Below, in pieces: positions 1 through 64,000 of a stretch of DNA of 64,000 bases. Position 1 is the first letter of the stretch, and every line of letters begins with the position of its first letter. The notes under the pieces are model-generated. The model did no database searches, was not told where the DNA came from, and saw nothing but the letters and a program-made list of their open reading frames with translations. Origin of the DNA: Gallionella sp. (GTDB lineage: Bacteria; Pseudomonadota; Gammaproteobacteria; Burkholderiales; Gallionellaceae); contig JADGRL010000001.1 of the NCBI GenBank assembly GCA_017880865.1, positions 62,001-126,000 on the forward strand. The letters run 5' to 3'. The translations under genes and the position numbers were made by a program.

Positions 1-1
1 T

Positions 2-271
2 TCGTTGCAGGAGCTTCAGGTCAATGCGGATGCAAAAGGCGACCTGATGCTGCGCCTGAAGCTGGAATGCCCGCGATTCAGGGCAGAAGAAATGGGCGGC
101 GAGGCTGGCAACCAGACAGCGGGACTGTCTTTTGACGGGCAGGCTGAAATGGAAGCCGCCAAGAAAAAATCCGCTGAGGCCACAGGTGCCTTTAAGCCGG
201 CGGCTCCCGCCGCACCTGCGGCACCGGTTGGAAGCGCCACCTCGACAAATCCTGCCTTGACCCTGGCTTAA
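2..271 (+). CDS. 3' end of an unidentified protein (5' end outside window)
   Basis: The reading frame is open from the left edge and stops at 269-271, so this is most likely the C-terminus of a gene beginning upstream; a TTG at position 5 is the only nearby start-like codon and has no visible ribosome site. The visible ~89 residues end in an Ala/Pro-rich tail (repeated AAPAAP) preceded by a charged AEMEAAKKKSAEA stretch, which looks like a flexible linker or tail. I do not recognise the family. It converges on the AsmA-family gene that ends at 428. Confidence 0.5.
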   Translation, partial: SLQELQVNADAKGDLMLRLKLECPRFRAEEMGGEAGNQTAGLSFDGQAEMEAAKKKSAEATGAFKPAAPAAPAAPVGSATSTNPALTLA

Positions 272-427
272 CGCAACCACGAATGCCGTCCGCTTCACAT
301 TCTGTGACGGACGCTTTGGGCTGCGAATATTCCACGGGCCGATCCTGGTTGCGAAATCAGGATCAGGCGCACGTGGGATTTCAACACGCCATTCCGGATA
401 GCATTTCTTTAGGCTGGAGCCATCCCG

Positions 428-2809
428 TTATTTTCTGATGGCTTTCGTCGTGCGCTTTTTAGGCGGGGCGGTTTGCGTGACGGCCGCGGCAGCGGCCTGA
501 ACTGCCGCAGCCTTTGCTTCTGCCTTTGCAGCGGAGTCGGCCGCAACTTGCTCTGCTGCGGCTAATGCTGCGATCCGCCGGGTCACGATGTTGCCGCTGG
601 CGGCCGCGAAATCCAACGCGATCGAAGACGTGGCATAAGGGCCGCTTACGCTAATCGGCACGGTGACGCCCTTCAACTCGGCCAGCTCCCCTGCACTGCG
701 CCGGTTGAGCGCGGAAGCAACCAGCGCATTGAGGCGATAGCTGAGGTTGCCGGAATCAAAGGCAAGATCGCCTTCGCCGTATACTCTGAACAGCGGCGAT
801 CTCATGTCGAAACTATTGCCCTGGCTGACCCCGTCCTTGATGTTGAACGCGGCTTTCAATTCTGCAAAGTCGGTTCTTTCGCTGAGCTTCGTTTCATGAA
901 CTCGCGCCGCGCTCTTGATCCCCAAATCCTGCTTGCCCTCGATCAGCGCCGTGCGCAAATCGATACCCGCCAGCGAGCCGCGAACAAGCGCGAGCGAGGC
1001 GACACCGTTCAGCGAATGACGCAGCGCACCGATGCTGCCACCCACAGCGTCGATGTCCAGCGCAACATCGCCCTTACCGATGAGCCTGCCGGCACCAGAC
1101 GTTGCGGCAAGCAGCGCGTTCATCTGGAAGCCTCTGAGCTTCTGTTTGAGCGTGATCTGTGGCGTACCCTGCGCGGCCACGCCGATGCTGCCGGTCAACG
1201 TGCCACCGTAAAGTCTGGCTGACATCGGCGCGATCGTGAGCGCCGATTGCTCGATCTTGATATCCGCCGCCAGCTTGCGAGCTTCGAGCTTCGCCATCTT
1301 GATCTCGCCGACACGCACACTGCCGCGCAGATTCATATCCTTGAGGCCGGCCAGATCTACCAGCGTGGCATCGTCTTGATAGCGCTTGATCCAGTCAGCC
1401 GCGATATAGCGATCCAGATCAAGGCGGTTGATATCGAGATCGAAGGTGTAGGCGGGGTGATTGAAGTCCTGCAGCACCAGCGTGCCGGCAAGCTCGCTAT
1501 CGTCGACTTTCGCCTTGAAGTCGAGGTTCGCCTTCTGATCCGAGAGATCAGCCTGCATGCTGCCCGTCGCTGTTGCAGACAGTTCGCCAGACAGGATTGG
1601 ATAATGGGCGGAAAGATTCAGCGAGATCGCACCGAGCAGCAACTTGGGCGCGGTCTCGAAGTCCACACTGGCCGGGCTGGACAGCTTGCCTTGCAGCGTG
1701 CGCCCGTCGCCCTTGAAATCGAAATCGGCACTGAGCGCCTCCGTTTTGAAAATCTTGTTGGCGAACGCGAACGTCGGCACCTGCACCGCAGTCGTCCACT
1801 TCTCGTCGAACTGCGACAACGACGCATCGAGGCTCAGCTGGCTGCCGCTAAAACTACCTTTGGCAATTTGCAGCTTGGGAACACCGAGCCTGGCCTCGAT
1901 GTTGCGCTGCCCATAATTACCCGTCGCCGAAATGAGGACGTTCTCGACCAGCAGCAATTCCTGTGCGGGATGGCTGTCCAGACTGGCCTTGAAGTTCAGA
2001 TCGAGATTGCTGAATCCGGCCGCCGTGCCATCCAGCGTTCCCTCAAGGTTGGCGAACTCGTAACGCCCCGCTTTGCGGTCGTAAAACAAACGGCTCTTCA
2101 ATTCGATCCTGGAATCGCAGTGCACCAATTCGGAATTGAGTTGGAAACTTGCCTTCAGGTTCCCCGGCACCGTATCGGCGAGCCGGCCGGTTTCAATGCT
2201 CACATCCTGCAACGCGACCCGCTGCCATTTCATCTCGTCCTGCCAATTGAGCGATGAGTGGGTGATACGCACACCGTCGATATCGAACGTCAGCGGCGCG
2301 AGATTTTCATCGCGTATCAGCAGATCGTCATAATTGGTCGTGCCATCCTTGAACCGAGTCAGATTGGCGCGCGCGCCGTCTACCTCGACATGATCGAACA
2401 CCAGTTGCCTGCGAAACAACGGCAGCCATGCGATATAGAGCCGGGCGTTATTGACGGCGGCGAATTCGCGAGCGCTGTTGCGCTGACTCAGCGACATCTT
2501 CCCCGTATCCAGGCCCAGCTTGGGGAAAAAGGTCACCTTGATATCGCCCTGCAACACCAGATCGCGTTGGGTGCGCTCCTTGACGAACTGGATGATCTCC
2601 GTCTTGAAGTGGTTCGCATCGAACGAGAGAATGAACACGCCGATGATGATCGGAACGATCAGCAGAATGACCAGCAGCCCGCCTATCGCATAGCGGTAGT
2701 GCTCCTTCGCGAGCGACTCGGCAAAAGGCAACTTGAACGGCCCGAAAGTCGAGATCAGCAGGCCAATCACGCCATACAACCCGAGCAGCACGTACATGAT
2801 TACTTTCAT
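428..2809 (-). CDS. AsmA family protein
   Basis: Large envelope protein of the AsmA/DUF748 group (793 aa). AsmA-like proteins are inner-membrane-anchored, largely periplasmic, built from repetitive beta-sheet and linked to lipid movement and outer-membrane assembly. Residues ~41-62 form a clear membrane anchor followed by the typical FDANHFK segment; the rest is long, repetitive and low in cysteine, with an AsmA C-terminal region around 560-730. The last ~55 residues are an Ala/Lys-rich tail ending TTKAIRK. An extra hydrophobic stretch (residues 1-20) precedes the usual AsmA start. The ATG at 2807-2809 is kept because AAGGAA lies about 7 nt upstream. Family assignment is firm; the substrate is unknown. 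Confidence 0.85.
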   Translation of the reverse strand: MKVIMYVLLGLYGVIGLLISTFGPFKLPFAESLAKEHYRYAIGGLLVILLIVPIIIGVFILSFDANHFKTEIIQFVKERTQRDLVLQGDIKVTFFPKLGLDTGKMSLSQRNSAREFAAVNNARLYIAWLPLFRRQLVFDHVEVDGARANLTRFKDGTTNYDDLLIRDENLAPLTFDIDGVRITHSSLNWQDEMKWQRVALQDVSIETGRLADTVPGNLKASFQLNSELVHCDSRIELKSRLFYDRKAGRYEFANLEGTLDGTAAGFSNLDLNFKASLDSHPAQELLLVENVLISATGNYGQRNIEARLGVPKLQIAKGSFSGSQLSLDASLSQFDEKWTTAVQVPTFAFANKIFKTEALSADFDFKGDGRTLQGKLSSPASVDFETAPKLLLGAISLNLSAHYPILSGELSATATGSMQADLSDQKANLDFKAKVDDSELAGTLVLQDFNHPAYTFDLDINRLDLDRYIAADWIKRYQDDATLVDLAGLKDMNLRGSVRVGEIKMAKLEARKLAADIKIEQSALTIAPMSARLYGGTLTGSIGVAAQGTPQITLKQKLRGFQMNALLAATSGAGRLIGKGDVALDIDAVGGSIGALRHSLNGVASLALVRGSLAGIDLRTALIEGKQDLGIKSAARVHETKLSERTDFAELKAAFNIKDGVSQGNSFDMRSPLFRVYGEGDLAFDSGNLSYRLNALVASALNRRSAGELAELKGVTVPISVSGPYATSSIALDFAAASGNIVTRRIAALAAAEQVAADSAAKAEAKAAAVQAAAAAVTQTAPPKKRTTKAIRK

Positions 2810-2863
2810 TCGTCGTTCCTTGCCGATTTATCTGCAAAAGAGATTGTGCGGTTTGTAAACTCG

Positions 2864-4177
2864 CTACGTGATGGCCTTCTCAAACACCGCGATCGACTCC
2901 ACGTGCGAAGTATGCGGAAACATGTTCATCACGCCCGCCGATTTCAATACGTAGCCGCGTTGCACCAGCTCGGCGGCATCGCGCGCCAGCGTGGCGGGAT
3001 TGCAGGAGACATACACGATCCGGTGCGGGGCATTGTCGCCGCCCAATGACTTGACCAACTCGAGAGCGCCATCGCGCGGCGGGTCGATCAGCAGCTTGTC
3101 GAAAATGCCGAGTTGGGCGAATGCCGCTTCGGTCATCTCAAACAGATTCATCGCGGCAAATTTAGTGTTGCCCGCCAGTCCGTTAGTGACGGCGTTTTGT
3201 CTGGCGCGCGCAACCAGCGCATCACTACCCTCGATGCCCAACACCTCTGCGCCGCTCTTCGCGATCGGCAGCGTGAAGTTGCCCAGTCCGCAGAAAAAAT
3301 CGGCGATGCGCTCACCCGGTTGCGGGTCGAGTAGGCGCATCGCGCGGCTGATCATCACGCGATTGAGTGCACTGTTCACCTGGGTGAATTCGCTCGGCGC
3401 AAAAGGCATAGTGATGCCGAATTCCGGCAGGCTGTACGACAGTGCAGGAGCGTCGAGCGGATGAAACGGGACGATGGTTTCCGGGCCTTTGGATTGCAGC
3501 CAGAACTGAATATCGTGCTTGTCGGCAAAGGCGCGCAGCGCGGTTTCGTCTGCACTGGTGGGCGGGTCCATCACGCGCAGCACCAGCGCATCGACCTGCT
3601 CGCCGACCGCCACTTCGATCTGCGGCAGGCGATCGCGTATCGACAGGCCGCTCACCAGTTCGGCCAGCAGCGGCAACAGAGCGGCGATCTTGGGCGCGAG
3701 GATTTCGCAGCTCTGCATGTCGGCGACGAAACTGCTGCGCTTCTCGTGAAAGCCGACCAGCGTCTTGCCTTTTTTGATCACGTGCTTGACCGAGATGCGC
3801 GCGCGCTCGCGATAGCCCCAGGTCTGCCCGTAGATCGGGCGCATGATGGTTTCTGCCTTGACCTTGCCGATATGCCACAGCGTGTCTTCGAGAATGCGCT
3901 GCTTGACCGCGACCTGCGCCCTTTCGTCCAGATGTTGCATCGAGCAGCCGCCGCACACGCCGAAGTGTTTGCATTTGGGCTGCACGCGCATCGAAGAAAA
4001 CTTATGTATCTGCGTGACTTGCGCCAGCTCGAACGACGGCTTCTTACGGTACGAACTATAGCTGACGATCTCGCCGGTCAGCGCGCCTTCGATAAAAATC
4101 ACCTTGCCTTCGATGCGCGCGACGCCGCGACCTTCCTGGTCCAGCGATTCAATTGTTACTCTGTTTTCTGTGGTCAT
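2864..4177 (-). CDS. rlmD: 23S rRNA (uracil(1939)-C(5))-methyltransferase RlmD
   Basis: SAM-dependent RNA m5U methyltransferase (437 aa, normal family length) expected to methylate U1939 of 23S rRNA. An N-terminal TRAM domain (residues ~1-58) precedes the 4Fe-4S cysteines C69, C75 and C78 ([10 protein letters not shown]); the fourth is probably in QSCEI near 156. The Rossmann motif [12 protein letters not shown] and the catalytic loop [10 protein letters not shown] (nucleophile about C392) are intact. It reads in the same direction as the AsmA gene with about 50 bp between them. The related RlmC lacks the TRAM domain, so RlmD is the better name. Confidence 0.93.
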
Positions 4178-4195
4178 TTATTCAGTTCCGCTTCG

Positions 4196-4267
4196 GTAGG
4201 GGCGCGATTCATCGCGCCCATTTTTTGATACATGAATAGATCAGGACGCGATGAATCGCGCCCCTAC
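4196..4267. repeat. Palindromic intergenic repeat, GTAGGGGCGCGAT family
   Basis: Two inverted arms, GTAGGGGCGCGATTCATCGC at 4196 and its near-complement ending CGCGCCCCTAC at 4267, enclose a ~25-nt AT-rich spacer. Each arm also contains its own small palindrome (GCGATTCATCGC). A shorter relative lies at 53548-53575 and a diverged one at 47411-47503. It lies between the rlmD start and the exonuclease stop, so it may also form a structured RNA end. Confidence 0.75.
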
Positions 4268-4280
4268 AATAATTTAACCA

Positions 4281-5066
4281 TTATTTTTTATGCTCGGGCC
4301 AGGCGGCCAGAAATTCCTGCCAGTGCGGCTGATCAAGCTTGGCCAACTCGGCGCGCACCAGCGCGCATTCCTTCTGATAGCGCGCGCGGGTCAGCACGCC
4401 GCGCATCATCTGGAAGCGCGCGAACACCAGATAGGTATTCGCCACGTCGGTCTCGCAATAGTTGCGTATCTCGTCGAGCTTTCCTTGCTGGTACGCCTCC
4501 CATACTTTGCTGCCGTCCATGCCCAGTTTGCCGGGAAAACCGATCAGCTTGGCAAGATCGTCCAGCGGCGCGTTGGCGCGTCCGGTATACATCGCCAGCA
4601 GATCCATCAGATCGAGATGGCGCGAGTGGTAGCGGCTGATGTAATTGTTCCACTTGAATTCCTTGTCGTCTTCGCCCTGATCCCAGTAGCGCGCGCACTG
4701 CACGCCGTGGATCAGACCGCGATAATGCAGCACCGGCAGATCGAATCCGCCGCCGTTCCACGACACGATCTGCGGCGTGTATTTGTCGATGCCGTCGAAG
4801 AAGCGCTGAATGAGTGAACCCTCGTCATCCTCCAAGCTGCCCAGCGACCAGATCTTGAAGTTGTCGCCTTCGCGCAGCGCGCAGGAAATCGCCACGACGC
4901 GCTGCAAATGGTGGGGCATGAAGTCGCTGCCGGTTTTCTGGCGGCGCAACTGGAAGGCCATTTCGGCCACTTCCGCATCGCTGACGCGCGCATCCAGTTC
5001 ATGCAAGGCGCGTAATCCTGCGACGTCGGGCACGGTTTCGATATCAAAGACAAGCGTGGGATTCAT
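4281..5066 (-). CDS. PolB-like DEDDy 3'-5' exonuclease
   Basis: 261-residue protein of the 'predicted 3'-5' exonuclease related to PolB' family. The DnaQ-type motifs are visible: ExoI FDIETVPD with D8 and E10, ExoII SWNGGGFDLPVL around 100-112, and ExoIII NYCETDVANTY around 204-214 with Tyr and Asp in the DEDDy spacing. These residues bind the two metal ions for single-strand DNA hydrolysis. It stands alone, without a polymerase domain, between rlmD and a small hypothetical gene. Its cellular role (repair or DNA end trimming) is not known from sequence. Confidence 0.85.
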   Translation of the reverse strand: MNPTLVFDIETVPDVAGLRALHELDARVSDAEVAEMAFQLRRQKTGSDFMPHHLQRVVAISCALREGDNFKIWSLGSLEDDEGSLIQRFFDGIDKYTPQIVSWNGGGFDLPVLHYRGLIHGVQCARYWDQGEDDKEFKWNNYISRYHSRHLDLMDLLAMYTGRANAPLDDLAKLIGFPGKLGMDGSKVWEAYQQGKLDEIRNYCETDVANTYLVFARFQMMRGVLTRARYQKECALVRAELAKLDQPHWQEFLAAWPEHKK

Positions 5067-5149
5067 GGTTTGTTATTCAGATAATTCAGCAGGGGCGAAT
5101 TGTTGCACAAATACCTCCGGATGCCGACATCCGCTTCTCCCCAAACAAT

Positions 5150-5419
5150 TCAGAGACTATTATTTGTGCTGCCCTTATGAAAACGTGCGACGCCGGAAAA
5201 CAGAAGGGCAATCTCCTGCTGGGTTAATTCCGGATAGGCCTCGCGTAACGTCTGGCGTGCGTACATGGATAATGATGAGCCGCCCCAACTTTGCGCCGGG
5301 TCGAAGAACGGCGCCGTTATCCGGCAGGCGTCTTCAAAAATCAGGCGCAGATCGTGCCGGACACGGCGGTCAGTAACGCCACCCATTTCGGCATCCACTT
5401 TAGAATCAAGGTCGTCCAT
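5150..5419 (-). CDS. Small hypothetical protein (89 aa)
   Basis: The frame is open further upstream to 5617, where it would overlap the HD-GYP gene, but the ATG at 5417-5419 has a good Shine-Dalgarno (AAGGCG about 4 nt upstream) and is preferred. The product is soluble and acidic, with RRVRHDLRLIFEDACRIT and YARQTLREAYPEL helices; no transmembrane segment and no motif I recognise. It lies 141 bp downstream of the HD-GYP phosphodiesterase in the same direction and might be co-transcribed with it. Confidence 0.5.
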   Translation of the reverse strand: MDDLDSKVDAEMGGVTDRRVRHDLRLIFEDACRITAPFFDPAQSWGGSSLSMYARQTLREAYPELTQQEIALLFSGVARFHKGSTNNSL

Positions 5420-5559
5420 TTTCGCCTTATCAACTTGAAACACGGCTGGTATCTGAGCGGCCACATCGGCCGCGCTATCGAACCAGATCGGGTGCGCCGG
5501 ACATCGCGCCGGCAATATCAAAAATCGGGCGGCGCAAACCACATGCTGCCGAAAATCAA

Positions 5560-6684
5560 TCAGCCGAGAGGGTCTTCTTCGAATCTTTTCTGTATATCCT
5601 CCACCTCTTCGCGGCAACTGATCAAGGCCGCCACGCAGTCGTTGTCAAACTTGGTTCCCGCCATGGACTGCAAAAACATGAATGCCCGGTCGTTGCTCCA
5701 GGCTTCCTTGTAGGGTCGGGCGCTGGTCAGCGCATCGTACACATCGGCGACTGCAACGATTTTTGCCTCAATAGGTATCTCCTCGTCCATCAGCCCGTTA
5801 TATCCGCTACCGTTGATCGCCTCATGATGATAAAGCGCAATATTGCGCAAGATTTCCGCATGGGGAAATTCGTCAAGTCCCAGATTGGCCAGCATCATGT
5901 CGATGATCTCGCCACCCTTGGCAGCGTGGGTTTTCATCGTGTCGAATTCGGATTCCGTCAACTTGGCCGGCTTGAGCAATATGCTGTCGGATATGCCGAT
6001 CTTGCCGATGTCATGCAGCGGCGAAAATAAAAATATATGTTCCACGAGCTCATCGTTGAGCCGATATTTTTTTGCCACCTCTTTGGCGATCAACCGTGCA
6101 TAGTTAGACATCCGATCCAGATGAGCCCCGGTCTCGACGTCGCGGTGCAGCGTAATATTTGCGGCGGTTTTAACGATCGCATACAAGCTGCGCGTCGTCG
6201 ACATATCGTGGATCACCAGCAACGACAGCAAGTGCCCCACCAAATCCAGATAATGCAGGGGCGTCTCATCGAAAACATTTTTTCGATGGGAATTGAAGAA
6301 CAAAAAGCCGAAAAACTCGCCATTCATGAACATGGGCATGGTGTAGCTGGATTTGTACTGAAGTGCCGCAATGCGGCGTGCATGTTCTGCCTGAACATGG
6401 CTGAATATATCGAGATCATTGACTACGCGCGGGCGACCTACCTTCAGGATTTCCTGCAATGTTCCCGAATCAGCCAGTTTGGCGGAATATAAAACCAGCG
6501 GATTTTCACCCTCACTGCTCTGCACAAAAGTCTTCAGCAAATCCGTTTTTGGCTCATAAATCGCCACCGAAATCCGGTCGATGAAATCAAAACGATCTTT
6601 CAGTAAAGCATGGACGTGCTCAATCTTTTGCGGCAAAGGTAATTTGCCATTCAATGCGGAGAGGACATCTTGATGTTCAAACAT
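5560..6684 (-). CDS. GAF-HD-GYP cyclic-di-GMP phosphodiesterase
   Basis: 374-residue cytoplasmic signalling protein. Residues ~20-160 resemble a GAF sensor; residues ~165-350 form an HD-GYP domain, the class that hydrolyses c-di-GMP to pGpG or GMP. Metal-ligand motifs are present: H224-D225 in HDIGKIG, HHE at 286-288, and ADVYDALTSARPYKE. The signature loop reads GSGYN (292-296) instead of the usual GSGYP, so the 'GYP' proline is replaced by Asn. The ATG at 6684 lies about 30 nt downstream of a plausible sigma-70 promoter (6722-6749). Confidence 0.88.
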   Translation of the reverse strand: MFEHQDVLSALNGKLPLPQKIEHVHALLKDRFDFIDRISVAIYEPKTDLLKTFVQSSEGENPLVLYSAKLADSGTLQEILKVGRPRVVNDLDIFSHVQAEHARRIAALQYKSSYTMPMFMNGEFFGFLFFNSHRKNVFDETPLHYLDLVGHLLSLLVIHDMSTTRSLYAIVKTAANITLHRDVETGAHLDRMSNYARLIAKEVAKKYRLNDELVEHIFLFSPLHDIGKIGISDSILLKPAKLTESEFDTMKTHAAKGGEIIDMMLANLGLDEFPHAEILRNIALYHHEAINGSGYNGLMDEEIPIEAKIVAVADVYDALTSARPYKEAWSNDRAFMFLQSMAGTKFDNDCVAALISCREEVEDIQKRFEEDPLG

Positions 6685-6721
6685 GATGTAGTGAGATCCT
6701 GACTATTTAACTGCGGAGTAC

Positions 6722-6749
6722 AGTTTATCCAAACTGAACAACAGGTCAA
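6722..6749 (-). promoter_or_regulatory. Putative sigma-70 promoter of the HD-GYP gene
   Basis: On the minus strand TTGACC (6744-6749) and TAAACT (6722-6727) are separated by 16 bp, giving a transcription start near 6715 and a short leader before the ATG at 6684. Judged by motif match only. Confidence 0.4.
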
Positions 6750-7076
6750 CGGGTAAAACATATAACATGATTCTTTTGTTGGCTTACGGTTACAGCCCAT
6801 CACCCAATATCCGCGCGCCACACACGGTCTGTTGCCACTTCGTGCTTCACATTTAACGTCCCGAAATATGTCTTGCGCTGATTTTAGGCAATGTTTAGAG
6901 TGAGTGCCCTGTTTGCTCAACGGCGAGAACACAATGAGATTACGCCTCAGACTTCTACTATTGGTGCTTGCTTCATTCTGTAAGAAGCCCTTGGGCATCC
7001 TGGATGAATCGGTGCTCAACCTGACCGTTTTGCCTAACGATAACAATTCAACCCTGACCTATTTAACTCGCAATCC
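6750..7076. other. Intergenic region without a convincing gene
   Basis: Together with the promoter region this is ~390 bp between two divergent genes. Minus-strand frames run through it but have unusual composition, no ribosome site and no recognisable motif. Apart from the HD-GYP promoter I see no repeat, terminator or small gene here; it presumably also holds the promoter of the downstream plus-strand gene. Confidence 0.5.
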
Positions 7077-7568
7077 ATGAACTGGTTGACCAAACTGATC
7101 ACCGAAAAAACACGGGAGACCCTCGCACTGCGCTGGTTCGGGCTCACCAGGATTCCCCTGCTGTTCTACGTCGGCGTCACGGTCGCGGAAGTATCGCCTG
7201 ACCGGTTGGTGGTCAGGATACCGTTGCGACGCAAGACCCGTAATCACATGGGCTCGATGTACTTCGGCGCGCTCTGCATCGGTGCTGACTGTGCAGCCGG
7301 TGCGTTCGCCATGTACCTGATCAGGCAGCAGCCAGCAAACATCTCGCTGGTCTTCAAAGACTTTAATGCAGAGTTCCTCAAGCGCGCAGAAGGCGACGTG
7401 GATTTTTGCTGTAGTCAGGGCAAGGAAATCGCTGAACTTGTCGCCCAGGCCGCCGCATCGGATGAGAGAGTCGAAAGGCAGTTCGAGGTCATTGCCACGG
7501 TTCCGTCTTTGAGCGACGAGCCAGTTGCCCGTTTCAAATTGACGCTTTCGTTAAAGAGGCGGACATAA
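7077..7568 (+). CDS. Hotdog-fold DUF4442/PaaI-like protein
   Basis: 163-residue single-domain protein resembling DUF4442/YiiD-type hotdog proteins, relatives of PaaI acyl-CoA thioesterases. The segment RNHMGSMYFGALCIGADCAAG matches the hotdog helix where thioesterases carry an active Asp/Glu after a substrate-binding N-H-x-G; here NHMG and the following acidic residue are present. The substrate cannot be told. The start ATG has no strong ribosome site, but the N-terminus is of normal family length. It converges on addA. Confidence 0.75.
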   Translation: MNWLTKLITEKTRETLALRWFGLTRIPLLFYVGVTVAEVSPDRLVVRIPLRRKTRNHMGSMYFGALCIGADCAAGAFAMYLIRQQPANISLVFKDFNAEFLKRAEGDVDFCCSQGKEIAELVAQAAASDERVERQFEVIATVPSLSDEPVARFKLTLSLKRRT

Positions 7569-7641
7569 AACAATTCGAGCCGGTACATTTCATTCATATC
7601 AATCGCCGGGCTACCCCCGGCGAAAGTGCGCACAGCCCGCC

Positions 7642-10600
7642 CTACACTTCGCTCAACACCCCATCCGCAAACAGCAGCGCGCAGCGCACCGTCTTGCCCG
7701 GATAAACCGCCTGCATCGCAGAACGATACACATTCATCTGCGCGCGGTACGGCGCGGGGTTGGCGCTCTCGCCGGTCTTGTAATCCAGCACCCATACCTC
7801 GTCGTCGAATTCCACCAGACGGTCGATGCGTTTTAGTTCGCCTGTTGCATCGATGTAGGGCATCTCGTTGCAAGCGCTTCGGTACTGCTGCGCGTCAAAG
7901 AAGTGCGCGAGTTGCGGCAAGTTCAGCAGATGTTGTGCCTGTTGCCAGAGGGCTGGCAGCTGCGCTTCGGGGATACCGAGCAGCCGCTGCAGGGATTGCG
8001 CATCCGTCACTGCATCAGGCATGGCCAGGTGCTGCATCAAACCGTGCAGCCATATTCCACGGCGTTGCGCATCGGTCAGCGCGGCCTTGCGCGTGCCGGT
8101 GGGCAGCGGCTGGGTGAGGCGTTCGTCCAGAGTAAGGGACGGGACAGGCTCTATGTCATGTGAATCCGCTGCCTGTGCGACCAGCAGCGGATTCTCTGCC
8201 GACACTGCTTGCTTTGCATTGGCGATGCGGTCGTACCAGGTGCCTGCACTGCGCTCGCCGTTGCCGCTGACCAGCAGCGCCTGTTTGGCGCGCGTCATCG
8301 CGACGTACAGCAGATTCAAATCCTCGGTGCTGGCGAGCGCGGCATCCTGTTCGAAGTAGTGCTTGCGCGCCGCGCCCCGGCTGGCCTTGTCGCCGTAGAG
8401 CGAAAAATGCGCCGGGCGCATCGCTTGTGTCGGCCAGTCCACCAGCACATCGAAGCCCTTGTCGGCGGGCGACTTGGCATTGGCATCGAGCAACCAGACG
8501 ATGGGCGCTTCCAGCCCCTTGGCCTCGTGCACGGTGTAAATACGCACGGCGTTACCCGCCTGGCTGACCTTGCCCTCGTCGGGTGCTTCGTTGTCATCCG
8601 CCTTGCGCAGCTCGGCAAGTTCGCGCTGGAATCCGGGCAGGCTGGGATAACGTCCGGCATCGACATTCAGCGCGATCTCGATGAAGGCTTGCAGGTTGGC
8701 GGACACGGTGGCGCGCATCGCCTCCGGCACGGCGGCGGCATAACGGTTTTGCGCATCCCCTTCGAAATAAATGCGGTCGAGCAAATCATGCACCGGCAGT
8801 TTATCGGCCAGCACCTGCCAGCCTTGCAGCAAGCGATGGGCACGGCGCAGTTCGGCAGAGGCGGTATCGCTTTGTGCGATGCGTTGCAAACGCTGCCACC
8901 AGCTACCTCCGTCCTCTTCCTGTGCCAGCTGCATCAGATCATCATCGCTGCACGCGAAAATCGGCGTGCGCAACGAATGGGCCAATTGCAGATCGGCAAA
9001 CGGCGTGATCAGAAAGGTCAGCAGCGCCTGGATATCCAGTGCTTCCAGCGTATCGAGCAAACCGCCGCGCCTTGAGGTGAGGTAGGGAATATGCAGGGAG
9101 CGCAGCGCCTGCTCGTATATCTTGAGATGGGTGCGGCGGCGCACCAGCACCATGATGTCGCGGTACTCGGCACGGCGCTCAACATTATTCTCCTGTACGC
9201 TCCAGTTCGCCACGATGTTATTGATATGCGCGGCAAATTGTTCCGCTTCGCCCTCGCGCGCACCGACCTGTTGATCGGGATAAGGCTCGATAAGCGGGTT
9301 GCGCAGACGTAATTCGCCACTCGTCGAATCCGGCTGCACCGTCTCACCCTTATCCAACAGCGGAAGAATCTCGACATGGCCCGGCAAGGCTGTCTGATGG
9401 GCGTGATGGGTTTCGAAATCGGTGTATTCGGGCAGGCCGTCGAACACGCCGTTCACCACATTCAGCACGGCGGGCGCATTGCGGCGCGTTTCATTCTGGG
9501 TCAGGTAATGTGCCATGTAATGCTGCTGCAGAAACTCGCGCACCACGCCGAACAGCCGGGCATCGGCACGGCGAAAACGGTAGATTGATTGTTTGGGATC
9601 GCCCACCACAAACACCGTGGGCGTGCTTTGCACCGCGGCCGAGGCGGCGAACCACGCTTGCAATATCTGCCATTGCAGCGGATTGGTATCCTGAAACTCG
9701 TCCAGCAACACATGGCGATAACGGCTGTCCAGCTTGTATTGCAGGTATTCGGCGTGGTCGCTGTTATTGAGCAACTGGCGCACACGCCATTCCAGATCGC
9801 CGAAATCCAGCATCTGCTGGCGCTGTTTCAATGCCTGATAGGTGTCGAGCAAAGCCGCGCCGCAGCGCAGCGCGTGCTGGTTGGTCAGAAAAATGTGTTG
9901 CGCCTGCTTCTGGTCGGACGCCGCCAATAATTGCGCGCGCACCACCTCCACCGCGCAACTCAACTGCGCAACATCCTGTCCCTTGTTCGCCTTGATTATG
10001 CGCGGTTCATTCTTTTGCGTGAACAACTCATCCCACAACGCGGCAAACCACGGTGCTACCGTCAACGTGCCATCCAGCGGCGCAAGCAGGCGCGCAGCTT
10101 TGGCTTGCTGAGCGGCGCTGGCGTTCAGCAATCGGGCCAGCGTGCGCACATCGCCCGCGAAACTATCGTGGGCTGCAAGCTTCGCGATCGGGTCCGAGTC
10201 CATGTCGACATCCAGCTCGGCGCGCAGACTTTCCAGCGCATACTCCAGCGGATCGTGCTGCCCTGCCGTGTACGCCCACCATTCGCTGCGCTTGTTGGCA
10301 AAAGCGCGCAACATCTTCTGCGTGTTGCTCAAGCCGAACTCCTTGAACAGCACCTGCATCGATCGCGCAGCTTCCCCGTCGGGCTGGCTATGCAATTCAT
10401 CCAGAAAAGTCTGCCATGCCTCCTGCCACAATTCGGCGGTCTGCTCGACCAGTTGCACACCGCCTGCCATACCGGCATTGAGCGGCGCACGTTGCAATAT
10501 CTGCATGAACCAGCCGTGAAACGTGCTGATCGTGATGCCCGGCTGCGCCAGCAGGAATTGCTGATACAGGCTGCGGGCGCGCGGCAGCAGGCGTTCGATG

Positions 10601-10866
10601 TCGGTCTCAAGAACGGCGCGCTGGCGCAAAAATTCGCGCGCCTGATCATCGTCCGCCGATGCCAGCTCGTAGAGCCAGTCGCGCAGCCGTGCCTGCATTT
10701 CCTGCGCAGCCTTGCGCGTGAACGTGATCGCCAGTATCTCGGCAGGTTTCACGCCATCGAGCAACAGGCGCACGATGCGCGATACCAGCAGCCAAGTCTT
10801 GCCGCTGCCGGCGCAGGCTTCGACCACCACCGAGTGTTTTGGATCGAGTGCGGCGCGATTATCCAT
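7642..10866 (-). CDS. addA: AddA: UvrD-type helicase/nuclease subunit
   Basis: Helicase-nuclease for resection of double-strand breaks, acting with AddB (the alternative to RecBCD). 1074 aa. Superfamily-1 motifs are in order: Walker A ACAGSGKT (17-24), motif Ia TFTRKAAQEM, Walker B DEFQDTNPLQ, GDPKQSIYRFR, and the late motifs YTVHEAKGLEAP and LLYVAMTRAK. The C-terminus carries a PD-(D/E)XK nuclease core (LKRIDRLVEF ... VLDYKTG). The AddB gene is directly upstream in the same direction, separated by ~200 bp that contains a repeat. The ATG at 10864-10866 is the only good start. Confidence 0.9.
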   Translation of the reverse strand: MDNRAALDPKHSVVVEACAGSGKTWLLVSRIVRLLLDGVKPAEILAITFTRKAAQEMQARLRDWLYELASADDDQAREFLRQRAVLETDIERLLPRARSLYQQFLLAQPGITISTFHGWFMQILQRAPLNAGMAGGVQLVEQTAELWQEAWQTFLDELHSQPDGEAARSMQVLFKEFGLSNTQKMLRAFANKRSEWWAYTAGQHDPLEYALESLRAELDVDMDSDPIAKLAAHDSFAGDVRTLARLLNASAAQQAKAARLLAPLDGTLTVAPWFAALWDELFTQKNEPRIIKANKGQDVAQLSCAVEVVRAQLLAASDQKQAQHIFLTNQHALRCGAALLDTYQALKQRQQMLDFGDLEWRVRQLLNNSDHAEYLQYKLDSRYRHVLLDEFQDTNPLQWQILQAWFAASAAVQSTPTVFVVGDPKQSIYRFRRADARLFGVVREFLQQHYMAHYLTQNETRRNAPAVLNVVNGVFDGLPEYTDFETHHAHQTALPGHVEILPLLDKGETVQPDSTSGELRLRNPLIEPYPDQQVGAREGEAEQFAAHINNIVANWSVQENNVERRAEYRDIMVLVRRRTHLKIYEQALRSLHIPYLTSRRGGLLDTLEALDIQALLTFLITPFADLQLAHSLRTPIFACSDDDLMQLAQEEDGGSWWQRLQRIAQSDTASAELRRAHRLLQGWQVLADKLPVHDLLDRIYFEGDAQNRYAAAVPEAMRATVSANLQAFIEIALNVDAGRYPSLPGFQRELAELRKADDNEAPDEGKVSQAGNAVRIYTVHEAKGLEAPIVWLLDANAKSPADKGFDVLVDWPTQAMRPAHFSLYGDKASRGAARKHYFEQDAALASTEDLNLLYVAMTRAKQALLVSGNGERSAGTWYDRIANAKQAVSAENPLLVAQAADSHDIEPVPSLTLDERLTQPLPTGTRKAALTDAQRRGIWLHGLMQHLAMPDAVTDAQSLQRLLGIPEAQLPALWQQAQHLLNLPQLAHFFDAQQYRSACNEMPYIDATGELKRIDRLVEFDDEVWVLDYKTGESANPAPYRAQMNVYRSAMQAVYPGKTVRCALLFADGVLSEV

Positions 10867-10953
10867 TCCCCATTACTCCGCACGCTCTGATAACCAGCGA
10901 CTTAGCTGGTGTTGTTTGCCAGCTTAGTCGAATGGCTAGTTGTTTTATCAAGT

Positions 10954-11046
10954 ACCGCGCATAGCGCGGTGTATCGAAGCCTGTCCTGAGCAACGTCGAA
11001 GGGGATCGCCGCAACAAGCGTCGATACGACGCTACGCGTCTACTCA
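10954..11046. repeat. Palindrome-rich intergenic element between addB and addA
   Basis: Contains a perfect 7-bp-arm palindrome ACCGCGCATAGCGCGGT (10954-10970), followed by CGAAGCCTGTCCTGAGCAAC and a second imperfect palindrome near CGATACGACGCTACGCG. Similar GTCCTGAGC...GTCGAAGG segments are widespread intergenic repeats in proteobacteria (from general knowledge). No coding potential. It may separate the messages of addB and addA. Confidence 0.5.
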
Positions 11047-11069
11047 GCTCAAACGTTTCAATTATAAAT

Positions 11070-13781
11070 TCATGCATCACGCCATGCCTCCTTGCGGCAC
11101 AAACCCTGCATCTCGCAATAAGCGCACACCGCGTCTATCCCGTTGGCGGGCAGGGCGGTACCTGCACGCATCTGCCCGAACAGCGTTACCAGTCGTTCGA
11201 TATTCAGTTCGGCCAATTCACCGACATCGTGCGGCGGCGCAACGCCTAGCACCTTGTCATCATCCAGACTGACGAAGGCCGCCGAACCTGCATCACGCGC
11301 ATAGGCATAACACGCCAGTTGCACGTCTTCACCGGCCTCTTTCAATTTGTTTTTGAGCCGGGCTACGGTTTGCGTCTTGTAGTCAAGCACGCACAACGCC
11401 GCCGTGTCATCGCTGCGTTTATCGATGCGATCGATGCGGCCGCGCAGGGTCAGCTGCTCCATCACCTCGACGGCGAAAGGCTGTTCGGCTGCCTGATAGC
11501 GCCACCCGGCCTGCTCGTTTTCCAGCTGCCAATCCAGATAGGCTGGAATCTGCGCCTGCCAGCGCAACAGCCAGGCTTCGGCCAGATAATCATGCGCCAG
11601 CGCATCGTCAAACACTTCCATGCTGATTCGCTGCAATGCTTCTGTCAGCTGTTCGCGAGCATGATTTTCCACCAGCGGAAATTCGGCATGAAAAATTTGC
11701 AGCGCGGCATGCACCCAGGTGCCGTAATCGCGTTTATCGAGTTCCTCGCGCACCTCGTCCAGCTCGTTCAGGCGCAGGATATGCCGCGCATAAAACTGAT
11801 AGGGACAGGCAACCAGACTGTTGTAGCCGGAGGGCGAAATACGCTCGGGCAGTAGTGCGGGGGGTGCGGCGGGATGAGGCATCGCGCCAGCTTCCGGTAT
11901 TGCGAAAACCTCGCTGCGCACTCGCGCATGTTGCAGCATATCGGCTAATTCTATTGCGGCGAGATCGTCGCGATAGGCCAGCAGATGCAGCGCGCGCAGC
12001 ATCTCGAAATGCGGGCTGAGCATATTCGGCTCGCCGTTCTTTGTGGTCTGCCAGGTCACCAGCACGGTGTCGTTCAGCGCCAGCAACGCCAACAAATCGT
12101 CGCGCACCCGGACCTGTTGCGCATTGCCAAGCGGCAATCCCAACGTGGCGCGCACCGCATCGTTGAACCATTGTCCCGCATTCACCGGCGCGGGCAGATG
12201 CGCCGCGTCGCAACCCAGCAGCAGCACCGCATCGAAAGTCCGCCAGCGCGTAGCGGCAAGATGGGTGAACAGCACTGGACTTTCCACCGCCGTATCGCGG
12301 AAGGTATTCAAGTCAAGCTGCTGAGCCAGCCAGCGCCGCCATTCGGCAAAGCTGCAATGTGTGCCGTCCTTGTGCAGATCGTCCGTCCACTGCGACCACA
12401 ACTGCAATAATTGCTGTCCCGCCGCATCCTGCGACCAGCCTTTGATTACGCCCAGAATATCGAGGCTGTTGTGCAATGCGCCCAGCCATTCGGCGAGCGA
12501 TGCGGTTTTTTTGGGCAAGGCTAGTGCCGCCTGACGCAGACGCACCAGCGGCTGAATCAGCTCCGGCACTTCGCGTTCGGCCGTCTCGACAAAGCCTTGC
12601 AGATGCGCGATCACACCGTGTTTGCGCACCATTTGCTCGAACAGATAGGCCGCCTGTTTGCGTTGCGCGGCGGGGGCATCGGCAAACAGGAACGTTGATT
12701 TGAACAGGTCGAGCACATCCTGATAATAAAAATCGTTCTGCAGCGCATCCAGCCAACGCATCAATACCGTGCTCACCGAGAGCGTCGCGAACGTCCAGCC
12801 GGTCTCGTCCTGCACCTGCACTTCTGCGCGTTCCAGCAAAGCCCGCACGCGGCGCGCCACCAGCCGGTCCTGCACCACCACCGCGATGGATCGCCGGCCT
12901 TCGAGCAACCAGCGGCGAACCTGCACATCGGCGGCCTGCGCCTCCTGCTCCAGGCCGTGCGCGGCGAACAGGCGCAAGCGCGAACCTAAAGCGGACTGAG
13001 GCAAATATTCGCGCAGATGAGTTGCCTGTTCGCGTAAATGGGATGCTGGCGCACTCAATGCCATTCGCATCACCGCACAACTCGCCTCGTCTGCCACCAT
13101 CTCGCGCATATCAAAGAGCGTAACTAAAACACGGGCACGACAGGCTTCAAGAAAACGCGCTTCAGGCGCATCCAGATCACCGGTCAACAATACATACAAC
13201 GGGCTATCCACCTGCTGCGCCAACAGCGCCAGCCGCTGCTGATAAGCGCGCACGCCGTCCAGTTCGCCGCCCGCCGCCATCGCATACCACAGCTCATGCA
13301 CCACGCGCGCCTCGAACTGCATCGACTGCCCGCTACGCGCCTGGTAGGCGCGGGTAAGTTGTTCCGCAAACTCGATTTCCGATTCAGGCAATGCAACATG
13401 ATGGCGGGTCAGCTCATCCATCAAACCCAGCAATTCGCGCGACAGCCCCCACAGATCGGCATCGGCAAACCAGCGCCGTTCGCGCAACGCCTGATAAAGC
13501 GCGGCGATGCGCGGCGTGTCAGGCTGGATGGGGGTATCGAGCGGGATGGATAGCGCCCAGTCGCCCAGCGTGACCATTTTAGGCAACAGCAATGCGGGCC
13601 GGTTTGCCGCACGGGCCAATGCTTGCGCCAGCGGCTGCGCCGCATGATAGTTGGGCAACAACACGGTGGCACGGCGCAGGTCGGGGATTTCGTGCGCATG
13701 CTGCGCCAGAATGTGGCGCGCGACATGATCAAAAAAAACAGCTGGCGCCGTTTGCGTGCCGCTGTTTTTTATTGGTTCCAT
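11070..13781 (-). CDS. addB: AddB: helicase-like/nuclease subunit
   Basis: About 903 aa, partner of AddA. The C-terminal third contains a PD-(D/E)XK nuclease (RGRIDRIDKR ... CVLDYKTQ, with the QLACYAYA helix) framed by the iron-sulfur cysteines typical of AddB-type nucleases: one in ACPYQFYARH and three in CAYCEMQGLC near the C-terminus. The N-terminal part is helicase-like but lacks an obvious Walker A, as in many AddB proteins of this type. I place the start at the ATG 13779-13781; an in-frame TTG at 13793 would overlap nothing but is less likely. Confidence 0.87.
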   Translation of the reverse strand: MEPIKNSGTQTAPAVFFDHVARHILAQHAHEIPDLRRATVLLPNYHAAQPLAQALARAANRPALLLPKMVTLGDWALSIPLDTPIQPDTPRIAALYQALRERRWFADADLWGLSRELLGLMDELTRHHVALPESEIEFAEQLTRAYQARSGQSMQFEARVVHELWYAMAAGGELDGVRAYQQRLALLAQQVDSPLYVLLTGDLDAPEARFLEACRARVLVTLFDMREMVADEASCAVMRMALSAPASHLREQATHLREYLPQSALGSRLRLFAAHGLEQEAQAADVQVRRWLLEGRRSIAVVVQDRLVARRVRALLERAEVQVQDETGWTFATLSVSTVLMRWLDALQNDFYYQDVLDLFKSTFLFADAPAAQRKQAAYLFEQMVRKHGVIAHLQGFVETAEREVPELIQPLVRLRQAALALPKKTASLAEWLGALHNSLDILGVIKGWSQDAAGQQLLQLWSQWTDDLHKDGTHCSFAEWRRWLAQQLDLNTFRDTAVESPVLFTHLAATRWRTFDAVLLLGCDAAHLPAPVNAGQWFNDAVRATLGLPLGNAQQVRVRDDLLALLALNDTVLVTWQTTKNGEPNMLSPHFEMLRALHLLAYRDDLAAIELADMLQHARVRSEVFAIPEAGAMPHPAAPPALLPERISPSGYNSLVACPYQFYARHILRLNELDEVREELDKRDYGTWVHAALQIFHAEFPLVENHAREQLTEALQRISMEVFDDALAHDYLAEAWLLRWQAQIPAYLDWQLENEQAGWRYQAAEQPFAVEVMEQLTLRGRIDRIDKRSDDTAALCVLDYKTQTVARLKNKLKEAGEDVQLACYAYARDAGSAAFVSLDDDKVLGVAPPHDVGELAELNIERLVTLFGQMRAGTALPANGIDAVCAYCEMQGLCRKEAWRDA

Positions 13782-13797
13782 GTCTCGATGCAATGAA

Positions 13798-14121
13798 CTA
13801 GCGTTCGAGCAGATGCAATTTATCTTTCACATTCTTCCACTCGTCGGCATCGGCGGGCGCGTCGATCTTTTCGACGATGGGCTTCCACAATTTGGCCAGC
13901 TCGGCATTCAACGCGATGAAGTGACGCTGGCTCTCCGGCAAATCATCTTCGGCAAAGATCGCTTCTGCCGGGCATTCCGCCACACACAGCGTGCAGTCGA
14001 TGCACTCGTCGGGATCGATCACCAGAAAATTCGGCCCCGCGTGGAAACAGTCCACCGGACACACTTCCACGCAGTCGGTATATTTACATTTGATGCAGGA
14101 TTCAGAAACAACGTAGGTCAT
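13798..14121 (-). CDS. fdxA: FdxA-type 7Fe-8S ferredoxin
   Basis: 107-residue soluble ferredoxin. The first cluster motif [19 protein letters not shown] and the second [12 protein letters not shown] match the [3Fe-4S][4Fe-4S] FdxA family, including the long C-terminal extension after residue ~65. It carries low-potential electrons; the partner is unknown. It ends 17 bp before the addB ATG in the same direction and is divergent from trxA. Confidence 0.93.
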
Positions 14122-14292
14122 AGTGAAACTCCATTTATCAACAGCGCGGCATTTTAGCAGAGCAACGGGGGAATTAATTCACTTCACAGCACAGCTATTT
14201 TTGGTTAGGATGCCGTTTGAAATTAAGCAACCCATTCCCAATTAGCCGTCTGTTGCATTTCGAATCAACCTTCACAATAGCGAGAACAAACC

Positions 14293-14619
14293 ATGAGCGA
14301 ACATATACATTACGTTTCCGATGCCACTTTTGATGCCGAAGTCGTGCAGGCTCCCCTGCCCGTGCTGGTGGATTACTGGGCTGAGTGGTGCGGCCCATGT
14401 CGCATGATCGCACCGATTCTGGAGGAGATCGCGAAGGAATATGCCGGGCGCCTGACCGTCGCCAAACTGAATGTGGACGAGAACCAGCAAACCCCTGCAA
14501 AGTTCGGCATACGCGGCATTCCAACCCTGATGCTGTTCAAGAACGGCGACATCGCGGCGACCAAAGTCGGCGCATTGTCAAAATCCCAGTTGACGGCTTT
14601 TATTGACAGCCACATTTAA
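14293..14619 (+). CDS. trxA: Thioredoxin
   Basis: 108-residue cytosolic thioredoxin with the active site WCGPC (around residues 33-37), the cis-proline loop GIPTLMLF and standard length. It reduces protein disulfides using thioredoxin reductase. Placement immediately upstream of rho is a conserved betaproteobacterial arrangement. There is no strong Shine-Dalgarno, but the N-terminus MSEHIHYV is typical. Confidence 0.97.
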
Positions 14620-14794
14620 AGCGTTTACTGTCACGTCCGCATCGCCTCTTCAGCTTCGTCCCTAATCAATAAAACACAAAACGAACTTAACTAGAGGCCA
14701 TGCGGGTGGTCATCTGCCACCCCGACACCACCCATTTCATCTATATTTTCTTCACTGGCACCATCCTTCTTTCAATCACTCCTCTCGCATCGCT

Positions 14795-16051
14795 ATGCAC
14801 CTATCTGACCTAAAAACAAAACACGTCACCGAACTCGTTGAAATGGCTGCGGCCGATCAAATCGAAAATGCCAACCGGATGCGCAAGCAGGATCTGATGT
14901 TCGCGCTGCTGAAAAGCCATGCCAAAAAAGGCGAAAGCATTTTTGGCGACGGCACGCTGGAAATTCTGCCGGATGGTTTCGGTTTCCTGCGTTCGCCTGA
15001 CACCTCCTATCTGGCAGGCCCGGACGACATCTATGTGAGCCCCAGCCAGATTCGCCGCTTCAATCTGCACACCGGTGATTCGGTCGAGGGCGAGATACGC
15101 ACGCCGAAGGATGGCGAACGCTATGTCGCGCTGGTGAAGGTGGATAAGGTCAACGACGAACCGCCCGAGAATGCGAAGAACAAGATCCTGTTCGAGAACC
15201 TGACGCCTCTGTTCCCGACCCAGCCGCTGATACTGGAGCGCGACATACGCGCCGAAGAAAACATCACCGGACGCATCATCGACATCGTCGCCCCGATCGG
15301 CAAAGGCCAGCGCGGCCTGCTGGTGGCCTCGCCGAAATCCGGCAAGACCGTGATGCTGCAACACATCGCGCATTCGATCTCATCAAACAATCCCGATGCC
15401 ACCTTGATCGTGCTGCTGATCGACGAACGCCCCGAAGAAGTGACCGAGATGACCCGCACCGTGCGCGGCGAAGTGGTTGCCTCGACTTTTGATGAGCCGG
15501 CCAGCCGCCATGTACAGGTCGCCGAGATGGTGCTGGAAAAAGCCAAGCGCTTGGTCGAACACAAGAAGGATGTCATCATTCTGCTCGATTCCATCACCCG
15601 TCTGGCGCGCGCGTACAACACCGTAGTTCCCTCTTCCGGCAAAGTATTGACCGGCGGTGTGGATGCGAACGCGCTGCACCGCCCAAAACGTTTCTTCGGT
15701 GCTGCGCGTAACATCGAAGAAGGCGGCAGCTTGACTATCATCGCAACCGCCTTGGTCGACACTGGCTCGCGCATGGACGATGTGATCTACGAGGAATTCA
15801 AGGGTACCGGCAACATGGAAATCCACTTGGATCGCCGTATGGCCGAGAAACGCATTTACCCGGCGATCAACGTGAATCGCTCCGGCACACGCAAGGAAGA
15901 GTTGCTGATCAAGCAGGACATCCTGCAAAGGATCTGGCTGCTGCGCAAACTGCTCTACCCGATGGACGAGCTTGATGCGATGGAATTCCTGCTCGACAAG
16001 ATCAAGGCGACCAAAAACAACGCCGAGTTCTTCGACTCCATGCGGCGTTAG
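14795..16051 (+). CDS. rho: Transcription termination factor Rho
   Basis: 418-residue RNA-dependent hexameric ATPase that ends transcription at Rho-dependent sites. N-terminal helical domain, cold-shock-like RNA-binding domain ([12 protein letters not shown] around 66-77), Q-loop and Walker A (ASPKSGKT), Walker B-type [14 protein letters not shown], and the conserved C-terminal [18 protein letters not shown]. The 175-bp leader after trxA has no ORF; rho leaders are often autoregulated, but no specific structure was proven here. Confidence 0.97.
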
Positions 16052-16118
16052 TCATGTCGCACCCAATCTGGTTATTTCATCTTTTGGATAAATAACCGTT
16101 TTAATCACAAAAAGGATT

Positions 16119-16146
16119 TTGACGGGGCCGGATAATTATGTATAAT
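16119..16146 (+). promoter_or_regulatory. Strong sigma-70 promoter for rplU-rpmA
   Basis: TTGACG (16119-16124) and a perfect TATAAT (16141-16146) with 16-bp spacing, 43 bp before the rplU ATG. This is the best consensus promoter noticed in the window and fits the high expression of ribosomal protein genes. Confidence 0.75.
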
Positions 16147-16188
16147 CCGCGCCTTCGCAAAAACCGCAATAGATAGATCGAGGTTGTT

Positions 16189-16500
16189 ATGTACGCAGTC
16201 ATTAAAACCGGTGGTAAGCAATATCGCGTTATTACTGGTGAAACTTTAAAAGTTGAAATTCTCCCCGGCGACGTGGGCAGTGCCATCGTGCTGGATAAAG
16301 TGCTGATGGTAGCCGACGGCGACAAGCTGTCTGTGGGCAAACCTATGCTGCTCGGTGCCACCGTGAAAGCGACGATCATCGCGCACGGTCGCGGCGACAA
16401 GGTACGCATCTTCAAGATGCGCCGCCGTAAGCATTACCAGAAGAATCAAGGTCATCGTCAAAACTACACCGAAATCCGCATCGACGGAATTTCAGCGTAA
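16189..16500 (+). CDS. rplU: 50S ribosomal protein L21
   Basis: 103 residues, normal length. It starts [14 protein letters not shown] and carries the C-terminal signature [16 protein letters not shown] that binds 23S rRNA. First gene of the rplU-rpmA pair, behind the promoter at 16119-16146. Confidence 0.98.
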
Positions 16501-16523
16501 TTTCTGTTTAAGGAGCAACTAGC

Positions 16524-16781
16524 ATGGCATCAAAAAAAGGCGGCGGCAGTACCAGTAACGGACGTGACTCACACTCAAAACGTCTGGGCGTAAAGAGCTA
16601 CGGCGGCGAACTGATCAGCGCGGGCAGCATCATCGTGCGTCAGCGCGGCACCGAATTCCATCCCGGCGATAACGTCGGCATGGGCAAGGATCACACGCTG
16701 TTTGCCAAGATCACCGGCAAAGTCGTATTCGCCATCAAGGGCGCGCAACAGCGTAGAACTGTTTCCATCGTTGCAGCGTAA
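16524..16781 (+). CDS. rpmA: 50S ribosomal protein L27
   Basis: 85 residues. The N-terminus [10 protein letters not shown] lies near the peptidyl-transferase centre in known ribosomes; no Firmicutes-type cleavable leader is present. AAGGAGCAAC gives a strong ribosome site. It lies 23 bp after rplU and is followed by a rho-independent terminator at 16804-16830. Confidence 0.98.
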
Positions 16782-16803
16782 GCTGTTTCATTTGGAGCGA
16801 ATC

Positions 16804-17916
<1,113 letters not shown>

Positions 17917-17923
17917 ACTGCAA

Positions 17924-19042
17924 ATGAAAACCGCACTGACTCACTGCAAGCGCATCGTCGTCAAAGTAGGCAGCAGCCTGGTGACGAATCAAGGTGCGGG
18001 GCTGGACTTGAACGCGCTGGGCAACTGGGCGCGCCAGATTGCAACCCTCTGTGCCAGCGGTCACGAGGTGGTGCTGGTGTCGTCCGGCGCGATTGCCGAA
18101 GGCATGCAACGCTTGGGCTGGAGCACCCGCCCGACTTCAATACACAATTTGCAAGCCGCTGCGGCAGTCGGCCAAATGGGTCTGGTGCAAGCCTATGAAA
18201 GCTGTTTCCGCCAGCATGGTTTGCATGCCGCACAGGTGCTGCTCACCCACGCCGATCTGGCCGACCGCGAACGTTATCTGAACGCACGCGCCACACTGAC
18301 CACGCTGCTGTCCTTGCGTGTGATCCCGATCATCAACGAGAACGACACGGTCGTCACCGACGAAATAAAATTCGGCGACAACGACACGCTGGGCGCGCTG
18401 GTCACCAACCTGATCGATGCGGATGTGCTGATCATCCTCACCGACCAGACTGGCCTCTATACCGCCGATCCGCGCAAAGATTCCAATGCCATGCTGGTCA
18501 GTGAGGCACTGGCCGGTGATGCAAATCTGGAAAGTATGGCCGGGGGTGCTGGCAGTTCTATCGGGCGCGGCGGGATGATCACCAAAATACTCGCGGCCAA
18601 ACGCGCGGCTCGCAGCGGTGCGCATACTGTCATCGCCTCGGGACACGAACGCGATGTGCTGTTACGCCTGCTGCAAGGTGAATCCATCGGCACGCTGCTC
18701 ACCGCCCCCACCCTCACCCTCGCCGCGCGCAAACAATGGCTGGCCGATCATCTGCAGGTCGCAGGCAAATTGGTGCTGGATGCCGGCGCGATCAAGGCGT
18801 TGCGCACTGAAGGCAAAAGCCTGCTGCCGATCGGTGTCAAGAGTGTGTCTGGAGAGTTTGGACGCGGCGCGGTACTCGCCTGCGTGGGTGAAGACGGGCA
18901 GGACATCGCGCGCGGCCTGACCAACTACAGCGCCGAGGAAGCCCGCCGCATCGCGGGCCACGCCAGCCAGGAAATCGAATCCCTGCTCGGCTATGGCGGC
19001 GATTCCGAAATCATTCACCGGGATAACTTGGTACTACTGTAG
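17924..19042 (+). CDS. proB: Glutamate 5-kinase
   Basis: First step of proline synthesis: ATP + glutamate to glutamyl-5-phosphate. 372 residues with an amino-acid-kinase domain ([34 protein letters not shown] site [12 protein letters not shown]) and a C-terminal PUA domain from ~275. The frame is open upstream to 17885, overlapping obgE, but the family start [16 protein letters not shown] at 17924 sits 7 bp after the obgE stop and is chosen. Confidence 0.96.
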
Positions 19043-19141
19043 TAAACAGTTGTACCAAGTTGCGGCGCAGGCTCACTTGCGAATCTGCATAGCCATTCGG
19101 CTAAGTCACCAGAATACGGTGACGTAAGCCGCTGGTTAACA

Positions 19142-22100
19142 TCAGCCCTGCTTCAGCAATGCCTCAAACTGCTCAATCGGCACCGGCTTGCCGAACAGAT
19201 ACCCCTGGTAATGTGTGCAGCCCTTATCCAGAAGGAGTTGTCGTTGTTCTTCCGTCTCCACACCTTCGGCAATGACACTCAGGTTCAGGCTTTGCGTCAT
19301 CGCAATGATGGCGCACACAATCGCTTTATCGCTGCTATCGAAAACAATATCGCGAACGAACGACTGATCGATCTTGATCTGATCGAGCGGCAGCCGTTTT
19401 AGATATTGCAGTGAGGAATAGCCGGTGCCAAAGTCATCCAGCGAGAACTGAACACCGATTTTGTTCAATGCGTTCATGGTTGCGATGGTGTCTTCGATGT
19501 TCTCCAGCAACATGCTTTCGGTCAGCTCCAGCTTGAGCAGCATCGGGTTGATCGCATGGTGTTGCACTGCTGCTTGCACTTGAGCCACAAAATCAGTTTT
19601 GCGGAATTGCTGGGCACTCACGTTCACCGCCAGAACGAGATCACGGGTGAGCGCATCTTGCTGCCATGCCTTGAGCTGCGCGCAAGCCGTCTCCAGCACC
19701 CAATGACCTATGGATAGGATCAACCCGGTTTCTTCTGCCACCGTAATGAATTGCGACGGAAACACCAGACCGCGCTCGGGGTGTATCCAGCGCAGCAATG
19801 CCTCGGCTCCCAATGGATGGTGCGAACTGTCCACCTGTATCTGGTAATACAAATGGAATTGCCGACTCTCAAGTGCACGGCGCAATTCGCCTTCAAGGGC
19901 TGCGCGGGCATTGATGGCGTCTTGCATCTTTGGGTCGAAGAAGCGCAGGGTGTTGCGGCCGGCTTTCTTGGCCTGATACATGGCGATGTCGGCTTGTTTG
20001 AGCAGTTCCTCATGCGACTGGTCATGACTGCTAAAAAGGGAAATGCCGATGCTGGGTGTGCTGCGGTGTTCGTGCGTGGCAAGCCGGTAAGGCTGGTTGA
20101 GCGTAGCCAGAATTTTTTCGCCGATCGCTTCAGTCTGTTCCGCAGCTTCAATGGGTTGCTCACTCAGATCTTCCAGCATCACCACAAATTCGTCGCCGCC
20201 CAACCGGGCTACCGTGTCGCCTTCGCGCACACAGGAAACCAGGCGAAGCGCGACCTGCTGCAGCAGCAAGTCTCCCATGTTATGGCCCAGCGTGTCATTG
20301 AGTACCTTGAAATTATCCAGATCGATAAACAGCAGCGCACCGTTCCGGTCCCTGCGCGCACTGGAAACCAGTGCCTGCTGGAGCCGATCCATCAGAAGCC
20401 GCCGGTTGGGCAGGCGGGTGAGCGGGTCGTAGAACGCCAGACTCTTGATCTCGTCCTCAGCGGCCTTGCGTTGCGTAATATCGATGTGCGACCCGACATA
20501 ATGTGTGACAACCCCATCATTCCCCTTGACGGCGGAGATGGTGAGCAATTTGGGAAATACCTCACCATTTTTGCGTCGATCCCAGATTTCTCCCTGCCAT
20601 GTCCCGCTGCGCTGCAAATCCTCCCACATCGCGCGATAAAAGTCCGCGTCATGACGACCAGACTTGAACAGGCGCGGTGTTTGGCCCACGACATCCTCGG
20701 ACGTATAGCCGGTAGTATCAATAAATGCCTGATTGACCCGCAGGATCACCGTGTTGGCATCGGTGATCATCAAACTTTCTTGCGACTCAAAGGCGGTGGC
20801 GGCGATGCGAAGATCGGATGCTGTCCGCTGCGATTCGCGCAAATAAAGCACGACCGCCGAGGCGGCGACAATCAACATGCTGCCAGCGGTCGAGAGCAAG
20901 ATGAATAGCCAATACCTCTCAGTGCCCAGGCGCACCAGTTCGTCTAGCGGACGGTGCACATGAACGGCAATATCGTTCTCGGACAAGCTTCCGATGGCCA
21001 GCACGGCAGGCCGATTGCCATTTCCGATACGTACGGCAGAAGGGAAGCGCCGGTCTCCCCAAGGGGTTATCTGCAAAGGCTCAAGCACGCTTCGTTTGTA
21101 CTGCAACAGCATCTGCTCCGCAGACAGTTTCGCGATGGACGCATTGGGCAAGGTGCGAAATTCGAGACTCTTGTCCGACGCCAGGACGATGACACCGTTG
21201 GCATCGACGATGAATGCGTGGTCCTGATTGATCCGGTTGGCAAAATCGGTTATGTCCCGCTTGACGACGACGGCACCGAGAAAGCGCCCTGCCTCGAAGA
21301 CCGGATAGGCGTAGTACAGACCGGGTATGTTGGTTGTCCGCCCCACGGCATATTGATGGCCGGGCCGCCCCGCCCGAGTTTCCGGAAAATACGCGCGATC
21401 AGCGTAGTTAGTTCCGATCGAGCTTCCGGGCTCGTTGGCATTGCCGGCAGCAATGCAATCGCCCGCCGCATTAAGGATGAATATGTTATCGGGGCCGAGA
21501 TTGGAAACCGTGGTGTAGAGAATATCGTTCAACTCGCCCAGCGCCTTGTCCTGCATCCAGCGTTGCTTGCGCTTTTCATAAGCCAGCGTGGAAGGCATCG
21601 CCTGGGCGCCGAAACGGCGCAACACGCGACGGGTATCCTCGTCGCGGGATACCATAATCGCAATGCCCTTGAGCAGCTCAATGTTTTTATCGATGTCACT
21701 GGCGATGTTATCCGCCTGCTGCGCCGCGAGTTTTGATTCCTGCTGGTACAAGTTGTTGGCGAGACGGCTGTAGTAATAATCCGAACTCAGCCAGGCAATG
21801 GTTCCCCAGATGGCAATCAGCACGCCAACCAGCTTGTAAGATAACCCACGGGGAAACCGGCTGGCCTTGCCGACAAAGGTGGCAACCAGCGTCACGACGA
21901 CAATCAAACTGGTCGCGGCCAGCACGATAGCGGCGAGAAATGCCGGTGAAATCCCGGACACAACCACGTTGGCATCGCCATCGCGAATAAAGTAAGCGGC
22001 CGCCATCGCCGTGTAGTGCATGCCGGATACAGCCAGACCCATCACCACTGCGCTGGCGATCATCCCCCAGGTATTCCAGCGGGTTTGACACGACAGCAAG

Positions 22101-22636
22101 CGAAACCTGATCAACAAGGCCAGCGTGGCCAGAACGATGGCGACGATGATGGATAGCGAAAACAGCTTGATGTCATAACGGATCAGCCCATTCAGGTGCA
22201 TGGCCGCCATTCCCGAGTAATGCAGTGCGCCGACACCGGAGCCGATCAGCAACCCGCCTGTGACGAGCCGTGTATGTGAGAGTTCGCGGCGGCTGATGAT
22301 TTTTATCGCAAGGGTGCTGGCGAGAATGCCGGGGACCATCGATAAAAAAGTGAGGGTGGCGCTGTAACTGGTCGAGCAGGGCAGACTGAACGCCAGCATG
22401 CCGACGAAATGCATCGCCCATATGCCGATGCCCAGACACAGGCCGCCACCGGCGATCCATAGTCGCCTTGTCATCGCCGCCGGTGTGATCGAGACGTACT
22501 GAGAAACCAGCAGGGCAGCGTAAGACGCGAATATCGCAACAGTGATGGAAAGGCTGACCAGCATGGGGTCATAGCTCCCCGCGTAAAGCAGGCTACTTTC
22601 CGGAGGCGAGATAAAAAGATGAAAAAAATTCAGCAT
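19142..22636 (-). CDS. MHYT-sensor-PAS-GGDEF-EAL cyclic-di-GMP signalling protein
   Basis: 1164-residue membrane protein. The N-terminal seven-helix MHYT sensor has its three repeats recognisable (MHFVGM, LHYSGM, MHYTAM; proposed to bind copper and sense O2, CO or NO). Next come a further TM helix, a periplasmic Cache-like region (~290-560), another TM, a PAS domain (~600-715), GGDEF (intact ARLGGDEFV) and EAL (AEALLRW, ELTES, DDFGTGYSSL, KIDQSFV, AEGVET). Both catalytic signatures are intact, so it could make or degrade c-di-GMP; one activity may dominate. It converges on proB and is monocistronic. Confidence 0.93.
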   Translation of the reverse strand: MLNFFHLFISPPESSLLYAGSYDPMLVSLSITVAIFASYAALLVSQYVSITPAAMTRRLWIAGGGLCLGIGIWAMHFVGMLAFSLPCSTSYSATLTFLSMVPGILASTLAIKIISRRELSHTRLVTGGLLIGSGVGALHYSGMAAMHLNGLIRYDIKLFSLSIIVAIVLATLALLIRFRLLSCQTRWNTWGMIASAVVMGLAVSGMHYTAMAAAYFIRDGDANVVVSGISPAFLAAIVLAATSLIVVVTLVATFVGKASRFPRGLSYKLVGVLIAIWGTIAWLSSDYYYSRLANNLYQQESKLAAQQADNIASDIDKNIELLKGIAIMVSRDEDTRRVLRRFGAQAMPSTLAYEKRKQRWMQDKALGELNDILYTTVSNLGPDNIFILNAAGDCIAAGNANEPGSSIGTNYADRAYFPETRAGRPGHQYAVGRTTNIPGLYYAYPVFEAGRFLGAVVVKRDITDFANRINQDHAFIVDANGVIVLASDKSLEFRTLPNASIAKLSAEQMLLQYKRSVLEPLQITPWGDRRFPSAVRIGNGNRPAVLAIGSLSENDIAVHVHRPLDELVRLGTERYWLFILLSTAGSMLIVAASAVVLYLRESQRTASDLRIAATAFESQESLMITDANTVILRVNQAFIDTTGYTSEDVVGQTPRLFKSGRHDADFYRAMWEDLQRSGTWQGEIWDRRKNGEVFPKLLTISAVKGNDGVVTHYVGSHIDITQRKAAEDEIKSLAFYDPLTRLPNRRLLMDRLQQALVSSARRDRNGALLFIDLDNFKVLNDTLGHNMGDLLLQQVALRLVSCVREGDTVARLGGDEFVVMLEDLSEQPIEAAEQTEAIGEKILATLNQPYRLATHEHRSTPSIGISLFSSHDQSHEELLKQADIAMYQAKKAGRNTLRFFDPKMQDAINARAALEGELRRALESRQFHLYYQIQVDSSHHPLGAEALLRWIHPERGLVFPSQFITVAEETGLILSIGHWVLETACAQLKAWQQDALTRDLVLAVNVSAQQFRKTDFVAQVQAAVQHHAINPMLLKLELTESMLLENIEDTIATMNALNKIGVQFSLDDFGTGYSSLQYLKRLPLDQIKIDQSFVRDIVFDSSDKAIVCAIIAMTQSLNLSVIAEGVETEEQRQLLLDKGCTHYQGYLFGKPVPIEQFEALLKQG

Positions 22637-23007
22637 CGAAGTGGGGTTCCCTCGGATTTTTGTTTTCCAACGGACAGGTTTTATGGTACCAGCATTTCGG
22701 CTCGTTGAATAATGAAAGCCGTCTCCCTGAAATGGCCTCAGTCAGTTTTCCGCCCAATGTCGATTAAGAGGTGTCGGATGCAGAAGCGTTCAGTCGTAAG
22801 CCGTTTTTATTTTCCTTGGGATAAATCCGTACCCGCATTCCGGAAGCGCAGCTTTTTTCGAAATCGTGACGCTGTGGTAGCATAAAACCTCATGCCAACC
22901 CAACCGCCAAACTCTCGCCGCCTCATGCCTTTTATCAATCTCCCATCGACCTGGATGATGCGGCCTGTTGCACTCACGGTCGCGACAAGCTACTGGGGAG
23001 CAATGCG
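22637..23007. other. Divergent intergenic region, with a possible lost 5' coding part
   Basis: No complete gene. From 22892 an ATG-started plus-strand frame (MPTQPPNSRR...) runs to a TAG at 23012-23014, one frame off the GGDEF gene that begins at 23008. It could be the original 5' end disrupted by an indel (see findings). The rest presumably holds promoters for two divergent c-di-GMP genes; I could not pin down a convincing -35/-10 pair. Confidence 0.4.
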
Positions 23008-24531
23008 TTGCTAGCGCTCTCCTTGCTGCTGATCGGCAGCATGCCTGTCGCCGTTTTCTACATCCTGCACATCAAGCGCAGGCTTGCCCACGACATCGCC
23101 AGCCGCAAACAGTCCGAGCAACGCGAGCAAACCCGCAACCATGTGCTGGAACTGCTGGCCCATGGCGCACCGCTCAAAGAGATTCTGCAGGCCATCGTGC
23201 TTGGCGTGGAGCAGGAGCATCCGGACATGCTTTGCAGCATCCTGCTGCTGGACAGCGAGGGCAAACATCTGGTGACCGGCGCTGCGCCCAGCCTGCCCGA
23301 TTTCTATAACGCCGCGATCGACGGGATCGAAATCGGTCTCGGTGTCGGCTCTTGCGGCACCGCCGCCTTTACCGGCCAGCGTGTCATCGTTGAAGACATT
23401 CAGACCCATCCTTACTGGGTAAGCTACAGGAAACTCACGGACAGGGCAAAGTTGGGCGCGTGCTGGTCGGAACCGATCCGTTCATCTGCCGGCAAAGTGC
23501 TCGGCACCTTCGCGATTTATCATCATCAGGCGCATCAGCCGACTGCCGCCGAAATCCGTCTGATCGAGCAAACCGCCAATCTGGCCGAGATCGCGTTGGG
23601 TCGCAGTCAAACCGATCAGGCGCTCCAGGAAAGCGAAAAACTGCTCTCGGATATTCTGGAGAACGTCACCGCCTACATCTACATGAAGGACACCCAGAGC
23701 CGCTACCTGTTCGCCAATCGCCTGCTGCGCGAACGGTTCGCTGCACCGATGGAAGAGATCGAAGGCTATGACGATCACAAATTCTTCGATGCCGAAACCG
23801 CCGCCAATATGCGTCGGGACGATCTGCGTGTATTACAAGATGGCGAGACGCTGCAGATCGAGGAGACCAGTCTCAACATACTCACCGGGGTGACGCAGGT
23901 GTTCCTGACGGTCAAGCTGCCGCTGCGGCGCGCTGATGGCGGCATCTACGCCTTGTGCGGCATCTCCACCGACATCACCGAGCGCAAGGACGTGGAAGAA
24001 CACATGCACCACATGGCGCAATACGACGCGCTGACCCACCTGCCCAACCGCGCCTTATTCAACGACCGTCTGCAACAGGCGATTGCTGCCGCCCAGCGGA
24101 ACCAGATGCATCTGGCGCTGATGTTCATCGATCTGGACAAGTTCAAACCGGTCAATGACACCTACGGTCACGGCGTGGGCGATCTGTTGCTGCAGGATGT
24201 CGCGCTGCGCATCCAGGATTGCCTGCGCGACTCGGACACCGCGGCGCGAGTCGGCGGCGACGAATTCGTCATCTTGCTACCGTCCATCGAATCTGAGCCG
24301 GATGCCAGCCGGGTCGCAGAGAAAATACGCCAGGCCCTAAACCGGCCTTTCGAGCTGGCGGGACACACGCTGCAAATCGGCTCCAGCATCGGCGTAGCCG
24401 TCTATCCCGAACACGGCAGCAACGAGAAGCTGCTGGTCAAAAGCGCCGACATCGCGATGTACCACGCCAAGAAAAATGGCCGCAACAACGTCAAGATCTA
24501 CCAACTGGGAATGCAGGAAGTCAGCCAGTGA
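23008..24531 (+). CDS. GAF-PAS-GGDEF diguanylate cyclase (uncertain start)
   Basis: At least 507 residues. A membrane helix (1-20), a coiled-coil-like linker, a GAF domain (~45-195, with GVGSCGTAAFTGQ), a PAS domain (~215-330, ending with the PAC-type GISTDITERKD) and a GGDEF domain with intact ARVGGDEFVILLP, expected to make c-di-GMP from two GTP. An RxxD inhibitory site upstream of GGDEF (RDSD) is present. The frame has only a TTG start at 23008 without a clear ribosome site, so the true 5' end may be upstream or frameshifted. Confidence 0.85.
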   Translation: MLALSLLLIGSMPVAVFYILHIKRRLAHDIASRKQSEQREQTRNHVLELLAHGAPLKEILQAIVLGVEQEHPDMLCSILLLDSEGKHLVTGAAPSLPDFYNAAIDGIEIGLGVGSCGTAAFTGQRVIVEDIQTHPYWVSYRKLTDRAKLGACWSEPIRSSAGKVLGTFAIYHHQAHQPTAAEIRLIEQTANLAEIALGRSQTDQALQESEKLLSDILENVTAYIYMKDTQSRYLFANRLLRERFAAPMEEIEGYDDHKFFDAETAANMRRDDLRVLQDGETLQIEETSLNILTGVTQVFLTVKLPLRRADGGIYALCGISTDITERKDVEEHMHHMAQYDALTHLPNRALFNDRLQQAIAAAQRNQMHLALMFIDLDKFKPVNDTYGHGVGDLLLQDVALRIQDCLRDSDTAARVGGDEFVILLPSIESEPDASRVAEKIRQALNRPFELAGHTLQIGSSIGVAVYPEHGSNEKLLVKSADIAMYHAKKNGRNNVKIYQLGMQEVSQ

Positions 24532-24566
24532 AGTTGAGGTGCAATAACGATTGCGCGCTACGTGAG

Positions 24567-24989
24567 CTAATGCAGTGTCTTTGCTTTTTCCATAAACACG
24601 GAAGGCGACACATGGAATCTTGCCGCCAATGCTTGAATCTGGCGCACATTCAATTGGCGCGTGCCGGATAACAACATGGAAACCACGCTCTGATTGCCCA
24701 CTTCCGGCAAGTCTGATTGAGCCAGTCCGTGCTGATCCATCAGAAAACGCAATACCTCGCGCGGATGGGCATCCGGCACAGCGTAGTGCTCGGCGTCATA
24801 AGAGCGAATCAACTCCGAAACCAGATCAAACAAATCCAACAACGGGTGCTTCTTCGCGCTGCCGATAACGTCAGTCAGAGAGTCAGCCAAACGAACCATC
24901 TCGGTGTAGTGCTTTTCATCGCGGATAGGTGAAATGTGCGTGGCGCGGTTGAATTCCTGCCATGCGCTTTGCAGATCATTCAGATTCAT
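24567..24989 (-). CDS. higA: HigA-type antitoxin
   Basis: 140-residue HTH protein. The C-terminal helix-turn-helix (GLAQSDLPEVGNQSVVSMLL ... then ALAARFHVSPSVF) is typical of HigA antitoxins that bind the toxin and repress their own promoter; the long N-terminal helical part is the toxin-binding portion. The ATG at 24987-24989 has AGGAG about 10 nt upstream. It overlaps the toxin stop codon by 4 bp, so the two are translationally coupled, with the toxin first as in other HigBA pairs. Confidence 0.88.
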   Translation of the reverse strand: MNLNDLQSAWQEFNRATHISPIRDEKHYTEMVRLADSLTDVIGSAKKHPLLDLFDLVSELIRSYDAEHYAVPDAHPREVLRFLMDQHGLAQSDLPEVGNQSVVSMLLSGTRQLNVRQIQALAARFHVSPSVFMEKAKTLH

Positions 24990-25273
24990 TTTTTCCAAGC
25001 TCCTTTGTCGTATTCGGTATGAGTCAAAACCTGTTTGATGTAGCAAAGCTGTCTGTCAAAGCGCAAAAACGTAATCAGCCGATATTTGTTTCCGGCGATA
25101 TTGAATACATGCAAGTCGCCAACCTTATCCACCGAACGAAACACCTCCCTCAATTCTGCAAAGCTGCTGAAATCGGTGCTCTCCACTGTCTTGCGCCACG
25201 CTTGCAGTGACCCGCTGGCATCGCGATGGATAGCGGAAAATTCCAGCAAGCGACGGTTGGTGATAACTCTCAT
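24986..25273 (-). CDS. higB: HigB-type mRNA interferase toxin
   Basis: 95-residue RelE-superfamily protein of the HigB_toxin family, which cleaves mRNA on the ribosome. Family features: the basic N-terminus MRVITNRRLLEF, SLQAWRKTVES, the core FNIAGNKYRLITFLRFDRQ, and the C-terminal VLTHTEYDKGAWK. It is first in the higBA operon with antitoxin overlap ATGA at 24986-24989. A complete, apparently intact module. Confidence 0.9.
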   Translation of the reverse strand: MRVITNRRLLEFSAIHRDASGSLQAWRKTVESTDFSSFAELREVFRSVDKVGDLHVFNIAGNKYRLITFLRFDRQLCYIKQVLTHTEYDKGAWKK

Positions 25274-25349
25274 TGATGAAGATTATTGCAAAATGCAATT
25301 CATGTCAAATCAGTGACGGATTTAATCCCAACCCGCCACTTTAATTTGG

Positions 25350-28148
25350 TCACTCTTCGACAGCTTCAAGCTTAAGCTTCGGCGGGGCTGGCGAAAAGTA
25401 ACTCGCTGCAATCACCAGCAACGCAATGCCGATCAGCGAAGCCGTCCACATCACGGTGCCCTTGTTGGCCAGGTCTATCATCATCAGCTTCACGCCGACC
25501 ACGGCCAGCAGGCTGAAACCTGTGAACCACACACGGCGCTGGCTGTGCTGCGAGGCGTAGATCATCAGGCTGATGGAGGTCACGGTCCAGATCAGGGAAA
25601 GAATCGCGTGCATCAAAAAGGAATGCATCAGCGTGTCGAACTCGAAAGGCACATCGCCCCAGTGATAGGCCAGACGCGCGGCCAGCGTGGTGAGCCAGAG
25701 GAACGCGCCCAGATAACAACCCAGCCTGATCGCCTCTGCCAGAGAATTCGAATCTGGTGCGGCGGCTTCGCCCATGCTCCATTGCCAGCTTGCGTGCAAC
25801 ACGAACAGCACGACCAGATCGAACGGATTGAGCAGCGGGATATACGGCAGGCTGGAGCCGGCTCCGGAATATTGCGTGCAGGCGATCAGCAACCAGAATG
25901 CACTGGCAGCCATGATCGGCACCGAACCGGTCAGCCGATAATCGGCGGCGGCGCTGGATGCCGGCCACAGATCGAAGCGGCGCGCGGCACGCACGATATG
26001 GATCGCGGCGGCCAGTGTCGCACCCCATGCCAGCATCGGCCAGAGCCGGTTGCCGGGAGCGAGCGTATCGGCGACCCAGGCCAGTTCATTGGCCGTGAGC
26101 CCGACCAGCATCCACAACATCAGCAAGTGGCGTGGTGCCAGCAACATATCCAGTGCCTGCTGTTCTTGACGCGCATCATGCTGCCTCAGCACCCAGTAAT
26201 GCACGGCCACTGCGGCGGGGAACACCAGCGTGAGCGCGCCGTACAACACATGCTGATGCTGCATCAGGCTGGCCGCCGCGATCAGTGCGATGACGGCGAA
26301 ATGTACCAGCGCGGTGGCGCGCATCGCAGCCCATTTCCAGTGCCTGCCCGCCACTTCGAACAACACCGCAGCGGCTGCCGACAAACCCAGCCAGCTGGCA
26401 TGCTGATAGGCATAGCCGACAAATTTATCGACTTCAGTGATGCTGGCTGCCGCCCACCAGAGCAAGCCCCAACACAGCAGCACATTGGCGACGGACTGGG
26501 TGTTTTGTTTTTTCTTGTCCCACAGATGCAGCATCAGCCCGCTGGCGATGCCCGCCATCGCGACGATGAAACACCCCACATACACGTCGTTGAAAATCGG
26601 GCTGTTTCGCGACAGCTCGTAGAAATGCGCCAGAAAATAAAACCCGGCCAGCGCCTGCAGCGCGATACCGGTTAACCTGGCCAGATAACGGTCCTGGCGT
26701 ATCCCCAGCCACAGCACCGCGCAGCCTTCCATCGTCCACAATGCCGTGGTGACCTGCGCGCTGAAGGCCAGCGGTATCGCATAGGTAAACATCGCCAAGC
26801 TGATTGCCAGATGCCCTCTTTCCATCAGGCGCAGCGCTTCGTCACGGCGGCGATATATCACCCACCACAGCGACAGGTAATACAGGCCAGCAATGAACAC
26901 GCTCCATGCCAGCCCGTAGCGATAAGGTTGCATCAGTGTCTGTTGCAGAAATACCGCGATCAACGGGGTGCCGAACATCAGCAAGCCATCGCCCCAACCC
27001 GGCTTGCTGGCCCGCTTGAAGAGCGAGAACAGCACCGGCACGAGGGTATACATCAGGAAGAACAAAATCAAAAAGAACTCGGTGCTGAGCATGTATTCGC
27101 TGCGATAAGAGCGAAACGCCCAGGCCATGCCGATCGCAAACGTGAACAGGAATCCGGCGACATTCAATTCGCGCCAGGATTTGAACCAGTTGACGGCGAT
27201 GATCAGCGTGTTGAGCAAGGCAAAATAGCTGAACAAGGTGATGTGGTCGCCGCTGTGATTGTCGGCCAGCACCGGCGACAGGAACGCACCGGAGATCCCC
27301 AGCACGGCCAAGGTCACGCCGTCCAATTTGGCGGCGATCAACAAACAACTCACGCCCAGCAGCGTGAACAGCACGAATGCCAGTTGCTCATCCACCATCT
27401 GATAGCGCGTCAGCATGAAATACACGATCAGATAAAGCATCGCGAAGCCGCCGCCTTGCAGCGCGAAGCCGAACATGCGGTGCTTTTTGCCGGTGGCACG
27501 CGACCAGCCGAACATGATCATCGCGCCACTCGCTGCGGCTGCGAGCAGCAGCCTGACCTGCACTGGGAACATGCCGTAATCCGCCGCCAGCTTCAGGCCT
27601 GAGGCCACGCCGAAGAACAGCAGCACCACGCCGACCTTGGCCAGGATGTTGCCGCCAAACAATTTTTTCCACAGCGGTGAAGAAGTCAGCCATTCCAGAT
27701 CGGAAGTGGGGGCAATGTCGTGCTGTATGGGCTGTTGTTGCCAAACGTCACCGTCTGGTGTCTCGCGCACTTGCTGCGCAGCAAACGCTGATTGAAGCAA
27801 TGTCTGTGGTGATGATGCAGCCAACGGAAGGTTCTGTGCCATCACGATGGGCGCAAGGACTTCCGGTGCGATATCTTTCTCTGGCTCTTGCTCGGGCACA
27901 CCGCTTGTTTCGGCGTTGCTGGCCGCCGCCTGTCCACGCTGCGATTTCTCCAGAGCATCCAGGCGCGTACTCAAGCGCATGATCGTCTCATTCATGAGTT
28001 TCATCTGCTGTGAGGATTCTTGCTCGAACTTGCTGATCCTGGCGAACAGCATGCCCAACAGGCCGCCTGCGGCGCCGCCTAACAGCATGCCGTTAAAGCC
28101 GAACGAAGTACCGATCCATATACCGACAACCAAGCCTATCAACCACAT
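25350..28148 (-). CDS. DUF2339 polytopic membrane protein
   Basis: 932 residues. The N-terminus starts with a Gly-rich membrane hairpin (VVGIWIGTSFGFNGMLLGG), then a coiled coil (~45-72) and a ~100-residue Pro/Gln-rich linker, then more than 20 hydrophobic helices from ~170 to the end. This is the DUF2339 architecture; the function is unknown. It stands alone; neighbours on both sides (higBA and the Abi gene) look accessory. Confidence 0.82.
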   Translation of the reverse strand: MWLIGLVVGIWIGTSFGFNGMLLGGAAGGLLGMLFARISKFEQESSQQMKLMNETIMRLSTRLDALEKSQRGQAAASNAETSGVPEQEPEKDIAPEVLAPIVMAQNLPLAASSPQTLLQSAFAAQQVRETPDGDVWQQQPIQHDIAPTSDLEWLTSSPLWKKLFGGNILAKVGVVLLFFGVASGLKLAADYGMFPVQVRLLLAAAASGAMIMFGWSRATGKKHRMFGFALQGGGFAMLYLIVYFMLTRYQMVDEQLAFVLFTLLGVSCLLIAAKLDGVTLAVLGISGAFLSPVLADNHSGDHITLFSYFALLNTLIIAVNWFKSWRELNVAGFLFTFAIGMAWAFRSYRSEYMLSTEFFLILFFLMYTLVPVLFSLFKRASKPGWGDGLLMFGTPLIAVFLQQTLMQPYRYGLAWSVFIAGLYYLSLWWVIYRRRDEALRLMERGHLAISLAMFTYAIPLAFSAQVTTALWTMEGCAVLWLGIRQDRYLARLTGIALQALAGFYFLAHFYELSRNSPIFNDVYVGCFIVAMAGIASGLMLHLWDKKKQNTQSVANVLLCWGLLWWAAASITEVDKFVGYAYQHASWLGLSAAAAVLFEVAGRHWKWAAMRATALVHFAVIALIAAASLMQHQHVLYGALTLVFPAAVAVHYWVLRQHDARQEQQALDMLLAPRHLLMLWMLVGLTANELAWVADTLAPGNRLWPMLAWGATLAAAIHIVRAARRFDLWPASSAAADYRLTGSVPIMAASAFWLLIACTQYSGAGSSLPYIPLLNPFDLVVLFVLHASWQWSMGEAAAPDSNSLAEAIRLGCYLGAFLWLTTLAARLAYHWGDVPFEFDTLMHSFLMHAILSLIWTVTSISLMIYASQHSQRRVWFTGFSLLAVVGVKLMMIDLANKGTVMWTASLIGIALLVIAASYFSPAPPKLKLEAVEE

Positions 28149-28331
28149 TTTCGTTCTCCCGTTGGACGACTGAACTACTCGATGAATTCGTGATGCTCTA
28201 AGTGAAAATCAATGCAACGCAATTTCTATTTTATTTGGGCTGCTCTCACTGTTACAAAAATATCAATGCTTGGATGTCGTAGTATTTAAGCTTCAAAAGT
28301 AATAAAAAACTTACCACAATAATTTCACTTG

Positions 28332-29249
28332 TTAGCTGTTATTAGCTTTTTTTACTTTATGTGTTTCCATAAGAAAAACAGCGAGCGTTGAAGCTGCTCC
28401 TACAGCAAGTTTTGCATGTCGAGGTTGTAGACCTTTGTTTGCGCCTAATTTCCCATGGCCGGTACCATATTGATTTCTTAGTTCTGCAACACCATAGGTA
28501 ATTGAGGCTAGATTACTTAACAAGCGCTTAATGGTCTCACTTGCCTTTGCTTCATCGGGTATGTCTGCCGGCGTTAACTCCAATTGAAGTACTGTATTTT
28601 TGACGAGCTTTGGAAGATCGTCGTTTTTTGAGAATTCGATATTACATTCGCTCAATATACTTTTACAGCAAGTCTCTACCAACTCTTTAGCGGTTCCTAT
28701 CGCTAACTCAGGATCTTGATTAACTGCGGCTTCCATTCGAGTTATTTGTTGGGAAACATAACCGACATCAGTGCCGGACAGCACATCTTTGGCTGACTTA
28801 ATTCCTGGCGATTCCGAAGTTCCAATAAATCGACCTATAAAAACAGGTTTGCCGGAGATTTTTATCTTTTCAGATAATTGATATCCATCGTTTTGAAGAT
28901 AATTGTTATACAGCTGTTTTAGTCTTTCGCACTCTGTTGCATCCGAACGAACAACTGGATGGATTGACTCACATAAGAACTTTAAAAAAGTTTCATCGTC
29001 ACCACTCATCAAGTTAAATCTTGGGTCACTAAATACCCAGCCCGGCTCCCAGTCATTATTATTGACCGTGTGCTGCCAAATATCTCCCGTGGCATTTTTA
29101 AATCGATCATCCGTGGATGGCATCGAGTCTAAATCCCATAATCTTGAGAGGAACTCGGTTTCCTCAAGGCGACCATAAAGGTTAATACCCTCAATGAATA
29201 TCAGGTCCAGAATGTCTCGTCTCGTAATTTCAGTAATTTTGCTTGCCAT
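28332..29249 (-). CDS. AbiJ-NTD3/Abi_C abortive-infection protein
   Basis: 305 residues. The N-terminal half (ITRRDILDLIFIEGINLYGRL; WQHTVNNNDW; FLKFLCESIHPVVR) matches what I know of the AbiJ N-terminal domain 3; the C-terminal half ends with RNQYGTGHGK, the Abi_C signature. Such proteins are phage-defence effectors of the abortive-infection type, probably RNases of the HEPN group (R-x4-6-H). Codon use is clearly more AT-rich than in the flanking ruvA and DUF2339 genes, a sign of recent acquisition. No toxin partner is adjacent, so it appears to act alone. Confidence 0.82.
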   Translation of the reverse strand: MASKITEITRRDILDLIFIEGINLYGRLEETEFLSRLWDLDSMPSTDDRFKNATGDIWQHTVNNNDWEPGWVFSDPRFNLMSGDDETFLKFLCESIHPVVRSDATECERLKQLYNNYLQNDGYQLSEKIKISGKPVFIGRFIGTSESPGIKSAKDVLSGTDVGYVSQQITRMEAAVNQDPELAIGTAKELVETCCKSILSECNIEFSKNDDLPKLVKNTVLQLELTPADIPDEAKASETIKRLLSNLASITYGVAELRNQYGTGHGKLGANKGLQPRHAKLAVGAASTLAVFLMETHKVKKANNS

Positions 29250-29321
29250 TTTTTGACCGAAAAGAGTTCGTGTAAGTCCGTAAATTATGAAATTAAGGGT
29301 GGCAGTTTTTTCATCTACTAT

Positions 29322-29903
29322 TCAGGTCTTGGACAACAGCTTCAGCGCCTGGCGTATGCCGTCCGACACGCTGGCATCCTTGGGTAATTGCTTAGCCGCC
29401 CAGTCCGCTTCCTTGTCGTTGTAACCCAATGCCTGCAAGGCGTTCACGATGTCGTTGTTGGCGGAATGAACAGCCGCGCCCGGCGTTTGATTGGTGCCTG
29501 TCACCACAAATTTGCCCTGCAATTCCAGCAGCAGGCGCTCGGCGGTTTTCTTGCCTACGCCGGGTATCTTGGTCAGCCGCCCGGCTTCCTTGTTCGCCAC
29601 GGCCACGGCCAGATCGTTCAGGCTCAGACCGGACAATACCGACAGCGCGAGCTTCGGGCCTACGCCGCTGATCTTGAGCAACAGGCGGAACGCTGCGCGC
29701 TCTTCATGGCTCAAGAATCCGTACAGCAGATGCGCATCCTCGCGCACGATCAGTTGTGTGTGCAGCACCACTTTTTCATGCAGCACCGGCAGGTTGTAGA
29801 ACGTGCTCATCGGCACGTCCAGTTCATACGCCACGCCCTGCACATCGAGCAAAATCTGCGGCGGATTTTTTTCCAGCAGGATGCCTGTTAAACGACCTAT
29901 CAT
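29322..29903 (-). CDS. ruvA: Holliday junction DNA helicase subunit RuvA
   Basis: 193 residues; binds four-way junctions as a tetramer and loads RuvB. OB-fold N-terminus [12 protein letters not shown], two helix-hairpin-helix motifs ([11 protein letters not shown] and [13 protein letters not shown]) and the C-terminal domain III contacting RuvB. It lies 93 bp after ruvC in the same direction; ruvB is not next to it in this window, the downstream side being taken by the Abi gene. Confidence 0.96.
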
Positions 29904-29996
29904 AAATTTTCCTTAAACCTAAAACCATAATTCAAGCCACATAACCAGCCGTTTGTTTCTCTCTGTGATCTCTGTGGCAAAATGTTTTTTCCCAGG

Positions 29997-30554
29997 CTAA
30001 ACCAGCCTGCCATTTTTCATCCGATACCCCGCCGTAGCCAGCGCGCCCAGGCCCTGTCCGCCGTGCGCATGGGCGATCGCGCAGGCCAGCGCATCGGCCG
30101 CGTCCGGGCTGGGTGTGCCGGACAATTTCAACAAGCGCTGCACCATCATTTGCACCTGTTCCTTATCGGCATGACCGTTGCCGACCACGGCCTGTTTGAC
30201 CTGCAAGGCGGTGTATTCCGATACCGGCAGATTCGCCAGCACCGCCGCGCAAATCGCCGCACCGCGCGCTTGACCGAGCAGCAAGGTGGATTGCGGGTTG
30301 ACGTTGACGAACACTTTTTCCACCGCCGCCTGATCGGGCTTGTGCTGCGCGATCACCTCGCTCAACGAATTCAGGATGACTTTTAAGCGCTCCGGCAACT
30401 CGCCGTCCGGTGTCTTGATGCAGCCGCTGGCGACGTAATGCAATTGCTGCCCGACTTTATCTAAAACACCAAAGCCCGTGATGCGCAGGCCGGGATCGAT
30501 ACCTAGAATGCGTGTGTGAGAAGAGGGAAGAGGGAAGAGGGAAGGGTGCGTCAT
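29997..30554 (-). CDS. ruvC: Holliday junction resolvase RuvC
   Basis: 185 residues; nuclease that cuts Holliday junctions with RuvAB. Catalytic acids in ILGIDPG (near D20), [11 protein letters not shown] (E), and the C-terminal [12 protein letters not shown]. The only ATG gives an unusual 14-residue leader ([14 protein letters not shown]) before the conserved RILGIDPG; it is encoded by a 7-bp tandem repeat inside a hairpin that also encloses the start codon (30518-30588). A family-typical start directly before RILG is absent. Confidence 0.93.
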
Positions 30555-30588
30555 AGGTGCGCCAGAGGTTTTACCCTTCCCTCTTCTC
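30518..30588. repeat. 7-bp tandem repeat and hairpin around the ruvC start
   Basis: GAGGGAA-type units repeat about three times from 30518 to 30547, and ACCCTTCCCTCTTCTC at 30573-30588 is the complement of the last copies (14-bp stem 30534-30547/30573-30586, 25-nt loop). The loop holds the ruvC start codon. Confidence 0.75.
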
Positions 30589-30604
30589 CATTATCCCTTC
30601 CCAT

Positions 30605-31330
30605 TTATTCTTCAATCACTGAGGTGGTATAAACTTCCTGTACGTCGTCGAGGTCTTCCAGCGCGTCGAGCAGCTTTTGCATCTTTACCGCGTCGTCGCC
30701 GGTGAAGATCACCTCGTTGGCGGGTTTCATGATGACTTCGCCGAATTCCGGTTTATAGCCTGCCGTTTCCAGCGCCTGCTTCACGTTCACAAAATCATGC
30801 GGGGAAGTGATCACTTCGATGCTGCCGTCATCGTTGCTGACGATGTCTTCCGCACCCGCATCCAGCGCCACCTCCATCAGGCCGTTCTCGTCCGTGCCGG
30901 GGGCGAAAATCATTTGTCCGCAATGATGGAACAGGAACGACACCGAACCGTCGGTGCCGAGATTGCCGCCATTCTTGGAAAAGGCATGGCGCACGTCGGC
31001 GACGGTGCGGGTCTTGTTGTCGGTCATGCAATCCACCATCACCGCCGCGCCGTTGATGCCGTAACCTTCGTAGCGTATTTCCAGATACTCGACGCCATCA
31101 AGTTCGCCGCTGCCGCGCTTGATCGCGCGCTCGACGTTGTCTTTGGGCATGTTGTTGGCATACGCCTTGTCCATCGCCAGGCGCAGGCGCGGATTGCCGT
31201 CCGGGTCGCCGCCGCCCAGCCGTGCCGCCACGGTGATTTCCTTGATTAACCGTGTGAAAATTTTACCGCGCTTGGAATCCTGCTTGCCCTTGCGGTGTTG
31301 GATGTTTGCCCATTTGCTGTGACCTGCCAT
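30605..31330 (-). CDS. yebC: YebC/PmpR family protein
   Basis: 241 residues. Starts [14 protein letters not shown], the universal YebC signature, with GGAGAG about 6 nt upstream of the ATG at 31328-31330. The family is annotated as a DNA-binding regulator and more recently linked to translation of proline-rich stretches. Typically adjacent to ruvC, as here (51 bp). Confidence 0.95.
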
Positions 31331-31398
31331 ATTGCTCTCCAATAATATATCTGAGCGATGGTATCATTTAGGCCGTTGCAACCCAAGCCAGACCGAAT

Positions 31399-32931
31399 AT
31401 GAACGAACCGCTGCTGATCGCAAAAAACAACGAACAAGAACTCTACATGCTGCCGCACATGGCCAACCGCCACGGTCTGATCACGGGTGCGACCGGCACC
31501 GGCAAGACCGTCACGCTGCAATCGCTTGCTGAATCGTTCAGCCGCATCGGCGTGCCGGTGTTTCTCTCCGACATCAAGGGCGACTTGTCCGGTTTGAGCA
31601 AAGCCGGCGGCGGCAATGCAAAGGTGTCCGCGCGCGTCGAGCAGCTCAAGCTGGAGAATTTCGCGCATCAAGGCTATCCAGTGACGTTCTGGGACGTGTT
31701 CGGCAAGATGGGCCATCCGTTGCGCGCGACGATCTCCGACATGGGGCCGCTGCTGATCGGGCGCATGTTAAATTTAAATGAGGTGCAGCAGGGCGTGCTG
31801 GCGCTGGTGTTCAAGATCGCCGACGATTGCGGCCTGCTGTTGCTCGATCTGAAAGATCTTCGCGCGATGGTGCAGAGCGTCGGCGACAACGCATCCGATT
31901 TCACCACCGAATACGGCAACATTTCCACCGCCAGCATTGGCGCGATCCAGCGCGGCCTGTTGCAAATCGAGATGCAGGGCGGCGAGCATCTGTTCGGCGA
32001 ACCGATGCTCAACATCGAAGACCTGATGCAGACCGACAGCGACGGTTACGGCATGATCAACATCCTCGCCGCCGACCAACTGATGACCTCGCCCAAGGTG
32101 TACTCGACGCTGTTATTGTGGCTGCTCGCCGAGCTGTTCGAGCATCTGCCCGAAGCGGGTGACTTGGCCAAACCCAAGCTGGTGTTCTTCTTCGATGAGG
32201 CGCATCTGCTGTTCAACGACGCACCCGCAGCACTGCTCGACAAGATCGAACAGGTGGTGCGCCTGATCCGCTCCAAAGGCGTAGGCGTGTATTTCGTCAC
32301 GCAGAATCCGGCCGACGTGCCGGACAAGGTGTTGGGACAACTCGGCAACCGCATCCAACATGCGCTGCGCGCCTTTTCACCGCGCGATCAGAAAGCGGTG
32401 CGGGCCGCCGCCGAAACCATGCGCGACAATCCGGCTCTTGATGAAGCGACCGTCATCACCCAGCTCGGCGTCGGCGAAGCGCTGGTCTCCTGCCTCGATG
32501 AGAAGGGCACGCCCGGCATCGTCGAACGCGCGCTGATCGTCCCGCCACAGGCGCAGATCGGCCCTATCACTGAAACTGAGCGTAACGCCATCATTCAGAG
32601 TTCATTGCTCGCAGGTCATTACGAAAAAATAGTCGACCGCGAATCGGCCTATGAGATTCTCAAAGGCCGCACCGTTGAAAAACAGCCTGAAGTGGCCGCA
32701 CCCCAACCTGTCGCTGCACCGCAACCCGCAAACGGCGGCGGATTCGGCGACATGCTGGGCGGCATCTTCGGTAATAATGGCGGTGGAATTGGCGCTGGAA
32801 ACGTCAGGTCCAGCAATCGCCAGGGCATCGGTGAGGCCTTCGTCAAGAGTGCCGCGCGCTCGATCGGCTCGGCAGTCGGACGCGAGATCATCCGAGGCGT
32901 GTTAGGTTCGATAATGGGCGGGCGCAGATAA
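31399..32931 (+). CDS. HerA-like/DUF853 ATPase
   Basis: 510 residues, YjgR/DUF853 family of FtsK-HerA ATPases. Walker A GATGTGKT (~29-36), Walker [11 protein letters not shown] (~254-263), an arginine-finger-rich region and a Gly/Asn-rich tail ([18 protein letters not shown]). A DNA-translocase or DNA-binding role is inferred from the fold; the physiological role is unknown. No NurA nuclease partner is adjacent. Divergent from yebC, with a 68-bp shared promoter region. Confidence 0.85.
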
Positions 32932-32994
32932 TCGCCGCCAATTTCCGGACAGCAATTTCCAGAGCAGCAATCTTCCAAAAAAGGTGTGCACCAA

Positions 32995-33612
32995 ATGAAA
33001 ACGATTCTGATTGCAAATCCCAAAGGCGGTTGCGGCAAGACCACGCTCTCGGTCAACATCGCCGGATTTCTGGCCAACAGGGGCAAGACCGTGTCCATAC
33101 TCGACATGGACATACAACAATCCTCCTCGTTGTGGATTGAGGAACGCCCGAAGGATCTGCCGCCGATACGCGCGATGAAACACAACAAGGCGTCGGAGGG
33201 TAAAAGCGATTGGCTGGTGGTGGATTCTGCCGCTGGTCTAGCCGGCAGCAATCTCGCCTATTCGCTGGTCAAGCAGGTTAATAAAATCATCGTGCCCATC
33301 GTTCCCTCGCTGTTCGACCTGCGTGCCAGCCAAGACTTTTTAAAAGAACTGATCGAGGAAAAGAAAGTGCGCAACAGCCACTGCCACATTGGCGTCGTCG
33401 GCATGCGCATGGAGCCACGCACCCGCGCCGCACAGGCGCTGGAATATTTTCTCTCTACCGTTGATTTGCCGATACTGGCCTACCTGCGCGAAACCCAGGT
33501 CTACGTGAACGCCGCCTTCGAGGGAAAGTCCCTGTTCGATCTGCCTCCCTACCTTGCCGAGCGCGAACTCGAACAATGGACGTTTTTGCAAGAATGGCTG
33601 GAGAAGAACTGA
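32995..33612 (+). CDS. Orphan ParA-family ATPase
   Basis: 205 residues. The N-terminal MKTILIANPKGGCGKTT is the deviant Walker A (Val of KGGVGKT replaced by Cys), followed by the DMDIQQSSS switch-I region and the VDSAAGL switch II. These ATPases position DNA, plasmids or protein clusters by ADP/ATP cycling on the nucleoid. No ParB or centromere-like repeat is adjacent. A GTG at 32986 is in frame, but the ATG at 32995 fits family N-termini better. Confidence 0.82.
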   Translation: MKTILIANPKGGCGKTTLSVNIAGFLANRGKTVSILDMDIQQSSSLWIEERPKDLPPIRAMKHNKASEGKSDWLVVDSAAGLAGSNLAYSLVKQVNKIIVPIVPSLFDLRASQDFLKELIEEKKVRNSHCHIGVVGMRMEPRTRAAQALEYFLSTVDLPILAYLRETQVYVNAAFEGKSLFDLPPYLAERELEQWTFLQEWLEKN

Positions 33613-33718
33613 TCTCGCGCAGTTGATTTATGCTGGCAGGCAACATCCCCCGCCTAATCCAGACGACTTGCCCGTCCGCCAAATAAAACGCCGTTCACCG
33701 CCTATAAAATAACCAACA

Positions 33719-35641
33719 ATGAATCTGATGCCGTCCCTTGCCCGCATGCGGCAACTTGCACCCTTGTCACTGGTTTTGGCCAGCGCAATGATTGCAGTTG
33801 CAGCCTATTTGCAGGCATTAAACTTCCCGTTTCTGTTAGACGATATTGCCTACATTGTTTGGAATACCAAACTGCCCGGACTGCACCTGAGCGAACTATG
33901 GCGACTCTTTACAGAGCCCTATAACGACAATTTTGAGTTCCTTCCGTTGCGGGATCTTTCCTTCTGGATCGACTTGAAGTTGTTCGGCCTGACACCTTCC
34001 GCATTCCGGCTGCACAACATCCTTTTGTATCTGCTCAGCTTGCCGCTTGTTTATGCCGTCACGGCTAGCGTATGGCGATATTTTCGCCCGGCAGACGCTG
34101 CCAGCGCGCCATGGGCAGCGGCAGTCGTCACCGCATTGTTTGCGCTGCATCCCGCTCTGGTCGAATCCGTAGTTTGGATCTGTGGAAGTAAATATGTACT
34201 TCCCAATTTGTTCGCTATGCTTGCACTTGGGTTTGCCATCAACGCCAAACGGGAACGGGGGCTTTCTGCACCGCATGCGATCGCAACCCTGATTGCATTT
34301 GTGGCGGTGATGCTCTCCAAGTCATCCTATGTTGCGATAGCGCCGCTCATTGCCATGCTTTGGATGATGTTCTGGCACGACACTCCGTCGCCGGATCGGC
34401 GCCGTAGCCAATTGTTGTGGCCTCTCTCAATATTGTTGCTGGCGGCGTTGATGATTAAAATCTTTATTGCCAGCAATCAAGGTTTTGATAGCCTTCCCTT
34501 CTATTTTGGCGTTGAGGCGGTCATCCGATCATTGGCTTCGCTAGGATGGCTGGCTCGTCTTGTCATCAGCCCGGAAAATCGTCATTTTTATTACCCGGTA
34601 TTCGAGGATCCGTATCTTCCTGTCATGGTCGCCCTAGGTGCTGCGGTTCTGGCTGGGGCAGCAGCCAGTATAGTCATCATCCTGCGCAGACGCTCACTTG
34701 AGGGATTTGCCTGGGTTGCTTTTTTGCTGCTCTGCGTACCGTACATCCAGCTGATCCCCCATACGCCGCCTTCACTTGTTTCAGACCGTTATTTAGCACT
34801 CGCGGTGTGGCCGTTCATTCTGTTGCTTGTCGCCCTGTCATGGCGCTTGAGCCCTGTGCCCCGCACGGTGCTATTGCTTGCCTTCGCATTGTCATGGAGC
34901 TGGCAAACCGTAGAGCGGTCTCGCGACTGGCGCGATTTCGAAACATTGGTCGACGCAGATTTGCGTACCTACCCTGGATACTATATGCCGGCTGTATATA
35001 AAATCACCAGCTTCCAGTTGCCACGGGGACAGTTTCGCGAGGCAAGCGAAACCGCTGGGCGCATAACCACCCCCGAGTTCCGTGAGATCATGCTCGACAT
35101 GATCAGGATTCACCATGGCGGGGATGCCGATGCCGTCGCTACCGGCAAGCTCCAGGAAGCAATGGTTCTGCTCTGGAAACTGGAACAGGACCTCAAGCTA
35201 CCGCCTGCTCAAGCCCAATGGAATTCGCCCGTAAACAATCTCTGGCAAAGGATGCCCTTCCTGCTTGCGATTGAATGGAAATACCTGACTGAACGTTTTC
35301 CTGACGATGTATCGGTTCGCTACAACGCCGGGTTATGGATGCTGGATGCTCACCGATACGATGAGGCAGTCGCTTATTTGCGTTTTGCAACAGAGTCGCA
35401 ACAGCTACCGAACTCCGTGCGCGGGTCAGCCTTCGAGAGCCTCGGTCTTGCCTTGATGAATTCCGGACATATTACCGAAGCGGAAGCGCCACTACGTGCC
35501 GCGCTGACGCAATCGCCTCCAGATTTGCTGGCATATTGCGCACTCTCGAAGATATACAGGCAGACCAACCGACCTGAAGAGGCCGCGCGCGCCGAAGCTA
35601 ACTGCCCAAGCAGCGCAAGTACAAATCCTCTCCATCATTGA
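33719..35641 (+). CDS. TMTC/PMT-like polytopic membrane protein with C-terminal TPRs
   Basis: 640 residues. Multiple TM helices up to ~400, with a conserved acidic pair in the first outer loop (NFPFLLDDIAYI), the typical position of the catalytic aspartates in GT-C enzymes that use polyprenyl-phosphate sugars. After the last helix the protein has TPR-like units (ALMNSGHITEAEAPLRAAL; ALSKIYRQTNRPEEAARAEA). This is the layout of the TMTC/PMT-like family, suggesting transfer of a sugar to an extracytoplasmic target; donor and acceptor are unknown. No glycan cluster is nearby. Confidence 0.65.
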   Translation: MNLMPSLARMRQLAPLSLVLASAMIAVAAYLQALNFPFLLDDIAYIVWNTKLPGLHLSELWRLFTEPYNDNFEFLPLRDLSFWIDLKLFGLTPSAFRLHNILLYLLSLPLVYAVTASVWRYFRPADAASAPWAAAVVTALFALHPALVESVVWICGSKYVLPNLFAMLALGFAINAKRERGLSAPHAIATLIAFVAVMLSKSSYVAIAPLIAMLWMMFWHDTPSPDRRRSQLLWPLSILLLAALMIKIFIASNQGFDSLPFYFGVEAVIRSLASLGWLARLVISPENRHFYYPVFEDPYLPVMVALGAAVLAGAAASIVIILRRRSLEGFAWVAFLLLCVPYIQLIPHTPPSLVSDRYLALAVWPFILLLVALSWRLSPVPRTVLLLAFALSWSWQTVERSRDWRDFETLVDADLRTYPGYYMPAVYKITSFQLPRGQFREASETAGRITTPEFREIMLDMIRIHHGGDADAVATGKLQEAMVLLWKLEQDLKLPPAQAQWNSPVNNLWQRMPFLLAIEWKYLTERFPDDVSVRYNAGLWMLDAHRYDEAVAYLRFATESQQLPNSVRGSAFESLGLALMNSGHITEAEAPLRAALTQSPPDLLAYCALSKIYRQTNRPEEAARAEANCPSSASTNPLHH

Positions 35642-35671
35642 GCTGCAGACAGTGGCTTAAGCTGCGTGAGC

Positions 35672-36394
35672 TCAGCGCGCTGCGATATTGAAACGCATGA
35701 TGCGGTAAAAACCCGCGAAGCAATATTCAACACAGGGTTCAGCTTGCAGCGCTTTACCGTTCTGCCTGAGCGCATCGCTTAATTTTCCCGCCACGTCTTC
35801 CTGCCAAAATCCCGGCAAAAAAGGTTCGAGATGTCCGAGCAACAAACGGAATAGAGTGAAGCGATACAGCCAGTGTCGCAGCGGGGTGGCGGCATATTCC
35901 GTGATCAGCACCGAGCCGCCGGGACGCACCACGCGCGCGATCTCTGCGTAAGTTTTTTGCCGCGCTGCGGCAGGCATTTCGTGAAATAAAAAGAACACGA
36001 TGATCTGATCGAATGCGTCGGTGCGATAAGCCAGACATTCCACATTCATGCGCGCCAGATGACAGCGATCCGAGTAATTTAATGTCTTGCGCCGCGCCAA
36101 TTGCAACTGACCGGCAGCGATATCGCACAGGTGAATTTCATTGCGGGTGCCAGACAGCAGCGACGGTGTGAGCTTGCCGTACACGCAGCTCAGTTGCAGC
36201 AGCTTCGCGTCTGGCCTGGTCTCGACCTGCGCCAGGGTCTTTTTCAACAGCCGGTCATATTGGCCGAACAGGATCGCGTTGATGATGGGCTGGTGATCAA
36301 AAAACCAGATGCCCCAGCGCCAAAGATACGCCCACCAGTAATAGCGGGCGAGATACACGGGCACACCGTCGAGAAATTTTTTGTATAAGCGCAT
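35672..36394 (-). CDS. rquA: RquA-like rhodoquinone biosynthesis protein
   Basis: 240 residues, methyltransferase-fold protein whose N-terminus YYWWAYLWRWGIWFFDHQPI and the block INAILFGQYDRL ... LLQLSCVYGKLTP resemble RquA. The usual SAM motif I (DxGxGxG) is replaced by QLSCVYGK, as in RquA, which converts ubiquinone to rhodoquinone by replacing a methoxy group with an amino group instead of methylating. Later blocks VFFLFHEMP and VLITEYAATP also fit. If right, the cell can make low-potential rhodoquinone. It could also be a related family without that activity. Confidence 0.6.
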   Translation of the reverse strand: MRLYKKFLDGVPVYLARYYWWAYLWRWGIWFFDHQPIINAILFGQYDRLLKKTLAQVETRPDAKLLQLSCVYGKLTPSLLSGTRNEIHLCDIAAGQLQLARRKTLNYSDRCHLARMNVECLAYRTDAFDQIIVFFLFHEMPAAARQKTYAEIARVVRPGGSVLITEYAATPLRHWLYRFTLFRLLLGHLEPFLPGFWQEDVAGKLSDALRQNGKALQAEPCVEYCFAGFYRIMRFNIAAR

Positions 36395-36426
36395 ACCCGG
36401 CGGGCAGGGTGCCTTCGATCAATGAC

Positions 36427-37518
36427 TTAGACGTTAAACAAAAAATTCAGCACATCGCCATCCTGCACGACATAATCCTTACCTTCGACACGCATCTTGC
36501 CCTTTTCCTTGGCACCCGCTTCACCGCCGCAGGCGATGAAATCGGCAAAGGCAATGGTCTGCGCGCGGATGAAGCCTTTTTCGAAATCGGTGTGGATCAC
36601 GCCCGCTGCCTGCGGTGCGGTGTCGCCTTTGTGGATGGTCCAGGCACGCACCTCTTTTACTCCGGCGGTGAAATAAGTTTGCAGGCCGAGCAGCTCATAA
36701 CCGGTGCGGATCAGGCGGTTCAAGCCGGGTTCATCAAGACCCAGATCGGCGAGGAATTCTTTCTTGTCGGCATCGTCCAGGTCGGCCAACTCAGCTTCAA
36801 TTTTGGCGCAGAGCGCTACCACGGGTGCGCCCTCTTTCGCCGCATATTCACGCAAGCGATCGAGATGCGGGTTGTTCTCAAAACCGTCTTCCATCACGTT
36901 GCCGACATACATCGCAGGCTTGATCGTGAGCAGACACAAGGGCTTGAGCAGGAAAATCTCATCATCGCTCAAATTCATCGTGCGCGCAGGTTGCCCCTCG
37001 TTCAAATGCGGCAGCAGCTTCTCAAGTACGACGACCAGCTTCTGCGCATCCTTGTCACCCGATCGGGCTTTTTTGGTATCGCGATGCAGCGTGCGTTCCA
37101 CCACCGCCATATCCGCCAGCGCCAATTCGGTGATGATGGTTTCGATGTCGGCCAAGGGATCAATCTTGTTCGAGACGTGGATCACGTTCGGATCATCGAA
37201 ACAGCGCACCACGTTGACGATCGCATCGGTCTCGCGAATGTTGGCCAGGAACTGGTTGCCCAGGCCTTCACCCTTGGACGCGCCCGCGACCAGACCTGCG
37301 ATATCGACGAACTCGACGATGGCCGGCTGCATGCGCTGCGGCTTGACGATTTTCGCCAGCTCGTCCATGCGCGCATCCGGCACCTCGACGATGCCGACGT
37401 TCGGCTCGATCGTGCAGAAGGGATAATTCTCCGCCGCGATGCCCGCCTTGGTCAGCGCATTGAACAAGGTGGATTTGCCCACGTTAGGCAGGCCGACGAT
37501 TCCGCATTTCAAACTCAT
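36427..37518 (-). CDS. ychF: YchF redox-regulated ATPase
   Basis: 363 residues, Obg-related P-loop protein that prefers ATP. G1 [14 protein letters not shown] at the start, G3 [17 protein letters not shown], a central helical domain and a C-terminal TGS domain ([15 protein letters not shown] ... [13 protein letters not shown]). Normally the end of the pth-ychF pair in betaproteobacteria; here pth is 6.3 kb away with the cytochrome cluster between them on the opposite strand. Confidence 0.97.
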
Positions 37519-37781
37519 GGTTGTTCCTTAACTTTTGCTGGATTCAAAAAAGGCGCGAATTGTAACATCCTTGGGCACTCCGCCTTGCCGAGACCATGAT
37601 GTCTAATACTTAAAGACACATTCAACGGCCAGAAAAAAGGCTTTGATGTGCGGTAGCGCACAGAGTGGATGAAAACCCGCCTGTAACCTGCGGCCTCACC
37701 GTTAAATGTGCGAGCAACGAAAATATGATAATGGGCGCACGCAAAAACAAAAGTGCAATATTTTCAAGATAAAATATCTGG

Positions 37782-38993
37782 ATGGAAAAAATCTACGTAC
37801 TGATGGGTATTAAAGGGCGATCCATGTGTATTCGTATTATTAGGCTCGTAATAATGGTGGGCGCCATCAGTTGCGCGGGTTTACTTACTGTTTTGCAAAC
37901 AGAAGCCGCCGCCAAAGAAATTCCCGTTCCACTGACCAAGCTCGATAACGCAACTTGTCTGACCTGCCACGATGCAGACAAAGGGGATTTGAAAGCTACC
38001 GGAGCAAAGGCCACTTCCAAGCCGCTGCACGGCATCAATAACGACAAATTCGGCAAGAGCGTACATGGCGAAATGCAATGCGTTGCCTGCCACAAAGACA
38101 TCAGGGATGCTGTCGCACCGCACAAGAAAGGTACGGGGCAGAAAGCCGAATGCGTGTCGTGCCATCTTGCCTTGTGGGAAACAGCCAAGAAGGAAAACCT
38201 GACTCGTGAAAAAGCGCGCTTGGGCGTGGTGGTCAAGAACATCGAGACTTATAAAAGCTCATATCATGCGCGGCCCAACAAGGAAGACCCGTCGCGCGTC
38301 AATGCTGCCTGCGACGATTGCCACAACTCGCATACATTCAATGTCCCCCCTCAAGGAACTTCGCGACGCACGGATTGGCACCTGACTATCCCTGACGTGT
38401 GCGGCGCGCAATGCCATACCGACGAACTCGATGAATACAAGACTTCGGTGCATGGCAAGAAGGTACTGGAAGAGCACAACCAGAAGGCCGCCGTTTGCAT
38501 CGACTGTCACACCACACACGGCATCGCCAACACGTCCAAAGACACGTTCAAAATATCCATCACCGAGAATTGTGGCAGCTGCCATACCGAAAATTTGAAG
38601 TCCTACCGGTCTACCTATCACGGGCAAATCAACAAGCTGGGCTACGGTTATACGGCCAAGTGTTATGACTGCCATGGCAGCCACGGCATCCTGAGCCCGA
38701 AGGACCCGGAATCGAAAGTGCATCCGAATAACCGCCTGAAGACTTGCCAGAAATGCCATACGCAAGCGACTCAGGGGTTCGTGACTTTCAGCCCGCACGC
38801 CAACACCCATGACTTCGAGCGCTACCCCCAGGTGTGGATCGTATCGAGGTTCATGTGGGCATTGCTCGCGGGCGTATTTGCATTTTTCTGGTTGCACACC
38901 GGATTGTGGTGGTACCGCGAAGCACAGGATCGCAAGGCACGCAGGAACCATCCCGACAGACGCCATCCCGACAAACCGAGGAGTGCAAAATGA
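37782..38993 (+). CDS. Nine-haem c-type cytochrome with C-terminal membrane anchor
   Basis: 403 residues; an N-terminal signal-like helix (~17-42) precedes nine haem sites at C59, C100, C124, C177, C207, C239, C264, C294 and C322. Eight are CXXCH; the fifth is CGAQCH, a CX3CH spacing. A C-terminal helix (351-376) anchors it in the inner membrane. The next gene, a cytochrome b, overlaps by 4 bp. Nine c haems plus a b-type subunit match the composition of Geobacter CbcL, which is one fused polypeptide; here it is split. Role inferred: exchange of electrons with the quinone pool and passage to periplasmic cytochromes. ATGs at 37803 and 37824 are alternative starts. Confidence 0.85.
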   Translation: MEKIYVLMGIKGRSMCIRIIRLVIMVGAISCAGLLTVLQTEAAAKEIPVPLTKLDNATCLTCHDADKGDLKATGAKATSKPLHGINNDKFGKSVHGEMQCVACHKDIRDAVAPHKKGTGQKAECVSCHLALWETAKKENLTREKARLGVVVKNIETYKSSYHARPNKEDPSRVNAACDDCHNSHTFNVPPQGTSRRTDWHLTIPDVCGAQCHTDELDEYKTSVHGKKVLEEHNQKAAVCIDCHTTHGIANTSKDTFKISITENCGSCHTENLKSYRSTYHGQINKLGYGYTAKCYDCHGSHGILSPKDPESKVHPNNRLKTCQKCHTQATQGFVTFSPHANTHDFERYPQVWIVSRFMWALLAGVFAFFWLHTGLWWYREAQDRKARRNHPDRRHPDKPRSAK

Positions 38994-39850
38994 CACATCG
39001 TATTGTGGATGAATTGCCGCAACAGCATGGCAAGCAGGTACGGCGTTTCGGATTGATCTGGCGCATTGCGCACCTGTGTTTTGCGCTGAGCGTGATGCTG
39101 CTGATATTGACCGGCATGGCGGTGTTTTACGCCGACACGACCTGGGCACCGGTCATCATGCAGGCATTTGGCGGCCCCAGAGTGGCGGGCATCGTGCATC
39201 GCACCAGCGCGGCCATCATGCTGTCCATATTCTTTTTGCATCTGGTCGGCGTGAGTATCAACATCGCGCGCAACTGGAAAACATTCAAAATTTTCGGGCC
39301 GGATTCGCTGGTGCCAAACTGGAAGGACTTCAAGGATATTGTCGGGATGTTCAAGTGGTTCGTGGGCCGTGGCAAGCGGCCGATTTTCGACCGCTGGACG
39401 TACTGGGAGAAATTCGATTACTGGGCCGTGTTCTGGGGTATGGCCATCATCGGCAGCACCGGTATGATGTTGGCTTTCCCGAACGTGACCGCATCAATAT
39501 TACCCGGCTGGGTGTTTAACGTCGCCACCATCATTCACGGGGAAGAAGCTTTTCTCGCCGCCGTATTCCTGTTTACGGTGCACTTTTTCAACAACCATTT
39601 CAGGCCGGACAAGTTGCCGCCCCCGGATGTGGTGATGTTCACAGGCTCAGTACCGATGGAAGAGTTCAAGCGCGAACACCCGGCGCAATACGCGCGCATG
39701 GTTGAAACAGGACAGCTCGAAAAATATCTGGTGGATACACCGCCACACGCACTGACGCTGGGTTCCAAGATATTGGGGCTGACTCTGATCGCGATCGGAT
39801 TGACGCTGCTGGTGCTGGTGATCGTGGGCTTCGTATCTGCTTCGACATAA
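38990..39850 (+). CDS. Cytochrome b subunit, FdnI/HydC-type, partner of the nine-haem cytochrome
   Basis: 286 residues with about five hydrophobic segments. Candidate haem-b ligands are H28, H70, H84, H183 and H198 in membrane helices, and the loop FDRWTYWEKFDYW is typical of the hydrogenase/formate dehydrogenase cytochrome b family. GAGGAG precedes the ATG, which overlaps the previous stop (ATGA at 38990-38993), so the two proteins are probably made together and form one complex. It is expected to be the quinone-reactive part of the electron path. The stop codon directly abuts a MITE-like element. Confidence 0.85.
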   Translation: MTHRIVDELPQQHGKQVRRFGLIWRIAHLCFALSVMLLILTGMAVFYADTTWAPVIMQAFGGPRVAGIVHRTSAAIMLSIFFLHLVGVSINIARNWKTFKIFGPDSLVPNWKDFKDIVGMFKWFVGRGKRPIFDRWTYWEKFDYWAVFWGMAIIGSTGMMLAFPNVTASILPGWVFNVATIIHGEEAFLAAVFLFTVHFFNNHFRPDKLPPPDVVMFTGSVPMEEFKREHPAQYARMVETGQLEKYLVDTPPHALTLGSKILGLTLIAIGLTLLVLVIVGFVSAST

Positions 39851-39991
39851 GGGAACCTCTATAAATCCAAACTCCGTCGCGATACTGCGTTGCTCATAAA
39901 AAATTACTCCTAACATATCAGACATATGCGTCGTCGCAATTTTTTACTCGCGCCTTGTCTCGCTTAGGATCTTGGATTTATAGAGGCCCCC
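39851..39991. mobile_element. MITE-like palindromic element in the cytochrome cluster
   Basis: Terminal inverted repeats of 20 nt: GGGAACCTCTATAAATCCAA at 39851-39870 and its complement at 39972-39991 (18 of 20 match). The flanks show ATAA (or CATAA) on both sides, consistent with a target duplication; the left copy includes the TAA stop of the cytochrome b gene. About 140 bp, no ORF, internally palindromic (two AATTTTTTAC/AAAAAATTAC motifs in inverted sense). It separates the cytochrome b gene from the shuttle gene. Confidence 0.65.
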
Positions 39992-40032
39992 ATAACACAT
40001 AGTAAAAATTAACCACAACGAAAGGAAATCAA

Positions 40033-40377
40033 ATGAAATCAACTTTTATCGCCCGCGCCGCGCTGACCATTTTCGCTGCCCTATTCATGAGCGCCGCATC
40101 TGCCACCGAGATTGATGCCGATGCCGCAAAAAAACTGGCCAAGCACAACGATTGCTTCAAGTGTCATGCCGTGGACAAGGCCAAGAAAGGCCCGTCTTAC
40201 AAGAGCATTGCCATCAAGTACAAAGGCAAGACCGATGCTGAAGCCACACTGATCAAACAAATTACCACGGCACCCAAGGTCAAGCTCGATGACGGTACCG
40301 AAGAAGAACACAAGATCATCGACACCAAGGATCAAAAGGAGATGAAGAATCTGGTGGGCTGGATACTCTCGCTTTAG
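40033..40377 (+). CDS. mtoD: Small periplasmic monohaem cytochrome c (MtoD-like)
   Basis: 114 residues with a signal peptide (cleavage near SAASA, residue ~24) and one haem site C41-H45 (CFKCH), followed by AVDKAKKGPSYK as in c-551/c-552 proteins. By comparison with those, the usual distal methionine of the PMP motif is missing and H93 (EEEHKII) is in that region. The ribosome site AAAGGA is 6 nt before the ATG. Placed just before mtoA/mtoB-like genes, it is expected to shuttle electrons through the periplasm between inner-membrane and outer-membrane complexes, as proposed for MtoD. Confidence 0.8.
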   Translation: MKSTFIARAALTIFAALFMSAASATEIDADAAKKLAKHNDCFKCHAVDKAKKGPSYKSIAIKYKGKTDAEATLIKQITTAPKVKLDDGTEEEHKIIDTKDQKEMKNLVGWILSL

Positions 40378-40442
40378 TTGGCTGCCGAGACACGGCAAGG
40401 TTTTACTTGCTTATGAAATTTGAAAAGCCGGGGGAAAAGATA

Positions 40443-41480
40443 ATGAAATTATTGCGATGGATGTTAATCCTGATGGCCTTTGTGAGTGCAATGGGAGCGA
40501 TCGCTCCGGCATTTGCCGAAGATGCGCCACCAGCGGTTATTGAACAGAAACCGGCTCAGGACATTGTCTTGAAGGGCGATGCAAAATGCACGAGTTGCCA
40601 CGACGAAGCTGACGAACCCCAGCCTTCAATGCTCGAATTGCACCCGCAGGTGCTCAGCATCGGTAAAACCATGCACGGCACGACGGCGGACAGTCGCACG
40701 CCGACTTGCACCGACTGCCACGGTGAGAGCGCCAGTCACATCAACCACAAAGGCAGCGACAAGCCGCCCAAAGCAGATCGCACTTTCGGCAAGAATACGG
40801 TCACTCCCGCTGCGGAACGCAATGAAGCCTGCATGCGTTGTCACCAGAAAGATGCCAGCCGCCACTTGTGGATGGGCAGTGCGCATGAAAGCCACGATGT
40901 GGCCTGCACCTCATGCCACCAGATACACACGGCTCATGACAAGGTCAGGGACAAGCGCACCCAGCCCGAAGTGTGTTTCACCTGCCATAAGGAACAACGC
41001 GCGCAGGTCAACAAACAATCTCACCATCCCATACTGGAAGGCAAAGTGAGTTGTTCAGATTGCCATAACCCGCACGGCTCGGTTGGACCGAAGCTGATGA
41101 AGCGCGATAGTGTCGTCGAGACCTGCTACACCTGCCACATGGAGAAACGCGGGCCGTTCGTGCATAACCATCAACCGGTCAATGACGACTGCACGAATTG
41201 CCATATGCCGCACGGAACCACTGCCGACAACCTGCTCAAGGCGCGTCCGCCGCTGGTTTGCTACCAGTGCCATAGCGGGCACGGCACTCCCGGCATTGCC
41301 GGTATTGCACCGGGAATCAGCGGGTCGGTAAACGTTCCTGGGGTTAGCGGCAACAGCGCCAAGGCCAACACCAACATCGAGCAAGGGCGCGGCTGTCTGA
41401 ACTGCCATACCGAAATTCACGGCAGCAATAACCCGAACGGCGGACAGAATCTTCTGCCCCCAGCTTTCTTCCTGCGCTGA
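40443..41480 (+). CDS. mtoA: Decaheme c-type cytochrome, MtoA/MtrA family
   Basis: 345 residues, signal peptide cut near APAFA (25). Ten CXXCH sites at C49, C89, C130, C155, C178, C204, C228, C250, C273 and C318, the count and size of MtrA/MtoA. Between haems 9 and 10 is a ~40-residue Gly/Pro-rich insertion (PGISGSVNVPGVSG). MtrA-type proteins sit inside an MtrB barrel and conduct electrons across the outer membrane; direction may be inward (Fe(II) oxidation) or outward (metal reduction). The frame extends upstream to 40407, but the ATG at 40443 has GGGGGA before it and starts the signal peptide. Confidence 0.88.
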   Translation: MKLLRWMLILMAFVSAMGAIAPAFAEDAPPAVIEQKPAQDIVLKGDAKCTSCHDEADEPQPSMLELHPQVLSIGKTMHGTTADSRTPTCTDCHGESASHINHKGSDKPPKADRTFGKNTVTPAAERNEACMRCHQKDASRHLWMGSAHESHDVACTSCHQIHTAHDKVRDKRTQPEVCFTCHKEQRAQVNKQSHHPILEGKVSCSDCHNPHGSVGPKLMKRDSVVETCYTCHMEKRGPFVHNHQPVNDDCTNCHMPHGTTADNLLKARPPLVCYQCHSGHGTPGIAGIAPGISGSVNVPGVSGNSAKANTNIEQGRGCLNCHTEIHGSNNPNGGQNLLPPAFFLR

Positions 41481-41494
41481 TCTGGAGACCCATC

Positions 41495-43789
41495 ATGATA
41501 AACAAAAATACACACAAGGCTTTTCGTTTATTGCCCATTGCAGCAGTCCTGCTGGCTGCATTTGGTGACGTCCATGCGCAGGAGAATGCCGAAGTTAAGG
41601 AACTGATAACCCCGGATAGTGCGATCAGTGCCGGTGTCGGTGTGGTTAACAACACCTCTGATGCGAAGCGCTTCGGGCAATATACCGGGATGAACCAAGG
41701 CGGCGCTTACGGTCTGCTCGACTTCGATTTGATCAAGCGGAACGATGCCACGGGCACCTGGACGACGTTGCTGGGGCGCAATCTTGGCCTTGATACACGG
41801 GAAATCGCCTTGTCTCAGCAGAAGCAGGGAGACTGGAAGTACAAGTTTGACTATAACGAGATCGTCCGCCGAGATCCCTATACGATCCATACCGGCATGA
41901 CTGGCATAGGCACGACAACTCCCACCGTGAATTTGATCGCGACTCCCACGATGCCGGCTACCTGGGCAACGGCAAACGGCCTCGCTCCCAGCAACGGGGT
42001 GGCCGGTTCCGACGTGGACTTAAAGATCAAACGCACGGCCTTAGGGATCAGCGGAGAAAAGTGGCTGACGCCTGAATTGCAGTTTGAGGCCGGCTTTAAG
42101 AATGAAGACAAGAAGGGCGCCCGCATGTTTGGACGGGTCGGTATTGATTCCGCCGAAATGGGGCTCAGGCCTACCATAGGCACAGGTGGTGCAGGCGCCA
42201 CTGGCAATTGGGCCATGTTGCTGACGCCTGAGCCGATCAATTCAACCACTAGCCAATTTGAGGCGAAGATGAATTTCAGCAGGGACAAGTTGTCCCTCAC
42301 GGGAGGTTATTTCGGCTCTTTTTATACCAACCATTTTGGCAGCCTTTCCCCCACGGTGCCGGACATCCTGAATCGCGGGCCGCTCTGGAATGGCGGGCCC
42401 GCCGGTTCGTCGACCATAGCCCAGCTTGCGTCCGCCCCCGTTGCGTTGCCACCCGATAATCAGGCGCATCAGCTTTATCTCGCAGGAAACTGGGCTTATT
42501 CGTCCACCACCCGCACGAACTTCAAGTTGGCCTACACCCATGCGACGCAAAACGAAAGTTTTGCCGCGCAAGGATTGACCCCAGCCGCCACCGCCCCGGC
42601 AAGCCTAGGGGGCGTGGTGGATACCACGCTCGTGCAAACGGGATTGTCGATGCGTCCGGCGAAGGATCTGTCCGTCAACGCCAGCCTGCGCTACGAAGAT
42701 CGCGCGGATCGCACACCAGTCTATGTGTATAACACCAGCACGGCCAGCGTAGGGCTGAACAATACGACCAACTGGCCGTCTGCATCGCAGACCCGTACCA
42801 ACGCCAAGCTGGATGGAACCTATCGTTTACCCGCAGGATATTCCGCGACTCTGGGGACCGATTGGGAACGCAAGAATGCGCCGCTGCCACCGGCAAAAAC
42901 AGCCATTTTCGCGAACCAGGTCTTCTTCCGTCCGCAGCTGGATGAATACGGGGTGCATGGCGAGTTGCGAAAAACCATGGCTGAAACTTTAAGTGGTGCC
43001 ATCGGGGTCGAGTATAAACAGCGCAGGGGCAATGGGGATTGGGTTAGCTCATCCGCAGTGGCTGGCAATCCGATTGTCCCGGTCGCGGGCACACTGAACA
43101 ATGTCTTGGCGGACATGTACATGGACCGCAATCGCACCAAGTTGAAAGGCTCTCTCGACTGGTCACCGTCGGATCGACTTTCCTTGCAGGCGGCGCTCGA
43201 GCACGCACAGGATGATTACCAGCGGGCGGCCCCTGTTCCTGCCGTCGCCGTTACCCCGGGGGCGCGGGTTGTCATCATCGATTCATTGACGCTGGATAGC
43301 TCCTACACACTGTCTGAAGACTGGAGGCTGAACGGCTATTGGACACACAGTGAAAACAGATGGAACGTCAACAAAATCGCCATATCCGATGACACCCGCA
43401 ACTACACGGAAACCGTTGGTCTCGGCATCAAGGGCAAGGCGACCGGTCGTCTGGATATAGGGGCCGATATCCTGGCTACCCGTGACACGACCACCTTCAG
43501 TAATATGCCGGCTGCCGGCAATATCGCCGGATGGAATGGACAGCCTCTTCCCGGAAACTTCCTGCCTAAGATCCATTACAACACGGAGAAGCTGAACCTG
43601 TTTGCCAAGTACGCCCTCCAGAAGAGTTCCGATGTCCTGATGAACGTCGGCTACCAGCACTTCAAGACCGACGATTGGCAGTGGGGCTACAACGGCATTC
43701 CATTCCTGTATTCCGACAACACGACCGTTTCTCAACCCATGACCCAGCATCTATGGTTCGTTGCTGCGCGCTACATTTATACGTTCTAG
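41495..43789 (+). CDS. mtoB: MtoB/MtrB/PioB-family outer-membrane beta-barrel
   Basis: 764 residues, signal peptide to about AFGDVHA (28), then a long series of alternating amphipathic strands ending WFVAARYIYTF, with a terminal aromatic residue as required for barrel insertion. The N-terminal YGLLDFDLIKRND and GLDTREIALSQQKQG blocks are typical of the MtrB/PioB family. No N-terminal CXXC pair as in Shewanella MtrB is visible. It lies 14 bp after the decaheme gene, so the two form a porin-cytochrome complex spanning the outer membrane. No surface MtrC-like cytochrome follows. Confidence 0.88.
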   Translation: MINKNTHKAFRLLPIAAVLLAAFGDVHAQENAEVKELITPDSAISAGVGVVNNTSDAKRFGQYTGMNQGGAYGLLDFDLIKRNDATGTWTTLLGRNLGLDTREIALSQQKQGDWKYKFDYNEIVRRDPYTIHTGMTGIGTTTPTVNLIATPTMPATWATANGLAPSNGVAGSDVDLKIKRTALGISGEKWLTPELQFEAGFKNEDKKGARMFGRVGIDSAEMGLRPTIGTGGAGATGNWAMLLTPEPINSTTSQFEAKMNFSRDKLSLTGGYFGSFYTNHFGSLSPTVPDILNRGPLWNGGPAGSSTIAQLASAPVALPPDNQAHQLYLAGNWAYSSTTRTNFKLAYTHATQNESFAAQGLTPAATAPASLGGVVDTTLVQTGLSMRPAKDLSVNASLRYEDRADRTPVYVYNTSTASVGLNNTTNWPSASQTRTNAKLDGTYRLPAGYSATLGTDWERKNAPLPPAKTAIFANQVFFRPQLDEYGVHGELRKTMAETLSGAIGVEYKQRRGNGDWVSSSAVAGNPIVPVAGTLNNVLADMYMDRNRTKLKGSLDWSPSDRLSLQAALEHAQDDYQRAAPVPAVAVTPGARVVIIDSLTLDSSYTLSEDWRLNGYWTHSENRWNVNKIAISDDTRNYTETVGLGIKGKATGRLDIGADILATRDTTTFSNMPAAGNIAGWNGQPLPGNFLPKIHYNTEKLNLFAKYALQKSSDVLMNVGYQHFKTDDWQWGYNGIPFLYSDNTTVSQPMTQHLWFVAARYIYTF

Positions 43790-43823
43790 GCCAGTGCAAG
43801 CAGGTGAACTGAATGGGCTGGAA

Positions 43824-44408
43824 TTACGCGCTATGCAGCTTCAACATCGCCGCTTCGGTCTTGCCTTCGATGACCAGATGCGCGATGTTTAGCGCTTGCT
43901 GCATGGCCGCGTCGATCAGATCGCGCTCTTCGCGGCGCGGATCATTCAGCACATAGTTGGCCACTTCGGCACGGTCGCCGGGATGGCCGATGCCGATGCG
44001 CAGCCGCCAGAACTCCTTCGCTCCCAGATGCGAGATGATGTCTTTCAGGCCGTTATGCCCACCGTGTCCGCCGCCCATTTTCAGGCGTGCCACGCCCGGC
44101 GGTAAATCCAACTCGTCATGCACCACCAGCATTTCCGCCGGTTCAATTTTGTAGAACTGCGCCAGCGCGCCGACAGCCCGGCCACTGAGGTTCATGAAGG
44201 TTTGCGGCTTGAGCAACAACACTTCATGTCCATGCAACGACCCGCGCGCCGTCAGGCCGTGGAATTTGCTCTCACTTTTAAAATTTAACTTTTGTTCGCG
44301 CGCGAATTCGTCCACCCACCGGAAACCGACGTTGTGCCGGGTGGTCTCATATTCGCGTCCGGGGTTGCCCAGACCAACAATCAAACGTATCGCAGTCATG
44401 CCGTTCAT
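43824..44408 (-). CDS. pth: Peptidyl-tRNA hydrolase
   Basis: 194 residues; releases stalled peptidyl-tRNA. Signature [18 protein letters not shown] with the catalytic His, and HDELDLPPG ... [13 protein letters not shown]. The start may be the ATG at 44408 or the third codon downstream at 44399. It lies downstream of rplY after a terminator-like hairpin. Confidence 0.96.
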
Positions 44409-44435
44409 AGAGCCTGAATGAATGGTGCCTGAATG

Positions 44436-44473
44436 AAAAAACCCGCCATGCCAGTATCAGCAATGACGGGTTT
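44436..44473 (-). terminator. Rho-independent terminator after rplY
   Basis: On the minus strand a 10-bp stem AACCCGTCAT / ATGGCGGGTT with a 13-nt loop, followed by a run of six T. It lies 16 bp after the rplY stop and before pth, so part of the transcription probably ends here. Confidence 0.8.
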
Positions 44474-44488
44474 ATGCAGCCAGCCGAG

Positions 44489-45196
44489 TTACTTGGCTTT
44501 GGCGGCTGGGGCTTTAGCAGCAGGAGCTTTAGCCGCAACCTTGGCGGCGCCAGCAGCAACAGCAGGTGCGGCGGCTGCCGAGGCTGCTGCTGCCGCATCG
44601 GCCTCGGCAGTCACTTCAGCTTCCATCATGCCACGCGGCACTTGCACGGTGGCTACCACAGCGTCTGTGGTATGTGTGCCGTGTGTGGCAGCTTCCACGC
44701 CCTTGGGCATCTTCAGGTCAGCCACGTGTATGGAATGACCCAGTGTCATATGCGACAAGTCCACTTCGATGAAGGCTGGCAGATCCTTGGGCAAACAAGT
44801 GATGTCCAGTTCGGTCTTCACGTGACTGATCTTGCCACCTTCTTTCACGCCTGGCGCGATGTCCGCATTCATGAAATGCAGCGGCACTTTGATATGCATC
44901 TTTTTGTTCGCGTCCACGCGCTGGAAGTCGATGTGCTGGACTTGCTGGCGGAACGGGTGCATCACGAAATCGCGCAACTGCACGGATTCTTTTTTTCCAT
45001 CCAGAATCAGCGTCAGGATCGAAGCGTGGAAAGCTTCCACGCGCAGCTTGTGGTACAGCTCATTGTGATCGATGTCAATATTGTGTACGTCACCTACGCC
45101 ATAAACAACACCTGGCACGCGGCCGGTGTTACGCAGACGGCGGCTCGCACCCGTACCTTGCGTTTTGCGGGTTGTTGCATTGATTTCAATTGTCAT
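44489..45196 (-). CDS. rplY: 50S ribosomal protein L25/Ctc
   Basis: 235 residues, the long CTC form: L25 domain (1-95) that binds 5S rRNA, TL5 C-terminal domain, and an Ala/Lys-rich tail (~185-235, [24 protein letters not shown]). The frame extends to 45244, but the ATG at 45194-45196 ([11 protein letters not shown]) has GGAGAAG upstream and is typical. Confidence 0.96.
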
Positions 45197-45276
45197 TTTA
45201 CTTCTCCAAAAAACAGAATCGTCCGCGACCAGACGATTCAACATTTGCGGCAGCCAACATGGCTGCTGCTAAAAAC

Positions 45277-46227
45277 TTATTCCGTGAACAGGGAACTCAC
45301 CGATTCTTCGTTGTTGATGCGGCGTATCGTTTCTGCCAGCAATTCCGCCGTGCTCAATTGGCGGATGCGTTTGCAGTTCTTCGCCGCTTCGCTCAGCGGG
45401 ATGGTGTCGGTGATCACCAACTCATCCATCGCGGAATTTTCGATGCGCTCGATCGCAGGTCCAGACAGTACCGCATGGGTACAGTAAGCCAGTACGCGTG
45501 TCGCACCTTTTTCCTTCAGTGCGTTGGCGGCTTCGCACAGCGTGTTGGCGGTATCCACCATGTCGTCCATGATCAGACAGGTACGTCCCGCTACATCTCC
45601 GATGATGTTCATCACCTTGGCCACGTTCGGCTTGGGGCGGCGTTTGTCGATAATCGCGAGATCCGCATCCAGTTGCTTCGCCAGCGCGCGGGCACGTACC
45701 ACGCCGCCCACATCCGGCGACACCACAATCAGATTCGGGTAGTTGTGCTTCCATACGTCGGACAGCAGGATCGGGCTGGCGTAAATATTATCCACCGGAA
45801 TATCGAAGAAGCCCTGAATCTGGTCGGAGTGCAAATCCATCGTCAACAGACGATCCACACCGGCGCTACTCAACATATCGGCCACCACTTTTGCGGTAAT
45901 CGCGACACGAGCCGAACGCGGGCGACGATCCTGGCGCGCGTAGCCAAAATACGGCATCGCGGCGGTGATACGTCCGGCGGAAGCGCGTTTCAATGCGTCC
46001 ACCATCACCATTACTTCCATCAGATTGTCATTGGTCGGCGCGCAAGTGGATTGCAGCACGAACACATCCCTGCCACGCACATTCTCAAGGAGCTCGACCA
46101 TCACTTCACCGTCGGAGAAACGCCCCACCGTGGCGCGACCGAGATTAATATGCAGATGCTTTGCGACCGCTTCAGCGAGCTTGGGATTGGCATTACCGGT
46201 GAACACCATCAGGCTGTCGTAGGACAC
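45277..46227 (-). CDS. prs: Ribose-phosphate pyrophosphokinase
   Basis: 316 residues; ATP + ribose-5-phosphate to PRPP, feeding purine, pyrimidine, histidine and NAD synthesis. Start [17 protein letters not shown] uses GTG at 46225-46227 with AAGGGG upstream. The PRPP-binding loop [12 protein letters not shown] and the flexible loop ATP site ([10 protein letters not shown]) are intact. Confidence 0.97.
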
Positions 46228-46259
46228 GTGAACCCCTTAAAGAATCAAAACACACAACA

Positions 46260-46352
46260 GGGGCTATCGCCCCGGTAAACCAACTGAGGGCTCACGCCCC
46301 GGTAAACTACAGAGGCTGGCGCCCCGATAGAACAACACGTGCTCACGCCCCG
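46260..46352. repeat. Four imperfect ~26-bp tandem repeats between tRNA-Gln and prs
   Basis: GCCCC boxes start at 46269, 46296, 46321 and 46347 (periods 27, 25, 26). Each unit contains a small palindrome (for example GGGGCTATCGCCCC, GGGCTCACGCCC) followed by an A-rich link (GGTAAAC). The array lies in the tRNA/prs spacer, in transcribed sequence if ispE-tRNA-prs is one unit. Confidence 0.7.
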
Positions 46353-46376
46353 CTAATGAGACAGGACGCCTGAAAC

Positions 46377-46451
46377 TGGCTGAGGAGGTAGGGATCGAAC
46401 CTACGAATGCTGGAATCAAAATCCAGTGCCTTACCACTTGGCGACTCCCCA
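46377..46451 (-). tRNA. tRNA-Gln (anticodon TTG)
   Basis: On the minus strand: acceptor TGGGGAG/CTCCTCA, anticodon arm CTGGA-TTTTGAT-TCCAG (anticodon TTG), T arm GTAGG-TTCGATC-CCTAC, discriminator G, and CCA encoded in the genome. 75 nt. The position between ispE and prs is conserved in betaproteobacteria. Confidence 0.97.
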
Positions 46452-46459
46452 ATAAACTT

Positions 46460-47344
46460 TTACTGCACCCAATCATGCAACGGATGCTTTGCTAAACCTT
46501 GCGCCACCACGCCGCGCATGCCATTTTGATCACGCATATCGGGCGGCAACTGCTTTAATACGGCCTCAGCCTGGTCGCGGCTGGCAAACTCGGCGAACAC
46601 ACAAGCCCCTGATCCGGTCATCATCGCTTTGCCAAATTGATCGAGCCAAGCTATATAACTCGCCACTTCCGGGTAGAGATCGCACACTACGGATTGCAGA
46701 TCATTGTGAAGCCGGTGCTCGTCGCGATGTTGCCGTTCCCCAAGCGACCATTCCGAAAGGGCGCGCATTGTGATGGAAACCGTATCGCGTGTCAATTCTG
46801 GATGCGCAAAAATCTGTGCGGTCGGCACGTGTACCGGCGGGAACAGCACCACATACCATGCCTGCGGCAGCGGATAGGCCTGCAACTTTTCGCCCACACC
46901 CTCGGCAAACGCGTTCTCGCCGAACACGAACACCGGCACATCCGCGCCCAGCCTCAAGCCTAATTGCATTAAGCGGCTACGCGACAAACCCAGCGACCAC
47001 AAGCGATTGAGCGCGATCAGCGTGGTCGCCGCATCCGAGCTGCCGCCACCTAAGCCCCCGCCCATCGGGATGCGCTTTTCCACCGTGATGTCCACCCCCT
47101 GCACGCATCCGGTCTCGCTTTGCAACAGGCGCGCCGCGCGCACGCACAAATCCTGCTCCTCCGCCACGCCCTCGACCACATTGGCGCGATGCACCACGCC
47201 GTCTTCGCGCAAACTAAAATGCAGCGTGTCGTGCAGGTCGATGAAGCGGAACAGGGTTTGCAGCAGATGATAGCCGTCCGCACGCCGTCCTATGACATGC
47301 AGAAATAAATTTAATTTTGCGGGGGCAGGACAGGTAAGCTTCAT
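46460..47344 (-). CDS. ispE: 4-diphosphocytidyl-2-C-methyl-D-erythritol kinase
   Basis: 294 residues; fourth stage of the MEP isoprenoid pathway. GHMP-kinase motifs: CPAPAKLNLFLHV at the start, ATP loop PMGGGLGGGSSDAA, and the C-terminal MTGSGACVF. It lies immediately upstream of tRNA-Gln and downstream of lolB. Confidence 0.97.
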   Translation of the reverse strand: MKLTCPAPAKLNLFLHVIGRRADGYHLLQTLFRFIDLHDTLHFSLREDGVVHRANVVEGVAEEQDLCVRAARLLQSETGCVQGVDITVEKRIPMGGGLGGGSSDAATTLIALNRLWSLGLSRSRLMQLGLRLGADVPVFVFGENAFAEGVGEKLQAYPLPQAWYVVLFPPVHVPTAQIFAHPELTRDTVSITMRALSEWSLGERQHRDEHRLHNDLQSVVCDLYPEVASYIAWLDQFGKAMMTGSGACVFAEFASRDQAEAVLKQLPPDMRDQNGMRGVVAQGLAKHPLHDWVQ

Positions 47345-47410
47345 TCCAAATAATCCATTAGCGATTTTTAATAATGTTCGATACGTCTATTAAAGCTTGC
47401 AGCATCAGAT

Positions 47411-47503
47411 GTAGGAGCCCGATTCATCGGGCGATTGTGTGGCAAGCAATCGCGCAATACCCACAGGGTACAAGAACCTTTCCGAGGTAAATTGTGCTCC
47501 TAC
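47411..47503. repeat. Diverged GTAGGAGC inverted-repeat element
   Basis: GTAGGAGCCCGATTCATCGG at 47411 and its partial complement GTGCTCCTAC ending at 47503, with an internal CCCGATTCATCGGG palindrome and a ~60-nt interior (CAATCGC inverted copies). It lies between lolB and ispE and is related to the elements at 4196 and 53548. Confidence 0.6.
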
Positions 47504-47535
47504 GAGGCATATGGGTTGTAATGAATTATCTGGCT

Positions 47536-48114
47536 TCATTGCGGATTCCATTCCCACTCGTCGATCAGCAATTGCACCTGCAAATCTTCATGGCTCAACT
47601 GCAAGCGCGCAGGCAAACTGTCCGGCTTGCCGTCGGCGTAGCGCAGATAGCGCACTTCCCAACCATCCTGACGCAGCACGGTGATTCTGCCCGCGCTATC
47701 ACGCTCGATTTGCGCGGGACTTGCGGGATCCGCCATGCCCAGCACCCAATGATGCAAACCATTCAGCGGCAAATGCCAACCCAGCACTTGCTCCATCAGC
47801 GATTCCGCATCTACATCCTGATAATGTTTGTCTCCGTTATCAAGCGTCGCATTGCGATCGTCGCGATAAACGCGCGCGGCAGTTTGCCCTAACGGGTTGA
47901 GCAGCAGAATTTCATCGGATTGCACCTGATGCATCCAGTGCAGCCCGGCGGATTGGCGTGTTTCCTGATGCTTGATCGAAATGCGTCCGTTCATCGCGAA
48001 CGGCGCGGATTCAGCCTGTGCGGGGTGCGCAACTTGTGACGTTGGTAAAGACGCGCAGCCGCCCAGCATCGCCAATAAAACCAGCAGCTTCAGGAAAACT
48101 CTAAAAATCCACAT
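47536..48114 (-). CDS. lolB: Outer-membrane lipoprotein LolB
   Basis: 192 residues; accepts lipoproteins from LolA and inserts them into the outer membrane. Signal sequence with lipobox LGGC (Cys20), then the LolB fold (FAMNGRISIKHQ ... GLHWMHQ). The N-terminal coding end overlaps the stop of the preceding orphan gene by 14 bp. Confidence 0.93.
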   Translation of the reverse strand: MWIFRVFLKLLVLLAMLGGCASLPTSQVAHPAQAESAPFAMNGRISIKHQETRQSAGLHWMHQVQSDEILLLNPLGQTAARVYRDDRNATLDNGDKHYQDVDAESLMEQVLGWHLPLNGLHHWVLGMADPASPAQIERDSAGRITVLRQDGWEVRYLRYADGKPDSLPARLQLSHEDLQVQLLIDEWEWNPQ

Positions 48115-48676
48115 TGCGTTCGAGATTGGTTAAGATCAATCGAGTCTGACCCCATTTATTTCCATTTATTTCCAAATCAATACCCAATGAACCCGATGCC
48201 GGTTTAGGGTTAAGTTTGATAAGCGTGGGGGCGGGGGCGGGACACAGCGGCACGGTATCATTAATAGCAACGGAGACAATAAGGTTCTCCACTATCTTGT
48301 AATACTTACCTTCGAACTCAGCCATGAAGACCGCTTTATCGTTCCCCAAGTAGCCAGGTTCTGGAGTATAAAGATAACCCTGCCCAGTAGAATCAGGCGT
48401 AAATGTTCCATGCTTAGGCGCTTCCAGTAAGGTGATTTTGATGGAAGCTAATGCGGTTCTATCGTCTAAGATATCTCGATTATTTTGGTTTCCCAAAGAT
48501 ACTGCGAGCCAACCAGCAGGGGTTGCCCATCCCTCAACCCCACTCTGAAATTCATCACATGTTTTCAGTAAGTAAATAGGTTGTTGGGTGTTACTCCCCG
48601 CACCAGACACTGCTGCCTGCGCCAACACGATAGGAGCATCTTGTATCGGCGTATAAGGTATATCCATCGTGAACAT
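48101..48676 (-). CDS. Orphan Ig-like protein (hypothetical)
   Basis: 191 residues with AGGAGA before the ATG at 48674-48676. No signal peptide is seen. The middle part (EAPKHGTFTP ... YLYTPEPGYLGNDKAVF ... ENLIVSVAIND) resembles the Ig-like/cadherin-like strands found in adhesins. The C-terminus NKWGQTRLILTNLERN is read through a GGAAATAAAT duplication and overlaps lolB. It lies in the spot where the TPR gene and lolB are usually adjacent, so it is an insertion. Function unknown. Confidence 0.55.
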   Translation of the reverse strand: MFTMDIPYTPIQDAPIVLAQAAVSGAGSNTQQPIYLLKTCDEFQSGVEGWATPAGWLAVSLGNQNNRDILDDRTALASIKITLLEAPKHGTFTPDSTGQGYLYTPEPGYLGNDKAVFMAEFEGKYYKIVENLIVSVAINDTVPLCPAPAPTLIKLNPKPASGSLGIDLEINGNKWGQTRLILTNLERNVDF

Positions 48677-48720
48677 AAGTTCTTCTCCTGTATCAGTTAG
48701 GGTTTGGGCGTAGTTCTATT

Positions 48721-48743
48721 GTTCCCACGCTTCGCGTGGGAAC
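48721..48743. repeat. Short palindrome GTTCCCACG...CGTGGGAAC
   Basis: Perfect 9-bp arms around CTTCG, a REP-like sequence common in many proteobacteria, followed by a second hairpin ACCGC-TCT-GCGGT (48753-48765). No T-run, so a poor intrinsic terminator. Confidence 0.55.
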
Positions 48744-48790
48744 GCATCTATAACCGCTCTGCGGTGATTGAGATATAAACCTACGTTTAA

Positions 48791-50536
48791 TCAAGGCTCG
48801 AATTTTTTGATGACCGCTAACAGTTGTTCATTGCCGGAATTTTCCTTGAGGCTATCCTGCCAGATCTTTTTGGCTTCCGCTTTATCGCCGCGCACCCACA
48901 ACACTTCACCCAGATGAGCTGCGATCTCGGGATTGGCATTGCCGGCGTAGGCGCGCCGCAACATCTTCACGCTCTCATCGAGCTTGCCGCTGCGATAGTA
49001 GCCCCAGCCCACGCTGTCCATGATGGAGGCATCATCGGGGGCGAGCAGCAGGGCTTTTTCCACCAAGGCTAACGCCTCCGGAATGCGCTCGTTGCGTTCC
49101 AGCATGCCATAGCCCAACGCATTGTAGGCTTGCGCGTGATCGGGTTTGATTTTAATCAGCTTGCGCATCAATTGCTCAAACACGTCCGGCTTGCCGATCT
49201 TGTCGGCCATCATCCCGGTCTCGTAGAGCAGATCGATATGATTGGGCTGCTTTTCCAGCGCCTGATTCAACACCCGGTAAGCCTCGTCGAATTGATTTGC
49301 ATCGCGCAATAATTGCGCCTCGACCATCACCAGTTGCACGCGCTGCTGATTATCGGTGACCGATATCTGTTGCAACAGCAGGCGCGCTTCGGCAAGCTGG
49401 CCGCGACGGCTCTGCAAATAAGCGATGCGAATCTGCGCCGCCACCAGATATTCGCCATCTTTGACCTCGCGGTAATAGGCGATGGCTTCATCATCGTTTT
49501 TCTTCGCTTCGCTCAACTGCCCGAGGTAATACTGCACCGTATCCTGCTCTTTCTTGCCTTTGCTGAGTGCCTGCTTGAGCTGTATCTCGGCACTCTTCAA
49601 ATCGTTCATCTGCAGCGAGATCAATGCGATGGCATAGGCCATATCCGGGTTATCGGGATTTTCGTCCGCCATGCGCTGAAATTCGTCACGCGCCAGCTTG
49701 TATTGCTTTTGATCGAGCAAGGCGCGTGCATATTGCAAACGGATCTCGCGCGCCTCCGGGTAGCTACCCAGATAGCTGTGCAACACATCCAAGCTCTGTT
49801 GTGGCGCAGTTTTCTGTAACAGCAGCGCCTCCAGCGAGACCGCCACATCCCACTCGGGACGCAGATGGCGCGCCTGCCTTACCTCGGTTAGCGCGAGCGC
49901 TCCGTCGCCTGCGGCAAGCGCCAATTGCGCCGCGCCCCAATGCGCCTCAGCCACACGTGGGTAGAGCTGCACCAGTTCGCGCATCAGCTTCAACGTCGCC
50001 GTCTTATCCGGATAGGGAGACAGTATTTGATAAATCTGGATAAAGATTTGCGCGGAATGGGATTCATCCGCTTTCAATAAGTTAATGAATTCCTCGCGGG
50101 CTTCATCCAGTTTGCCGCTGCGCACCAAAACCGAAGACAGCATACGTCTGGCCATCAGCGAAGACGGATCGGCATCACGCCAAATCCTGAGCGCCTCGAT
50201 AGCCTTGTCGATTTGGCCGGATTGAAGCGCCAGGTGCGCGGCGCGCATCGCCAAACGCGGGTCTAGCGTTTTCTTGGCCAAGTCCGAGCTACCCTCGGCC
50301 GCGAGCGCATCGTTACCGCGCTGGCTGGCGATTTCGGATATCAAAAATTCATAGAGCAACGCGCTGCTCAACTCGATATTGGGCAACACCTGAGGCTCTT
50401 CTGCCTGAGGCTCGAGCGGCTCAGCCTGACCCGCATTCCCGTGCGGGCCAATCTGATTCACCGGGGTGCGCTCAGGGCCGTGCGCACAAGCGCTGAGCAG
50501 CAAACTGCCGAGAAGGATGAACTTGAACTGGGTCAT
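48791..50536 (-). CDS. TPR-repeat outer-membrane lipoprotein
   Basis: 581 residues. The start at the ATG 50534-50536 gives a lipoprotein signal with LLSAC (Cys17); an upstream in-frame start at 50566 would bury it. More than ten TPR units follow (for example WRDADPSSLMARRMLSSVLVR; ALGYGMLERNERIPEALALVEKAL). TPR lipoproteins here act as scaffolds; no specific partner is known. The gene sits upstream of lolB, as in many betaproteobacteria, apart from the inserted orphan. Confidence 0.85.
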   Translation of the reverse strand: MTQFKFILLGSLLLSACAHGPERTPVNQIGPHGNAGQAEPLEPQAEEPQVLPNIELSSALLYEFLISEIASQRGNDALAAEGSSDLAKKTLDPRLAMRAAHLALQSGQIDKAIEALRIWRDADPSSLMARRMLSSVLVRSGKLDEAREEFINLLKADESHSAQIFIQIYQILSPYPDKTATLKLMRELVQLYPRVAEAHWGAAQLALAAGDGALALTEVRQARHLRPEWDVAVSLEALLLQKTAPQQSLDVLHSYLGSYPEAREIRLQYARALLDQKQYKLARDEFQRMADENPDNPDMAYAIALISLQMNDLKSAEIQLKQALSKGKKEQDTVQYYLGQLSEAKKNDDEAIAYYREVKDGEYLVAAQIRIAYLQSRRGQLAEARLLLQQISVTDNQQRVQLVMVEAQLLRDANQFDEAYRVLNQALEKQPNHIDLLYETGMMADKIGKPDVFEQLMRKLIKIKPDHAQAYNALGYGMLERNERIPEALALVEKALLLAPDDASIMDSVGWGYYRSGKLDESVKMLRRAYAGNANPEIAAHLGEVLWVRGDKAEAKKIWQDSLKENSGNEQLLAVIKKFEP

Positions 50537-50613
50537 AACAATACTGCTTTTGATGTGGACGCACATAATAGGTTATATTCAGCCCAATTCACAACCCTGA
50601 AGGCCTTTCGACT

Positions 50614-51393
50614 TTGTCAAATATCGCTCCCGAAATAACCCTTTGTGCACGCAACCTGACGCGCCGCTTCGGCAATATCACGGTCATTCATAATCTGTCG
50701 CTGGAATTAAAGCGCGGGGAAGTGCTGGGCTTGCTCGGACACAACGGCGCGGGAAAAACCACCACGCTGCAAATGCTGACCGGCTGCCTGCTGCCTGACA
50801 ACGCCGAAAAAAGTGAATGCAGCATCGAAATCTGCGGCATCGACCTGTTGCGCAAACCCACGTTGGCGAAAGCGCACTTGGGCTACCTGCCGGAAACCCC
50901 GCCGTTATACCGCGAACTTTCTGTGAACGATTACCTGACCTTTGCGGCGCGCTTGCGCGGCATGAAGTCCGCCGATGTCGCCGGTGCGTTGACGCAAACC
51001 CTGCAGCGCTGCGGCCTGGAAGCGGTCGGCAAAAAGATCATCGGCACCTTGTCCAAGGGTTATCAGCAACGCGTCGGCATCGCGCAAGCCATCATTCACA
51101 GTCCCGCCGTGATCGTGCTGGACGAACCCACTGTCGGCCTGGACCCTGCGCAAATTCGCGGTATACGCACACTGATCCGCGAATTGGGCGATACGCACAG
51201 CGTGATCCTCTCCACGCATTTGCTCGGCGAAGTCGAAAGCGTGTGCGATCGCGTCGAAATCATGCAGCACGGCCGACTGATTTACGGTGATACCAGCGCG
51301 CACATGCGACAACACGGCAACGGGAAAATGTCATTGGAAGAAGTGTTCCTTGAGATTACAGAAAATCATGCCGCCGAGGAGCTAGCGTTATGA
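50614..51393 (+). CDS. ABC transporter ATP-binding protein (Gld/ABC-2 type)
   Basis: 259 residues. Walker A GHNGAGKTT, signature LSKGYQQRVGIAQ, Walker B VIVLDEPTVGLDP, H-loop STH. The only start is TTG at 50614, with GAAGG about 10 nt upstream. It overlaps the permease gene (ATGA at 51390-51393). It resembles the ATPase of the Gld-type ABC systems together with the next two genes; the substrate is unknown. Confidence 0.88.
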   Translation: MSNIAPEITLCARNLTRRFGNITVIHNLSLELKRGEVLGLLGHNGAGKTTTLQMLTGCLLPDNAEKSECSIEICGIDLLRKPTLAKAHLGYLPETPPLYRELSVNDYLTFAARLRGMKSADVAGALTQTLQRCGLEAVGKKIIGTLSKGYQQRVGIAQAIIHSPAVIVLDEPTVGLDPAQIRGIRTLIRELGDTHSVILSTHLLGEVESVCDRVEIMQHGRLIYGDTSAHMRQHGNGKMSLEEVFLEITENHAAEELAL

Positions 51394-52133
51394 TCCGCTT
51401 ACTCGCCTTGCGCGAACTGCGCAGCCTGTTTTCGATGCCGTCCACCTGGTTCATCCTGGCGCTGCTGCAATTCATACTCGCGTGGTTTTTTCTGGCGCGG
51501 GTTGAAGCATTCCTTGAAATCCAGCCGCAGCTCGCCCAACTCGCCAATCCGCCCGGCGTGACAACCACTGTTGCCGCACCGATGTTCAATACGGTCGCGC
51601 TGTTGCTGATGATGCTGGTGCCGATGTTCACGATGCGTCTGATCGCCGAGGAACGCCGCAACCAGACGCTCACGCTGCTGCTGTCGGCTCCGCTGTCCGG
51701 TCTGCACATCGTGCTCGGAAAATTTATAGGCTTGCTGACTTTTCTGGTCGTGCTGGTCACCGGTGTGCCGCTGATGCTCTACACGCTGGCGCTCGGCACC
51801 CAGCTCGATCACGGTCTGCTGTTGAGCAATATGCTGGGACTGCTGCTGCTCACCGCCAGTTATATCGCGCTGGGGCTGTATATCTCCGCGCTCACCACCC
51901 AGCCCATCATCGCCGCGATCGGCGCGCTGGCGGTGCTGCTCGGTTTGTGGCTGGCCGACATCGGCGCTGTGGCGGAAAATTCGCCCTGGCATGCCATATC
52001 GCCGCTCAACCACTTCCAGAATTTCAACAACGGTTTGCTCGATAGCAGCGATGCGGCGTTCTTCGTACTGTTCACAACGGTCTTTTTGCTATTGACCATA
52101 CAGCGCTTGCACAACAACCGCAGATACGGATGA
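51390..52133 (+). CDS. ABC-2 type permease
   Basis: 247 residues, six hydrophobic helices (20-38, 62-84, 108-130, 138-162, 168-190, 218-238), with the TMRLIAEERRNQTLTLLLSAP motif of ABC-2 permeases after the second helix. It is translationally coupled to the ATPase and is followed 3 bp later by the auxiliary protein. Confidence 0.88.
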   Translation: MIRLLALRELRSLFSMPSTWFILALLQFILAWFFLARVEAFLEIQPQLAQLANPPGVTTTVAAPMFNTVALLLMMLVPMFTMRLIAEERRNQTLTLLLSAPLSGLHIVLGKFIGLLTFLVVLVTGVPLMLYTLALGTQLDHGLLLSNMLGLLLLTASYIALGLYISALTTQPIIAAIGALAVLLGLWLADIGAVAENSPWHAISPLNHFQNFNNGLLDSSDAAFFVLFTTVFLLLTIQRLHNNRRYG

Positions 52134-52136
52134 GAT

Positions 52137-53540
52137 ATGCGATATAAATTCTTGCTTAATCAACCTCTGCGTAATCTGCTGTTCGTGCTGGTTTTAACCG
52201 GCGTTGCAGCTGGCTTGGGCTATGTCGCAATGCAATATCCTATCCAGCGCGACGTCACCTATAACACCGTCAACAGCCTGGAACCTGGCAGTGTGGAAAT
52301 ACTCGCTCAACTGAGCGGCCCGGTCACGATCACCGTGTATGCGACCGAACAGGACGCGCACTTGGGCGACATACGCAAGATCATTCGCGATTTTCTGTCG
52401 CTCTATCAACGCTACAAGCCCGACATTCAACTGGTGTTCATCGATCCGGAAAAAAACGAGGAGAAAGCCCGAGCGGCGCAAATCCGTTTCAACGGTGAAA
52501 TGGTGATCGAATACGCCGGGCGCAGCGAACACCTGACCAAGATCAACGAGCCCATCGTCACCAGCACTTTGCTGCGCCTGTCGCATACCCGAGACCAGAC
52601 TATTATGTATCTGGATGGGCACGGCGAGCGCAAGCTGGACGGCATCGCCAACTTTGACATGGGTTCGGTGTTCGGCGCGAAGCTCAAGCAGAACGGTTTT
52701 CACTTGGGCAGTCTTAATCTGGCACTGGCGCAGGAAGTGCCGGGCAATGTCAGCGTCTTGGTGATCACCCAGCCGCAACTCGATCTGATGCCCGGCGAAG
52801 TAGACAAGCTGCTGCGCTATGTCGAGCGCGGCGGCAATCTGCTCTGGCTGGTGGATGCTGAACCGCTGCACGGGCTGGAACGACTCGCCGAAAAACTCGA
52901 CCTGTTGCTGCCGCCCGGCATCGTGATCGATCCGGCTGCCACCGAAATGAATGCACCCGCCAGCTGGTCGCTGGGTGCGACTTATCCGCCTCACGCCATC
53001 ACGAACAATTTCAACTTGACCACCGCCTACCCTTCCGCACGACAGTTGATCTGGGACAAAGAACTTTTGTCCGGGCACCCGAATGAAAACGCGGACTGGC
53101 AACACCAGGTATTGGTGGAAGTCGCCCCTCGCGGCTGGGTGAGCCGCAATCCATCGAAGGACAAGCCGCGCGACGAAAACCGTTTGTCCGTGCGCCCGTT
53201 CGACAAACAGCACGACACCCCGGGCCCCGTGGTCATCGCGATGGCCTTGCAGCGCCACACCCATGACCGCGATCAACGCATCGTGGTCGTCGGCAACGGC
53301 GCATTCCTCTCCAACAGTTTCGCCGGCAATGGCGGCAACGTGGACTTAGGGTTGAACATGGTGAACTGGCTGGCCGGCGAGGAACATCTCATCACCGGGC
53401 AACCGCGTGCTGCAAAGGACAGCAAGCTGGAGTTAAGCAAAATGCAACTCGAAATCATCAGCGTCATCTTTTTGTTAGTCTTGCCGCTGCTGCTCGCCGG
53501 TGTGGGCGGACGGATGTGGTGGAAGCGCCGCCGCGCTTAA
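52137..53540 (+). CDS. GldG-like ABC auxiliary protein
   Basis: 467 residues, N-terminal TM (14-32), a large extracytoplasmic region (NSLEPGSVEILAQLSGPVTI; YLDGHGERKL; GNLLWLVDAEP) and a C-terminal TM (~441-460), the layout of the GldG/'ABC-type uncharacterised transport' family. With the two preceding genes it forms a complete three-gene operon. In Bacteroidetes GldAFG is needed for gliding, but in proteobacteria the role is unknown. Confidence 0.85.
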   Translation: MRYKFLLNQPLRNLLFVLVLTGVAAGLGYVAMQYPIQRDVTYNTVNSLEPGSVEILAQLSGPVTITVYATEQDAHLGDIRKIIRDFLSLYQRYKPDIQLVFIDPEKNEEKARAAQIRFNGEMVIEYAGRSEHLTKINEPIVTSTLLRLSHTRDQTIMYLDGHGERKLDGIANFDMGSVFGAKLKQNGFHLGSLNLALAQEVPGNVSVLVITQPQLDLMPGEVDKLLRYVERGGNLLWLVDAEPLHGLERLAEKLDLLLPPGIVIDPAATEMNAPASWSLGATYPPHAITNNFNLTTAYPSARQLIWDKELLSGHPNENADWQHQVLVEVAPRGWVSRNPSKDKPRDENRLSVRPFDKQHDTPGPVVIAMALQRHTHDRDQRIVVVGNGAFLSNSFAGNGGNVDLGLNMVNWLAGEEHLITGQPRAAKDSKLELSKMQLEIISVIFLLVLPLLLAGVGGRMWWKRRRA

Positions 53541-53547
53541 ATTGGAT

Positions 53548-53575
53548 GTAGGGGCGCGATAAATCGCGCACCTAC
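53548..53575. repeat. Short palindrome of the GTAGGGGCGCGAT family
   Basis: GTAGGGGCGCGATAAATCGC at 53548 followed by GCACCTAC to 53575: the two half-arms of the element seen at 4196, here directly abutted. It lies 8 bp after the GldG-like stop and 16 bp before mutM, so it may also end transcription. Confidence 0.75.
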
Positions 53576-53591
53576 AAATAACTTTAAAATC

Positions 53592-54422
53592 ATGCCCGAA
53601 CTCCCCGAAGTCGAAATCACGCGGCGCGGCCTGGCCGCACATCTGATCGGCCTGACCATTACGGATGTCGTGATCCGCAATCCCAGGCTGCGCTGGCCTG
53701 TCGCGGCCAACCTGCCGGATCTGTTGCGCGGTCAGACCATACGCTCGCTCAAACGCCGCGCCAAATACCTGCTGATGGATTGCGGCTGCGGCACGCTGAT
53801 CCTGCATCTGGGCATGTCCGGCAGCCTGCGCATTTTGCCCGCAAACACCCCCGAACTAAAGCACGACCACTTCGATCTGGTGCTGGGCAACGGCACGCTG
53901 ATGCGCCTGCGCGACCCGCGTCGCTTCGGCGCGGTGCTGTGGCATACCGGCGATCCGGCTACCCACCCGCTGCTCGCGACACTTGGCCCCGAACCACTGG
54001 AAGACGGGCTACCAGCCCGCAACTTCGATGCGCGCTATCTGTATCAGGCCACGCGCGGACGCAGCATCGCTATCAAGCAATGCATCATGGACAACCACAT
54101 CGTGGTCGGCGTGGGCAACATCTACGCGAACGAAGCGCTGTTCCGCGCCGGAATCAAACCGCAACTCAAAGCGGGCAAACTCAGCCTGCCGCGCTGCGCA
54201 AGACTGGTCGCCGAAATTTGCGCGACCCTGACCGAGGCAATCAACTTGGGCGGCAGCACGCTGCGCGATTTCGTCAACACCTCGGGCCAACCGGGTTACT
54301 TCCAGCAGCACTACTGGGTGTACGGGCGCGGCGGCGAACCCTGTCGCCGTTGCGGTTCGCCCATCAAACAAATCAAACAGGGACAGCGTTCCAGTTTCTA
54401 TTGCATGAATTGCCAGAAATAA
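53592..54422 (+). CDS. mutM: Formamidopyrimidine-DNA glycosylase
   Basis: 276 residues; removes 8-oxoguanine and formamidopyrimidine. Catalytic P2-E3 (MPELPEVE), K57 in RRAKYLL, H2TH region ([10 protein letters not shown]) and a C-terminal zinc finger (CRRCGS ... YCMNCQK). A common neighbour of the TPR-lolB-ispE block, here separated from it by the ABC operon. Confidence 0.97.
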
Positions 54423-54639
54423 GGGGGCTATACTCAAGGGCGCCTGCAAATTCATTGCATTGCATCAGCCAGTTAGGCGACGCAGAAAAACTTTAAGAAG
54501 CCGTGAAACCACGAACGGATGACAGCAACGGGCTTTTGCTGCTAGGCTTCGGGCTGATGCATTTGCAACCTCGTATGACATAGATAGTAGATGGGAAGTA
54601 TTCGATCAACTAATCAAATTGAAATAGGACAAGCCCCCA

Positions 54640-55587
54640 ATGCGCAACCTGCTCGGTCTCATCGTCGCCCTCCTCTGTCTGATGTGGATGCCCACCCAAG
54701 CCGCCGAACAGGCTAAAGCAGTTAAAGCATCCAAAGCCGCACCTGCACCTAGGGCTGTCCGTACTTTCAAAGACTGTCCAAGCTGTCCGAAGATGGTGGT
54801 GATCCGCTCGGGGAGCTTTGACATGGGCTCGCCAAGTTCTGAGGCTGGGCATAGCAACGACGAAGGCCCGGTGCATAGTGTCAAGGTTGCCGCCTTCGCG
54901 CTGAGCATGACCGAGATCACCCGTGGCCAGTTTGCGGCATTCGTAAAAAAGACCAAATACAACACCGCAGACAAATGCTGGACGCTTGAAGGCGGAAAAT
55001 TTGAAGATCGCAAAGGCAGCTGGCGCGAGCCCGGTTACTTACAAGACGACAAACACCCGGTCACCTGCATCAACTGGAACGATGCCAAAGCCTATGCAAA
55101 ATGGCTGTCACGCAAGACCGGCAAACCATATCGTCTGCCGACAGAGGCCGAATGGGAATACGCTGCCCGTGGCAACACCAGCAGAGCACGTTACTGGGGG
55201 ACGAACCCTGATGAGGCTTGCTCCTATGCGAATGCGGCGGACAAGACAGCACAAGCACAGATACATGGCGCAACATCCTGGTCTGCACATAATTGCAAGG
55301 ATGGTTTTGCCTATACCGCTCCGGTGGGCAGTTTCAAGCCCAATGCATTCGGATTGAATGACATGCTGGGGAACGTGTGGGAATGGACCGAGGACAGTTA
55401 CCACAACAACTATGAAGGCGCCCCGACAGACGGCAGTGCATGGAAAGGGGATGATGCAAAACGTGTGCTTCGAGGCGGTTCGTGGAACAACGGAACGCAG
55501 AACACGCGCGCGGCGATACGCAACAGCAACAAGCCAGCGCTCCGTTTCAGCATCTTCGGGTTTCGCTTGGCCAGAAAGCTCCCGTAG
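54640..55587 (+). CDS. Periplasmic SUMF1/FGE-family protein
   Basis: 315 residues, signal peptide to about TQAA (21). FGE-sulfatase domain with MVVIRSGSFDMGSP, MTEITRGQFAAFV, the CINWNDAKAYAKWLS helix, RLPTEAEWEYAARG and the C-terminal GNVWEWTEDSY/RVLRGGSWNN/FGFRLAR. Catalytic FGEs need a Cys pair near RGGSW; it is not seen, so this is probably a non-FGE member of the fold, a family often found in binding or ergothioneine-like chemistry. It lies 45 bp before the Sel1 gene. Confidence 0.82.
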   Translation: MRNLLGLIVALLCLMWMPTQAAEQAKAVKASKAAPAPRAVRTFKDCPSCPKMVVIRSGSFDMGSPSSEAGHSNDEGPVHSVKVAAFALSMTEITRGQFAAFVKKTKYNTADKCWTLEGGKFEDRKGSWREPGYLQDDKHPVTCINWNDAKAYAKWLSRKTGKPYRLPTEAEWEYAARGNTSRARYWGTNPDEACSYANAADKTAQAQIHGATSWSAHNCKDGFAYTAPVGSFKPNAFGLNDMLGNVWEWTEDSYHNNYEGAPTDGSAWKGDDAKRVLRGGSWNNGTQNTRAAIRNSNKPALRFSIFGFRLARKLP

Positions 55588-55632
55588 GCGTAAGTTGCGC
55601 TCAGATTTGGCACCGAAAAGAGGATCACAAAA

Positions 55633-56784
55633 ATGAATAATTCGCTAAAACGGGTGTTGCTGGTTTGTGTGTATTTGTTTGCGTTGACCGATCAGACAAG
55701 TGCCGATTCGTTATCCGATGCACAACGCGCCTACCATGAAAAAGATTATGCAAAAGCAGAAAAGTTACTCAGGCCGTTGGCAGAACAGGGTAATGCTTTC
55801 GCTCAATTCGACCTGGGGACCATTTATGACAATGGGCAAGGGGTTCCTCAAGATTACAAGGAAGCCGTGATGTGGTACCAACTGGCAGCAGCGCAAGGTA
55901 ATGCCTTCGCACAAGTCAACCTTGGGTTTATGTACGAAAACGAAAAGGGCGTTCCTCAAGATTACAAAGCAGCCGTGAAATGGTTTCGAGTGGCGGCAGA
56001 TCAAGGTAATGCTGTTGCACAATTCAACCTCGGGTTGATGTATGAAAATGGAAAGGGTGTTCCCCAAGATTACGATGAGGCTGTGAGGTGGTTTCGACTG
56101 GCGGCCAAACAGGGTAATGCTAAAGCACAAACCAGTCTTGGGCTGATGTATGAAACTGAAAAGGGCGTTCCTCAAGATTACCAGGAAGCCGTGAAGTTGT
56201 TTCGACTGGCGGCAGATCAAGGTAATGCTGTTGCACAAGCCAACCTTGGGTTGATGTATGACTTGGGGCTGAGTGTTCCAGCGGATTACAAACAGGCTGT
56301 GAAGTGGTTTCGACTGGCGGCAGACCATGGTAATGCTGGCGCACAATTTTGTCTTGGGTGGATGTATTACAGCGGGCAAGGTGTCCCGCAGGATTATAAC
56401 GAGGCCGTAAAGTGGTATCGGCTGGCGGCGGCGCAAGGTAATGCTGACGCGCAATCCGACCTTGGGTTTATGTATGAATTAGGACAAGGTGTTCCGCGGG
56501 ATTACAACGAGGCCGTAAAGTGGTATCGACTGGCAGCGGAACAGGGTGCCGCCTCTGCTCAATACATGCTTGCAAATATGTATAACTATGGGCTAGGTGT
56601 TCCTCAGGATTTCGTCCTGGCGTATATGTGGGCCAACATTGCTGCGACCAATGCGCCTGCGGATCAATTACAAGAAAGAGCCATCTATCGTGATTCAATA
56701 GCAAAGAATATGACTGCACCGAAAATTGCCGAAGCGCAGGAGCTGGCCATAAAATGCACTGCAAATAAATTCAAGGGGTGTTAA
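55633..56784 (+). CDS. Sel1-repeat (TPR-like) secreted protein
   Basis: 383 residues with a signal peptide (~1-24, to TSADS). After a partial unit come eight Sel1 units of 36 residues each (pattern AQ--LG-MY--G-GVPQDY-EAV-WFRLAA-QGNA), so the gene carries 108-bp DNA repeats. Sel1 arrays make protein-binding solenoids. GAGGATC precedes the ATG by 7 nt. It probably works with the preceding FGE-like protein. Confidence 0.88.
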   Translation: MNNSLKRVLLVCVYLFALTDQTSADSLSDAQRAYHEKDYAKAEKLLRPLAEQGNAFAQFDLGTIYDNGQGVPQDYKEAVMWYQLAAAQGNAFAQVNLGFMYENEKGVPQDYKAAVKWFRVAADQGNAVAQFNLGLMYENGKGVPQDYDEAVRWFRLAAKQGNAKAQTSLGLMYETEKGVPQDYQEAVKLFRLAADQGNAVAQANLGLMYDLGLSVPADYKQAVKWFRLAADHGNAGAQFCLGWMYYSGQGVPQDYNEAVKWYRLAAAQGNADAQSDLGFMYELGQGVPRDYNEAVKWYRLAAEQGAASAQYMLANMYNYGLGVPQDFVLAYMWANIAATNAPADQLQERAIYRDSIAKNMTAPKIAEAQELAIKCTANKFKGC

Positions 56785-56853
56785 TGAGAATGCATGTGCT
56801 GACATTACAGGAACGCAAACACAGCTTACGCGATTGTGTAATATCTGCCCGAC

Positions 56854-57885
56854 ATGTCCGCCTCTGAGCAAAAATCCATCTGGTCTTCCTGCCTTGCGCA
56901 GAGTCTGCTGCTGGGCATGACTCTGATTTTTCCGTTGAAGCTGCTTGGCGCAGAGCAACCTGTTCCACAGACACAAGCAGTTACGCAGACACCCTCTATT
57001 CCACAGACACCGCAATCTGATCGCTTTGACTCGATGGAGGCTCCGCGTGATTATTTGTCCGGTAAGATCACCAGCTTCGCCAGCTATCTCGATCGCTTCT
57101 TTGGTGGTGATCGTCATTTCCAGGAGAGCAATCAAAGCGTGGTTCAGATGGATCTGACCAGAGTGACGGGATATAGCGGTGATGGCAAGCTCGATTTTGC
57201 AGCTAGGCTCAATTTGAGATTGCCTGTAACCGAGGGGCGATTGCATCTGATGCTGGAAACTGACCCCGATAAAAATATAACCCCTGAGCCAACACCGGGC
57301 CAAGCCGTGCTTAACAAAAAAGTTACTGCACCGGGAAGTTATGGCGTGGCTGCGCGCTATGAGCCCGCGGTGGAAAGCGCCTGGCACTTTAGCACTGATG
57401 CGGGACTTAAATTTCCTGTCCCGGTACAGCCTTTCGTACGCTCAAGGGCTAGCTACTCGGCTCCGATGGGCGAGTGGCGGCTAAAAGCAGCGGAATCGGT
57501 GTATTGGTTTAATTCCATAGGCGCGGGTGAAACCACTCAGGTTGACTGGGAACGCTTTATAAGCGAGCCGGTTCTGTTTCGTGCCACCACTACGGCCACA
57601 TGGCTCAATGACAAACAGAACTTCGATCTGAGCCAGGATTTCTCTACTTTTCACACCCTGGATGATCGTACTGCCTTGCTGTATCAGGTGAGTGTGGTTG
57701 GGGTCAGCAATCCGCAGTTTCAGGTGATGGATGAAGTCGTGCTACTGCTTTACCGTTACCGGTTACATCGGGAATGGATGTTCTTCGAACTAAGCCCGCA
57801 ACTGCATTTTCCAAAAGTAAATAATTTCAGAATCAGCCCGATGCTCAGCATGCGTCTGGAGATGCTATTGGATGACTCGAGATAA
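56854..57885 (+). CDS. Hypothetical exported protein, probable outer-membrane barrel
   Basis: 343 residues. A hydrophobic segment at 13-32 (SCLAQSLLLGMTLIF) is signal-like; a Gln/Pro/Thr-rich linker (PQTQAVTQTPS) follows, then alternating strands with aromatic ends (YSAPMGEWRLKAAESVYWF; FRISPMLSMRLEML). It looks like a beta-barrel or lipid-binding sheet but I do not recognise the family. Third plus-strand gene after the FGE/Sel1 pair, 69 bp downstream. Confidence 0.65.
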   Translation: MSASEQKSIWSSCLAQSLLLGMTLIFPLKLLGAEQPVPQTQAVTQTPSIPQTPQSDRFDSMEAPRDYLSGKITSFASYLDRFFGGDRHFQESNQSVVQMDLTRVTGYSGDGKLDFAARLNLRLPVTEGRLHLMLETDPDKNITPEPTPGQAVLNKKVTAPGSYGVAARYEPAVESAWHFSTDAGLKFPVPVQPFVRSRASYSAPMGEWRLKAAESVYWFNSIGAGETTQVDWERFISEPVLFRATTTATWLNDKQNFDLSQDFSTFHTLDDRTALLYQVSVVGVSNPQFQVMDEVVLLLYRYRLHREWMFFELSPQLHFPKVNNFRISPMLSMRLEMLLDDSR

Positions 57886-57968
57886 ATATCGGGTAATACA
57901 ACGAAGCGTATTTGCCACATGTCCTGAAACTCCGATTCCGTATGTCGTCTGCGGATCGGCAGAAGTTA

Positions 57969-58364
57969 TCACTCGCCTTTCTTGAAGCGCTCGATCTCGC
58001 GTCGATCACGTTTGGTCGGTCTGCCCTTAACAAAAAAAGGCAGCGGTTGTGCCTTGAGTTGGGCTACCAGAGTTTCTCGTCGCTGACGGCTGGCATCGGT
58101 CTCGCGATATAGTTTCTGCGCCTCAGAGGCCGGACCGCGTTTATTGGACAGTGCCAGCACCTCGACCACGAATTGATGCTGCCCGATGTGGATGTCCAGC
58201 ATATCGCCCGCCACGACTGCCTTGGCCGGTTTGACGCGCAGCTCATTGAGATGCACTTTGCCGCACTCGACCGCGTCAGCCGCTAGAGAACGCGTCTTGA
58301 AAAAACGCGCGGCACAAAGCCACTTGTCGATGCGAAATTTCTCGTTATTGTCGTCTATACTCAT
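57969..58364 (-). CDS. hslR: S4-domain heat-shock protein Hsp15
   Basis: 131 residues; binds the free 50S subunit with a stalled nascent chain. The S4 fold starts at FRIDKWLCAARFFKTRSLA and the tail is highly basic (GRPTKRDRREIERFKKGE). Confidence 0.92.
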   Translation of the reverse strand: MSIDDNNEKFRIDKWLCAARFFKTRSLAADAVECGKVHLNELRVKPAKAVVAGDMLDIHIGQHQFVVEVLALSNKRGPASEAQKLYRETDASRQRRETLVAQLKAQPLPFFVKGRPTKRDRREIERFKKGE

Positions 58365-58436
58365 TTCGATGTGCCCAATACAAATGTCGCGCTGATGTTT
58401 GCACGATCAACAGGATCGGATTGCGCAGCTCTTTTT

Positions 58437-58697
58437 TTATTTTAACAGCGGATGATCTTTGGGCAGTTGTTTTGAGTACCAGATCGCCAGTTTATGGCGC
58501 AAAGTTTTTTCGGCGACCTGATCTTCAGGCAATGGCTGAATGACTTTATCGTGAACCAGCAGCCTGTAGAGGTATAACAACTTCTCACTTGCCGAATCAG
58601 TTACTTCAAACTCGACTACACCACGCCCCTCCGCATACTTCACGCCTGCGAGTAACGCCTCTTTAAATAATTCGGCTTCATTTTTAAGTTTTTTCAT
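58437..58697 (-). CDS. DUF5062-like small protein
   Basis: 86 residues. The start at 58695-58697 has GGAG 8 nt upstream; upstream in-frame ATGs are less well placed. The sequence KKLKNEAELFKEALLAG ... YRLLVHDKVIQPLP ... LPKDHPLL matches my memory of DUF5062, a cytosolic helical family of unknown function. Divergent from the small membrane protein at 58834. Confidence 0.7.
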   Translation of the reverse strand: MKKLKNEAELFKEALLAGVKYAEGRGVVEFEVTDSASEKLLYLYRLLVHDKVIQPLPEDQVAEKTLRHKLAIWYSKQLPKDHPLLK

Positions 58698-58833
58698 CGT
58701 GATCTCCGTCATTGATGGCTTGATTAGCGCCCTTGCCGTGCGACCAAAAATCATGTTACAGATAAGGATGCCTGAAAGGCACTATCTAAACTATACTGAA
58801 AACTCAATCCAACTAACAGCCCAGGAGAGCCAT

Positions 58834-58998
58834 ATGATAAAAAATCAACGTATCCGGCGCGCCATTGCCGTGGCCATGGTGGTGCTGGGCGCTGCGCTGA
58901 TGCTCCTCGCTCCGGAAGCCTGGCCGGGTGCATTACTGCTGGTCGTAGGCGTTGTTCTGGAACTGCTCGGCATCGCACTGGAACACAAGGCCAAGTAA
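58834..58998 (+). CDS. Small two-helix membrane protein (54 aa)
   Basis: AGGAGAGCC sits just before the ATG at 58834. After a short basic N-terminus (MIKNQRIRRA) two hydrophobic stretches (11-26 and 31-49) with a Pro between them form a likely membrane hairpin; the C-terminus EHKAK is charged. No family recognised. Confidence 0.7.
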   Translation: MIKNQRIRRAIAVAMVVLGAALMLLAPEAWPGALLLVVGVVLELLGIALEHKAK

Positions 58999-59043
58999 GT
59001 CCTGCTGGTGTGCGGCATGGGTTCACCGAACATAGGCTGGCGC

Positions 59044-59076
59044 AAAAAAATACCCAAGTATTCCGACTTGGGTATT
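59044..59076 (-). terminator. Rho-independent terminator of the Spy-like gene
   Basis: On the minus strand AATACCCAAGT-loop-ACTTGGGTATT (11-bp perfect stem) followed by seven T, 22 bp after the stop of the Spy/CpxP-like gene. The palindrome could also affect read-through from the plus-strand gene ending at 58998. Confidence 0.88.
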
Positions 59077-59097
59077 CGCTTGGCAAAACACCTTAAC

Positions 59098-59691
59098 TCA
59101 GTTCATCTTATGGCCGTGCATATGCCCCGGCATGTGACGCATGCCCTTTAACTGAACAACTTGTTCTGGGGTCAATAACTCCTCAACATGATTCTGGGTA
59201 TCGATCATCGACTCTATCATCTGGCGCTTCAAGTCAAAAATCTTTCGATACGCATTGCCTATCGTCGCTGGATCACGTTTATCCGCTTCATAAAGATCGC
59301 GAAGCTTTGCCGATTCGTCCATGATAGAACCTTCGACGATCAGATTATTGTGGCGCATCTGGTCGAACAGCTTGTTGATTTTGGAACGTTGCTCATCGCT
59401 AAGATCAAGCGACCTGACCATATTCATACGGGGTGATTCCATCATCCCTGAGCCATGTCCTGCCATCATACCGCCCTCATGCTCACCCATCATGCCGTGA
59501 CCATAAGCCCCCATCATCCCGGACTCATGTTCATCGCAGTGATCTTTTTCCTGTACTTTTGGCGAGGCCATCGATTGGGCGACGGCAGGCTTCTGAGTGG
59601 AAGAATCGGCTGCAAAGGAGGAGCCTGAAATCGCCGAGAATCCCATGCTTACCCCACAAGCCAAAAGAAATGCTATTTTTTTCCTGTTCAT
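59098..59691 (-). CDS. Spy/CpxP-like periplasmic protein with His/Met-rich region
   Basis: 197 residues, signal peptide to about SSFA (27), with GGAGG before the ATG at 59689-59691. Residues ~48-95 are extremely rich in His, Met and Gly (MMGAYGHGMMGEHEGGMM), a likely metal-binding stretch; then the Spy fold with LSDEQRSKINKLF and the LTPEQ motif, and a His/Met-rich C-terminus (GHMHGHKMN). Relatives are envelope-stress chaperones or zinc/copper sensors. A role with copper or iron is inferred from composition. Confidence 0.8.
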   Translation of the reverse strand: MNRKKIAFLLACGVSMGFSAISGSSFAADSSTQKPAVAQSMASPKVQEKDHCDEHESGMMGAYGHGMMGEHEGGMMAGHGSGMMESPRMNMVRSLDLSDEQRSKINKLFDQMRHNNLIVEGSIMDESAKLRDLYEADKRDPATIGNAYRKIFDLKRQMIESMIDTQNHVEELLTPEQVVQLKGMRHMPGHMHGHKMN

Positions 59692-60100
59692 GATTAACCT
59701 CCATAATTTAACAAAAGTTGGGAAGATCGGCACGAGATCTAAGCCTTCTATGACCAGCAAGCCATATCGCCAGTGAACTACACGCACCTCTCTTGCAACG
59801 AACCATACCAGCTTAGGACATGATCATCAATGTACGCATTGAATCTTATGCCGAAACCAATCTTAGCCATCATCCGTAAATAAAGTGTTGCAAACTCCAA
59901 GAGAGTTGTAACACTTTATTGCTTCTACCTCTTCTTGCCGGAATATGAGTTTTTTGCGATTCCGAAAAAAACCGCAAGGATCAGACTCGATATGCCTTGA
60001 TGCTGCCTCCTAAAATATTGTGCTGAAATAAACGGCAGGCAATGACAGAAGGCGATCATTGACCGCCCTCTGTCGAATTCTTTAATGACGCTGGCTGCCA
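59692..60100. other. AT-rich intergenic region with inverted repeats
   Basis: About 400 bp without a gene. It holds an inverted repeat AAAGTGTTGCAAACTC/GAGTTGTAACACTTT at 59883-59917 (15 bp with one bulge) and a short palindrome CAATGTACGCATTG near 59829. The plus-strand copy is not followed by a T-run. It probably also holds the promoter of the Spy-like gene. Confidence 0.55.
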
Positions 60101-60223
60101 TTAAGCTGCAAGACTCACCCACGATGCAATCGTCACTGACAAGGCTGCAAACCAGCTGAGCGCATCGTTAAACCTGGAATCTTCCGAAAGAATATTGCGG
60201 TCTTTTTTTTCGCTCATGTTCAT
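60101..60223 (-). CDS. 40-residue small protein
   Basis: ATG at 60221-60223 with AAGGAG 4 nt upstream. The product begins MNMSEKKDRNILSEDS and ends with a hydrophobic ALSWFAALSVTIASWVSLAA stretch, so it may be a tail-anchored membrane peptide. The strong ribosome site and the clean amphipathic-to-hydrophobic layout support it. No family recognised. Confidence 0.5.
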   Translation of the reverse strand: MNMSEKKDRNILSEDSRFNDALSWFAALSVTIASWVSLAA

Positions 60224-60577
60224 GCTCCTTGAGTAATCCTAAAGATGAATAGAATCTCATGTTCATAACCGATTCCGCTGATTTCGACCAGACGGTCCGG
60301 ATTTTGTTCCATGACAATATTGTGAATCTGATATGCATGATGCAGGCAAGATCGGCTCCATATATGAAAAACGGCACCTCAACAATGAATCGATATTGGG
60401 CAGCATGGGTTGACCCGTTTAATTTGGAGTATATTGCCCGACGGATTAGCAACGCCGTCTGCTTAATGCCCAAGTTTTGGTTAATCGATTTAATGGGTGA
60501 GCGTGAAACGTTTTGTGTGCGCCAGCACCATTTCCTTATTTGTAAAATATCCAACTCATTTTTTAAAAGGAGCAATC
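60224..60577. other. AT-rich region upstream of the Old Yellow Enzyme gene
   Basis: About 350 bp. Reading frames on either strand cross it but none has a ribosome site plus plausible composition. It should contain the promoters of two divergent genes; no clear operator was found. Confidence 0.45.
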
Positions 60578-61654
60578 ATGTCACTGCTATTTTCAAAAGC
60601 CACGCTGGGTTCACTCACGCTGCAGAATCATCTGGTCATGGCGCCGATGACGCGCAATCGCGCGATCGGCAATATCCCGAACGAACTGATGGCGCAATAT
60701 TATGCGCAGCGCGGCACTGCCGGCCTCATCATCACCGAAGGCACAACACCGTCGCCGAATGGGCTGGGTTATCCGCGCATACCGGGAATTTTTTCCACGG
60801 AACAAATCGCCGGGTGGAAACTGGTCACGACTGCGGCTCATGCCAAGGGCGCGAAGCTGTTCATGCAATTCATGCACTGCGGACGAATCGGCCATCCGCT
60901 CAACCTGCCCAAGGGCGCACGCGTGCTGGGGCCGTCTGCGGTAGCCGCCGCCGGCGACATATACACCGATGCTGAAGGCATGAAACAGAACGCCATGCCG
61001 CAGGCAATGACCGAGGCTGACATAAAAGCCACGATAGAAGAATTCGCCCAAGGCGCGAAAAACGCTGTGGTAGCAGGATTCGACGGTGTCGAGCTGCACG
61101 GGGCAAACGGTTACCTGCTCGAACAATTCTTCCGCCCGAACTCTAATCTACGCACCGATCGCTATGGCGGTTCGCTGGAAAACCGCGCGCGCTTTGCGCT
61201 CGAAGTTGCCGACGCGGTGATCAAGGCCATCGGAAAAGATAAAGTCGGCATACGCCTGTCGCCATTCGGGGTGTTCAACGACATGCCGCTGTATGACGCG
61301 ATGGAAGCGGATTACACCTATCTTGCCGAGCAGCTCAATGCGCGCGGGCTGGTCTACATCCATCTGGTCGACCACTCGGCCATGGGTGCGCCGCCGGTAC
61401 CTGCATCCATGAAGGCTGTGTTCCGCAACGTGTTCAAGGGCAAGCTGATCCTCTCCGGCGGCTACGATGCCGCGCATGCCGAGAGCGACCTGGCTGCGGG
61501 CAAATGCGATCTGATCGCGGTGGGCAAACCGTTCCTCGCCAACCCGGATCTGGTCGCACGCTGGCAGACCGGCGCGGCATTGAACGCATTCGACATGAGC
61601 ACGTTCTATACGCCCGGGCCCAAGGGATATACCGATTACCCGACGCTGGGTTGA
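60578..61654 (+). CDS. Old Yellow Enzyme (alkene reductase)
   Basis: 358 residues, FMN-dependent NAD(P)H oxidoreductase (NemA-like). TIM-barrel landmarks: MAPMTRNRA, GRIGHP, VELHGANGYLLEQF with the substrate-binding His/Asn pair, RTDRYGGSLENRARF, and the C-terminal VGKPFLANPDLVAR. AAAAGGAG before the ATG at 60578 decides the start over a longer frame to 60497. It reduces activated C=C bonds or nitro compounds; the natural substrate is unknown. Confidence 0.92.
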   Translation: MSLLFSKATLGSLTLQNHLVMAPMTRNRAIGNIPNELMAQYYAQRGTAGLIITEGTTPSPNGLGYPRIPGIFSTEQIAGWKLVTTAAHAKGAKLFMQFMHCGRIGHPLNLPKGARVLGPSAVAAAGDIYTDAEGMKQNAMPQAMTEADIKATIEEFAQGAKNAVVAGFDGVELHGANGYLLEQFFRPNSNLRTDRYGGSLENRARFALEVADAVIKAIGKDKVGIRLSPFGVFNDMPLYDAMEADYTYLAEQLNARGLVYIHLVDHSAMGAPPVPASMKAVFRNVFKGKLILSGGYDAAHAESDLAAGKCDLIAVGKPFLANPDLVARWQTGAALNAFDMSTFYTPGPKGYTDYPTLG

Positions 61655-61691
61655 TCAGTTGCGATAGGCCAGCCGACTAACTGGCTTATCG

Positions 61692-63428
61692 TCAAACATC
61701 GAACTGCAACTTCGCCAGCCTTGCGTAAAGCCCGCTCTGTTTGCGCAAATCTTCCGGGGTTCCGGTTTCGACGACGCGGCCATTTTCCATTACCACGATG
61801 CGGTTGACCTTCTGCACGGTGGCGAGGCGGTGCGCGATGATCAGCGTGGTGCGTCCCTGCATCGCGGCGTTCAGCCCTTGCTGTACTAAAATTTCCGATT
61901 CCGCATCCAGCGCGCTGGTGGCTTCGTCCAGCAGCAACAGCGGCGCGTTCTTCAATATCGCGCGCGCAATCGCGATGCGCTGGCGTTGCCCGCCGGACAG
62001 GCGCGTACCGCGCTCCCCCAGGAATGTCTGATAGCCCTGCGGCAGACGGGAGATGAATTCGTCCACCAGTGCGGCACGGGCGGCAGCGAAGACTTCATCG
62101 TCGCGTGCTTCAGGGCGACCGTAGCGTATGTTCTCCAGCGCATTGGCCGAGAAGATCACCGCGTCTTGCGGCACGATCGCGATCTTGTCGCGCAACTCGT
62201 GCAGCGAGAGCTGGCGGATGTCCTGCCCGTTGAGGCGGATGACGCCATCGGTGACATCGTAAAAACGCAACAGCAACTGGAACAGCGTGGTCTTGCCCGC
62301 GCCGGAAGGGCCGACCAGCGCGACGCTTTCACCAAACGCGATGTCGAGTGAGATGTTATCCAGCGCGGCGGTATCCTGTCGCGACGGATAGCGGAAGCTG
62401 ACTTGCTCGAAGCGGATCGCCGCCTGCTTCGGCAGTGGTAGCGGTTGAGGTGCTGCGGCCTCGACGATGGAAGATTCAGCGTGAAGCAGTTCCAGCAGAC
62501 GTTCGGTCGCGCCCGCCGCGCGCATCACGTCGCCCCAGACTTCCGCCATCGTGCCCACGCCGCCCGCCACCAAAGCCGCGTAGAGTATGAACGAGGCGAG
62601 CTGACCGCCAGTCATGCTGCCGTCATGCACCTGATTAGCGCCGACCCACAGCACGAAAATGATCGTGCCCATCACCGCAGTGATGATCAGCGCGGTTAGT
62701 GCGGCACGCACGCGGGTGCGCCGGATTGCGGTGATGAAACTCAGCTCCGCGCTGTCGGCGAAGCGCTTTGTTTCGCGCTGCTCCTGCGTGTAGGCCTGCA
62801 CAGTCGGCACCGCGTTGAGTATCTCGCCGGCCAGCGCCGAGGCATCCGCGATCTTGTCCTGCGATTCGCGCGAAAGTTTTTTCACTTGGCGTCCGATCAA
62901 AATAATCGGCAGCGCCAGCAATATCATCAAACCGAAATTCAGCGAGAACAAATAAAAACTGGTGACAGCCAGCATCACCATGCCGCCGATAAACTGGAAC
63001 AGGCTGCGCAAGCCCATCGCAATCGAGCTGCCGACCACGGTCTGAATCAGCGTGGTGTCGCCGGTCAGCCGCGACAAAACCTCGCCGGTTTGCAACGTCT
63101 CGAAAAATTGAGGTGATTGCCGCAGCACACGCGCATACACCGCGCTGCGCAAATCCGCCGTTACCCGCTCGCCCACCCAGCTCACCGTATAAAAACGCGC
63201 CGACACCGCCAGCGCCCACACAAACGCCAAGCCGAACAGCGCGGCGAAATGCCCGTCCAGACTCTCGGTGCCGAGCAATGCGCTGTGCGCATTTGCACGC
63301 TCCCCGAACCCGAAATCGATCAGATCGCGAAACGCCAAAGGCAACACCAGCACCGTGCCGGACGCGAGAACCAACAGCACGAAAGCAAGTAGAACCCTGC
63401 CGCGATAGGGGCGCAGGAATGGCAGCAA
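61692..63428 (-). CDS. MsbA-like ABC exporter (TMD-NBD fusion)
   Basis: At least 578 residues. Six TM helices in the first 300, then an NBD with Walker A GPSGAGKT, signature LSGGQRQRI, Walker B LLLLDEATSALD and the H-loop AHR. The family includes lipid and drug exporters. The only start in the annotated frame is TTG at 63428; the frame runs on upstream through SSAQPAATKRLSSLRD, where AAAGGA precedes an ATT codon at 63480-63482, suggesting a non-standard start and a slightly longer protein. Confidence 0.88.
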   Translation of the reverse strand: MLPFLRPYRGRVLLAFVLLVLASGTVLVLPLAFRDLIDFGFGERANAHSALLGTESLDGHFAALFGLAFVWALAVSARFYTVSWVGERVTADLRSAVYARVLRQSPQFFETLQTGEVLSRLTGDTTLIQTVVGSSIAMGLRSLFQFIGGMVMLAVTSFYLFSLNFGLMILLALPIILIGRQVKKLSRESQDKIADASALAGEILNAVPTVQAYTQEQRETKRFADSAELSFITAIRRTRVRAALTALIITAVMGTIIFVLWVGANQVHDGSMTGGQLASFILYAALVAGGVGTMAEVWGDVMRAAGATERLLELLHAESSIVEAAAPQPLPLPKQAAIRFEQVSFRYPSRQDTAALDNISLDIAFGESVALVGPSGAGKTTLFQLLLRFYDVTDGVIRLNGQDIRQLSLHELRDKIAIVPQDAVIFSANALENIRYGRPEARDDEVFAAARAALVDEFISRLPQGYQTFLGERGTRLSGGQRQRIAIARAILKNAPLLLLDEATSALDAESEILVQQGLNAAMQGRTTLIIAHRLATVQKVNRIVVMENGRVVETGTPEDLRKQSGLYARLAKLQFDV

Positions 63429-63531
63429 GTCCCGCAGCGAAGACAGGCGTTTTGTTGCGGCAGGTTGGGCTGAAGAAATAATGATTGATCCTTTATATTG
63501 ATAACGGCAGCTTCGCTTTACTTAAGCGCCA

Positions 63532-64000
63532 CTAACCCGGCTTCCCGTCTGCCCGTGATTTGACCAGGATCGGGGCGTACACCCAGACAAACAATGCAAA
63601 CGCGATCAACCATGCTGCCTGCGCCAACCCAAGCCACAACAGGGTGTGCGCTGGCGCGAACATCGGCAACAGAACCCGTGCAGCATAGGCCACGACCAAT
63701 GACATAAAAATCGGCGCAAGCAAACGCGAGTGTTGCTGAATGTCGCGGCCGGTATGTCCGAGCGCGATGCGCGCCATCATTCCCGCCGTGATCATGCCGA
63801 TGCCGCCCAATGCGAACGCATGCAACGCCAAAGAAAACGTCTGCGAAGGTGATATGAAAAAGAACGGGGTGAGCGCCTTGAGCAGGAACCCAAAGGTGGC
63901 GCCGCCATAGCCGACGTATAACACCCACAGCAGCGGCTTTTTCCAGATGCCCTTGGTGTGCCACCCCGCCAGCCGCATCGTATGAATCGCGAACAGCAAG
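63532..64000 (-). CDS. NnrS family membrane protein (N-terminus outside window)
   Basis: The last ~155 residues of a haem- and copper-containing NnrS-type membrane protein (nitric-oxide/nitrosative-stress related). TM helices with HAFALGGIGMITAGMMARIALGHTGR, the family signature, are present. The frame is open to the right edge; an internal ATG at 63999 is not the true start. Confidence 0.85.
   Translation of the reverse strand, partial: LLFAIHTMRLAGWHTKGIWKKPLLWVLYVGYGGATFGFLLKALTPFFFISPSQTFSLALHAFALGGIGMITAGMMARIALGHTGRDIQQHSRLLAPIFMSLVVAYAARVLLPMFAPAHTLLWLGLAQAAWLIAFALFVWVYAPILVKSRADGKPG

Follow-up and report, generated by a model that had tools for sequence, protein, structure and literature searches.

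A five-gene mto locus in Gallionella

The stretch of DNA analysed here (the window) spans 64 kb, bases 62001 to 126000 of contig 1 of a Gallionella sp. genome (2.85 Mb, 95.5% complete), and carries five genes of extracellular electron transfer, all on the forward strand. The first, mtoC part 1 (37782..38993), encodes a nine-haem cytochrome c of 403 aa with eight CX2CH motifs and one CX3CH motif. Its stop codon shares four bases with the start codon of mtoC part 2 in an ATGA overlap (38990..38993), and part 2 (38990..39850) encodes an FdnI-type cytochrome b of 286 aa with five membrane helices. These are followed by mtoD (40033..40377), encoding a periplasmic monohaem cytochrome c shuttle (114 aa, one CX2CH, PF00034); mtoA (40443..41480), encoding the decahaem periplasmic cytochrome of an outer-membrane conduit (345 aa, ten CX2CH); and mtoB (41495..43789), encoding an outer-membrane β-barrel of the MtrB/PioB family (764 aa, PF11854 and TIGR03509). 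The five same-strand genes, their haem motif counts and the 4-bp overlap are all as given in a preliminary description of the window.

Profile searches scored MtoA at 262 bits against TIGR03508 (cut-off 192) and matched MtoB to PF11854 at E = 1.3e-113 and, also above its cut-off, to TIGR03509. A DmsE-family decahaem MtoA next to an MtrB/PioB barrel is the arrangement by which MtoAB/MtrAB/PioAB porin-cytochrome conduits are recognized. MtoA also matches 6r2q_A (E = 1.4e-63), an entry whose molecule name does not fit a cytochrome. Of the 510 stop-to-stop frames (60 aa or longer) across the window, part 1 and mtoA alone contain two or more CX2CH motifs, and the motif scan found no extracellular decahaem MtrC, as in MtrCAB metal-reduction conduits, within the 64 kb.

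Between part 2 and mtoD lies a palindromic, MITE-like dispersed repeat of ~140 bp (39846..39986), with four further copies elsewhere in the same genome and a predicted fold of −47.6 kcal/mol (z = −6.1). The gap between part 2 and mtoD is 182 bp in the window versus ~40-65 bp in the five other genomes that carry a split mtoC, in all of which an MtoD of 61-82% identity follows the cytochrome b. The repeat might uncouple the genes ahead of it from those behind.

The two proteins correspond to the domains of MtoC

Part 1 is 45-66% identical to the nine-haem domain of the one-gene MtoCs found in the family, and part 2 is 58-72% identical to their b domain (up to 77% in a class-wide sample); against the one-gene MtoCs of the window's own genus, the range for the nine-haem domain is 47-66%. 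From these identities, and with the split rows placed inside MtoC-type proteins by the trees described below, we assign the two proteins as the two halves of a split MtoC, a quinone oxidoreductase of the CbcL/MtrH/MtoC family. This bears out the suggestion of a CbcL-like quinone module with nine c haems ahead of a b domain.

The nine c-haem motifs agree with the family, for which a range of 3-23 haems has been published, and haem loading at the CX3CH motif is predicted. That motif, the ninth (CGAQCH), is found as CX3CH at the same site in the nearest one-gene relatives and as CX2CH in some more distant ones; the 8 + 1 pattern is common to the one-gene MtoCs of the window's genus, with the exception of that of genome G030. 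By hydropathy, part 1 starts with a signal-like hydrophobic stretch and has one membrane helix near its C-terminus, at about residues 351-369, giving a plan of 1 + 5 helices, signal stretch excluded, in the window as in four one-gene relatives. Six helices have been reported for CbcL and MtoC (PMC6295460, PMC9129911), and the six-helix HydC/FdnI-type b domain that follows the multihaem c domain in this family is matched here by the 1 + 5 helices and the FdnI fold. The single polypeptide typical of the family is replaced by two frames overlapping by ATGA.

The structural model of the cytochrome b has five long helices and matches the γ subunit of formate dehydrogenase N (FDH-N; 1kqf_C, E = 5e-5, TM 0.75 by target). 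Four of its invariant histidines (His28, His70, His183 and His198) lie inside helices and, to judge from the FdnI fold, would hold two b haems. Grouping with unrelated hydrogenase or formate dehydrogenase subunits, which would have spoken against a CbcL-like module, was considered for this protein. It scores 36 bits against TIGR01583 (cut-off 116) and 28.2 against PF01292 (cut-off 30.1), both below the family cut-offs, and with 58-72% identity to MtoC it is only remotely similar to FDH γ; we rejected membership in those families and retain the kinship of fold. Neither the nine-haem protein nor a cytochrome b profile found a PDB sequence match at E 0.1, and a search with the model of a one-gene MtoC was likewise empty at E 0.001, FdnI coming nearest (E = 0.011).

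Distribution and origin of the split

In a survey of 158 genomes of the family, the cytochrome b found a match at E 0.001 in 29, and in 26 the match was close. These 26 hold 21 one-gene frames of 655-719 aa versus six split pairs, with two contig-end pieces of G132 left unclassed. The split genomes are that of the window (G000), G051, G053, G036, G086 and G093, the last of which carries both a split and a one-gene copy. Wider samples, with a few genomes in common, returned mostly fused frames. The class-wide sample (369 genomes) has 24 places at 46% identity or more apart from the window's own, of which 23 lie in frames of 461-746 aa and one is truncated at 198 aa; a cytochrome b in a frame of its own occurs in this sample only at ~40% identity and below. 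The order-wide sample (399 genomes, E 1e-50) yielded 25 places: 23 in frames of 557-765 aa, the window's own, and a separate gene in G898 (42% identity). Among the best 80 matches in a collection of named genomes (79 loci), a set from which close relatives of the window may be missing, the cytochrome b shares a frame with haem motifs in 78 of 79 loci; some of these frames are cut by contig ends, as is the remaining locus, which has no motif.

The distant separate genes were examined as candidates for a second, independent split. Those of G385, G447 and G244 (~40% identity) adjoin a gene for a three-haem protein, beside which G385 and G447 also have an octahaem gene; that of G898 (42-44% identity) has in its neighbourhood a gene of 469 aa whose product carries 6 + 1 haem motifs and does not match part 1. 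We tentatively read these as other two-gene architectures rather than as split forms of MtoC.

The ATGA overlap, noted at first in the window alone as a quinone module of two genes sharing 4 bp, recurs in all six split genomes, within AAAATGA in five and within CCATGA in one. In the window a Shine-Dalgarno-like GGAG stands 6 bases before the ATG of part 2, and most of the split genomes have a similar run ~6 bases upstream.

In phylogenetic trees of MtoC, the split rows form one clade nested among one-gene rows, with SH-aLRT support of 100 in a tree of 115 rows and 100/100 in a tree of 44 rows chosen by us from those 115. The trees lack an outgroup. Rows were kept out if the frame had fewer than eight CX2CH motifs or did not exceed 600 aa, or if they were second copies at a locus or duplicates (six of these); in the G086 row the two parts come from different contigs. 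Because the split rows are nested among one-gene rows, and because CbcL is also one protein, the split MtoC would be explained most simply by a single gene fission.

The fission falls in the one stretch beyond the N-terminus where the fused protein is modelled with low confidence. The AlphaFold model of L131, a one-gene MtoC from Gallionella (42-row alignment), has a mean pLDDT of 76.9 and drops below 50 in two segments: residues 18-45, after the N-terminal helix, and residues 387-408, which connect helix 351-384 to the b domain. The split point falls within this second segment, the linker that joins helix 1 to the cytochrome b.

Purifying selection acts on both halves. For part 1 the dN/dS ratio is 0.07-0.20 (11 of 15 pairs; the other four were saturated), and for part 2 it is 0.05-0.12 (9 of 10 pairs from five genomes; one was saturated).

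Linkage to mtoAB and exchange of the inner-membrane module

The five-gene order set out in the preliminary description was recovered in part among the split genomes: the split pair is followed by mtoD in six of six, and the linkage to mtoAB is loose. Two of the six loci, those of the window and G051, continue with mtoD-mtoA-mtoB, while in G053, G036, G093 and G086 mtoD follows the pair and mtoAB is absent on the stretch examined (for G086, a contig of 3.7 kb). Profile searches located an MtrB/PioB barrel on another contig of G053, together with mtoD and mtoA, and detected no PF11854 barrel in G036, G086 or G093 (82%, 93% and 99% complete). Among the best matches in the named collection, mtoA and mtoB stand on the same stretch as a one-gene mtoC in 25 of 79 loci; for the 40 loci flanked by 6 kb or more in each direction, the count is 22. 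With mtoAB beside it in only two of six split loci, the pair cannot be assigned to MtoAB alone and has the look of a portable quinone module.

The split pair may then serve as a general link between quinone and periplasm for whichever conduit or oxidoreductase is present (MtoAB, PCC3-like megacytochromes or an octahaem cytochrome), its place beside mtoAB being a product of recombination. The four loci without mtoAB on the stretch examined are consistent with this, as are their other haem genes: G036 has an octahaem gene after mtoD and genes with 24 and 36 haem motifs elsewhere, and a 379-408 aa gene with four haem motifs lies near the pair in G053, G086 and G093. The constancy of MtoD after the pair in all six split genomes argues the other way, and so does the association of MtoC with the barrel across the family. 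An MtrB/PioB barrel is present in 15 of 26 genomes with MtoC versus 23 of 132 without it (Fisher p = 5e-5, not corrected for kinship; G119 was scored as barrel-less despite a piece of mtoB at a contig end), which goes against chance co-occurrence with mtoAB, the other objection foreseen for this locus.

Gene trees bear on the same question. In a tree of MtoA (36 rows, omitting two very long rows and a duplicate of the window), the window groups with G051, G063 and G135 at 100/100, and the MtoCs of these genomes (window and G051, G063, G135) fall in three clades of the 44-row tree. An AU test rejects the window, G051 and G063 as one MtoC clade (p = 1e-51), for a group chosen after both trees had been seen. 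Because one MtoA clade is accompanied by three MtoC clades, and in view of the AU rejection, we conclude from the trees that a single MtoAB lineage has had its inner-membrane module swapped. To service of several conduits by the pair, with recombination placing it beside mtoAB, we give a little under an even chance; that reading is compatible with the explanation we prefer for the window and is not opposed to it.

Proposed working and direction of electron flow

The sequences show the genes, their family, where mtoC is split, a single origin of that split on the present trees and the selection on both halves; the operon, the reassembly of the halves, haem loading, direction and substrate are what we infer. 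The likely reading of the window, in our judgement, is an mtoC-mtoD-mtoA-mtoB operon with a fissioned mtoC, whose halves would reassemble into the enzyme that a one-gene mtoC encodes, taking up electrons to ubiquinone. Translation of the two overlapping genes is probably coupled, and their products, part 1 with nine c haems and an anchor helix and part 2 with five helices and probably two haems, would come together again in the inner membrane. Electrons from a donor at the cell surface would enter MtoA inside MtoB, pass by way of the monohaem MtoD, or another shuttle, to the nine-haem subunit, and from there through the two b haems to ubiquinone, so that the bacterium would live as an autotroph on electrons from Fe(II) or Fe(II) minerals. 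The place of MtoD in this route is uncertain and may be wrong, because MtoD of Sideroxydans lithotrophicus ES-1 is reported not to interact with MtoA or ImoA (PMC13390432).

The preliminary description had left the direction as iron oxidation or metal reduction. UbiA and RuBisCO are present in the window's genome, both above cut-off in profile searches, and MqnA was found in none of the five genomes searched, the window's included. MenD was matched only below cut-off in all five; of 14 control genomes, all gave a match and seven exceeded the cut-off. Because UbiA and RuBisCO are present and no MqnA and no MenD above cut-off were found, electron uptake to ubiquinone is favoured over Geobacter-like metal reduction; at 95.5% completeness of the genome, absence of a gene is weak evidence. 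The earlier view that the conduit could run either way is weakened by the missing menaquinone genes. In the metal-reducing direction the pair would oxidise ubiquinol and electrons would exit through MtoAB to Fe(III). The CbcL/MtrH/MtoC family has been proposed to run both ways (PMC6295460), and MtoA and MtrA are not separated in a published tree (PMC10734462), yet CbcL in Geobacter is assigned to a menaquinone-based system that serves acceptors of low potential (PMC12307469, PMC9129911), and we consider the outward direction unlikely.

Two further readings concern the junction itself. In one, which strikes us as quite improbable, fission has given a two-subunit quinone module with separately dosed parts, and frameshifting at the locus could also yield some one-piece MtoC: at the AAAATGA of five of the six genomes, slipping back by one base ahead of the stop codon would lead into the cytochrome b frame exactly at its ATG. 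That the split is an artefact of assembly or sequencing, or marks a pseudogene in decay, is hardly credible: an indel could give a frame change and a stop, and most of the genomes concerned are fragmented assemblies, but six genomes with pairwise protein identities of 67-91% share the same overlap and dN/dS is well below 1 in both halves, so we reject it unless all six share one error.

Comparison with known systems

A CbcL-like module in an mto operon of the mtoC-mtoD-mtoA-mtoB type is established knowledge. MtoC is described as a CbcL homologue, ~35% identical to CbcL, in G. capsiferriformans ES-2 and D. aromatica (PMC6295460), and a nonahaem MtoC is described in the mto operon of ES-2 (PMC5566968). 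The Galf_2006-2003 cluster of ES-2 is reported with the same mto gene order as the window (PMC3770913), D. aromatica is reported with the same four mto genes, and mtoC and mtoD are listed beside mtrCAB in Betaproteobacteria (PMC8805035). The locus had been put forward as a novel hybrid of the Geobacter and Mto designs; that hybrid had already been published as the MtoC of ES-2 and D. aromatica (PMC6295460, PMC5566968). A split MtoC found no mention in the passages and listings searched, from mostly open-access papers. What appears to be new is the natural fission of mtoC into two overlapping genes, conserved in a small clade.

MtoC/CbcL enzymes catalyse a little-studied step, the transfer of electrons between the quinone pool and extracellular conduits. 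The natural break in the linker after helix 1 hints that neither the nine-haem domain nor the cytochrome b needs to be fused to the other in order to function, and each may therefore be easier to express and exchange. One MtoAB lineage behind three MtoC clades points to swapping of inner- and outer-membrane modules among these bacteria. Surveys that expect a one-gene MtoC could overlook or misname split loci.

Among known systems, the ES-2 mto operon (Galf_2006-2003) is described as having the window's four-part order and a nine-haem MtoC of CbcL type. The relative G017 has a one-gene mtoC (a 678-aa frame) followed by mtoD, mtoA and mtoB, whereas mtoC is split in the window; the window's MtoC falls in another clade than that of G017, and the MtoBs of the two are 27% identical. 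CbcL of G. sulfurreducens resembles the window pair in its nine c haems, its six-helix di-haem b domain and its role as a quinone oxidoreductase (PMC9129911), but it is described as one protein of a menaquinone system needed for low-potential acceptors. The kinship of the window pair to CbcL goes by way of the published MtoC-CbcL homology of ~35% (PMC6295460). The Mto pathway of S. lithotrophicus ES-1 is reported with MtoA, MtoB and MtoD homologues in one cluster, as in the window, and with the NapC/NirT-type tetrahaem ImoA (CymA-like) and PmcA in place of MtoC (PMC13390432).

FdnI, the γ subunit of E. coli FDH-N, has the same fold as the window's cytochrome b, with a sequence score far below the family cut-off (36 versus 116 bits). 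In FDH-N, an electron-carrying subunit anchored by one helix pairs with a separately encoded cytochrome b. The partner of FdnI is an iron-sulfur protein, whereas that of the window's cytochrome b is a nine-haem cytochrome.

Genomic context of the mto cluster

The mto cluster of the window is positioned between two genes that we take to be ychF-like (36427-37518) and pth-like (43824-44408). In G093, a survey genome with both a split and a one-gene mtoC, the one-gene copy and a following gene with six haem motifs are located between prs/rplY/pth and ychF homologues (locus L070). The window's cluster and this one-gene mtoC thus both occupy the pth/ychF interval, which may have received insertions more than once.

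Between mtoC part 2 and mtoD lies a palindromic repeat of ~140 bp (39846-39986), bounded by the terminal inverted repeats CCTCTATAAATCCAA...TTGGATTTATAGAGG. Folding computation predicted a strong fold (z -6.1), and a sequence search of the window's own genome revealed matches at four more sites (75-85% identity over parts of the repeat). The corresponding gap in the other split genomes (5/5) has no room for a repeat of this length. Downstream of mtoD in one of these genomes, G036, an octahaem cytochrome gene (PF13447; L068, 8144-9646) is found where mtoAB would stand.

Other cytochrome modules

A separate cytochrome b gene, its product ~40% identical to that of the window, overlaps a gene for a 3-haem protein at three loci (L236, 6341-9089; L237, 2754-5545; L238, 1845-3348), and we read this pair as a further two-gene c/b module. 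An octahaem cytochrome gene adjoins it in L236 and L237. The L239 cluster (4337-15669) has an 18-haem cytochrome gene with a distant nine-haem-like/cytochrome b gene pair on either side; the L094 cluster likewise contains two such pairs.

Adjoining genes with 24 and 36 haems were also observed in G036 (L240). Outside the mto cluster, in the window's own genome, a gene with 24 haem motifs lies beside one with 13 (L243, G000:C26:120000-135000, 5081-8330); these genes resemble the PCC3 megacytochromes.
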